Shown here piece after piece: positions 1 to 64,000 of a DNA stretch of 64,000 nucleotides (its first letter is position 1; every line of letters starts with the position of its first letter). Source of the stretch: Onthophagus taurus (Eukaryota > Arthropoda > Insecta > Coleoptera > Scarabaeidae); NCBI RefSeq assembly GCF_036711975.1, contig NC_091973.1, positions 6,386,001 through 6,450,000 on the forward strand, read 5' to 3'. Made by a program: the position numbers and the translations under genes. The notes under the pieces are model-generated. The model searched no databases, was not told where the DNA came from, and worked only from the letters and a program-made list of their open reading frames with translations.

Positions 1-731
1 CAAGTACTGTGTACTTAGTTTACTTTCCAAGACGTCAAGCGAACAATTTCATTTAATACCGCCGAGGTCGCTTGCGGCCGAGGCGCTGGGTTTGTCACAT
101 TATAAATACGAACCTCAACTCAACTAATTTTATGACTCAAATCTAGCGCCTCGCCCGCAAGCGACCTCGGCGAAGTGAAGATAAACGATTTCTAATACAA
201 GTACCTATTGTGTATCTAATACCGCCGAGGTCGCTTGCCGGCGAGGCACTGGGTTTGTCACATTATAAATACGAACCTCAACTCAACTAATTTTATGACT
301 CAAATCTAGCGCCTCGCCCGCAAGCGACCTCGGCGAAGTGACGGTAAACGATTTCTCATACAAGTACCTATTGTGTATCTAATAGGAGGTCGCTTGCGGG
401 CGAGGCGCTGGGATTGATACGTTATGAACACGAACCTCAACTCGACTAATTTTATAACTACGTGATATCAAATCTAGCGCCTCGCCCGCAAGCGACCTCG
501 GCGAAGTGAAGATAAACGATTTCTCATACAAGTATTGTGTACTTAATTTACTTTCCAAGACATCAAGTGAACGATTTCATCTAATACCGCCGAGGTCGCT
601 TGCGGGCGAGGCGGTGGAACCGCTATCTTAGCTCCTAAATGCAAAATTTCATTGAATTAAGGTTAGTGTTTATAAAGTATTAGGCCTAGCGCCTCGCCCG
701 CAAGCGACCTCGGCGAAGTGATGATAAACAA
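1..731. repeat. S1 satellite array (GC-core family), left-truncated
   Basis: Tandem units of roughly 160-200 bp. Each unit carries a GC-rich core (GCCTCGCCCGC-AA-GCGACCTCGGC) and its reverse complement, separated by 75-85 bp of AT-rich spacer, so each unit can fold as a hairpin. Spacers are of two kinds: one with a 'cacattataaatacgaacc' type sequence and one with a 'gtggaactggtatcatagc' type sequence. The array runs off the left edge of the window. The core is much better conserved than the spacers. No coding potential is seen. Confidence 0.9.
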
Positions 732-1854
732 TTTCTCATACAAGTACTGAGAGATGTGTAACACTGCGCTGCGCGGCGCAATTGAGTTAACTCAGTACAG
801 TGTGTTACGCGCGCTAATACCCAACTTTAAAATGAGTCAACTCAATTGTGCCGAGTTAGACGCAACGCACTCGTAGGCCCAAAGCAGTTTAACGCACAAC
901 CGCTATGGCGCGGGCGACATAAAACTTAGGGCTGGTATGTTCAAATATCTATAAAGTCCGCAATAGCTATACGACAGATCTGTCAGATTTATCAGCCTGT
1001 TATAGCCCTTCAAATGAGCAAAAATAATTTCGACATTGTACAAAACGCGTTATGTACTCCTTATATTCACGTTTTGTATACCGCCACCGTAACATATTCT
1101 CAGTTACGGAGTTTAACAGGGCTAAAAATCTGACAGATTTGTCAAATAGCGATTGAAGATTTATAGGTATGTAGTTGAAATGCGAGCGATAGATGTGATG
1201 CATCAGCAACTGTATTAAGCCGGATTTATATTTGTCTGACGTGTTATGTCGTGATGCGCTCTGACGTAATGGTTAGTGTTCACATTTATATGTTGTGTTC
1301 TGACGCACTCTGGCGATATTTTGAATCAATACAATCGTAGCACTCAGAGAGTTCATACGTGGGTTTATAATGTTTTCCCATGAATCTTCTGATTCAAATT
1401 ATGAAGAAGATATTCATTTCATGGTACTGGCAACTGTTTTAAAAAAAGAAAAAGAGAAGATATTGGGTTCATCCAGTGAACAAAAAGAGAGAGGCTAGAG
1501 GCGAATTTCACGGCCTGATTAAAGAGCTTGAGAGCGATGCTGATAATGTTAAATGTAATTAAATTTAATATCGAAAGAAAGAAGAAACGCAAATCTGACG
1601 AGTCATAAGACAGGTGTACACTTGTCTGATCTGTCGTTATGCGTCACTTCCCACTCCACTGCTCTGACGGACATCGGGATCGTTGCTGATGCGACACAAC
1701 ACATGGCGACACACAAATATAAATCTCACCATAGTAAATGTATTCAACCGATACCGTTCTGACGCGTCACAATACGACATGTCAGACAAATATAAATCCG
1801 GCTTTAATACATTGCGCTAACTCACTTAGGCGCGCCAGTATCAGTGTGTCAGTG
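732..1854. mobile_element. Composite insertion splitting the S1 array
   Basis: Non-satellite DNA interrupts the array; S1 resumes at about 1855. It holds a palindromic segment at about 935-1195, whose arms share the motif ctgtcagattt, and the Harbinger-type element at 1218-1803. The outer edges (about 732-935 and 1808-1854) are richer in CpG and do not match anything I recognise. Confidence 0.6.
1218..1803 (+). mobile_element. PIF/Harbinger-type element with HARBI1-like remnant
   Basis: Terminal inverted repeats start AGCCGGATTTATATTTGTCT and end with the complement, and both ends abut TTA (1215-1217 and 1804-1806), the 3-bp target duplication usual for PIF/Harbinger. Between them, around 1450-1560, one frame reads RRYWVHPVNKKREARGEFHG, which resembles the start of HARBI1-type nucleases (YWVHPxNxxRxxxGEFH). 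That frame stops after about 40 residues, so the element is short and non-autonomous. Confidence 0.7.
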
Positions 1855-2340
1855 TGGTATCATAGCTCCTAAATGTCAAATTTCATTGAATTAAGGTTTG
1901 TGTTTATAAAGTATCAGACCCAGCGCCTCGCCCGCAAGCGACCTCGGCGAAGTGAAAATAAACGATTTCTTATACAAGTACCTATTGTGTATCTAATACC
2001 GCCGAGGTCGCTTGCGGACGAGGCGCTGGGATTGATACATTATAAACACGAACCTCAACTAATTTTATGACTCAAATCTAGCGCCTCGCCCGCAAGCGAC
2101 CTCGGCGAAGTGAAAATAAACGATATCTTATACAAGTACCTACTGTGTATCTAATACCGCCGAAGTCGCTTGCGGGCGAGGCGCTGGTTTTGACACATTA
2201 CAAATACGAACCTCAACTCATTTAATTTTATGACTCAAATCTAGCGCCTCGCCCGCAAGCGACCTCGGCGGTATTAGATGAAATCGTTTCCTTAATGTCT
2301 TGGAAACTAAACTAAGTACACAATAATTGAATGAGAAATT
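1855..2340. repeat. S1 satellite array, second block
   Basis: Continuation of the 1-731 array with the same GC core in alternating orientation. It ends near 2340, about 160 bp before the first visible TRAPPC8 exon, so it lies in a TRAPPC8 intron if the first exon is outside the window. Confidence 0.9.
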
Positions 2341-2499
2341 GTTTATCTTACATGCCTAACTGAAAAACTAATATTATAAGAGTTAAACCAGCAATTACAA
2401 ATACAAGAATTTTTATCTTTCTCTCATAAATAGTTATTTAATGATAAAATTAAACAAAAATTACTAAAATTTATTCCATTTAATTTATGTATTTTTTAG

Positions 2500-5400
2500 C
2501 CCATTACAAAGATCCAACTGGAAATGTAGTTTCAATTAGAAATTTCAAAATAAATTTGCAAGACATTAACTTTCGACCACCTCAACCGACTCTGGCAAGG
2601 AAATTTTTAAATTCTTCCGTTAGCGAAGCACCGGACGTGCGTTTTCAAAACAACAACGTCGGAGAATACATTTTGCACGTTCCCACATCGGTCCCTTGGT
2701 TCGAACAGTGGCGAGATACGTTTTTACAAGTGCAATTTCCATCTGATCATGAATTTACGAAACATTTCGTTGCTTGTATGTTGGTTATTTCATCGTGCGA
2801 TGAAAATCCTGTAAGAACTATGATAGATTTAGCTCAAAAAGTAAATGATTTGCAATCGTCTAATAAACTTCCGAAATGGTTTAGTCATAATATTTTGAGA
2901 TATTATGTTGTAGTACATGAAAAACATGATCCTAATAATGTAGGGTAAGTCCCAATTAAATATCATTGATTAGAATATAATTGAAGTTTAAATAATTTTT
3001 TTTAAGTGCTGTGGAATGTTTTGATAATTTAAAAATGCAATTTGGTATTAATAACGTATTTTTATTGCGTACAAATTCTCGAAAACCTAACCAATCGGAT
3101 GATATGTTACCAGATCCTTGGAGTCAATTTATTTCTACAGTAATTCAAAGTGGAGAATATGAAGTAACACCAGAAGCATCTCCAACGATGAGTAAATCGT
3201 TTGTTGATACAGATTTAGAACAAGAACTAATTACTGAAAATGGAAACAGTGGTTTAACTTACCATCCATTAAGTCCTGAACAAGAAAAACTAATAGCTAT
3301 TGAAGAAGTAGTCGAAATTAAACAAAGAAAAAATGTGAGTCATGGTAGTTATCTCACCATGGAAGATATTGAACAATTAAAATTATTAATACACGAATTT
3401 TGTACTCGAGCACTTTTTCCTTTTATTGAACGACAAGTTAGTACCTTACATGAATTTATTACAAACAAAAAAGGTGTAAGTCGATCGTTTATAAGTGCTA
3501 CAAAGAGGTGGTTTACTCCTACTAAACCTGGAAGTAGTGCAATACCAACAACACCAACATATTTTCCCGACGCTCCTGAATTACAAGTTCGAAGACTAGG
3601 GGATTTATGTTTCATGTTCGGGCATTACACGATGGCGTTTCAAGCGTATCACACCGCGAAAAGGGATTTTAACGCAGATCAAGCTTGGTTATTTTACGCT
3701 GGTGCTCTTGAAATGGCCGCTTTAAGTGCTTTCATGGCCAACGAAACTTCTAGGAAGACACTCGATTATATGGATGAAAGTATTACAACTTATTTAAATA
3801 TTTGCAAGTAAGATTATCAAATAATTTATTAAAAAAAAATTTATTGATTTATTAAAAATTGATTTAGATTGCCTCAATTCGCAACAAGAGCGACGTTATT
3901 GAGTTCGGAATGTTTAAAAGGAAGGCAAATGTACGGCGAGGCTGCTCACCAACTTATTAGAATGACGAGTGAGGAGTCCGATTTACGATCGGCTTTGTTA
4001 CTCGAACAAGCTGCTTATTGTTTTTTAATATCTACAAAACCGTGTATGGTGAGGAAGTACGCGTTTCATATGGTTTTAGCTGGTCATAGGTTTTCCAAAG
4101 CTACGCAAAGGAAACATTCTTTTAGGTAAAGTCGATAAATTAATCTCAAAATTATATTAATAAATTTCTTTGGTAATCCATGTAAAATAAAATGACTTCT
4201 TTTTCGCTACAAAATTAATATAATCAGTACCGGTTCCAGCTAATAGGCCATCATCAGCTGAATTGTCAAAAATGAACGAAAAACTTAGATATAAGTTAAA
4301 AACTTAAAAATTTTAAAGTAAAAATGCTAAAATACAATACTTGTATAAGAAATCGCCGAGGTCACTTGCGGGCGAGGCGCTGGGACTGATATATCATGAA
4401 TACAAACCATGCATTTAGGAGCTATGATACCAATTCCACCGCCTCGCCCGCAAGCGACCTCGGCGGTATTGATAAAATCGTGAACTTGATGTCTTAGAAA
4501 GTAAACTAAGTACTCAATACTTGTATGAGAAATTGTTTATCTTCAGTCCGCCGAGGTCGCTTGCGGGCGAGGCGCTAGATTTGAATCATAAAATTAGTTG
4601 AGGTTCGTATTTATAATGTGTCAATCCCAGCTCCTCGCCCGCAAGCGACCTCGGCGGTTTTACATACTCAATAGGTACAGTCATGTTCACGGGAAATGCA
4701 CACTCAAGGTCAAGCGCTGTTGTGAGATCCGACATGCCGCTGGCTAAACGGGCTGAGCCGAGCGCACACGAAGCTCACCCCGTTTAGTCAGTCGAACCAG
4801 CGCCATGTCGGATCTCACAACAGCGCTTGACCTTGAGTGTGCATTTCCCGTGAACATGACTGTACAGTCCTGTTCAGATATAATGCGAAAGCCGCTCGTA
4901 GAGGCATAAAATTGTACTAGAAACGACCTACGTTCACGAGGGATTTTAATCCAGGTTTTACCTGCTCTGTAGTGTTGTAAAAGTTCCGAACAGGCAAGCG
5001 GGATTTATGGCCAAGATGACTGAATCACAAGAAAAATTAAGAAAATAAATAAGTATAAGCAATCCATTTACTTTACACAATTCCTGTAGTAAATGAAAAT
5101 AATTACTAATAATTACTGTATTACTTTGGTAATACAGTGGAACGATAAGTCGAATCTCATAAGAAATGAAAATTATGTATTGATAGTAAGTTATATATAA
5201 ACTATATATTGAAATATATCGATAACCATTTTAATATAATAAAATCAAAAATCAATATAATAAAATATAATACTCCTATATAGCAAAAAATATAATATAT
5301 TAGTATACATATAAAATATAATAAATATTATTATTACAACTGTTGATATCCATGTTGCAAGTTTTGTTTAAATATTAAAATAATAAACAAATAAATATAA

Positions 5401-8400
5401 CTTCTTATCTTGCAAAATTCAACCGTATTCAACCGTTGTCTAAGAGAACGATTGCACTTCTTGGAAATTGAGGAAGTTTTAAATTTTATAACAACACAAA
5501 CACTGCAAAATCTAAAACTGCAAATTTTGAAGAAAAATCAAAACACAATGGCCAAAATAAAAACTAATCCAACAGACCAACCAAAGAACAATGTCCAGTT
5601 CCAGAACTTAACTGACATTAACTTCACGGAGGAAGAAACAAATCTTTTAAATAAAGGTTACAAATTTTCTTTAACCCCAAAAATTAACTTACCTATCTTA
5701 ACTGTTGAATTAGATAATATAATTAGAAAACAGCCCGAATATAACAAAATAAAGAACGACCTAATACCACACATTAAAAAGGCAGAAAAAAATATAATAA
5801 AATACATCAAACGTAAATTAAACGAAAATAATGCCACATTCACTAAAGCTGACAAAGGGGCTGGCATTGTAATATTAAATAAAGAAACATATATCAATTG
5901 AACAATTCTTGAAGAATGCATGGGTGAATTGTCTTGAACAATCGTAATGATCCCTTCTGGATATAAGATTCCTACTGATGTATCAAAACATCCTCCAGCA
6001 CTCGAATGTATTCAATCGAATTAAATCCTTGATAATTGTGGACGTTGTAAATGGATTGGCGGTGACGTATTCAGCAATTCCCCTTCGTTGAGTATTATTA
6101 AGAATAAGCCTTCGGCCTGATCTAGATGTTGTGAGGCCAACTTTCCCGTTTTCTTCAAATCTTACTGATAAGGTTACACGTTCGGCAATTTCCCGTTTAT
6201 CTATTCTTTTTTGATGAAGTGCAACCCGACTCTCGTTGACCAGGAACACGAGGCATGTTGTATTTAAGAAAACGGACAAATTTGAATATACGTAATTTTG
6301 ATATTGAATAATTCTATTTAAAATTTGAAGGAGAGTTTCATAAAGCTTTATTTATAAGTTTTATATTATATTAATTATATTAGTGAGATTTTTATCTGAC
6401 GTTTTATTTATAGAAATACTCTAAAATCATTTATTAGAGGAACCTATAAAAAATCGTATATTTATTGTTCTTAAAAACATCAAAAAAGATTTAAAATAAA
6501 ATAAAATTAACACATTTAAAAAAAGGGTGATCCATTCTTCAAACAGGGACGGCTTTACCTGGGTTAAGGAAGAGGGTGGTAACTTCCTTTAGTCTCAGAA
6601 ATCGAATTGAATAGAAACAAAAGATGTCTCCGTCTTCTTCCAGTACCAGCGTCATGTCGGAGCTAACAGCGGACGATTCGCATTAAATCTGAACAGAGCT
6701 GGACTTGTATGAGAAATTGTCTATTTTCACTTTGCCGAGGTCGCTTGCGGGCGAGGCGCTGGGCCTAATACTTTATAAACACAAATCTTAATTCAACGAA
6801 ATTTGGCATTTAGGAGCTATGATACCAGTTCCACCGCCTCGCCCGCAAGCGAGCTCGGCGGTATTAGATACACAATAGGTAATTGTATGAGAAATCGTTT
6901 ATTTTCACTTCGCCGAGGTCGCTTGATTTGAGTTGAGTTGAGGTTCGTATTTATAATGTGTCAATCTCAGCGCCTCGTCCGCAAGCGACCTTGGCGGTAT
7001 TAGATACTCAATAGGTATGGTCGCTTGCGGGTGAGGCGGTAGAACTGGTATCATAGCTCCCAAATGCTAAATCTCATTGAATTAAAGTTTGAGTTTATCA
7101 TGTTCAATTTACATGTGGACTTTACTATTGCCAAGGCTCTAAAGCGGTTGAGTTTTGTGATTAGGACCTGCCGTATGTTCACAAATGTTCAATGCATAAA
7201 ATCTCTTTATATGGCGTTAGTGGTTAGTGTTCTTAGCTACGCCTCTACTGTCTGGAACCCTCATTATGCTATTCACATTAACCGCATTGAATCTGTTCAG
7301 CGTAAATTCTTGAGGTATTTAGCACGCAAAACATTTTTACCTTACGGTGATTATCTTTTGCGTTGCAGTGCTCTAGGGTTTCAGACATTGAAGCAAAGGA
7401 GGCTGTGCTACGACTTATTATTCTTGTTTAAACTAGTCAACAATCTTTTCAATTCCTCGGAATTGGTGAGAGAATTATGTTTTTATGTACCCTCATATCA
7501 AACACGTGGTGAACATTTGTTTAGAATTAGTAGATCCTTGTCTTCGGCACATCTTGTTAGATTGATGAATACGCATGACTCTTACTGTAGGAATATCGAC
7601 ATCTTTAATGTTTCTTTGACTGTTTTCAGACGTTTCATGCGGGGCGTGGGTGTGGAGAGATCGTTACTACTCCATTAATGATTATATTTTTATTTATATA
7701 AGTAACGATAATTGTTTATGTTTTTTTGATTTGTTTATTATTATTGGAGTGTTATTTTTGATTTTGATTTGGAATATTATTTTTTGTTGTACTCTTAATT
7801 TTTTTTGTTATTAATATTTAGTTGAATATCTTGTGGATGCTTTGTTGGAGGTCAACCCTGTTTGCATCCCGAATGTAAAATAAAATAAAAAAATAAAAAA
7901 TTAGACCCAGCGCCTCGCCCGCAAGCGACTTCGGCGAAGTGAAGATAAACGATTTCGCATACAAGTATTGCATGTTTAGTTCACTTTCTAAGACATCGAG
8001 GGAACGATTTTACCTAATATAGCCGAGGTCGCTTGCGGGCGAGGCGCTGGGATTGATACATTATGAATACGAACCTCAACTCGACTAATTTTAAATAAAA
8101 TCTAGCGCCTCGCCCGCAAGCGACCTCGGCGAAGTGAAGATAAACAATTTCTCATACAAGTATTGTGTACTTTGTTTACTTTCCAAGGCATCAAGTGAAT
8201 GATTTCATCTAATATCGCCGAGGTCGCTTGCGGGCGAGGCGGTGGAACTGGTATCATAGCTCCTAAATGCCAAATTTCATTGAATTAAGATTTGTGTTTA
8301 TAAGCGACCTCGGCGAAGTGATAGTAAACGATTTCTCATAGAAGGACCTATTATGTATCGAATATCGCCGAGGTCGCTTGCGGGTGAGGCGCTGGGATTG

Positions 8401-11071
8401 ACACATAAATACGAACCTCAACTCAACTAATTTTATGACTCAAATCTAGCGCCTCGCCCGCAAGCGACCTCGGCGAAGTGAAGATAAACGATTTTTCATA
8501 CAAGTATTGTACAGTTTGTCATCTCATTTGTCGTTGGTTTTCTTGTTATTTTATCATTTTTACTTTAAATTTTGTTTTTTGTTCATTTTTGACAATTCAT
8601 ACTGATTACATTAATTTTGTAGCGAGAAAGAAGTTATTTTATTTAAATACTTAAATTTTATATTAAAAAATGTATTTATTAATAAATTTGTTTAGATGTT
8701 ATAAGCAAGCATTTGAAGTATACGAAAATAAAGGTTGGAATTTAGCCCAAGATCATATTCAATACACAATAGGAAGGCAAGCGAGTAACCTGGATTTGTT
8801 GGAGGAAGCGGTAAGAGCTTATTCGAAACTTTTAAGCGACCAAAGCAAACAGTCCTCGCAACAACAAGCGATATTTCTAAAAGAATATTTAACAATTCAA
8901 AGCGCTTTAAATATAAAAAATAATAACACCTCAACGCAAGTGTTACCTTTACCAATAATAGATACATCCGGTTTAAAATTATTAGTGGCCCCAACCCCAC
9001 CTTTAAGAACGCCAGGAAAAGTTTCAGCGATGGGAATTTCATTATCGCACTCAGAAACGTCGGTAGAACTATCGAGATGGACGAAATTAGAAGAGATGTT
9101 AGTCCAGGAAGCTCAAGGATCACTTCCAATGATATTCAAACCTCTAGTTACATTATTCACAAAAGAAAACGCAACCATTTCAACGCCTACAGCGATTTTA
9201 GGCGAACCAATTCAAGTTTCCGCTCATTTAAAAAACCCCTTACATATTAATTTATTACTAAAAGACGTCCATCTCCTATGGAATTATCGCGGCGAAACGG
9301 AAATTATAAATAACGACAACCAAAACGAAAATTCCAATAAATATTTAAAAACGCATTACGTTAATAACATCGTTTTACAATCAAATTCCCTTCAAGAAGT
9401 TATTTTAATGTTAACCCCCTTAGCTGTTGGGGAGGTAAAATTAATCGGGATTTGTTATAGTTTAGTTAGCTCGTTTAGCGATGATGATCAAACCGAAGTA
9501 AAAGGTAAACAATTATTCGATAATAAACCCGATGATAAACGTTTTGAAATAAAAATTGTCCCATCTGCGTCGTGTTTGCAAGTATATTTTACCGAAATTA
9601 GCTCGGATATGTTAAAAAACGAACTGCAACACGTTAATATTGAGCTGAGAAATGTCGGCACCGTTCCGTTACATAAAATATACATGGCGACATCCAAACC
9701 GGAATTATTATCTTGTTGCGAATTCGCTATGAAACAAAATTTTGAAACAATCGATATTGATTTGAATTCACCTGCGATTCGCGAAAGAGAAGCGCGGAAA
9801 AATCATGTGATAAATCTTCCATTAGTTCAATTAGAACCAGGACAAATGAAAACGTGTAATATTTGGATAAAAGCATCGGATATTACTAATACATTAGATT
9901 TATTAATTTATTACGAAAATATTGACCCAGTGAGTATACCAAGATATCGGTTAGTACGCCACGTTTGGAACTTTCAAATACATGATTCATTAAAGGTTGA
10001 TTTAAAACCATATCAAAGCCACACTGCGGAAAATGTTGAACAATTATCGTTATCACTAAAAGTAATGAACATGAATAAAATTCACTCGCCGATTTATTCT
10101 CAAATAACAATATTAAACGCAGCTATTTTGAGTGAAAATTGGATGTTATTAAACGAAGTAGTTAACCCGGAAATTATTGAATTAGGACCTCAAGATTCAG
10201 CCCATATTTTATTAAAAGCGAAAAGAATATTGAAAAAGAATATAAACAATCAAATTAATTTCATAAAAATTCCACCCAATTATCCTAAAGCTGGTTATTT
10301 AGATTTTGCCCAAAGAATCGATCAGAATCGTATCAATATTTTTAACGAATCTGTTTGCGAGACTAATAACGATCAAAAAGAAGGAACAGTAATTTTACGG
10401 TGGAAAGCTAAAGTCGCGGATACCGTGGGAAATGAACGCTATGTTTATGGCCAAAACCAAGTTATTATTAATTTAGAAAAAATTGAAGAAGACGATGAAA
10501 GCGGATATAAAGGACCTATTGTTTTCTCCGACGGAAAAAATGACGATAATTTAGTTACAACTAAAATTAAAGAACAAGAAGAATTACAACGCAAAGAACA
10601 ACAAATTCGATGCAACGTTATTCACCCAACAAAAATAATTCATAACTTTCAAATAAATAAATTATGTATTATTCGAGTTAAATTATTATTACATAGTACC
10701 GTCGATGATACAGATTTAGAAGTTATCATTAAAACTTTAGAAACATCTAAGTAAGTATTTATTTAACAATAATTAATTAAATTATTACAAAAATTTTTTT
10801 TAGTCCTTTTCCTTCGGGCGTTAGTCAACGACCACTATTTTCACCGTTTTCATCAAAACACTGCCGTTGGGTGCAACTTGGCAGCACGATTCGGAGATTA
10901 CCACCGCTGAATTCGGAAACAATCGACTTGTCGCTCGCCGTTTTGGGTCCGGGCACATACGATTTGGGCTCTCACTTGGAGATTTGGTGCCAGAAAGTTA
11001 ACCAAGCCGAAACTGCCATCCTCCAAAGTTGCCGAATACAATCCTCGGTTATAGTCACCGCTCCCGCGTGA
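2500..11071 (+). CDS. TRAPPC8: TRAPPC8, trafficking protein particle complex subunit 8 (5' partial)
   Basis: Subunit of the metazoan TRAPPIII complex, which acts in ER-Golgi traffic and autophagy. Exons: 2500-2944, 3007-3807, 3868-4125, 8696-10750, 10804-11071. All junctions are GT-AG and keep phase, giving 1274 residues to the stop; human TRAPPC8 is about 1435. Diagnostic matches include PPQP, DPWSQ, a block around SDLRSALLLEQAA, VRKYAFHM and AGHRFSKA. The C-terminal half is the expected beta-rich region and ends near GxYDLG. The visible start aligns to about residue 52 of the human protein, so the first exon(s) are missing and probably lie left of the window; I saw no convincing first exon in 1-2499. 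The 4.6-kb intron (4126-8695) is filled by transposons. The other introns are about 50-65 bp. Confidence 0.93.
4340..4675. repeat. S1 satellite array
   Basis: Four GC cores in alternating orientation with the same spacers as the 1-731 array, cut off on the right by the hairpin element at 4676. Confidence 0.88.
4676..4864. mobile_element. 189-bp hairpin MITE with identical arms
   Basis: The first 61 bases (4676-4736, starting TACAGTCATGTTCACGGG) are an exact reverse complement of the last 61 (4804-4864). Inner bases are also partly complementary. The arms are identical by eye, so the copy is either young or homogenised. It lies directly against the next element and shares a TA with it. Confidence 0.8.
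5410..5901 (+). mobile_element. Penelope-like retroelement, reverse transcriptase N-terminal remnant
   Basis: The frame includes NLTDINFTEEETNLLNKG and ends with TKADKGAGIVILNKETY. This is the pattern just before the reverse transcriptase core in Penelope-like elements (LTxxExxLL..G.F, then KxADKGGxVVxxxKxxY). Only the N-terminal part is present; no RT core or endonuclease follows. It is an old remnant. The assignment rests on these motifs only. Confidence 0.6.
5983..6279 (-). pseudogene. Tc1-like transposase N-terminal fragment
   Basis: On the minus strand the frame reads RSGRRLILNNTQRRGIAEYV and then NPFTTSTIIKDL. This resembles the linker and second helix-turn-helix of Tc1-type transposases (GRPRxLTxxxxRxIxxxVxxNPxxTxxxI). 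No catalytic DDE part follows, so it is a fragment. Confidence 0.5.
6713..7090. repeat. S1 satellite array
   Basis: GC cores with alternating orientation. A LINE tail is inserted in the 'ttgagtttatc' part of a spacer, and the array continues at 7905. Confidence 0.85.
7092..7903 (+). mobile_element. 5'-truncated LINE (CR1/Jockey-like), reverse transcriptase C-terminus
   Basis: An open frame to 7678 reads FVIRTCRMFTNVQCIKSLYM, then SVLSYASTVWNPHYAIHINR and IESVQRKFLRYLA. This is the typical C-terminal end of CR1/Jockey-type LINE polymerases (LExxSxVWNP..I..IE.VQRRF.R). A ~220-bp 3' UTR and an A-rich tail (aaaataaaataaaaaaataaa) follow. It is inserted in an S1 spacer. The frame has no internal stop, so the insertion may be fairly young. 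A related LINE is seen at 59.5-60.2 kb. Confidence 0.8.
7905..8512. repeat. S1 satellite array
   Basis: Right-hand continuation of the S1 array after the LINE tail, with about seven GC cores in alternating orientation. It ends just inside the right inverted end of the composite element. Confidence 0.88.
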
Positions 11072-11153
11072 ATTTATATTTTATATCTCTCCTTTAATGT
11101 ACATTAATTAGTTTGTATTTAATTTCAATGTTCATTTTTAAATTTTTTTCTAA
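11072..11153. other. TRAPPC8 3' flank
   Basis: Short AT-rich stretch after the TRAPPC8 stop. I see no clear AATAAA signal before the MITE cluster starts. Confidence 0.4.
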
Positions 11154-11207
11154 TACAGTGTATCCCAAAAAGTCAATAATACCCAATTTAATTGGTTAAA
11201 TTCAATA

Positions 11208-12377
11208 TACAGGGTGGTCCATTACTTATGGAACACTGACCAATTCAATTCCTTATAATTCTTAATAATAACGAAGATACAGATGGAATTGGTAATAAAA
11301 ATTTGGTGTTAGTTTTGATTTATCTTTCAGGTGGCGCTGACTGCCTTAAAAAAAACTAACTTAAAGTAGTGTTATCTTTTTCATTGTTAAAATTTATGAA
11401 ACAGTTTCTTAGACATTTTTACATTAATTTGGTATACCTACCAATCTTTTCTAAAAATCTACGTTTCTAAAATAATCAATATTTAAGTAAAATCTGTATT
11501 AATAATTGGACTAAGATACAGATTATTAAAGTTAATGCTTCATTTTCGTTTTTCTTTAATAATTTCCACTGTCAATTGGTATTAATACTAGATTATTAAT
11601 GCCATTTGATAGCGTTTGACTAAATAAATTCATTTTATTAAACAGTGGTTATCTTGAAAACTAGATTGAAAACTAGGAGATCTTTAGAGAAGATTGGTAG
11701 GTGAACCAAATTTATGTAAAAATGTCTGAGAAACTGTTTCAAGTTGTGTGAGTTGTAAAAATTTAAAGCTGAAAAAGATATGACCACTTTAAGGGAGTTT
11801 TTTATTATTGATTATGCCTAATTATAGAAGAAAGAATACACAAAAAGACACAAAAAACTGTTGTAAGCTCACAATGAGGTGATTAAGAACATCTACTTAT
11901 GATATTATTCTCTGCATTGATTGTCCAGCAGGATATTTATGGGCTATTAGGAGTTGTAGTGACAATTGCAAGAGAGTCAGATAAAACGAATACCCGTAAT
12001 AACAATTTTTGTTGCTTGTATAACGATAATTTGATGAGTAGATAGCAGAATGTTTGTTGAAAATCTACTGGTGCTCTTTTTTATCAAATTTAGACATTGC
12101 AGAGTGAGGTTGGATTGTTTTTGCAGCTTCTTTTTCGGTACCTTTATACTTATATGTCAATGTTATTCTCTTTAAACAGTGGATTATTTCTTAATATATT
12201 TCTTAATAAAAATAATACCAAATTATTATTTATCGTCTTAAAACATGATAATGTAGCAATTTTCATGTTCATAATGTAAAAGGAAGCGAAATTATGAAAG
12301 AAAAACAAAAATACCACCTGTATTTTCGTAATTAAATAATAATTTAAGCTAAGCAATTATTAATGGACCAACCTGTA
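11208..12377. mobile_element. Mariner-type MITE, TACAGGGTGGTCCATTA ends
   Basis: Ends TACAGGGTGGTCCATTA and TAATGGACCAACCTGTA, flanked by TA. Inner segments are partly inverted copies (for example the block near 11400-11450 against 11690-11760). No transposase frame is seen. Confidence 0.7.
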
Positions 12378-12418
12378 TATATTTTTTGAAATTCTTTGTA
12401 TAATAATGTTATTTAATA

Positions 12419-13061
12419 TACAGTGTGTCCCAGGATAGATGTTACAAGAGGTATAATGACTTAAAAACTTTTAAATTTTATTTTAATGCTAAGGAATTAA
12501 GCCTTGATTGGTGTGAAGAGAATTTTAAGAATATTTTCATATTTTGAAAATGTAAAGTAACCTTTTTATTCATGATACGGAAAAATTTTATTAAGAAAAG
12601 TTGTTTAAAATGAGAAATTACAAAATTTCAGACTTTGCTTGAATCATATTTTAGTTTAAATAACATAAATATTGTATATTAATTGAAATGTGAACTAAAA
12701 CTGAGGGATAATACAATTTATTTGTCAATATTTGCGACTACTTAAGTCATTTTTTTTTTCGTGGCATTTTTCATTGTTTTTTTTTCATCCTTATCTAATC
12801 TAAAATATGGTGGTTTAATCAATATAGGTAGATCTTTCTGAAATTTTGCATAGTGCGATAATTTTTCATTCTAAACAACTTTCCTTAATGACATTTTGCC
12901 GTATCATGAACAAAAAGACCGAGTTGATTTTCAAAATATGAAAATATACGTAAAATTCTCTCCACACCAAGCAGGGTGGAGAAATTCCTCAGCCTAAAAT
13001 AAAATTCAAACATTTTTAAGTGATTATACCTCTTGTAACATCTATCCTGGGACTCACTGTA
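12419..13061. mobile_element. Palindromic mariner-type MITE, TACAGTGTGTCCCAGGATAG ends
   Basis: The two halves are inverted copies over most of the length: the left TACAGTGTGTCCCAGGATAG and ATGTTACAAGAGGTATAA are mirrored at 13020-13061. It is flanked by TA and has no coding frame. Similar ends recur at 60359. Confidence 0.85.
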
Positions 13062-13063
13062 TA

Positions 13064-13966
13064 TACAGGTGTGTCAAATGTCTGGAATATAGCCAATAAC
13101 TCCGCCATTTGTGGTTTTAAAGAGAAATGTTTCAAATAAAAAATTCTTTATTAATTGTGGCGCATTTTTTGACTATACTTGCTTGTTTACATTGTTCTTT
13201 GTTTCGTTGCTATGGCAACCAACATTGTTATTTTAAATGGGATGCATATACTTTTTTTTGCGTATTTTTATAGAGGATAAGTCTCTCTATGTGATGAACA
13301 TATCAAATCGTATGGTTGAATAAGAAAAAAATCGAGAAAAAATGCGTTTTTTAAAAGTCTTAAATTAGCTAATTACAATCGAAGTAGGCGCCGAAATAAT
13401 GCCGTTGACAGCTTTAAATGTCAAAAAAAATTACGGTTGCAACAATTATCAATAATTAATAATGTATGGTTCATTAATTAATAATATATGGTTAATTAAT
13501 TAATAACACTTCCGGTGTTAAATTTTTTTGTTAATATTTTGGCTACTGTGGACTGTGTAATTTATGTATCCGGGTAAATATTATTGAACAGTGCGAACAC
13601 AACTTTACTTTGAGTGCGTTTTCTATCACCTGCACCGTACCCATACATTATTAATATTTGCGCCATATTTGCTTAAACTGTCAGTTTTTTTTACATTTAA
13701 AGCTGTCAACTGCGTTATTTCGGCGCCTACTTTGATTTTTTCTCGATATTTTTCTTATACATCCATATGATTTAATATGTTCATCGAATAGAGGGACGTA
13801 TCCTCTATCAAAAAAAATATATGCATCCCATTAAAAATAACAATGTTGGTTGCCATAGCAACGAAACAACAAACAAGCAAATATCGCCAAAAAATGCACC
13901 ATGATTAATAAAGAACCACAAATGGCGAAATTATTGGCTATATTCCAGACATTTGACACACCTGTA
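13064..13966. mobile_element. Palindromic mariner-type MITE, TACAGGTGTGTCAAATGTCT ends
   Basis: Left end TACAGGTGTGTCAAATGTCT and right end AGACATTTGACACACCTGTA are exact complements, with long imperfect arms (for example GTTGCTATGGCAACCAACAT mirrored near 13850). It abuts the previous MITE. Confidence 0.87.
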
Positions 13967-14080
13967 TGTATAATGGGAATTCCAGTTATTTTAATTAATT
14001 AATTAATCCTTATTGAAGTTATTTTTGTATAAAGAATGTAATAAAAAGTACTGTAGACCGATTTTTTGGTGAACACTGTA

Positions 14081-14655
14081 TATTGTCTTATTACTATTTA
14101 TTATAATTTTAATGTAACATCACTTCTAACGTAAAGTACAAGTTTATTTTAAATAATTAAAAATTTGATGATGTTGAAATTTAAAAATGAACGTTTTTAT
14201 GTATATACGGATGTTCCAAAAATTGTTTTTTTTATTGTAATCTAATTTTTGTTTATGTTGTTTATAAAATGAAGTCACCAAAAAAAAAAATGAAAATATT
14301 AATAAATAAACTTAAAAAAAAGGTGTATAATAATTATAATAAAAAGTCTTTGTAATTATAATTAATTAAATTGTTTGTTTCTTAAAAGAAATAAAAATTG
14401 TTATAACAAAACGAAATTTTGATTTAATCTTGAAATCGTTATGGTATTAGTATAATTATATTAGTGTAAAAAGGGGTTATTTTCAAAGGACCTATTTTTA
14501 AAAAAATCATAATGAGATAGGATTTTTTTATCTTAATACTTAATGAGTGTGTGATTCGACACGTCCCCGTTTTGTTTAATATTAATTTGTCAACAAATGG
14601 AAGCAAGTGTGTGTGAATAGTAGAATTTTTTGAGTCATCAAATGTTAGAGCTTTT
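14081..14655. other. Intergenic AT-rich DNA before CK2 alpha
   Basis: Between the MITE cluster and the CK2 alpha leader. AT-rich with no repeats or frames I can support. Confidence 0.4.
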
Positions 14656-15012
14656 GCTTATTTGGCAGGCAGTCGGTCGGTGGAACGGAAGCGCGTCGGG
14701 TTGAGGAGGTTAGAAAGAAATCGCGTTAATTTCCGGAACGTTAAACGTAAGTTAAAAAAATCGTAGTGAAAATATTCGAAAGAAAATTTAAAATAAATTC
14801 GAAGAAACGGTCAACGAATCCAACGTAGCTAAAAATAAATACATATCGGAACTTGTTCCTTTAGTCGATAAAGTAGATACCTCGTTGAAGTGTAAAGTGA
14901 CAACCCTGGACCGTACTGTTAAAAAATATTATTAAAAAAAAAATTAAAAGGAAGCATTTTAAAATAAAAGTAAAAGTGATAAAGAATCTTTTTCGATTTG
15001 ATTTAAAAATAA
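14656..15012 (+). promoter_or_regulatory. Probable CK2 alpha 5' leader region
   Basis: GC content rises at about 14665-14740 (cggtcggtggaacggaagcg), as expected for a leader or promoter. Good splice donors occur at 14745 (GTAAGT) and 15013 (GTAAGT). The first could end a short leader exon, the second a longer one. The start of transcription cannot be fixed from sequence. Confidence 0.4.
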
Positions 15013-15772
15013 AGGTAAGTGGGGCTAATAATTTAAGTTTTGATTTGTGGGTTTATTGGGGAAATATATCATGGTTGTCGGTTCGATTTCGGTTCTAGTT
15101 CGGTCCTGTTCGGGCTGGCAATGCACTTTTAGAGGGGTACACGATATACTGAAACGTGTGCGCCTGGTGCTAGCCTCTTGCCCAGTCTATCGTGGCGGGA
15201 TGTTAACTTCCATCTTGGATCGCGATCGTCGTCCAGAAGCCGGCTTTCGTTAAATAAAAACGCGATCCGCGCGCACGTAAACGTTAGTTTTAGTTCAAAT
15301 GATTCGCGAGAAACGTGTTTTTTGATCGTATTTGTGAACCGCCCGAGATGAACTAGGTATGATTTTCAAAATAACGATGTAGTGTAGGCTGCAACCCATC
15401 GTTCCAAAAAGTTCTCTCTAATACGGACGAATGGCGTGTGCTCGCCTATACAGTTTAACCATTTAATAATAAAAAAAAATACAACCAAAAAAATATATAA
15501 ATAAAAATAAATCAAAAATACTGGTGCCGTTTGTTTAGTTATGCTGATTGTATGTTCTAGATTAGCTATACAGTGCCTTAAACAAGGTAACTTTTAAGCT
15601 ACAACCACCAAAATATATAACCTAAACTAACCCAACAATTTATTAATACCCCAAAAAAATGAATTAATTTCTTCTTTTTTCAGTGACGGCTGATTCCATT
15701 CGTTTAGTCAAAGCTTATGATCTGCGATTTGTGAGCAGCGCCCGTAACAGCGCCCTATTAGCTAAAGCAACT

Positions 15773-26435
<10,663 letters not shown>

Positions 26436-28022
26436 AAAGAAAAAAATTAATAAATCCGGATTTAAAAAATTAGAGAAATAAATCAAGAATAAAATCAGAA
26501 TACCTAATTATATATTAACTGGAGAATCCAATTAATATATAATAAACTCAAACTCTCGTTAAAACAAACTTATTATAACAATTTCCCTTCTCCCACGTTT
26601 TCAAAAGATATAATAAAAAAAACTTTGTCACGACAAGGAACCGAATAACAAAATGTAACAACATTCCTGTTTTCTCTTTGGGTGTTAACGAATTTTTCAG
26701 GAAAAAAATTCGAAAATATTGCTGAATATATGTATTAGGCGAAGTTTTGTAGCAACGTTAAAAAAATAAATAAATGATTTAATAACATCTAATTTTTAAT
26801 TATTTTAATTAATACTTTTTTAATGACACGTTAAATTAATATACACAGCGTTGCTATCAAATAATCGCTTAAAAGAAATAAGAATATCCTAATTTCTACA
26901 ACTTTCAGTAGCTGTACATGTATAATATATATGCGGTATTGTTAAAAATGTACGGTTTGCCTTTTGTAGAGTGCGTTCGTTAAAGTAAATCCAAAAAAAA
27001 AAATTGAAGAAGCTGTGTCATGATCATTTTGGTTCTTTTGTAAGACGATAACACTATGTAACAAAAAAAATTGATAAAACATTGTAAAGTAATACAATGG
27101 GATTCGTTACTCATCTGTGATTAAAAAAAATAAATAGCGTCACTCCACACATCCTCAGTTTTTTCTAACTGTTATATGTAATGGCAATATTATAGTTTAT
27201 GATTTCTCGAAGCCCGGCGGCATAGTCATTGAAAAAAATGTATAGACAGTTGGTTTTTACATATTTTATACTAACGTTTTTAATAAGCGATGAGTGATAT
27301 GACAAGTTATTCTAAAAATCACCTATATATACATAAAAAATATATAAATATAGTTTCGAAAAAAACAACTTCAAGGAAAATCTAACCCTGTTCGAAGCGA
27401 CGGATTTCCAACGGACACTTTCTATGTAAATATATTTCCTCATGTAATAAAAAACAACAAAAATAGTGGAATATATGTATAAATGAATTAACCTTTTTTT
27501 ATTTTTTAAAACAATACTAACATTTTTTAAGAAGGTAAGTAATAACTCTATTTCATATGGTGCACGACGGTGACACCCAAAAAGCAGTTTCAAATTTATA
27601 GTAACTCACAACGATCATGCAACACAAAATATGAAAACGATAAATTCAAATGTACATATTTTTATTTTATTTGTACCATATATGGTAATTTCAAATTTAC
27701 CTAAAACGAAATAAATCATAAACGTTGGCAGTTTTAAAACAAATCGATATCGCGTAATTAACCCAATAGGGCGTTTCCAAAGCAACGCGTAAACTCGCAT
27801 TGTTCTGGTGTTCCGCCCAAATACGATCGTTCTAATAAAGGTAATGCTCTTTATTGAAATGATTACGGGGGTTCATTTGCGTGTGAAAACTTGCGTGATT
27901 GTTCCACATGCAAATTTACAAACCCCTTTCGAAATCACGACATTAATTAACACCTTTACTAAAATTTTTTATGCAATCAATATTAAAATAAATGAAAAAT
28001 TTTAAGAAATGATTTTTTTTAG
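26436..28022. other. CK2 alpha 3' UTR and intergenic DNA before calaxin
   Basis: Strongly AT-rich. The early part (to about 27100) is probably CK2 alpha 3' UTR; several AATAAA-like strings occur (for example near 26475, 26537 and 26765), but none can be chosen. No repeat or coding frame can be supported from 27100 to 28020. Confidence 0.4.
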
Positions 28023-31000
28023 ATGTCAAAACCAAACGAACCGAATGTGAGCACGCGCGGAAGGACGCTGATTTTGAAAAGCATTTCGTTATTTCTCTCC
28101 GGTCGTAATGCTAGATCAAACTCGCAACAACCCAAGCCGGTTAAAACCAAGAAAATGAATGATAAAGATAGCAAAAACAAAATTTCACCTAAGCTTCTCG
28201 AAATTGCTAAAAAAGAAACTCATTTTACCAGGTAATACTATTTAATTGAAAAAAATTTTTTTGATTTCAATTTTTTTAAGATTGGAGATTGAAAATCTTT
28301 ATAAAGTCTATCGAAGATTAATTTCAATGAATCGGCCGAAAACTCATCAAGACAAAAACGTCGCTGCAACATCTTCAATTGGAAAAACTACATCTGAAGT
28401 AAAAAAATTTTTTTTAAATATTATTAAATAATAAAATTTTATTTCAAGGGAATCGACCGAGTGATTTTTCGCGAACTCTTACACAGCTCTTTCGACATAG
28501 TAACCGAAGATATGATGATGGACCGCATCTTTTGCGTTTGGGATAAAACCAATTCAGGTTTAATAACACCGGAATCCTGGTTTTTGGGGTTAAATATATT
28601 CCTTCGTGGCACTCTCGCCGAACAAACCGATTTTTGCTTCTTCGTTTACGACTTAAACGCCGACGGATTTATTACTAAGGACGAAATGTTTCAATTATTA
28701 AAGTAAATATACTTTATATATACAGCCTGATTCAGAGTATGGGTACTACTTTCAAAATATTTGGCAGTAATATGTTTTAGGACATTCTCTACACGATGGT
28801 GATATCACATTTTGAATTGGACGAATTATTTCAAAATGGCGACTGTCAACTTTTTTTTTTTTTAAATTTTTTTTCTTTCCCCATCAAAAAGCACACATTT
28901 TAATCTAATAGTGCATGAATGTTTTACAGTCGATGTTATTTTTGTCCAAATATCAAGTAACGCTAGACACAAAAGAAACAATTAAACTTTATTTTGTAAT
29001 AAACATCTACTTATTTATTTATTTGGACAAAAATAACATCGAGTGTAAAACATTTATGCGCTACTAGATTAAAATGTTAGGTTGCTCTTTGATGAGGAAA
29101 AAATTTTGAAGAAAAACAAAATACTATCGTAAAAAGAATATTTTTAGGATCTCAATAATAAAAAAAAATTTTGGCATTCCATTTAAAAAAAAAGTTGTCA
29201 GTCGCCATTTTGAAATAATTTAATGTCCTAAAACATATTATTGCTAAATATTTTGAAAGTAGTACCCATAGTGTGGCTAAAAAAAAATAAGGCGCTTACT
29301 CTGAATCAGGCTGTATACTTAAAGTAATATATAGTAAAGGCAAAAAAATCCTTATAAGGGTTTGGATAAAGTGGGCAAGAGAAATAGTTGGAAATTATTT
29401 TGAAGTTCGTAATTCGCCCGCTAGGGTTAACAAAAAATTCCCGCAATCTCAAAAAGTTAGACGATGAGCTATAACTTTAACAACCATAAAATTTACTAAA
29501 TAGTAGTGAAAACCGCATCTCGATATCTCCATTCATTCTCGAATTATACAGGTCCATTTAACGTGAGACAAGCGATTATCTCGAAAATGGTTCATTTTTA
29601 TGTAAAATGAAAGTTGTTCTGTACGAAGGAGGAAACATTTCTTGACCTTGACCTTGTTTTCAAGGTCATATGAAGGTCACGACCAATTTTTTAAATGGCA
29701 CCCTATATATTTTATTGTAAAATCTGAATCTGTGGATAAAAGTAAAGTAATAAAAAAAAAATTTATGTAAATGTTTTTGGTTTGAAGCCAAATTGATGAT
29801 TCATTCGTGTGGAAAGAGATGATTAGAAATATAAAAGTTATACATCTTAATAATAAATTCATGAACCTTTCCATCCAACTGTCTCAACATCTTCTTATTG
29901 ATATTATCATAACCAGACGCGGCGCTACCGGCACTTTTAAAAATATAAATTTGAAATACATTGAAAAGAATTATTTATGCTTTAAAAAAAGAAAAAAACA
30001 CTTAAATAGAATTTAGAGTACTAATTATTGTTTACATTCGAAAAATACAAATTTTAAATAAATTGTTGTATTTTCACACAAAGTAATGGTATTTATGTTT
30101 TTCAATATTGTGCTTTTGTAATTTCCGTTAATGCGGACCTGAACAAATCACGCCGAAGTTTGGGGTTCGTCAACTACCTGTTTACAACCCCGTCTTTGTT
30201 CGTTAAATGACTGCAATTAAGTCATAATAACCACCAGAAAAATCGGAGACTATATTTAGTCTTCTAAAAGCAGTATCTAGTCTTCTGCCAAAGTTATGTA
30301 TGTTTTCTCCAAAATATTTTATCTTTCTTTTGCAGTATTTAAACCTGTCCGCAGTAGCTAGTCTTCAGAAAGCAGTATTTAGTCTCCACAAAGCAATTTT
30401 AGTCTTTAGAAAGCAGTATTTAGTGTTCCAGACGCTGTATTTAGACCTGTCGGAAGTATCTAGTCTTCAGAAAGCAGTATTTAGCCTTCTAGAAACAGTA
30501 TCTAGTCTTCTACCAAAGTTATGTATGTTTTCTCCAAAATATTTTATCTTTCATTTGCAGTATTTAGACCTGTTGGTAGTATCTAGTCTTCAGAAAGCAG
30601 TATTTAGTCTCCACAAAGCAATTTTAGTCTTTAGAAACCAGTATTTAGTGTTCCAGACGCTGTATTTAGACCTGTCGGAAGTATCTAGTCTTCAGAAAGC
30701 AGTATTTAGTCTTCTAGAAGCAGTATCTAGTCTTCTGCCAAAGTTATGTATGATTTCTCCAAAATATTTTATCTTTCTTTTGCAGTAATTAGACCTGTTA
30801 GCAGTATGTAGTCTTCAGAAAGCAGTATTTAGTCTTCACAAAGCAATTTTAGTCTTTAGAAAGCAGTATTTAGTGTTCCAGATACTGTATTTCGACCTGT
30901 CGGAAGTATCTAGTCTTCAGAAAGCAGTATTTAACCTTCTAGACACAGTATCTAGTCTTCTGCCAAAGTTATGTATGTTTTCTCCAAAATATTTTATCTT

Positions 31001-33704
31001 TCATTTGCAGTATTTAGACCTGTTGGTAGTATCTAGTCTTCAGAAAGCAGTATTTAGTCTCCACAAAGCAATTTTAGTCTTTAGACACCAGTATTTAGTG
31101 TTCCAGACGCTGTATTTAGACCTGTCGGAAGTATCTAGTCTTCAGAAAGCAGTATTTAGCCTTCTAGACACAGTATCTAGTCTTCTGCCAAAGTTATGTA
31201 TGTTTTCTCCAAAATATTTTATCTTTCTTTTGCAGTATTTAAACCTGTCAGCAGTAGCTAGTCTTCAGAAAGCAGTATTTAGTCTCCACAAAGCAATTTT
31301 AGTCTTTAGAAACCAGTATTTAGTGTTCCAGACGCTGTATTTAGACCTGTCGGAAGTATCTAGTCTTCAGAAAGCAGTATTTAGCCTTCTAGAAGCAGTA
31401 TCTAGTCTTCTGCCAAAGTTATGTATGTTTTCTCCAAAATATTTTATCTTTCTTTTGCAGTATTTAGACCTGTTAGCAGTAGCTAGTCTTCAGAAAGCAG
31501 TATTTAGTCTCCACAAAGCAATTTTAGTCTTTAGAAACCAGTATTTAGTGTTCCAGACGCTGTATTTAGACTTGTCGGAAGTATCTAGTCTTCAGAAAGC
31601 AGTATTTAGCCTTCTAGAAACAGTATCTAGTCTTCTACCAAAGTTATGTATGTTTTCTCCAAAATATTTTATCTTTCTTTTGCAGTATTTAAACCTGTCA
31701 GCAGTAGCTAGTCTTCAGAAAGCAGTATTTAGTCTCCACAAAGCAATTTTAGTCTTTAGAAAGCAATATTTAGTTTTTTAGAAGCAGTATCTAGTCTTCT
31801 GCCAACGTTATTTATGTTCTGTTCTTGATACTGACAGCAACTTCTTTCTGGGTGTCTATCATCATGTTTTTGGGAGCCTCTTATTATCTATACGGATCTT
31901 GTACCACCCGGTACCTCATTTCTCCAGCTGTTACTTTGCTTTTGTGCTTATCCTGCATTGGCATAGTTTCCGTATTGGTGATTTCCTGTCCTGTGCAATA
32001 ACCAGACAAGTCCATTGGATTCTTGTTCATATTCTTCGCATTCTTTTATTGAACACATAAGTATTGCCATGAAAAATCATGTTTGGTTTATAATAAATTT
32101 TTGAACAGTAATTTCAGACTTGTGGACTTTGAACAATGTAATTCCTAATATGTATAGGGGTTGTCATCCATATTGGTGATAATGTTAAAATAAAAAAGAA
32201 AAACCAAAATAAATGGTCAAACTACTCCAATATATTTTCCAATATATTTTTTTATTTTTAGTTAATCTAATTAACTCGAGTTAATTAATAAAGGAAAATA
32301 TATTGGAGTAGTTTGACCATTTATTTTGGTTTTTCTTTTTTAATGTAATTCCTGTTTTTTGCTGAAGTCTAGTTTATAACTATTGCAATTTCAGACTTTT
32401 TCTTGCAAATTAACCTTCTGACCAGAGTATTCCCGACTATTCCCTTAAGTTTGGTTTTTCACCAGTATAATTCTTAAATTTTTGCTGAAGTATGGATTAT
32501 GACTATTCCAGTCTTTTGCGTTTTCCGGCGCTTCATTTGCTAGCGCCGGCACTGATCATAACCGGGTGCAGAGATTTTACCCTTTGATATTACTTCCAAG
32601 TATTTAGTTGGCTTCCACTGCATTATGTTGAAAACCATCATACCTCCACCTCTTGAAGTTTGTCATAGTCAAAGCCTGCATCAAAAAGTCAAAATATTTT
32701 TGTAAATATTCAGCATGTATTCGGGCTATGTCTTCTTCTGAAGTTTGAAGAGTATTGGAAATGACTTCTGTTGTAATTAGATAGCTTTTTAATTTGTTCT
32801 GTTTTGTCATATTTTCGCTGGTTATTGGTTTTTCTTGATTATCCACTTATGATAAAAGATTTGATCATAATACCGGTTATAAATAATACCGATCATAATC
32901 GGTATCTGTAAAATAATGTATTGGAGAAAACAATCTTAAAAACACTTATAGAGAAAAATGTCATATTCGGCATCATATTCGAAACATTGAAAATAAATCA
33001 TCATACGCTTCTGAGTTAGTAAATGACATGTTTACAGTTAGCATGCTCCCCAAATATTATGGATTTATTTTCACGCGTTCAAATTATATAGGGTGTGCTC
33101 GTGAATTATTTCCAACAGTGGTTTCGCAGAAAATCGCGGATTATTCGAAAACAACCTGGTGGATTTCAACGCGGTTTTTACCAAAATATATTAAATAATG
33201 TCGGTTGTCGGATTCCGTTATTAATTTTTTAATATTAGTGCTCCCTAATTTTTTAAGAGCGATTTAATGAAATTACGAATTAAAGAGAAACAAAAATAAG
33301 CTATGCGGGGTGAGGAATGGGATGGTGCGTTCCAGACAGTACGTCGCGCCTTTATCTTACCTACATAAAGAAATGAGGCGCGACGTCCAAATAATTTCTA
33401 ACTATTTCTCTTAACCACTTTGCTTATAAGGATTTTTTTAATTAATTAATTTTTTTTTTAATATATTTTTTTTTATTATAGAAATTGTTTGATAAAACAA
33501 CCACAAGATGAAGACCCCGATGAAGGTGTTAAAGATTTAGTTGAGATTATTTTAAGAAAATTGGATAAAGATAAAGACGGAAAAGTTTCTTTGGACGATT
33601 ATAGAACTTCGGTGAAAGAAGAACCGCTCCTTTTAGAAGCTTTTGGTAGATGTTTACCGAATGAAAGAGCCACCGATACTTTTATAACAACAATGAAAAT
33701 GTAA
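28023..33704 (+). CDS. CLXN: Calaxin (EF-hand protein EFCAB1), axonemal calcium sensor
   Basis: A neuronal-calcium-sensor-like protein that binds outer-arm dynein and tunes ciliary or sperm-flagellar beating with calcium. Exons: 28023-28231, 28281-28398, 28449-28702, 33482-33704. Phases agree, giving 267 residues (human 211). Matches to human calaxin: the GIDRVIFRELL region, DMMMDRIF, LFLRG-like FLRGTLAEQ, DLNADGFITKDEMFQLLK, KQPQDEDPDEGVKDLVE and LLLEAFGRCLP. EF-hand 1 (DKTNSGLITPES) is degenerate. EF-hands 2 (DLNADGFITKDE) and 3 (DKDKDGKVSLDD) have good loops. About 50 basic N-terminal residues precede the part aligning with the human start. The ATG follows a possible acceptor (AG at 28021), so a leader exon may exist. 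The last intron (4.8 kb) is transposon-filled. Confidence 0.92.
28721..29315. mobile_element. Palindromic MITE, TACAGCCTGATTCAGAGTA ends
   Basis: Left end TACAGCCTGATTCAGAGTA and right end TACTCTGAATCAGGCTGTA are exact complements, with mirrored inner arms (cctaaaacatattattgc against gcagtaatatgttttagg). TA-flanked. Inserted just after calaxin exon 3. Confidence 0.88.
30255..31810. repeat. 225-bp tandem repeat, about seven copies
   Basis: The landmark ATGTATGTTTTCTCC (one copy has a single change) lies at 30296, 30521, 30746, 30971, 31196, 31421 and 31646, exactly 225 bp apart. Within the unit there are shorter subrepeats built on agtcttcagaaagcagtatt. Since 225 is a multiple of three and one frame of the unit has no stop, long open frames (30300-30788 and 30873-31781) arise. 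I regard them as incidental. Confidence 0.93.
32191..32342. repeat. 152-bp hairpin
   Basis: Arms of about 55-60 bp: accaaaataaatggtcaaac and actccaatatattttcc on the left are mirrored by ggaaaatatattggagt and gtttgaccatttattttggt on the right. The loop is AT-rich with an inner ttaattaactcgagttaatt-type palindrome. Possibly a MITE nested in the 29341-33440 element. Confidence 0.75.
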
Positions 33705-33992
33705 ATAAAAAAAATTTGTTAATTTATTACGCAAGAATTTAAAAAACTTTAAAAAAATAGTAGATTAATAATAAATTATCCTGATAAAGACCCAAGTTAT
33801 GTTATGAGTTTAATATCACGCAAGTGCGAACAGTTTTGCGGTTGACGAGTGTGTTAAATAGAACCTACTCAGTTTGTCACTGGGCACTTCAAAGTCGCAG
33901 CACTTCGATGACTGTCTAGTTTAAATCCTGTCGCATTTAAAAAAATATATAATAATCTTGCCAATTTAATTTAATAAAACTAAAGTAAAAAA

Positions 33993-35811
33993 ATGCCTAC
34001 AAATAATCAAAACCAAAAGTGAGTAGTTATTTTTATTTAGTAATTAAGCTGTTGGCCTTGAGAGCTTATAAATTTTTTTTAAGTAATCAAAATGGTCCAA
34101 CTGCAATGCAAACGTTACAAGTTTTTCTCGAATTTTTCTGGGTGTTGATCCAATTGACTTATTTTAATATCGAAGCGATCGTGAGATGGTTTGTTCCGCC
34201 ACCGAAAAAATCAGTTAACGGTGAAATTGTTTTGGTAAGAAAATACATCTTTTCTTAGTTCTATGACTTGCTCCTTTTCGTTCATCTCGGTGTCAGATCG
34301 TATCTCTCGACGGTTCAACTCTCGTTGTTAAGATAAGATTATTTTTATTTCTCTCGTTTTGTATTTTTTTTTCTTTCCTGATAACAAAATTTACTAAGTC
34401 ATTTCGATGAGACCTCATAAGAAAATTAAATTAGTAACCACGTTTTGTTATCAAACAACCTTCATCGTTTGTTTCGTTTTTGGTTGCACGAATAGCACTT
34501 CCTACTTCGATTACACGTGCTATAATTACCACTGGAATTATTTTCTAAATATGTTGTATCCATTAAATAGTAATTAACATTTTTTTTTTTAATTTACTCA
34601 AATGAATCACTTTTTATCAATTATTTAGGTCAACAATTTTTGGTATCTTAAATATTTACAGAAAAAAAGTTGTGTTATCAAACAAAAGTATTTTTTGTTA
34701 CATACATGTAGATTACTTTATCATTTTGTATATATAAATAGGTAACTGGCGCTGGTCATGGTATAGGAAAAGAATTTGCGATGCAATACGCCGCATTAGG
34801 TGCAACCGTCATCGCTTGGGACGTAAATGAACAAAACAACTTAAAAACTGTTAAAGAAATCAATCGGTTGGGTTACCCAAAAGCCTATAGCTACGTATGC
34901 GATGTTTCTAATCGCGAAAAAGTTTTTGAGACCGTCGAAAAGGTTCGAAAAGATGTTGGGGACATCACAATTATTGTCAACAATGCTGGAATTATGCCCA
35001 CGCACTCTTTACTTGAGCACACTCAAAAAGAAATTGAAGCTATTTTTGATATAAATGTTTTAGGACATTTTTGGGTATACAATTTTTTTGATTTTTTAAT
35101 TGGCAACCAAACGTGATATAAAAACACTAATATTAGTCACAAAGCTGGAAGGTTAAATCCCTCATTATTGAATTAATTTCACGTTTGATTGCTGAAAATA
35201 GCAAAAACACTTAGTTTTTATCAAATCGTATGTTTTAATAACATTAATTATTTTTTAATAAAAATAGATAATTCAAGCAATTATGCCAAGTATGTTAAAA
35301 AGGAATCATGGTCACATTGTATCGATATCATCGTGTGCTGGATTGAGTGGTTTAGAAAATTTAGTACCATATTGTGCTAGTAAATTCGCAGTTCGAGGTT
35401 ATATGGAAGCGTTGCGAATGGAGCTGGAATTAATCCCGAATTGCCAGGTCAAATTGACGACGATTTATCCGTATATGGTCGATACAGGATTGTGTAAAAA
35501 GCCGATAATTCGATTTGCAGAAGCTATGACGATGCTGACGCCTTACGAAGTAGCCGCAACAGCTATAGACGGTCAAATGAGAGGTGTGCGTCACGTTTCT
35601 GTACCCAGATTGTATTGGTACATGAACAATTATTTTAGGTAATAAAAAAAAATTTGCGATGATTACAGTAATTTTCTGCTCGTGTATACTTTTTTATTTA
35701 GTTTGTAAAAATAATTTTAATTACTTTATTTTTTTTAGAATGAATGCCGAGAAAGGTATGAAAGCCATGAAGGAATTTTTAGGGGTCAGCTTAGGATCGG
35801 ATTTATCCTAA
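33993..35811 (+). CDS. Membrane-anchored short-chain dehydrogenase (SDR16C5/RDHE2-like)
   Basis: An NAD(P)(H)-dependent short-chain dehydrogenase/reductase close to the epidermal retinol dehydrogenase 2 and 17-beta-HSD 11/13 group; the substrate is probably a retinoid, steroid or lipid alcohol. Exons: 33993-34018, 34084-34234, 34742-35074, 35268-35638, 35739-35811; all in phase, 317 residues. Seen: a hydrophobic N-terminal segment (about residues 20-40), then VRWFVPPPKKSVNGEIVLVT; cofactor motif TGAGHGIG; NNAG; the SISS serine; and the catalytic YCASK. The C-terminus is short and polar. The N-terminal helix suggests ER or lipid-droplet attachment. The first intron is only 65 bp. Its last exon and 3' flank are duplicated at 38801-38998. 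Confidence 0.9.
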
Positions 35812-35988
35812 ATGAATACTTTTTATATCATAAAAATGAAGTAGAAATTTTGTACGAACCTTTGTAATAATAAAATCTTAGACAAAACTACGAGTTTTTT
35901 TGCATAACTTGTTTGGTGTTACCTCATACTGAATGAATTGATCGTTAAATCAAAATTGCTCCTCATAAAAGTCATTTATGAGTATTTA

Positions 35989-36042
35989 ATGACGATTTCA
36001 AAGTAAAAACTACTGATAAATTGCTTAATACGGATTTTCCAC
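35989..36042 (-). pseudogene. ECSIT coding fragment beside S3 array 1
   Basis: About 50 bp (gacgatttcaaagtaaaaac, then ...cttaatacgga) match ECSIT exon 3 at 42517-42568 (gacgacttcaaagtaaaaac ... cttaatacgga) with a few changes. It lies between the dehydrogenase 3' flank and the start of the S3 array, about 6.5 kb from the real gene. Confidence 0.8.
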
Positions 36043-36059
36043 CACTTATCCACTGCGCA

Positions 36060-38795
36060 CCATTTTTTAAAACTATTAATTTTTTAATTTCCCTGTGAAC
36101 AGTATAGAAATGGAATTTAAGATTACTTTTCTAATTATTGGTTGTATCAAAATATTTTTCAAATAAAACTTGTTAAAAATTAAGAAAGGAACAACGTTTA
36201 TTGGCACAATTTTTTAAAATTATCAATTTTGTAATTTCCCTGTGAACAGTATAGAAATGTAATTTAAGATTATCTTCCTAATTATTGGTTGTATCAAAAT
36301 ATTTTTCAAATAAAACTTGTTAAGAATTAAACAAGGAACAACGTTTGTAGGAACCATTTTTTAAAATTATTAATTTTTTAATTTCCCTGTGAATAGTATA
36401 GAAACGTAATTTAAGATTATCTTCCTAATTATTGGTTGTATCAAAATATTTTTCAAATAAAACTTGTTAAGAATTAAACAAGGAACAACGTTTGTTGGAA
36501 TCATTTTTTAAAATTATTAATTTTTTAATTTCCCTGTGAATAGTATAGAAATGTAATTTAAGATTATCTTTCTAATTATTGTTTGTATCAAAATATTTTT
36601 CAAATAAAATTTGTTAAGAATTAAACAAGGAACAACTTTTGTAGGCACCATTTTTTAAAATTATTAATTTTTTAATTTTCCTGTGAACAGTATAGAAATG
36701 TAATTTAAGATTATTTTCCTAATTATTGGTTGTATCAAAATATTTTTCAAATAAAACTTGTTAAGAATTAAACAAGGAACAACGTTTGTTGGAACCATTT
36801 TTTAAAATTATTAATTTTTTAATTTCCCTGTGAATAGTATAGAAATGTAATTTAAGATTATCTTAGTAATTATTGGTTGTATCAAAATATTTTTCAAATA
36901 AAACTTGTTAAGAATTACACAAGGAACAACGTTTGTTGGAACCATTTTTTAAAATTATTAATTTTTTAATTTTCCTGTGAGCAGTATAGAAATGTAATTT
37001 AAGATTATCTTCCTAATTATTAGTTGTATCAAAATATTTTTTAAATAAAACTTGTTAAGAATTAAACAAGGAACAACGTTTGTTGGAACCATTTTTTAAA
37101 ATTATTAATTTTTTAATTTTCCTGTGAATAGTATAGAAATGTAATTTAAGATTATCTTCCTAATTATTGGTTGTATCAAAATATTTTTCAAACAAAACTT
37201 GTTAAGAATTAAACAAGGAACAACGTTAGTTGGAACCATTTTTAAAAATTATTAATTTTTTAATTTCCCTGTGAACAGTATAGAAATGTAATTTAAGATT
37301 ATTTTTCTAATTATTGGTTGAATCAAAATATTTTTCAAATAAAACTTGTTAAAAATTAAGAAAGGAACAACGTTTATTGGCACAATTTTTTAAAATTATC
37401 AATTTTGTAATTTCGCTATGAACAGTATAGAAATGTAATTTAAGATTATCTTCCTAATTATTGCTTGTATCAAAATATTTTTCAAATAAAACTTGTTAAG
37501 AATTAAACAAGGAACAACGTTTGTAGGAACCATTTTTTAAAATTATTAATTTTTTAATTTCCCTGTGAACAGTATAGAAATGTAATTTAAGATTATCTTC
37601 CTAATTATTGGTTGTATCAAAATATTTTTTAAATAAAACTTGTTAAGAATTAAACAAGGAACAACGTTTGTTGGAATTTTTTTTTAAAATTATTAATTTT
37701 TTAATTTCCCTGTGAACAGTATAGAAATGTAATTTAAGATTATCTTCCTGATTATTGCTTGTATCAAAATATTTTTCAAATAAAACTTGTTAAGAATTAA
37801 ACAAGGAACAACTTTTGTAGGCATCATTTTTTAAAATTCTTAATTTTTTAATTTCCCTGTGAACAGTATAGAAATGTAATTTAAGATTATTTTTCTAATT
37901 ATTGGTTGAATCAAAATATTTTTCAAATAAAACTTGTTAAAAATTAAGAAAGGAACAACGTTTATTGGCACAATTTTTTAAAATTATCAATTTTGTAATT
38001 TCGCTATGAACAGTATAGAAATGTAATTTAAGATTATCTTCCTAATTATTGCTTGTATCAAAATATTTTTCAAATAAAACTTGTTAAAAATTAAGAAAGG
38101 AACAACGTTTATTGGCACAATTTTTTAAAATTATCAATTTTGTAATTTCGCTATGAACAGTATAGAAATGTAATTTAAGATTATCTTCCTAATTATTGGT
38201 TGTATCAAAATATTTTTTAAATAAAACTTGTTAAGAATTAAACAAGGAACAACGTTTGTTGGAACCATTTTTTAAAATTATTAATTTTTTAATTTCCCTG
38301 TGAACAGTATAGAAATGTAATTTAAGATTATCTTCCTAATTATTAGTTGTATCAAAATATTTTTCAAATAAAACTTGTTAAGAATTAAACAAGGAACAAC
38401 GTTTGTTGGAACCACTTTTTAAAATTATTAATTTTTTAATTTCCCTGTGAATAGTATAGAAATGTAATTTAAGATTATCTTCCTAATTATTGGTTGTATC
38501 AAAATATTTTTCAAATAAAACTTGTTAAGAATTAAACAAGGAACAACGTTTGTTGGAACCATTTTTTAAAATTATTAATTTTTTAATTTCCCTGTGAACA
38601 GTATAGAAATGTAATTTAAGATTATCTTCCTAATTATTGGTTGTATCAAAATATTTTTCAAATAAAACTTGTTAAGAATTAAACAAGGAACAACGTTTAT
38701 TGGCACAATTTTTTAAAATTATCAATTTTTTAATTTCCCTGTCAACAATATAGAAATGGAATTTAAGATTATCTTTCTAATTATTCTAATTATTA
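36060..38795. repeat. S3 satellite array 1 (about 147-bp unit, about 18 copies)
   Basis: Head-to-tail units containing ttccctgtgaacagtataga, taatttaagattatcttcct, ttggttgtatcaaaatattt and gaattaaacaaggaacaacg. Spacing is 147-148 bp (for example taagaatt at 36321, 36468 and 36615). Very AT-rich with no GC core. It lies between two copies of the dehydrogenase tail. Confidence 0.95.
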
Positions 38796-38800
38796 TTAAC

Positions 38801-38998
38801 TATGAAAGCCATGAAGGAATTTTTAGGGGTCAGCTTAGGATCGGATTTATCCTAAATTAATACTTTTTATACCATAAAAATAAAGTAATAATAAAAAATC
38901 AGACAAAACTACGAATTTTTTGCATAACATGTTTGCTGTTACCTCAAACTGAATGAATTGATCGTTAAATCAAAATTGCTCCTCATAAAAGTCATTTA
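38801..38998 (+). pseudogene. Duplicate of dehydrogenase last-exon tail and 3' flank
   Basis: Starts TATGAAAGCCATGAAGGAAT and continues through the stop codon into the 3' flank, matching 35757-35978 closely. The copy lacks about 20 bp of flank (around aaattttgtacgaacc). It sits on the far side of S3 array 1, so the array lies between direct repeats of about 200 bp. Confidence 0.92.
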
Positions 38999-39391
38999 AT
39001 AATATTGTTAATGATTTACTCGTTATTTTAAACGATTGTAAGTGTTACTATATTTAGAATATCAACAATATCGAAAGGTCAAATATTAAACAAACAGATA
39101 TTGACCTAAAATATCATTTATTAAATATATCATAAACGTTTAGCGCCATCTTTGAGGAGTTTAATAAAAGAAAAAAGGAATCTACATCAAAATTTTATTG
39201 TAAGATGATTATGGCATAAAATAAGAAGGAAATATTAAAGTTGTGTGCGTGAGAAGAAAAGAGGAATATGTTGCCATAGTTACCGCGCAAGTTGGTTTTA
39301 TAGTTAGCTTCATCTAAAACATCGTTTAAAACCTAACCTTAAATATAAGAATTATATTAAAAGTATTGTTTTAGTTTAAATAATTATTGAA
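38999..39391. other. Upstream region of Morgue
   Basis: No repeats after the dehydrogenase copy ends. It probably holds the Morgue promoter and leader; no motif can be claimed. Confidence 0.35.
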
Positions 39392-40711
39392 ATGGGTAAA
39401 AATTCAGGACCACCATCTATTTATCAACCCAGATTTTTACAGGTATCTTGATAATATAATTAATATTAAAAAATTATTGGAAAATTTTAGGGATCTGAAT
39501 GTATGTATTGTAATGGTTTTTATGGATCATGTTTTGATGAGCATGTATGCCAAACATGTCACGCATTTCTTTATCCAGTTATTGCGCCAGATATCCCAAA
39601 AGCAACAAATCTTTCAGAAGTAAGATTTTTCATCTTTTTATTGGTATTATTAATTAAGTATTTTATTTAGGAAGATGACAGTGATTCAGGAAATGATGAA
39701 CCTGCTGATAACAACTACCAACCTCCCTTAGAACAGGAACAAGCTGTTAATAATAATGGCACAGAAGAACCACTCAATGTTAAATTAAGAACATTAACCG
39801 AACAGTTAACAAAACTTGGTGACAGAATTAATCAACCAATTGCAATTAATATTGATCAATTACCACCTGAAGGTAAATCAAATGTATTTTTGAAATAACA
39901 AGCTGTAAAGTATTTGATATTAAATTAGTTTTAATCCATGCAATACAATTTTTGGATGATATATCACTTTGGAGTTTTGGCCAAGTAAACCAAAGATGGA
40001 GAAGTATAATGTTAATGTATGCAGATCAAAATTATTGGAAAAGACAAGTCCATACACATTGGCCACTCTTAAATTTAGGAGATAATCACATTGTTGAGGA
40101 TTGGCATGGGGTAATAATAATAATAAAATATTAAAATAAAATATTAATTAATCCTTTAGCTTTATACAACATTAATGAACAGCAGTTGCTGTATAAAATG
40201 TATACAACAAATGTCTGAAAAAGACTATGTAAATGAAGAGGAAAGTAGTTGGAGAAAAAATCGTTTGCGTTCAGAATTAAGGGCGTTAAGAACAGATGCT
40301 CCAGATGGTATACAAGCAATACCACTAGATGGGCATTACTACCATTGGCAAGCCACCATAATCGGTTCTGAAGGAAGTTGTTATGAAGGCGGAACATTTT
40401 TTTTATACATCCAAATACCTTGTACTTACCCAATGTCGCCGCCGCGAGTACGTTTTTTAACGAAAATATTTCACCCGAATATTTCACGACATGGCGATAT
40501 TGGTATTGACTCAATAAATACGAATTGGTCATTGGCGTTGACTATAAGTAAAGTTTTAATATCTATACAGTCGATTTTAACCGATCCAGTCTGTGATGTT
40601 TGTATGGAAAGAGAGGTTGGCCAGCTTTATTTGGAAGATAGAACTACTTTTGAAGAAGAAGCGCGAAGATGGACTTGGAAATATGCTATGCATTCCTATT
40701 TACCTAATTAA
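39392..40711 (+). CDS. morgue: Morgue-type protein: zinc finger, F-box and inactive E2-like domain
   Basis: In Drosophila, Morgue promotes loss of DIAP1 and so helps apoptosis; its E2 domain lacks the catalytic cysteine. Exons: 39392-39442, 39491-39619, 39671-39872, 39929-40110, 40160-40711; all in phase, 371 residues. Order: an N-terminal Cys/His cluster (ECMYC, then SCFDEHVCQTCH, about residues 20-42); an acidic Asn/Glu-rich linker; an F-box (LPPEVLIHAIQFLDD, then RWRSIM); then a UBC fold (LRSELRAL, GTFFLYIQIP, YPMSPPRVRF, HPNIS). Where active E2s have a cysteine after HPN..G.I, this protein has glycine (HGDIGID), as in fly Morgue. Human E2s align well otherwise (WSLALTISKVLISIQSIL). The F-box would link it to SKP1/cullin. 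Confidence 0.9.
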
Positions 40712-40773
40712 TGTTTAAGAAAATAATGAATTAACAAATAACTGTGTTTTATTTTATATTATTTAACCAACGC

Positions 40774-40894
40774 GCTTTTTGATATTTTTATTTCTTATTA
40801 TTAACAATTATTTGTTGTATTATGTAAGTGTTATTAAATTAAAATTTTTTTTAAAGAAGAAATACTTTTATTCACAATTAAATCAACAATTATT
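40774..40894. repeat. Left copy of a duplicated intergenic segment
   Basis: Contains atttttatttcttattatta and tatgtaagtgttattaaatt, and matches 42325-42450, which leads directly into the ECSIT 3' end. The two copies flank S3 array 2 as direct repeats. Confidence 0.88.
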
Positions 40895-42318
40895 ATTCCC
40901 TGTGAACAGTATAGAAATGGAATTTAAGATTATCTTCCTAATTATTGGTTATATCAAAATATTTTTCAAATAGAACTTGTTAAGAATTAAACAAGGAACA
41001 ACTTTTGTAGGCACCATTTTTTAAAATTATTAATTTTTTAATTTTCCTGTGAACAATATAGAAATGGAATTCAAGATTATCTTTCTAATTATTGGTTGTA
41101 TCCAAATATTTTTCAAATAAAACTTGTTAAGAATTAAACAAGGAACAACGTTTATTGGCACAATTTTTTAAAATTATCAATTTTTTAATTTCCCTGTGAA
41201 CAGTATAGAAATTTAATTTAAGATTATTTTCCTAATTATTGTTTGTATCAAAATATTTTTCAAATAAAACTTGTTAAGAATTAAACAAGGAACAACGTTT
41301 ATTGGCACAATTTTTTAAAATTATCAATTTTTTAATTTTCCTGTGAGCAGTACAAAAATTGAATTTACGATTATCTTCCTAATTATTGGTTGTATCAAAA
41401 TTTTTTTCAAATAAAACTTGTTAAGAATTAAACAAGGAACAACGTTTGTTGGAACCATTTTTTAAAATTATTAATTTTTTAATTTCCCTGTGAACAGTAT
41501 AGAAATGTAATTTAAGATTATCTTCCTAATTATTGGTTGTATCAAAATATTTTTCAAATAAAACTTGTTAAGAATTAAACAAGGAACAACTTTTGTAGGC
41601 ACCATTTTTGAAAATTATCAATTTTTTAATTTCCCTCTGAATAGTATAGAAATTAAATTCTAGGTTATCTTCCTAATTATTGTTTGTATCCAAATATTTT
41701 TCAAATAAAACTTGTTAAGAATTAAACAAGGAACAACTTTTGTAGGCATCATTTTTTAAAATTATTAATTTTTTAATTTCCCTGTGAACAGTACAGAAAT
41801 GGAATTTAAGATTATCTTCCTAATTGTTGGTTGTATCAAAATATTTTTCAAATAAAATTGGTTAAGAATTAAAAAAGGAACAACTTTTGTAGGCATCCTT
41901 TTTTAATTTCCCTGTGGACAATAGTTAACCGGCAGATTATCTTTCTAATTATTGTTTGTATCAAAATATTTTTCAAATCAAATTTGTTAAGAATTAAACA
42001 AGGAACAACTTTTGTAGGCACCATTTTTTAAAATTATTAATTTTTTAATTTCCCTGTGAACAGTATAGAAATGAAATTTAAGGTTATTTTCCTAATTAGT
42101 GGTTGCATCAAAATATTTTTCAAATAAAACTTGTTAAGAATTAAACAAGGAACAACTTTTGTAGGCACCATTTTTTAAAATTATTAATTTTTTAATTTCC
42201 CTGTGAACAGTATAGAAATGGAATTTAAGATTATCTTTCTAATTATTAGTTGTATCAAAATATTTTTTAAATAAAATTTGTTAAGAATAAGCAAGGAACA
42301 ACTTTTGGAGGCATATTT
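40895..42318. repeat. S3 satellite array 2 (about 9-10 copies)
   Basis: Same ~147-bp unit as array 1 and in the same orientation. One unit near 41890-41945 is truncated (ttccctgtggacaatagtt). Lies between Morgue and the 3' end of ECSIT. Confidence 0.93.
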
Positions 42319-42324
42319 TTCAAT

Positions 42325-42450
42325 TTGCGTTTTTTAATATTTTTATTTCTTATTATTAACAATTACTTGTTATATTATGTAAGTGTTATTAAATTAAATT
42401 TTTTTTAAAGAAGAAATACTTTTTTTTTATTGACAACAAAATCAACAATG
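42325..42450. repeat. Right copy of the duplicated intergenic segment
   Basis: Matches 40774-40894 and adjoins the ECSIT stop codon, so this is likely the original and the left copy the duplicate. Confidence 0.85.
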
Positions 42451-42458
42451 TCAATTTA

Positions 42459-43735
42459 TTATCGCTCATCAATTTCCGGATTTAAACCAGCAGATTCGAC
42501 AGTGAGTTCCTTTCCAGACGACTTCAAAGTAAAAACTACAGATAAAGTACTTAATACGGAATTTCCATCCTTTTCCAAATGTCGAATCCAAGATAACAAA
42601 GAATCCTTACTTGACGTTCCCGTCGCGCATAACGCAAAAATTGTGGCGTCGTTTTGTTCGTGTATGCTGGGAATATTCGCGAGGCTTTTCATTTTTGGAG
42701 GAGTAAAGTTGAAGAAGCTTACATCGATTTTACTTACATCTAAAATTCAATTAATATTAATAGGTTATTATAATGATATTTTTTTGTCATTTACCATCAG
42801 AAAGATCTTCAGTTTCTTCAGGAAAAATTTTTGGGTTTGCTCTTAACATAAAATAATTAACTGATTTCGTCCTTAACCAGACTCTATAAGGTCCTTCAAC
42901 ATAAATGGGTTCTTTTACATTGTGTTGTCTTAAAAGATCTTGTTGGATAGGGCTTTGAGCACTTACTATCCACGTATCCTCAATTGAATCAGCAATATCT
43001 GAACTCTAATACATAATTAATTTTTTTACATAATGTGTTTTAATTACTTACTTGATATATTGTTAATTTTGTTTGAACATCAACACTACTTATTCTAGCT
43101 ATTGCTAATTGTGCTAGTTCAAAAGCATCATTAGGTGGGGGATTTGGTACAGGCCAAGGAGACAGATTTTTAAATTTTGGCATCCAATACATCATTCTCC
43201 AATATTTTCTTAATGGAATACCTCTTTTTCCAAAGATGTTTAGAAGCATGGACTCCATTTCCACGTCAGGTAAGACTCCATTATCTTCCATTTGCTCTAA
43301 CAAATCAACAACACATTGTTGTTGTTTTGGATAATGCATAAACTCTGCTTGAAATATATTTTGGGGTATAAATTTTCCTTTAGGTAAAACATCAACAATC
43401 GCCTTGTATACTTCCAGATCTTTATGCACACCATATTGCTCCATATTTTTTAATGCTGAGTAAATAAATTCAACATGCCCCCTTCTATGAACATCTCTAT
43501 TTACATAAATACGAATCATATCTAAATAAGAGTTTTTTGTTTTTTCCTTTGCAGTTTCAAAACTCAATTTCTCAGTAACTTCTTTCCCTGCCCCTGATTT
43601 TTCTTTATTTTCTGTAAAACGCATCGAATTCGTATGAAAGCCCTTCATGTTGAAGGACGGTTGATTATTAAATTGATCATTTTTCGACTGTTTTATATAA
43701 AATAATAACATTCTTAATTGTCTTGTACGAAACAT
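42459..43735 (-). CDS. ECSIT: ECSIT, complex I assembly and Toll-pathway adaptor
   Basis: ECSIT works in mitochondria in complex I assembly and has been linked to Toll/TRAF6 and BMP signalling. Minus-strand exons: 43052-43735, 42795-43005, 42459-42739; in phase, 391 residues (human about 431). Exon 1 begins MFRTRQLRMLLFYIK, a basic mitochondrial-type leader without early acidic residues. Then come the helical repeat region (HVEFIYSALKNMEQYGVHKD), VVDLLEQMEDNGVLPD, NIFGKRGIPLRKY and LTIYQ. Exon 2 has EPIYVEGPYRVWLR. Exon 3 has FALCATGTSSKDSLLSWI, VVFTLKSS and SAGLNPE, which match the C-terminal domain. It converges on Morgue with S3 array 2 between. A fragment of exon 3 is copied at 35989. Confidence 0.93.
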
Positions 43736-44094
43736 GATTAATTATCGTTTAAAAAATTTTATATTGAGTTGTAATTTAGTTAAAATATAGAAATTCACAT
43801 TTTTATAGGTTAATGAACATACGACATAACCTCACTTTTTCAACGTAATGGTAATCATTGCGTTTTAACTATATAGATCCCTGCAGTCGGCAACTAATTT
43901 AGTTTTTCTTAAACATCTTGAAACGTGCATTAATTTTTCTTTATAATTATTAGCTAATTTTAAAACTATTTATAATCCAAAAAACAATTAACTAAAAATG
44001 GAAAGTTAAATTTTAATAAATCATTTATTTGCTCAATATCACAAATTGGCACTGAATCTAAAACCTTTAGACTAAATACTAAAGACTGAAATAA
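43736..44094. other. Upstream region of ECSIT
   Basis: AT-rich DNA between the ECSIT start and S3 array 3. It must hold the ECSIT promoter; no motif can be supported. Confidence 0.35.
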
Positions 44095-46548
44095 AACGTT
44101 AAGAATTAAAAAAGGAACTTTTTTTGACACCATTTTTTAAAATTATCAACTTTTTAATTTTCCTGTGCATAGTATAGAAATGAAATTCACGATTATCTTC
44201 CTAATTATTGTTTGTATCAAAATATTTTTCAAATAAAACTTGTTAAGAATTAAACAAGGAACAACGTTTGTTGGAACCATTTTTTAAAATAATCAATTTT
44301 TTAATTTCCCTGTGAATAGTACAAAAAATTAAATTCACGATTATCTTAATAATTATTGTTTGTATCAAAATATTTTTCAAATAAAACTTATTAAGAATTA
44401 AACAAGGAACAACGTTTGTAGGCAACATTTTTTAAAATAATCAATTTCTTAATTTCCCTGTGAATAGTACAAAAAATTAAATTCACGATTATCTTAATAA
44501 TTATTGTTTGTATCAAAATATTTTTCAAATAAAACTTATTAAGAATTAAACAAGGAACAACGTTTATAGGCAACATTTTTTAAAATTATCAATTTTTTAA
44601 TTTCCCTGTGAATAGTATAGAAATGAAAATTTAAGATTATCTTCCTAATTATTGTTTGTATCAAAATATTTTTCAAATAAAACTTGTTCAGAATTAAACA
44701 AGGAACAACGTTTGTAGGCACCATTTTTTCAAATTATCGATTTTTTAATTTCCCTGTGAACAGTATAGAAATTAAATTTATGATTATTTTTGTAATTATT
44801 GTTTGTATCATAATATTTTTCAAACAAAACTTGTTAAGAATTAAAAAAGGAACAACGTTTATTGGCACAATTTTTTAAAATTATCAATTTTTTAATTTCT
44901 CTGTGAACAGTATAGAAATTTAATTTATGATTATTTTTGTAATTATTGTTTGTATCAAAATATTTTTCAAACAAAACTTGTTAAGAATTAAAAAAGGAAC
45001 AACGTTTATTGGCACATTTTTTTAAAATTATCAATTTTTTAATTTCTCTGTGAACAGTATAGAAATTTAATTTAAGATTATTTTCGTAATTATTGTTTGT
45101 ATCAAAATATTTTTTAAATAAAACTTGTTAAGAATTAAACAAGGAACAACGTTTGTTGGAACCATTTTTTAAAATTATTAATTTTTTAATTTCCATGTGA
45201 ACAGTATAGAAATGTAATTTACGATTATTTTCCTAATTATTGCTTGTATCAAAATATTTTTTAAATAAAACTTGTTAAGAATTAAACAAGGAACAACGTT
45301 TATTGGCACAATTTTTTAAAATTATCAATTTTTTAATTTCCCTGTAAACAGTATAGAAATTTAATTTAAGATTATCTTCCTAATTATTGGTTGTATCAAA
45401 ATATTTCTCAAATAAAACTTGTTAAGAATTAAACAAGGAACAGCGTTTATAGGCACCATTTTTTTAAAATTGTCAATTTTTTAATTTCCCTGTGAACAGT
45501 ATAGAAATGAAAATTTAAGATTATCTTAAATTATTGTTTGTATCAAAAAATTTTTCAAATAAAACTTGTTCAGAATTAAACAAGGAACAACGTTTATAGG
45601 CACAATTTTTTCAAATGATCGATTTTTTAATTTCACTGTGAACAGTACAAAAAATGAAATTCACGATTATCTTAATAATTATTGTTTGTATCAAAATATT
45701 TTTCAAATAAAACTTGTTAAGAATTAAACAAGGAACAACGTTTATAGGCAACATTTTTTAAAATTATCAATTTTTTAATTTCCCTGTGAATAGTATAGAA
45801 ATGAAAATTTAAGATTATCTTTCTAATTATTGTTTGTATCAAAAAATTTTTCAAATAAAACTTGTTCAGAATCAAACAAGGAACAACGTTTGTAGGCACA
45901 ATTTTTTCAAATTATCGATTTTTTAATTTCCCTGTGAACAGTACAGAAAATGAAATTCACGATTATCTTAATAATTAGTGTTTGCATCAAAATATTTTTC
46001 AAATAAAACTTGTTCAGAATTAAACAAGGAACAACGTTTGTAGGCACCATTTTTTCAAATTATCGATTTTTTAATTTCCCTGTGAATAGTACAAAAAATG
46101 AAATTCACGATTATCTTAATAATTATTGTTTGTATCAAAATATTTTTCAAATAAAACTTGTTAAGAATTAAACAAGGAACAACGTTTATAGGCAAAATTT
46201 TTTTAAATTATCAATTTTTTAATTTCCCTCTGAATAGTATAGAAATTAAATTCTAGGTTATCTTCCTAATTATTGGTTGTATCAAAATATATTTCAAATA
46301 AAACTTGTTAACAATTAAAGAAGGAACAACTTTTCTTATCACCATTTTTGAAAATTATCAATTTTTTAATTTCCCTCTGAATAGTATAGAAATTAATTTC
46401 TAGGTTATCTTCCCAATTATTGTTTGTATCAAAATATTTTTCAAATAAAACTTGTTAAGAATTAAAGAAGGAACAACTTTTGTTGGCACCATTTTTTAAA
46501 ATTATCAATTTTTTAATTTCCCTGTGAACAGCATAGATTCAAGATTAT
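44095..46548. repeat. S3 satellite array 3 (about 16 copies)
   Basis: Same unit and orientation as the other S3 arrays; minus-strand open frames recur every 148 bp (44243, 44391, 44539). It contains sub-variants, for example units with gtacaaaaaattaaattcac, or with ctctgaatagtatagaaatt at the right end, and is the most diverged of the four arrays. No duplication of host DNA is seen at its edges. Confidence 0.94.
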
Positions 46549-47243
46549 CATCAGATTTAAATATTTCACCTATAATAATCAGCCCATGTTACTACAGATT
46601 AAAAATATACAATTTTTTTAAATAAATAAGTAATTAAATTCGTATCTACAACCAGAGAGGTTTTAAAACTCCCGCCAAAAAATGGCTTTCATAAATTACA
46701 CTGTGTAAACGTGACTTTTCATTTTACCCCTCCGAATTAAATAATAGAATATGTATTTATAAATAATATATTGCCATCTTGTGAGTAATAGATGCAATAA
46801 ATAATACCCCCACTTTTATCTTAACTAAACGTCCAGAACTACTTGAAAGTTGTCATGTCAATGTAGTAAATTGTCCAATCAGAAAGCAAATACCTTGGAT
46901 GTTAGAGAGTGTGTAACTGATAGAAGACAAACTGGTGTAAAAGTGAGATAGGAAAAAGGAAAAAATGTTATTTTTTTCTATGATCTTGTGCTGTTGTGAC
47001 CTATGATTGTGACGGTTGTGATCTACTTAGTAAATTTATTCAAAAACGTCCATAAAAAAGTGATTAAACCTAACGGGAATCTTCGATACATTTCGAAACT
47101 GTTACAAAATTAGTACAAAAATTTTTAATATATTGGTAATATTATGTAGATAAATTTCGTTATCGAGTGACTGAATCATACAATACGATATAAATTCGTC
47201 TATATTAATAATACAAGTTTAATTAGCGTTAAAACATTTAAAA
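46549..47243. other. Upstream region of the Rab11-FIP gene
   Basis: Unique AT-rich DNA with no repeats. It probably includes the promoter and leader of the following gene, which begins by 47244. Confidence 0.35.
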
Positions 47244-50200
47244 ATGTGGATGCCAACTCACGTTCAAGTAACAGGTAAGTTATTCTTTTCATGTTCAACT
47301 TTAATTATAAATAACGATGCCTTTGTTGACCCCTATTTATATAGTTCAAAAGGCAGCTGGCCTTTTAATTAAGGGCAAAAACAACACCAACGATTGTTTC
47401 GTTACTATTGCACTTGGAAAAACGAAATTTCAAACATCCGTGAAAGAAAAAGCTGAAGCTACAGTAGAATGGTTCGAAGAATGCGAATTGTAAGAATATC
47501 ATTAATACATTAATACAAATTTATTTATTTATTTTTTTTTAATTAATTAATTAATTAGACCGATCCCCGATCAAGGAAACACAGCAGAAATTATCTTAAC
47601 AGCTTTACACAGAAATTTTTTGGGGGTTGACGAATTTTTAGGACGCGTTGCGATTCCTTTAAATACCTTGGACATTTATGAGCGACCTAAAAATAGATTT
47701 TATTCTTTGCAGAGTAAACAAGGTAGATAGCAACAATTTTTTTTTTCGTTTTGCTAATTAGTTTTTTTTTTTTTTTTCTAAATCCTGGGAGAATTTTTTA
47801 ACTTTCAAGGTCCTAGGAAATGAATTTCTTTCATTGTTCTGCAACAATGTTAATAAGGCAATTCCTATTTAAGGACTTTCTCATCGCTTTTTTTTCTGAT
47901 TTTTTTATTAAACAAATATATTTTGCTAAATTCTTACATAACCTCATGAATTGGAGTTTATTTATGTATTATGTTTGAAAATATGTAGGAAATTCTTGTG
48001 ATGCTTTCACTTCTATAATAATAAGAATCAATTTTGTTTAATAACATAAAATAAAATTAAGTCAAAGACCTCAAGTTTGTAAATTAACTTTATTGTTTAT
48101 AAATAAAAGTGGCTAATGTTTATAAAATGACGCACAGGTCAAGAATCGAAAAATAAGGACAGGGGCAAATTAGAAGTGAAGATAGCGTTTACGGTAAAAT
48201 CGGGTAGCTTAACTGATTTGAGTAAGAAAGAAAAGCACAAATCATCCATTGGGCAACTCTCAAACGTTGCGCAATCCGTCGGAGGAAGCTTATTAAGCAT
48301 TGGAAGCATTGAAAAGCGTAAAGGTGGCCTTAAAAAGTTCGCGAAATCGCTTGGTTCAAAAATGCATCTCAAGGGTAAGAAAAAAGATGATGATGATAGC
48401 TCCTCTTTGGGCAGCGTTGGCAGCTTAAGGAGCCGAAATAACATATCCGAGGTGAACCAAAGCCGACAAACCGCCGAAGATGCTGATCCAGGTGTTGTTA
48501 GCGACGATGAAGATTTCACGGTAAGTTAACAAATAAAAAAAAAATTTTTAAATTAACTAAAATTTCCCAAATTTCAGTTTGATGATTTATCCCATAAAAG
48601 CTCTGGAAGTTCACTTAATCAACCCCCTCCACAAAACAACAACGTCAAAATCAAAGTGGATAGCCCAGAAGAAGAAGGCTCTAGAAGACACACAGTAGCT
48701 ATTATTCCAACAAAACCCCCTAGAAATGATATTAAAACTCAAGATGAATGGGATTTAAAATTATATGGAAATAAATCGAAAAGTAAATAAAAATAATTCA
48801 TAAATAATTAATTTTATAATCAATTTATTTAGATTTACTAAAACCAAATGGAACGGAATCTTTAAACCGAAGATCGTGGGAATCCCCGACTTTATCCTTA
48901 CGAATCGAAGAAGAAGATGACACCGATTTAAAACGAGCCGAAAGTGAAGAACTCGTTCCGCCGCCTCAAAAAGAACGGGAAAGTCGATTTTCCATTTTAA
49001 AACCTTTCAGAAAAGGTACACACAAAAGTATTTCAAAAGGACTTCAGGATGTGATAGCTTATCCAAAAATTTGAAAAAAAGGTTTTATCAACTTACCCTC
49101 TAAAGTTTTTTGCGAATATCTCCGGAACGGTTTATCGTACAGAAAACAGATTTTGTAAGCATTTTCTACTCATAATGAGCTAAGTTTTGTGCGAATTTTT
49201 TTTAAAGTCATATTTGGTAAAGATTTTGAAGGGGTAGTTGCTGTTTTTCTAATCAACTTCTACGCCACTGGAAAATGTAGGGTTTTGAGACGCCCATTTG
49301 AACCGCCAATGTTTTCTACACAAAAAAGGTACTGAAGGTCATGAACTCTAAAGTTAACCGTTTTTAAGAAAAATCAACTTTTATGTTAAATAACATGGTC
49401 AATTTTTTATTTTACTAAAACGTAATTATATAATTAAAAAAAAACAATTACAAATCATACACAGTTAAATTAAATGTTGGAAATATCCAATTCTTCGACG
49501 CATTGACTGTCTAACAAGCAGGAAAATTCGCGAAGTGTTCCGAATGATGTCGCAAGATGGTGCGCAAGACTAGGGTTGCAAACTAAAGCGGGCTGGAGCT
49601 CCATCATGCATAAAGTACATGTTTTGTCTTACTTGAAGCGGTACATCTTCCAGCAGTTCCGGCAGTACTTCTTCTAGAAATTGTCGATAATCTGCACCGT
49701 TTAATCTGTTCGGTAAAAATGTGGACCTATCAAATGATCACCGACGATGGCAGCCCAAACATTTACGGAAAATTGTTGCTGATTTGAATTTTTCTGGTAC
49801 TTGTGGTCGGAATTTCATCAATTTCGTTGAGGTCAGCCTCTTCTACTTGAGGATTTGCAACTTCCATTATCAGCAATATTATTCCTTTTAAAACTTCCAT
49901 TTTCCCATAGTCGTTGGTGAATGCGTAGAAACAAGTTATGATGTGGTATTCGGCGATCAGGATGTCTTTCTTGATACAACCGCCTTGCTTCTGCCGAATT
50001 ACCGCACGCCATTCCGTAAAGGTAATACATTTCTCACATTTCAGCGTTTGTGTAATTAATTTTTAATTTTGTAATACAAGTTTACTTTTTGCAGGTACAA
50101 ACTAATTGTTATTTTGACAGGAGGTAGCTTTTGTTATAAAATTTAAAGCCTACTTGTTAAAAATAAAATATACAATTTTTTACATAAACGCTGAAATGTG

Positions 50201-52484
50201 CGAAATGCGTTACCTTTACGGTTTGGAGAATTTTGAAAAGACAACTTTTATATCATTTTTTCATTTTTTTTATTTTGCAATTATGTAGTTAACGCTTGCT
50301 TTTGTTACTTGTTCTAACGGTTTAGTAAAATGAAATTTTTATTCCAAACAATTGACCATGTTTTTCAACATAAATGTTGATTTTTCTTTTATAGCCGAGG
50401 TGTTGCAATCGACCGTTAAAGAAAAAAGCTATCGAGATACTGCCTCGCCCGCTACGCGACTTCGGCCTAATGATAAAACATTGTTATTGTTATACAACTA
50501 TTTTATATTACGACAATGAAGATGCTAGTCGCGAATTCATATGGCTGAGATTATTTATAGCCGAGGTGTTATAATCGACACCCTTAAAGAAAATGCTATC
50601 AAGGCAGTGCCTCGCCCGCTACGCGACCTCGGCTTATTAATAAAACATTATCATCTTGTTATACAACTAATTATTCTATTTTAAGATAGTGAATAAGTTG
50701 GTCATGAATTGTTATAGCTCAGATCGTTTATAGTCGAGGTGTTGCAATCAACCGTTGAAGAAAAAAGTTATCGAGGCTCTGCCTCGCCCGCTACGCGACC
50801 TCGGCTTAATGATAGAACATCGTGATCTTTGTTATACAACTATTTTATATTAAGACAACGAAAATGCTGGTTCAATTCATATGGCTGAGATTATTTATAG
50901 CCGAGGTGTTATAATCGACACCCTTAGAGAAAATGCTATCGAGGATATGCCTCGCCCGCTACGCGACCTCGGCTTATTAATAAAACATCATCATGTTATT
51001 ATACAACTAATTATTCTATTTTGAGATAATGAAGAAGTTGGTCGTGAATTATTATAGCTAAGATCCTTTATAGCCGAGGTGTTGCAGTCGACCGTTAATG
51101 AGAAAATCTATTGAGGCTGTGCCTCGCCCGCTGCGCGACCTCGGCTTAATGATAAAACGTGATATTTGTTATACATCTATTTTATATTAAGACAATGAAA
51201 TTGCTGGTCGCGAATTCATATGGCTGAGATTATTTAAAGTTGAGGTGTTATAATCGACACCCTTAAAGAAAATGCTATCGAGGATATGCCTCGCCCGCTA
51301 CGCGACCTCGGCTTATTAATAAAACATCATCATGTTATTATACAACTAATTATTCTATTTTGAGATAATGAAGAAGTTGGTCGTGAATTGTTATAGCTAA
51401 GATCCTTTATAGCCGAGGTGTTGCAATCGACTGTTAAAGAGAAAAGCTGTCGAGGCTGTGCCTCGCCCGCTACGCGACATCGGCTTAATGATAAAACGTG
51501 ATATTTGTTATACATCTATTTTATATTAACACAATGAAATTGCTGGTCGCGAATTCATATGGCTGAGATTATTTAAAGTTGAGGTGTTATAATCGACACC
51601 CTTAAAGAAAATGCTATCGAGGATATGCCTCGCCCGCTACGCGACCTCGGCTTATTAATAAAACATCATCATGTTATAATACAACTAATTATTCTATTTT
51701 GAGATAATGAAGAAGTTGGTCGTGAATTGTTGTAGCTAAGATCATTTATAGCCGAGGTGTTGCAGTCGACCCTTAATGAGAAAATCTATCGAGGCTGTGC
51801 CTCGCCCGCTGCGCGACCTCGGCTTAATGATAAAACGTGATATTTGTTATACATCTATTTTATATTAAGACAATGAAATTGCTGGTCGCGAATTCATATG
51901 GCTGAGATTACTTATAGCCAAGTTAGTAGAAAATGCTTACAAAAGCTGTTTTCTATACGATAAACGGTTTTGGAGATATTCGCAAAAAACGATTTTTTTT
52001 ATTAAATTTATGTATCTCGAAAATGCTGCATTTTAGAGAGTAAGTTGATAAAAACTTTTTTTTAAATTTTTGGACAAGCTTTCACATCCTGAAGTCCTGC
52101 TCATATATTATGAAACACCTAGTATAATAAACAAATAATTAATAATTTTTTTAATTTTTATTAGAAAAAAGTGAACCAGATTTAAAAAAAGAAAAACTAT
52201 CGAGTGAACGTATAATAATTGGCGGTGAAAATGATTCTGTGAATAATCATAATTCATCGAATGGTAGGGTTTCGAATGAATTGATGCAAAAATTTGAAGG
52301 TAAAAGTCGCGAAGATTTGATATTGATGGTTTGCGAGTTGCAAAGCGATGTGGAGCATGGCAAAAAAAAATTAAAAGATTTGGAGGATTATTTGGACGAT
52401 TTGTTGCTGAGGGTTATGGAAACTACGCCGAGGTTACTTCAAAACCCTTACATTCAATGTAAACTGACTCAGAAATTAGGTTAG
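47244..52484 (+). CDS. Rip11: Class I Rab11 family-interacting protein (Rip11-like)
   Basis: An effector that binds Rab11 on recycling endosomes and links membranes to transport and apical trafficking. Exons: 47244-47274, 47345-47489, 47559-47722, 48138-48520, 48578-48782, 48833-49015, 52165-52484; all in phase, 476 residues. Residues 1-113 form a C2 domain (MWMPTHVQVTVQKAAGLL; FVTIALGKTKFQTSV; EWFEECEL; FLGVDEFLGRVAIPL). The middle is Ser/Lys-rich and disordered (SIGQLSNVAQSVGGSL; GLKKFAKSLGSK). The C-terminal FIP-RBD coiled coil has SREDLILMVCELQ and LEDYLDDLLLRVMETTP, which matches the YID-containing Rab11-binding motif of class I FIPs. The last intron (3.1 kb) holds a TIR element with the S2 satellite. 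Confidence 0.92.
49480..50040 (-). pseudogene. Mariner-superfamily (DUF4817/DDE_3-type) transposase remnant
   Basis: Minus strand. The frame ending near 49833 reads MYYLYGMACGNSAEARRLYQ, ERHPDRRIPHHNLFLRIHQR and LWENGSFK, typical of the N-terminal HTH of insect transposase-like proteins. Farther along (49480-49750) a second frame resembles a DDE core, with VGDHLIGP-like, PELLEDVPLQVRQ and MHDGAPAHF-type sequence. The pieces are in different frames with stops between, so it is broken. Confidence 0.7.
50394..51935. repeat. S2 satellite: 339-bp dimers (166 + 173 bp) sharing the S1 core
   Basis: Unit starts (gccgaggt or gttgaggt) lie at 50394, 50560, 50733, 50900, 51073, 51239, 51412, 51578 and 51751, so steps alternate 166-167 and 173 and dimers repeat every 339-340 bp. 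The A form has gttgcaatcgaccgtt and the B form has gttataatcgacaccctt. Each ends with CCTCGCCCGC-TAC-GCGACCTCGGC (TGC in some), nearly the S1 core. The spacers do not match S1. Confidence 0.95.
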
Positions 52485-52995
52485 GAAAATGTTAATGAAA
52501 CATCACAGGTAACCAAAGTAAAAAATTAAATAAATAAAGGTTTTCTTGTTTTGTTTTAAATATGAAAATGTTTTACACGTTTTAATTATAATAAAAGTGA
52601 CTTTAATATTTATTCATCACTCAGTTATAGTATTGATATATATTTTTTTTTGATTTTGTGATTCTTAATTTTTAACATTTTCACATCTTACTAACCATAG
52701 AGATTATTTTTTGTTTTTGTTTTCTCTTTAATTAGTTAATTAACAGCGGCATCCAAACATCACATGTTCGCATATATTAATTAATTGTTTAGTGATATTA
52801 ATATATTATTATTGTGTATATTTTTGTTTTTCTTCTTTATTATGTTTTGAATTTTTTGTATTTTTGTGGTGTATTGGACTTATTACGTGTAAATGCAGAC
52901 TATAATATGAATATATTTTTTGTACTTTAAAATGGGATGATAAATAAAAAAGTTATTCTGTATTTATTTATTGATTTATTTTAATTGAAAAAAAT
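52485..52995. other. Rip11 3' UTR and flank
   Basis: AT-rich. AATAAA-like strings near 52530 and 52942 are candidate polyadenylation signals. No repeat before S3 array 4. Confidence 0.4.
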
Positions 52996-54170
52996 TTCAT
53001 TCAACTTGAGTCTTTTATTATTACTTTTCTATAAATCTTGTTAACAATTAAAGAAGGAACAACGTTTATTGGCACAATTTTTTAAAATTATCAATTTTTT
53101 AATTTCCCTGTGAACAGTATAGAAATTTAATTTAAGATTATTTTCGTAATTATTGTTTGTATCAAAATATTTTTCAAATAAAACTTGTTAAGAATTAAAC
53201 AAGGAACAACGTTTATTGGCACAATTTTTTAAAATTATCAATTTTTTAATTTCCCTGTGAACAGTATAGAAATTTAATTTAAGATCATTTTCGTAATTAT
53301 TGTTTGTATCAAAATATTTTTCAAACAAAACTTGTTAAGAATTAAACAAGGAACAACGTTTATTGGCACAATTTTTTAAAATTATCAATTTTTTAATTTC
53401 CCTGTGAACAGTATAGAAATTTAATTTAAGATTATTTTCGTAATTATTGTTTGTATCAAAATATTTTTCAAACAAAACTTGTTAAGAATTAAACAAGGAA
53501 CAACGTTTATTGGCACAATTTTTTAAAATTATCAATTTTTTAATTTCCCTGTGAACAGTATAGAAATTTAATTTAAGATTATTTTCCTAATTATTGTTTG
53601 TATCAAAATATTTTTCAAACAAAACTTGTTAAGAATTAAACAAGGAACAACGTTTATTGGCACAATTTTTTAAAATTATCAATTTTTTAATTTCCCTGTG
53701 AACAGTATAGAAATTTAATTTAAGATCATTTTCGTAATTATTGTTTATATCAAAATATTTTTCAAACAAAACTTGTTAAGAATTAAACAAGGAACAACGT
53801 TTATTGGCACAATTTTTAAAATTATCAATTTTTTAATTTCCCTGTGAACAGTATAGAAATTTAATTTAAGATTATTTTCGTAATTATTGTTTGTATCAAA
53901 ATATTTTTCAAACAAAACTTGTTAAGAATTAAACAAGGAACAACGTTTATTGGCACAATTTTTTAAAATTATCAATTTTTTAATTTCCTTGTGAACAGTA
54001 TAGAAATTTAATTTAAAATTATTTTCGTAATTATTGTTTGTATCAAAATATTTTTCAAACAAAACTTGTTAAGAATTAAACAAGGAACAACGTTTATTGG
54101 CACAATTTTTTAATTTTCCTGTGAACAAGAATCTTAACTTCATTCAACTTTAGTCTTTTATTATTACTTT
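52996..54170. repeat. S3 satellite array 4 with 33-bp flanking direct repeats
   Basis: About seven ~147-bp units (about 53030-54130), more uniform than the other arrays; most share caaacaaaacttgttaagaa and cgtttattggcacaattttt. The flanks ttcattcaacttgagtcttt (52996) and ttcattcaactttagtcttt (54138), each followed by tattattactttt, are direct copies. Confidence 0.93.
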
Positions 54171-54678
54171 TTATATAGTAGCGCCATCTCTTATCCGCGG
54201 CATTTACTAAAAGTTCGCTACAATCTAACAGATGTCGGTTTAACGTTTAATTACAAACTAACATTGTAAGATCTTTTTAAACTCGACTTATTTAATTTTT
54301 GTATGATTGATATATTCTTTTGTATATTTTTGATCTAAATAACTTAATTGAGGCTACACTTAAAACCCTTATTTCCATGTTTTATTACTTTTGATTGTTT
54401 ACTTCTTATTTTAATGTTTATGATATAAATAATGAGTTTTCCGAGTGTGGGCGAAAACGCTCGAGTAACAAAGGGGTTGAGAAGTAAAAGGGTAAGGGGA
54501 TGCTGTACGAGGACCGAGCGAGGACGAGGACAGTAGACGCCGGGACGGCGCCGGTTTCGTCCCTATCAAGCGTTGGCAGCGCCGTGAGCGAGCCTCAAGC
54601 AATAAACCCCGCCGAACATGCTCAAATACTAAACACGAATCATATCAAGCCGGATTTCACGTCGACGTCCAGTTGATC
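54171..54678. other. GPCR upstream region
   Basis: Turns GC-rich from about 54480 (cgaggaccgagcgaggacg, gccgggacggcgccgg), as expected for a promoter or leader. The receptor frame stays open upstream of its first ATG without another ATG. Confidence 0.4.
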
Positions 54679-56135
54679 ATGGATTACATCGTCAGCCTTT
54701 ACGGGTGCATGTTCCTCGTCGGAGTCCTCGCCAACGGCACCTTGGGTCTGGCACTCTGCACCGGTCCTGGTGCCAAAAGCCGGAGTCCTCTTCTACTGGG
54801 TTTGGTAGCGGCCGATTTTTGTGTTTGTTGTCTTAGTGGGCCTATCACAGCTGCTCTTTATACCATCACTACGTGGACGCAATCTTGGTCTAATATCGCA
54901 ATCTTTTTGCAGGTAAAATTATTTATTTTTATTTTTTTCCATTTATTTGTTTATGATTTTTGGTGTTCCAGGCCTGGCCAATATCGTCCTGTACTCTTTC
55001 AATGATGTCGTTATCCATTGATAGATACTTGACTGTAAAAAATTATAAACCAGCTGGACAGGTGGTCAGAAGAAGACCTCTTCTGTTAACCGTTGTTTTA
55101 GTAACATGGCTTTCTGCGGCGTTATTTTCCGGTCTCCAATTTGCAGAACGTAATCCGTGGCGGAGGAGCTTTCTAATGGTTCGGGTTACTTTCGTACACA
55201 TAGTTCCCGCGTGTACCGTTTTGGCATGTCATCTTGGTGTCCACGCGAAATTAACGGCACTTTCATTAACCGCCAGGGCGAAACATGGAGAACTACCACT
55301 TCCTATGCCATTATTGAGGAGGCCAACTCATGTTATTATTGTTGCAGGAATTTCAAATCGCCTAGAATCAGAGGTAATTATTTTTTTTTTTTTTATTACA
55401 ATATTATTAGCTATATATATTGGTTTTATGATGTTAGAACCAATTTGCAATGAAAACAAAAGAGCATTTTTAAAACGTTTTTATTATCGTTCCATTGTGC
55501 TGGTGTGTTTATGGCCTGTTTAGGTTCCTGATCGGTTATTGTTTATTGTTTGACGAAGTGTCGAGTTGCCCTTATTTTTATTCCCACGGCGGTGCTATTA
55601 AAATTATCGGAAAACTGTCGATCTGCACTGCAAGCGCCCAATAGCATGGGATAATTGAATAAAAAAAGAGGGCGATGTTTTTGCAAACAATTTTTTAAAA
55701 TATCGCAATTTTCATACCTTTTAGCCTAGAAATGGGACATCAAAAACAGACAACGAACCTGAAGAAATAACTCAACCGCCAACGAGTACATTGCGAAGTC
55801 GGCGGCGGTTAGCGAACGCAATGTTATGGATATCGATAGTATTCGCATTGTGTTGGTTGCCACACGTGGTTTGTTTGATTTTGGAGGATGTTCACGGATC
55901 GCCACCAATGATAATAAAGCGTTATTGTCTGTTCCTGGGTCATGTCCATTCAGCCTTAAGTCCGATCATGTATTGGACGCTCAACCATCAGTGGTTACAA
56001 CGGCCGTGCAAATTTCGATTGCCCAGTTTGTATAGAAGCGCCTCATCGACCAACGAAGCGGCCCTAGGACCATTCCACCCTCGATTGGTGCGTCCACCTC
56101 CAATCAGGAGAAGAAGCTCGCACTATTTATATTGA
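54679..56135 (+). CDS. Orphan class A (rhodopsin-like) GPCR
   Basis: Seven-transmembrane receptor, probably at the plasma membrane; ligand unknown. Exons: 54679-54912, 54972-55373, 55725-56135; in phase, 348 residues. TM1 has GVLANGTLG (the conserved N), TM2 LLGLVAADFCVCCLSGP (LxxxD), and TM3 ends SLSIDRYLTV (DRY). TM4 is LLTVVLVTWLSAALF; TM5 is around TFVHIVPACTVLACHL. A basic loop is followed by TM6 FALCWLPHVVCLIL (CWLP). TM7 has LSPIMYW in place of NPxxY. The extracellular N-terminus is very short if translation starts at the first ATG; the frame is open upstream, so an upstream exon may add to it. I cannot name the subfamily; a peptide or amine receptor-like orphan is most likely. Confidence 0.82.
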
Positions 56136-56528
56136 CTGTGATCAGTTATTATATTTTTATTCAGTTATTAATATCAAAATTATTTCAAAAAAAAAAATAC
56201 AAACAAATTCTGATTGTTAAGTGTTTTTAAAAGAATCGTAAATGTCACACATTTCTTTTTATATTTGACAATCAAATTGCATGGTTAGATGTGCCTACGA
56301 GTGCTGTATACAGAGTGTTTGTTTTCTACGAGGAAATAAACACCCTGTATATAAAAAAGAAACTGAAATAAAAATTCTGTTCCTAAGATGTTATTTATTA
56401 TATTCTTCTACTTCTCTATGTAGGGTGAAAAAATAGGGTATTTAAATTTGTCGTGAAAAAAAAAGATTATATGAAAATAAAAACTATTAAGTGTCGCAAA
56501 TTCTTGTTTTATTTTAATATATACATTT
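56136..56528. other. GPCR / secreted-protein convergent intergenic region
   Basis: Holds both 3' UTRs. A tiny TA-flanked hairpin at 56311-56351 (tacagagtgtttgttttc ... aataaacaccctgta) looks like the remains of a mariner-type MITE. Confidence 0.5.
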
Positions 56529-57180
56529 TTAATTATTTAATTCTTCTAATTTATCGTCAATCCCATCCTTTTTATTGTAATAATTAAACGTGGGTGTAGT
56601 AGGATACCAATTTAATCCAGCATTTTGACACATACAAGTAGTCGATCCAATTCTCCGCTCAAATTGTTGAGGATATTGAACTCTATGTAGCGTAGGAGGT
56701 CTTTCAAATCGTTTAAATTCAACGGGATTGTGTACAATGCCACCTTTTGGGTACCAGACGAAATGTTGCGGAGGTTGCTCCCCATAATTTTGACGGTTAT
56801 GAGTCGGTAAAGACGGGATAAATAAATTCTCGTTTCCACCGTTCGATTTTATAAAATTATCCGAATAAATATTTCCCGACTCGCCGATTGGAGATTGCGA
56901 AATTCCGGTTATAATCGGAATTTCAGATGTATCTTCTACCGTTTCGTTCGATTTGATTCGTTTTTGACTCGTTTTAACTCTCACCACAATATCAGTAACA
57001 ATATCATCATCATTTGGAGTTTGAGTTTTATTACAACCTTCATTTCCACAAATTATCGAATCGGATTCAACTAAAATCCATTAAAAAAAATTATTCAAAG
57101 AAAAAAAAATTACCTCTAAAAGTACCTTTTAAAAAAATGAATAAAAACGAAGCGATAACAATAAAAGTAAAGTTCCACAT
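56529..57180 (-). CDS. Small secreted protein, function unknown
   Basis: Minus-strand exons 57114-57180 and 56529-57070; in phase, 202 residues. It begins MWNFTFIVIASFLFIFLKG, a clear signal peptide (hydrophobic core of about 15 residues). The mature part starts with a Cys pair (SIICGNEGCNK), then an acidic run (NDDDIVTD), then a Pro/Asn/Tyr-rich low-complexity tail with TTCMCQ at about residue 165. There are four cysteines in all, enough for two disulfides. I recognise no domain. It runs opposite to the GPCR, tail to tail. Confidence 0.65.
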
Positions 57181-57533
57181 GATTTCACTTATACGTCTAA
57201 ACTCTAAAGAGATATTGGCGTGACAAATGAAGATTGGCGAAAAAAGTTGAGTAATAAAGGAAACTAGTCAAGGTTATTGAAAACAAGACAACCTAACCCG
57301 GGGGCATTGGAATAATTATGTTATTTACATTAAAAGGATTTCCTGAGATCGAAGAAAGAGGAATTAAAAAAGACAAAGACAATTCGAATCAATTTTATAT
57401 ATACAAAATTCAGTCACTTCTATAAAAAAAATATCGCAAAATAAATAAAGCAAAACAGTCTTAAAACAAAGGAGACCTAATTTTGGCACAAAGGAACATA
57501 TCAAAGAAAATATTAAAAATTTATATATGTATA
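57181..57533. other. Region between the secreted gene and the RYK-type exon
   Basis: Must contain the promoter of the minus-strand secreted gene and the 3' UTR of the minus-strand kinase exon. No repeat is seen. TTTATT-type strings near 57437 could be reverse polyadenylation signals. Confidence 0.4.
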
Positions 57534-57645
57534 CTAAACATATCGAATTAATTGAGCGTAGAATTCTTGTAGGCAAACTTGTAATTGAGTAAACGTTGGT
57601 CTTTCCGACGGAGACATCGCCCAACAATATGCCATTACAGCAAAC
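57534..57645 (-). CDS. RYK/Derailed-type receptor kinase, last exon only
   Basis: Minus-strand exon with an acceptor (AG complement at 57646-57647) and a stop at 57534-57536. It codes FAVMAYCWAMSPSERPTFTQ, then LQVCLQEFYAQLIRYV. This is the end of a tyrosine-kinase fold (subdomain XI: CW...P..RPTF..L). It is closest in my memory to the C-terminus of RYK (FAVMACCWALDPEERPKF, then FHAALGAYV), the Wnt co-receptor pseudokinase. Other receptor kinases end similarly, so the exact family is a best guess. No other exon is visible up to 64000, so the intron exceeds 6.3 kb. Confidence 0.65.
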
Positions 57646-57833
57646 CTAAAAAAATTATACAATTTTAAAACATCACAATTTTTTATTTATTTATTTCAGT
57701 TCCACCATTCGTAGAGGTTTGAAATTTTGATAGCATGGAGGTTTTTTGTTAGTTCTACTGCAAAACTGTCGCTAGGACCAAGGTCTATTTTGTTTGCAAA
57801 CAAATGCTCTTGCGTTGGCTTCAAACTTCTATA

Positions 57834-58957
57834 TACAGTGTGTCCCCGTAAGGTATAATTGATGATAAATTTTTGAATTCAAATTCCATCTTTTGCAATT
57901 AAAGTCTGGATGTCATAAAACGAAATATAACCAAGTTTTACGTCAAATATCCTCAAGTACCAAAGTTAACGCAAGAAGTTTGTTAACCGTTGCAGGTAAA
58001 GTGGTCTTTCTGAGCAATGTACAGCAAAAGTTGATTAAGATAAAATGTTTGTTATGTTAAATTATAGCGATATACCGAATTTTATTAATTTAGCATATAA
58101 AAGAAAAAATGAGTTTTTTCTTGAAATTTTTTTTCTAATATTCCGTTTTACAATAAAAACAAATGATCTGAGTGAACTAACAATCATCATTTGATAGCTT
58201 AGCTTAGCCTATTGTCAAATATTAATTGATCATGTTTACATTACAACATAAAATATTTATAGTGAAGTGCTATGGATTGTGGAACATTTGTTACAATGCA
58301 ATTTGAGGAAATATTTGGAATTTTAGTAGATAAAAAAACAATTAAGAGAGTTGTTAAAAAATTTTCGGAAACGGGCAATGTGGAAAATAAAAGGAAGGAA
58401 AAAAAGCTTTTAGATGAATATGATGCGGGGTCGATTGTTGCAGTAACGAACGCAATGGATGCAAAGGGTAGTTCAAGTCGGTATAGGTAAATCCCATTTA
58501 CAAAGAATTTAAAATTTAGTTTAAAACAAAAAATTGAAACTGTTATTAGAGAAATTCCGTTGGACCATATTAGAAAAAGTTATAAACAATGTCGGAAAAG
58601 GGCTGAATTATGTGTTAGTGTTGGTGGTGATATCATTGAATAAGCGTTTATGTTAATTTAGTTTAGATCGAAAATGTTTTGTTTATCTTATGATTTAAAA
58701 ATCTGCACATTTTGCTTTTATATGCTAAATTAATAAAATTCGGCATATCGCTATAATTTAAGATAGCAAACATTTTATCTTAATCAACGTTTGTTGTACA
58801 TTGCTCAGAAAGACCACTTTACCTGTAACGGTTAACAAACTTCTTGCGTTAACTTTGGTACTTTGAGGACATTTGACGTAAAACTTGGTTATATTTCGTT
58901 TTATGACATCCAGACATTAATTGCAAAAAATGGAATTTGAATTCAAAAATTTATCGT
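57834..58957. mobile_element. Mariner-type element with long inverted arms
   Basis: The left end TACAGTGTGTCCCCGTAAGG and the arm that follows (gaattcaaattccatctttt ... taccaaagttaacgcaagaa ... gcaatgtacagcaaaag) are mirrored at about 58690-58957. The right tip has lost its terminal motif. A frame at 58272-58490 lies in the loop. Confidence 0.75.
58272..58490 (+). pseudogene. Mariner-like transposase N-terminal fragment
   Basis: The frame contains DKKTIKRVVKKFSETGNVEN. This resembles the second HTH and linker of insect mariner-like transposases (TVxRxVKRFxETGxVxxK), just upstream of the usual GRPK motif, which is absent. No catalytic domain follows. Confidence 0.5.
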
Positions 58958-59518
58958 AATTAGATGAAATTGGTTAGACTTTATCCAGTGGCGCGTATCC
59001 AAAGAGCATCCTAATTTCATATATAAAATTACAATCACAAATTAATTGTTAAACTAACTACCAATTGAAAAACTATTGCCGTAATAATTTTATAGATTGT
59101 AGAATGATTTTTTTTTCTATATCTTTGTCAAGTTTTAATAAGATTTTGAAGTATTAAACACAATAAATATAATCTTGTAATCTTTTAAATTAATCAGAGC
59201 ACCTAGAAACAATATACATACTTGGTAAACGATACAAGTATGTACTATTTTGATTGCTAAGTTCTATTTCTAACTAAAAGTAGTGGTATACTAAATGTAC
59301 AAATATATATAAATAAAAATGAAGAAAAACGAATCGAAAGAAAGAACGACTGTGAAGATTTATTGATTCGCAAATAGGATTCGTTATTTTAGTGTACGTC
59401 TTATTCTAGGGGCTAAAATAATATTCGGGAGTGTTCGGCGATGATCGGCCGATGGTCCGATCTGTGCACGTTCATTGTTTCAACTGGTTTCGACAAAGGT
59501 TGTTAGTAAACAAAGCGA
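58958..59518. other. Unassigned DNA before the LINE fragment
   Basis: AT-rich to about 59340, then a mildly GC-rich segment (gatcggccgatggtccgatc). No gene or repeat can be supported. Confidence 0.35.
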
Positions 59519-60170
59519 GTGTTGCGTTGGCTTCAAGTTTTAATGTTTACAACTGCTTCTATATATACAATTTCTTTGCATATAAATGAGTGCTGTCATT
59601 ATTCGAATTTTTCTCTTTTCGCTGACGACTGTAAAATTTTTGCTAGCATCAGGTCTGCTTCTGACTGTATTCGGTTGCAAGATGACATTGACAGATTAAA
59701 AAAAATTACTTATTTCTAAGTTCTGATAAGTGTTGTCAGATCATGTTCGGTAGAAAGAGATATAATGTTAACTTCAAGTATAAGCTAGGTCTACATTATC
59801 TTACTCAATCCTCTACAATTGACAACCTCTACAATGATTGTAAAATTTTTGCTAGCATCAGGTCTGCTTCTGACTGTATTCGGTTGCAAGATGACATTGA
59901 CAGATTAAAAAAAAAATTACTTATTTCTAAATCCTGATAAGTGTTGTCAGATCACGTTCGGTAGAAAGAGATATAATGTTAACTTCAAGTATAAGCTAGG
60001 TCTACATTATCTTACTCAATCCTCTACAATTAAAGATCTTGGCGTAAGCGCCTAGGATTTATCATTAGGATTTCTCGTCCATTTACTAACGTCCGCTGCA
60101 TTACTTCTTTATATATGCTAGCGGTTTAATTTCGCTTCAATAGTGTGGAGTCCTGCCTATAATACCTCAT
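59519..60170 (+). mobile_element. LINE (CR1/Jockey-like) reverse transcriptase fragment with internal duplication
   Basis: Contains FSLFADDCKIFASIRSASDC, the [FY]ADD catalytic motif of reverse transcriptase. A ~195-bp block (59627-59820) repeats at 59835-60031, giving a second CKIFASIRSASD. The end (60060-60170) resembles the C-terminal SxVW.PAYN region seen in the LINE tail at 7092. Frames shift, so it is a dead copy. Confidence 0.75.
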
Positions 60171-60184
60171 TGAGGGGAAAAATA

Positions 60185-60350
60185 TATTACAAAAGCTGTT
60201 TTTGTACGATAAACGTTTTCGGAGATATTCGCAAAAAACGAATTTTTTTTATTAAATTTCAACACTATCTCGAAAATGGTGCATTTTAGAGGGTAAGTTG
60301 ATAGAAACTTTTTTTCAAATTTTTGAACAAGCTATCACATCTTGGAGTCC
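60185..60350. mobile_element. Solo arm of the 49036-type TIR element
   Basis: Contains ggagatattcgcaaaaaacg, gagggtaagttgatagaaac and gaacaagctatcacatctt-type sequence, a diverged copy of the right arm at 51930-52105. No partner arm is seen nearby. Confidence 0.8.
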
Positions 60351-60358
60351 TGCGCATA

Positions 60359-61718
60359 TACAGTGTGTCCCCGGATAGATGAAACGCCTCTTATAAAAGG
60401 TAAAAAATTTTCGATATTAATTGTCATTTTTTGGGATTTAGCCCTGCTTGGTTAAAGACTAATTTTGAACATATTTTTAATTTTTAAAAAACAAGTGAGC
60501 CTTGACAATGAAAGAAAAACTTTTTTTGTGGCAGGTAAAGTACCGCTTTTCTTTACAGTACGTGAAAGTGTTACTAAAAAGTTTTGTTCAGAATGAAAAA
60601 CTATGGCCATATGCAAATTTTCGGAATAATCGGCCTACTTTGATAAAAATCCATATCAAAAATTTTATTTCTAACAAAGACTGCCATGGAAAAACAAAAT
60701 TGCAAAATCTGTGTGTAATTTAGTACACTTAATGTGTGTTTTGAATGCAATGTTAACATTAGAGGAAAAGTTTATGGAAAAATCGATAAATATGGTTATT
60801 GCGTTATTTAATAAAAAATTTCCAAATACTGGACGATTTGAAGGATTTCTTACAGCAGGAAGTGTTCACTATAAGAAAGCTCTAACTTGGTAAGATTACT
60901 CTTCAGATGATATCAAAAAGATTGTCATTTGTTGTATCAGAGTATCTTATACAGGCTGGGCAAAAATTGAATTGTCGTTTCTTCATATTCAATGGCAAGA
61001 AAGCTGAAGATTTTATATGGTATGCCCCATATTTTTTTAAACTACCAGAGAGAGAATTAAATTCTTTATCCAAACCTAATTTTTGATTTCATTGATTCAT
61101 TTATTTGTTCTTGTATTTGTTATTTTTGCTAAATAAAACATAGTGATTAAAAGATTATCAATCAAAGTTAATTGTAAAAATAAATTAAATGAAAAACTAT
61201 CAAAATAGCATTTCCCGGCAAATTCCCTTTCTGGTGGGCTAATAAAATATGGGGCTTGCCGTTTAAAATTTTCACTTTCTTGCCATTGAATGCGGAAAAA
61301 GGTAATTCACTTTTTGACCATCCTGTACAAGATACTGCGATGAGCAAATGACAATCTATTTGACAGCCTTTGAAGAGTAATCGTGCCAATTTGGAGCTTT
61401 TTTGAATGAACGTTTGCTGAGATATGGAGTTTTAATTTAAATTTAAAAATTTAAAATCAAAATAACTCGAAAACGAAAAGCGCTAGGTACCAATAACTTT
61501 TATCAAAATCAACTTATTTTTTCGCATATAATTAAAATATGCAATAAAAACTATAGCATTCCATTTAAAATAACGAAGTTGTGGTCTACTTCCGAGGGAC
61601 CGGAAGTGGCCACCATGTTGAAAATACTTTACACTCCTACATAAATTAAATTTCAGAAATGTAGATGCAATGGAACAGAAATAAAACGGGTGTTGCTGAC
61701 TTTTTGGAGGACACTGTA
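60359..61718. mobile_element. Mariner-type element, TACAGTGTGTCCCCGGATAG end
   Basis: The left end is close to that of the 12419 MITE. The right end GGAGGACACTGTA pairs with it over a short stretch. Inside are two short frames (60502-60893) with a possible N-terminal HTH (LTLEEKFMEKSINMVIALFN, then KKFPNTGRF) that I cannot assign firmly, and another MITE. Confidence 0.45.
60950..61327. mobile_element. Palindromic MITE, TACAGGCTGGGCAAAAATTGA end
   Basis: Left TACAGGCTGGGCAAAA and right TTTTTGACCATCCTGTA are inverted, with mirrored inner arms (caatggcaagaaagctgaag against ttcactttcttgccattg). The flanking DNA is itself inverted (gacaatct near 60925 and 61350), so it sits in the loop of a larger palindrome. 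Part of that arm recurs at about 61745-61830. Confidence 0.75.
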
Positions 61719-61894
61719 GAGACGCGGTAATTCAATTGTTGACCACCTGTATAAGATACTCTGATACAACAAATGACAATCTATTTGACAGCGTCTGAAG
61801 AGTAATTATACCAATTTAGAGCTTTTTATGTATCAAAGGCAATATATTTTTTAGGCACAATTAAAAATTCTAACATTCCATTTAAAAAAGCGGC

Positions 61895-62700
61895 ACATGT
61901 TGCAAAAAGATGATGAAGATGGCAAATTTCATCCAGTATATTATTGGAGCCGAAAGACAACTGATGCTCAACGAAAATGTAAAGAAATATATTATAGAAA
62001 AACTGCGAAGGACAAAAACTGTTGGCAATACTTTCGAAAATGTATTATCAAATAATCAAAAACGCACAGGAGAACGGTCATTTTGGACTTAAAAAGACGA
62101 AGGAATTAATAACTCGCAAATATTATATACCAAATATAGACGAAAAAATCAGGAAGTATATTCAAAATTATATATCAGAACGTAAAGCTGGAAAACAAGA
62201 AGGAATGTTGAGACCAATTGATAAAGGAGAAGTTCCACTTCAGATTTATCATATTGATCATTTAGGACCAATGATAGTAACAGGTAAATGCTATAAATAC
62301 CTGTTTCTAGTTACAGACGCCTTTTCCAAATTTGTATGGATCTATCCAACAAAAACCACAAACACAAAGAAGTGATAGAAAAACTAGAAATGCAAAAGAA
62401 AATATTTGGCAATCCTGAAACAATTGTGTCTGACCGAGGTACTGCGTTTACCTCAAACGAATTTGAAAACTATTGTAAAGATGAACAGGTAAGACATATG
62501 TTAATCAGGACCGGAGTGCCACGTGGAAATGGCCAAGTAGAAAGAATAAACAGAATTATAATACCATGCTTGTCGAAATTATGTGAGAATAAACCTAATA
62601 ATTGGTATAAACATCTAAGAAGACTCCAAGAAACTATAAACAGCACATATCAAAAAAGTGTTAACACAACACCATTTGTAATACTTGTACCTGGCTCAGG
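61895..62700 (+). mobile_element. Ty3/gypsy-type LTR retrotransposon fossil (pol fragment)
   Basis: Old fragment of a Ty3/gypsy-type pol region. Parts recognised in order are the tail of an RNase H domain and an integrase with its core region. The fragment is broken, with several breaks. No LTR, gag, protease or reverse transcriptase is seen in the window. It is cut on the right by LINE sequence. Confidence 0.75.
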
Positions 62701-64000
62701 GCCTGAAATATGTCTGTGAGCGGGATATGGGGATTGTTGATAATGATGTTGAACAGGTCTGGGTCCGGTTGTTATTCAATTCATATGCATGTTCTTTTGG
62801 CTGCATTTATAGGTCCCCTGCCTCGAATGTATGTGCTTTTCTTGATAATTTATGCTCCACACTATGCTGCTTACAGGGTATTACTGACTATTAATAAACA
62901 TGCTGGATTTTAATAGCACATATACAGAGAGGTTTAATACGCTTTTAGAAGAGTTATCCCTTTCTCAGATGATAAATTCTCCTACCCGTGTCACCACAAA
63001 CTCGAGTTCCTTGATTGACTGTTTGATCACTAACAACCCTGACGGTTGTATTAACCAGGCAAGCATACCGATGCATATGTCAGACCACAATCTTGTTCAA
63101 TGTGACATTACTATTTCTGATTCAAGGCCCATTCCGAGTACCAAATTTTGTAGACCTATATCAAACATCGATGCCTATAGTCTGAAGGGTGATTTATCCC
63201 GGTTACCACTCTATGCAATCTATCATATAACTGATGTTAATCAGAAAGTACATTTTTTAAACACTCATTTTTTGGCACTTCTAGATTTTCATGCACCGGT
63301 TCGGTCACTCAGATTACATAGGCCATTTGCACCATGGTATAAAAGAACTAAATGAATAGCGCACTTCGACTACTACAAGTCCTTACGCAATTTAACGACT
63401 TCTGCAATACGACGAGAAAAGAAATCTTTCTTAAATAGTACATTTGTGACTAGTGATGTAAAGAGTAGTTGGCGGCTGTTATCCGAGTTGCAGATTGTCA
63501 ACAGGTCCAAACCCACTGTTCCCGCACATTTAGATGATGTTGGAAATATTAATGATTTGTGAATTCATGATATTAATGATTATTTTGTGAATTCTGTTGG
63601 TTATGCTGATGTGGATGATGATTTGCTCACTTTTTATGGTACAAATATGCTTTACCCAAATTCCCATGAGATATTTTAGTTTGAACTCAATGACACCGCT
63701 TCGATCATTAAAATTTTAAATGGCATTAAATCAACATCTTCTGGTATAGACGAATTGAACATCACATTTATAAGAATGTGTCTCCCTGAAATATTACCCT
63801 ACATTGTACATATTATAAATACCTGTCTTGAACAGTCTATTTTCCCGGAAGCCTGGAAGATTGTTTTGGTAATGCCGTTGCCTAAAAAACCAAATCCAGC
63901 AGGTTTGGCGGACCTGCGTCCAATTAGTATCCTGCCAGTTATCTCAAAAGTCCTTGAAAGGTGCATGGAGGTCCAATTGCGTAAATATATTAGTGATCAT
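62700..64000 (+). mobile_element. LINE (CR1/Jockey-like), endonuclease to reverse transcriptase, runs off the window
   Basis: Begins with the end of an APE-type endonuclease: FGCIYRSPAS, then SPTRVT...SSLIDCLITN and MSDHNLVQCDI (the catalytic SDH). A linker follows (FAPWYKRTK, then RREKKSF-like). From about 63690 the reverse transcriptase starts: GIDELNITFIR, PKKPNPAGLADLRPISILPV and SKVLERCMEVQL. In-frame stops near 63353 and 63560 and frame changes around 62700-62900 show it is damaged. Probably the same family as the tails at 7092 and 59519. Confidence 0.82.

Follow-up and report, generated by a model that had tools for sequence, protein, structure and literature searches.

The junctions of A1, a satellite array in the window (the whole stretch of 64,000 nucleotides of Onthophagus taurus DNA that was analysed), suggest that the array was copied into place during DNA break repair and was not inserted from a DNA circle. 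A1 was probably seeded by local break repair that copied from the neighbourhood of a second array, A2, and of the gene ECSIT, with the target being duplicated and the array expanded thereafter. The features concerned are as follows:

35757..35992, + strand: left target copy (final coding bases, stop codon and 3′ flank of the dehydrogenase gene), by sequence match; gene by Pfam adh_short
35991..36052, + strand: filler, copy of the ECSIT last exon, by match to 42517-42577
36059..38785, + strand: satellite array A1, 147-bp unit, 18.6 copies, by TRF; nearest relatives among the fetched arrays in A2
38786..38800, + strand: right-junction filler of 15 bp, the first 9 of which are identical to the final 9 of the array
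38801..39014, + strand: right target copy, by sequence match
42517..42577, + strand: filler source within the last coding exon of ECSIT (gene on the − strand, exon ORF 42459-42692), by Pfam

A preliminary description of this DNA had reported that the dehydrogenase tail recurs beyond the array. The recurrence is real, and the direct copies that bracket A1 were cut about 15 bp short by the ends given there (35978 and 38998). The copies are identical at 200 of 212 aligned bases, with 12 mismatches and four indel events (E = 5e-73 in a search within the window). A whole-genome search with 35757-36042 found three places, all inside the window (all three candidates were scored), and the flank pair of A1 has a score of 318, whereas none of 1052 left/right pairs of flanks drawn from different loci scored above 41. 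The gene on the left is a short-chain dehydrogenase, two exon pieces of which match adh_short in Pfam (E = 1.8e-19 and 2.4e-15), and genes lie on either side of both A1 and A2. It is highly improbable that this structure is an artefact of assembly or of haplotypes at the edges of the array: the tail copies differ by the bases and indels just given, the copied pieces are short, unlike kilobase haplotype copies, and a structure of this kind is found at five arrays, each with its own flanks. At the right junction, 38770-38810 had no match outside A1 at an E value of 1e-3 among the fetched loci. The duplicated tail starts with 57 bases that are perfectly identical in the two copies, nearly all of them coding in the left one. 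A function of the right copy was considered from this identity and rejected; by our estimate, it is accounted for well enough by constraint on the left copy together with the few changes that would be expected.

The left edge of A1 is abutted by a 62-bp copy of the last exon of ECSIT, a fragment that had been recognized correctly but placed at 35989-36042 rather than at 35991-36052. Its source lies 6.5 kb away on the same strand and is 87% identical; the alignment, of 62 columns, has seven mismatches and one gap, with an E value of 2e-15 when the window is searched and of 6e-12 when the whole genome is. The source gene was identified by the Pfam families ECSIT_C (E = 5.8e-18, last exon) and ECSIT_N (E = 3e-80), and a whole-genome search with 42327-42577 found only its own place, the left flank of A2, and the ECSIT piece. 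A 14-base core of the piece is absent from 36053-38790, that is, the piece is not repeated within A1. Two bases, GA, are common to the flank and the ECSIT piece at their junction, although a 2-bp overlap of this kind is often expected by chance; the other two junctions of A1 have no clear microhomology and are blurred by divergence.

We infer the path of the polymerase, the order of the steps and the amplification as follows. A break or a collapsed fork would have arisen just behind the dehydrogenase gene, and the broken end would have been extended first on ECSIT, for about 62 bases, and next on the satellite of the neighbouring A2. Synthesis would then have resumed on the dehydrogenase tail, about 236 bases behind the point of departure, leaving the target duplicated on both sides, and the few units seeded may have grown to 18 through repeated switching within the array or through later unequal exchange. 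An alternative route of the same class, in which filler is joined at a staggered break and both overhangs are filled in, would leave an almost identical scar. In agreement with template switching, the tail is duplicated at the point of return (12 mismatches in 212), and the junction carries inserts copied from other templates, as indicated by the ECSIT piece and the affinity to A2. The repair reading is also supported by the origin of the filler in the gene next to A2 and by its unchanged orientation. However, later exchange between neighbours could produce the monomer affinity, since affinity to neighbouring arrays is general, and the ECSIT piece and the flank duplication may come from separate events, because the piece has diverged more (7 of 62 columns) than the flank copies (12 of 212).

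The preliminary description had instead attributed A1 to an extrachromosomal circle of A2 units and the ECSIT end, which was opened elsewhere and joined into a break behind the dehydrogenase gene. The order is indeed permuted as was claimed there, running from array to ECSIT at A2 and from ECSIT piece to array at A1. The available part of PMC13192020 names the reintegration of circles as a route proposed for satellites, and A1 resembles such dispersal in that array units and a neighbouring scrap are found at a new site in another order. The A1 edge 36057-36120 fits the last A2 monomer (42165-42228) at 98.4% with one mismatch, the next best having two, and the edge 38740-38785 fits 42202-42247 at 95.7%, tied with 41048-41093; over longer edge stretches, however, monomers other than the last one of A2 fit better. 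A simple permuted circle predicts 42321-42516 between A1 and the right tail copy, where it was not found. Direct comparison of this region with 35600-39100 gave only weak AT-rich matches, of which the best (E = 6e-4) is mostly array edge and the next (42351-42395 with 39003-39054, 73%, E = 0.002) lies at and beyond the end of the right copy and not at the place that a circle predicts; the complete permuted content is thus missing at the new site. Rolling-circle copying of an ECSIT-bearing circle would moreover repeat the ECSIT piece, which is single in A1, and the duplicated flank lies outside the proposed circle, so that a staggered break would be required anyway. In these respects A1 differs from circle-mediated dispersal, and we consider it unlikely that the permuted order is the product of circle reinsertion; a possible variant is that a staggered break captured the circle, which was trimmed afterwards. 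What holds of the earlier account of the origin is the movement of DNA from the A2/ECSIT neighbourhood to A1, to which the ECSIT piece and the monomer affinities point, and a circle is not needed for it.

The other arrays of the window and their flanks are these:

40772..40890, + strand: left copy of the A2 target duplication, by sequence match
40896..42320, + strand: satellite array A2, the proposed donor, more diverse (8.4% within), by TRF and monomer comparison
42327..42449, + strand: right copy of the A2 target duplication, by sequence match
44089..46537, + strand: satellite array A3, same family and orientation, flank duplication not found, by TRF and flank comparison
52993..53033, + strand: left copy of the 41-bp A4 target duplication, by sequence match
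53033..54113, + strand: satellite array A4, 7.4 copies, 1.3% within, by TRF and monomer comparison
54136..54175, + strand: right copy of the A4 target duplication, by sequence match

Target duplications like that of A1 also flank A2 and A4 (124 and 41 bp, respectively), and the process would therefore have acted repeatedly here. The flank duplication is not special to A1, because two arrays elsewhere, at loci L036 and L042, also have their own; these direct duplications are variable in length (about 41, 69, 124, 236 and 241 bp over the five arrays) and consist of otherwise unmatched sequence. When both repeat ends had to lie within 100 bp of the array and the score had to be at least 44, a threshold chosen after the comparison of the 1052 flank pairs, 5 of 30 arrays had a duplication, whereas 8 of 3000 local pairs chosen at random did (Fisher p = 8e-8); the control pairs are overlapping draws from 21 loci in which the window is weighted, and are not independent. 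Outside the window the count is 2 of 26 arrays (p = 0.003). The 25 of 30 arrays that have no such duplication by the same test may be older, shorter or otherwise formed. Three arrays at L035 were set aside (7 of 33 if they are included): their flank repeat is a unit of about 430-490 bp that is present three times with the arrays between, and it was rejected as a segmental duplication. The flank repeat at L049 (171 aligned bases) was also rejected, being dispersed, with at least 66 matches listed (best 40 of 1950 candidates), and lying 212 bp from the array edge. At L042, the duplication begins with 79-87 bases that match a dispersed palindromic element; for the rest, only the two flanks are found among the 72 matches listed (best 40 of 988 candidates). 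At L036 there is a further, weak match (76%) whose order is changed.

The dehydrogenase tail might have been duplicated earlier by an ordinary small duplication, with the satellite entering the joint later. Small tandem duplications are known to arise at breaks, according to the available part of PMC8355091, and the 8 random pairs are similarly spaced local repeats without an intervening array. Yet this order of events appears quite improbable: it needs the same coincidence at A1, A2, A4, L036 and L042, with the array lying each time at the joint or close to it. Transposition, by which a mobile element would carry the array and the flank repeats would be its target-site duplication or its ends, has very little probability and is disfavoured for A1. 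The satellite unit may derive from an element long ago, and the array edges at L046, L047, L050 and L053 share dispersed sequence with at least 46 genome matches listed. However, the duplications are of different sequence, with lengths between about 41 and 241 bp, the ends of the arrays are spread over various phases of the unit (judged by eye), and genome searches found no further copies of the A1, A2 and A4 flanks; neither a target duplication of fixed length nor fixed ends were found.

Copying during repair is consistent with microhomology-mediated break-induced replication (MMBIR), in which, according to the available part of PMC2621351, a switch to behind the collapse point produces a duplication and the junctions have 2-5 bp of microhomology and inserted sequence. 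The likeness to A1 lies in the duplication by return behind the start, the short copied inserts and a possible rolling-circle route of amplification, and may extend to microhomology of a few bases, whereas the same text describes MMBIR for human copy-number change, largely on a much larger scale. Here, the insert is a satellite array, the duplications are in the range of about 40-240 bp, and the overlap is of only 2 bp at one junction.

The arrival of satellites in gene-rich DNA is often credited to circles or transposons, with little junction evidence. The locus described here yields a likely donor (A2/ECSIT), a recipient (A1), a direction and a scar. Satellite dispersal is already known, and the junction record of A1 is an unusual variant of it. 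We tentatively propose that replicative break repair seeds new euchromatic arrays locally in this genome, and that young arrays keep a target duplication tens to hundreds of bases long and donor-side scraps, which would make donor, recipient and direction readable. Should many young arrays bear this scar, the seeding mechanism could be tested in any long-read genome through target duplications and donor-side filler. Vaughn and Bennetzen (2014) reportedly described patch-mediated double-strand break repair in rice, with insertions accompanied by tandem duplications; the likeness is one of title, and the insert here is a kilobase satellite array. Volaric et al. (2024) are said to have described the spread of a euchromatic satellite in Tribolium castaneum, a case that by its title is similar in placing satellite DNA in gene-rich regions.

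The satellite of A1 has at least 589 genome matches, listed on contigs C3, C8, C10 and C16, and occurs as tandem arrays of a single unit at numerous places, including, at A1 and A2, sites between genes, as expected of a dispersed euchromatic satellite. A 147-bp unit was not seen in the available parts of PMC13192020 and PMC13081366. We read 34 arrays of 200 bp or longer, and the monomer comparison covers part of the arrays of the genome. Among the fetched arrays, A1 monomers are nearest or tied-nearest to A2 in 17 of 18 cases with gaps counted and in 18 of 18 with gaps ignored, and the same is true of all seven A4 monomers under either treatment. All seven are nearest to a single A2 monomer (41147), and A4 thus resembles one A2 monomer multiplied, a pattern also expected of rolling-circle copying. 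For the A1 monomer 38545-38691, the sole other place with 100% identity among the matches listed genome-wide is in A2. Affinity to neighbouring arrays holds for 156 of 232 monomers in multi-array loci, compared with 11.4 expected.

Adjacent arrays are co-oriented in 16 of 17 pairs, some of which take in stretches as short as 47 bp, and this supports the repair reading and speaks against circle reinsertion. Orientation is weakened as evidence because seven pairs, nearly continuous in phase, resemble a single array interrupted by another repeat; without them the count is 9 of 10. The A1-A2 pair also passed the split-array filter (jump 140) and was retained, as a gene lies between the two arrays and the automatic edges of A2 (40806-42338, against 40896-42320) were too wide. 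Opposite orientation was found in the pair at L043 and also, as seen only in listings, in a pair on C10 near 8267 kb and 8278 kb.

A short-chain dehydrogenase gene (Pfam adh_short) ends to the left of satellite array A1. The preliminary description had reported that this gene tail recurs beyond A1 and that an ECSIT fragment lies at its left junction, and both claims were borne out, as listed here with the other arrays of the window.

36059-38785: satellite array A1, 147-bp AT-rich unit, 18.6 copies
35757-35992 and 38801-39014: duplicated target of A1, direct orientation; end of the dehydrogenase coding sequence with its stop and 3' flank
35991-36052: ECSIT piece, 62 bases, between left tail copy and A1; matches 42517-42577 in the last coding exon of ECSIT
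40896-42320: satellite array A2, with a ubiquitin-conjugating-enzyme gene (UQ_con) on one side and ECSIT on the other
44089-46537: satellite array A3
53033-54113: satellite array A4, flanked by a 41-bp duplication (52993-53033 and 54136-54175)

When 35757-36042 was searched against the whole genome, only three places were found, all inside the window; the tail and the ECSIT piece therefore do not look like dispersed repeats. Across 212 aligned bases, the two tail copies have 12 mismatches, plus 4 indels, and they agree completely over the first 57 bases. The divergence of the ECSIT piece from its source is somewhat higher than this.

Duplicated target DNA encloses three of the four window arrays (A1, A2, and A4), and the target differs each time. 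The direct duplication around A2 (40772-40890 and 42327-42449; mismatches, 7/118) had no further copy in the genome search. No flank duplication was detected for A3 by the tests that found those of the other window arrays.

We aligned 390 monomers from the fetched arrays, counting gaps as differences. For 17 of the 18 A1 monomers, the nearest or tied-nearest monomer outside A1 lies in A2, with the incomplete first monomer as the exception; ties with arrays other than A2 occur for three of these. The A2 relatives are monomer 41441 for 12 (one identical copy), 41147 for 4, and 42007 for two, one of these shared with 41441. All seven A4 monomers are nearest to 41147, with 1 to 4 differences. A2 is also more diverse (8.4%) than A1 (6.0%) and A4 (1.3%), as a donor should be. 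Local monomer affinity is a general feature of the genome: in multi-array loci, the nearest outside neighbour lay in the same locus for 156 of 232 monomers, compared with 11.4 expected. Exchange between neighbouring arrays could thus contribute, but the ECSIT piece shows that sequence from beside A2 reached the A1 junction.

A1 and its ECSIT piece had previously been read as a reinserted DNA circle carrying the array and the ECSIT end. If such a circle was opened at the ECSIT piece, 42321-42516 is predicted to separate A1 from the right tail copy; neither genome search nor direct comparison found the segment there. The direct comparison gave two weak matches, which we read as chance in unmasked AT-rich DNA: 42300-42349 with 37810-37855 (E 6e-4), mostly array edge, and 42351-42395 with 39003-39054 (E 0.002, 73%), which begins within the right tail copy, near its end, and extends beyond it. 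Repeated copying round a circle would make the ECSIT piece recur, but no copy of the piece's 14-base core lies in 36053-38790. The duplicated tail lies outside the proposed circle, and integration via shared sequence therefore cannot explain its duplication. It is possible that a circle holding the ECSIT end and some of A2 was joined into a staggered break and then trimmed. Template switching needs fewer steps: synthesis would run off the dehydrogenase tail, use ECSIT as template for 62 bases, move to A2, and resume on the tail 236 bases behind its start. In its treatment of MMBIR, PMC2621351 describes that switching to behind the collapse point yields a duplication and that a backward switch on the same molecule may begin rolling-circle amplification. 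The 2-base overlap (GA) at the left junction of A1 fits template switching but proves nothing. Small tandem duplications, as described in PMC8355091, also arise from fill-in at break ends with 3' overhangs, and one genome cannot separate these two repair routes.

Flank duplications were then considered across 34 arrays of at least 200 bp, from the window and 20 stretches outside it; the stretches were taken from a genome listing of satellite matches that favours arrays most like A1, and the fetched sample leaves out places on contig C10 and some on C16. Left and right flanks from different loci scored at most 41 (n = 1052 pairs). When flanks were tested again against a local control, 8 of 33 arrays reached a score of at least 44, seven of them with the duplication within 100 bp of both edges, including two of the segmental tandem duplication in L035 (5623-8538), where three copies of a ~430-490-bp unit, 96.6-98.6% identical, are separated by satellite arrays. 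Without the three L035 arrays, the counts were 5/30 (A1, A2, A4, L036, and L042) versus 8/3000 random local pairs (Fisher p 8e-8), and outside the window 2/26 (p 0.003), p-values that are rough because control pairs overlap, the window is over-weighted, and the threshold was picked after the different-loci control. With the edge condition removed, 39 of 3000 control pairs scored at least 44. A detectable duplication was absent in 25 of the 30 arrays. The L036 duplication matched only its own two flanks, as did that of L042 past its first 87 bases among the matches listed. The flank repeat of L049 was dropped as a target duplication, being a dispersed repeat.

Some array edges (L047:960-1274, L046:4118-4170, L050:3518-3565, and L053:5233-5416) share a dispersed sequence with at least 46 genome matches, many of them on contigs C1, C6, C7, and C11, where no such array occurs among the matches listed. 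A mobile element may be the origin of the satellite unit. Judged by eye, array ends fall at scattered positions within the unit, which argues against a transposase with fixed ends. Adjacent arrays point the same way in 16 of 17 pairs (two-sided p 0.0003), and in 9 of 10 after removal of seven possibly split-array pairs (p 0.02); outside both counts, the genome listings contain at least one other pair of opposite orientation (C10, near 8267 and 8278 kb). In L043, two oppositely oriented arrays (2330-4720 and 6889-8514) flank inverted copies of a ~250-bp repeat, an arrangement that resembles the outcome of a local inversion. At L053:1566-3266 and L044:1889-2275, satellite arrays are separated by other repeats, which have inverted ends and seem to have been inserted into a single array.

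The window also holds two different satellites (150-18275 and 50611-51823; units of ~163 bp and ~339 bp) with a common GC-rich motif, CTCGCCCGC-(4-5 bases)-GACCTCGGC, which has 35 exact matches in the window versus none in 100 shuffles. Further tandem repeats are a 225-bp array at 30253-31799 (6.8 copies), within which shorter repeats of ~21 bp occur, and a 211-bp tandem duplication at 59630-60031 (1.9 copies, 97% matches).
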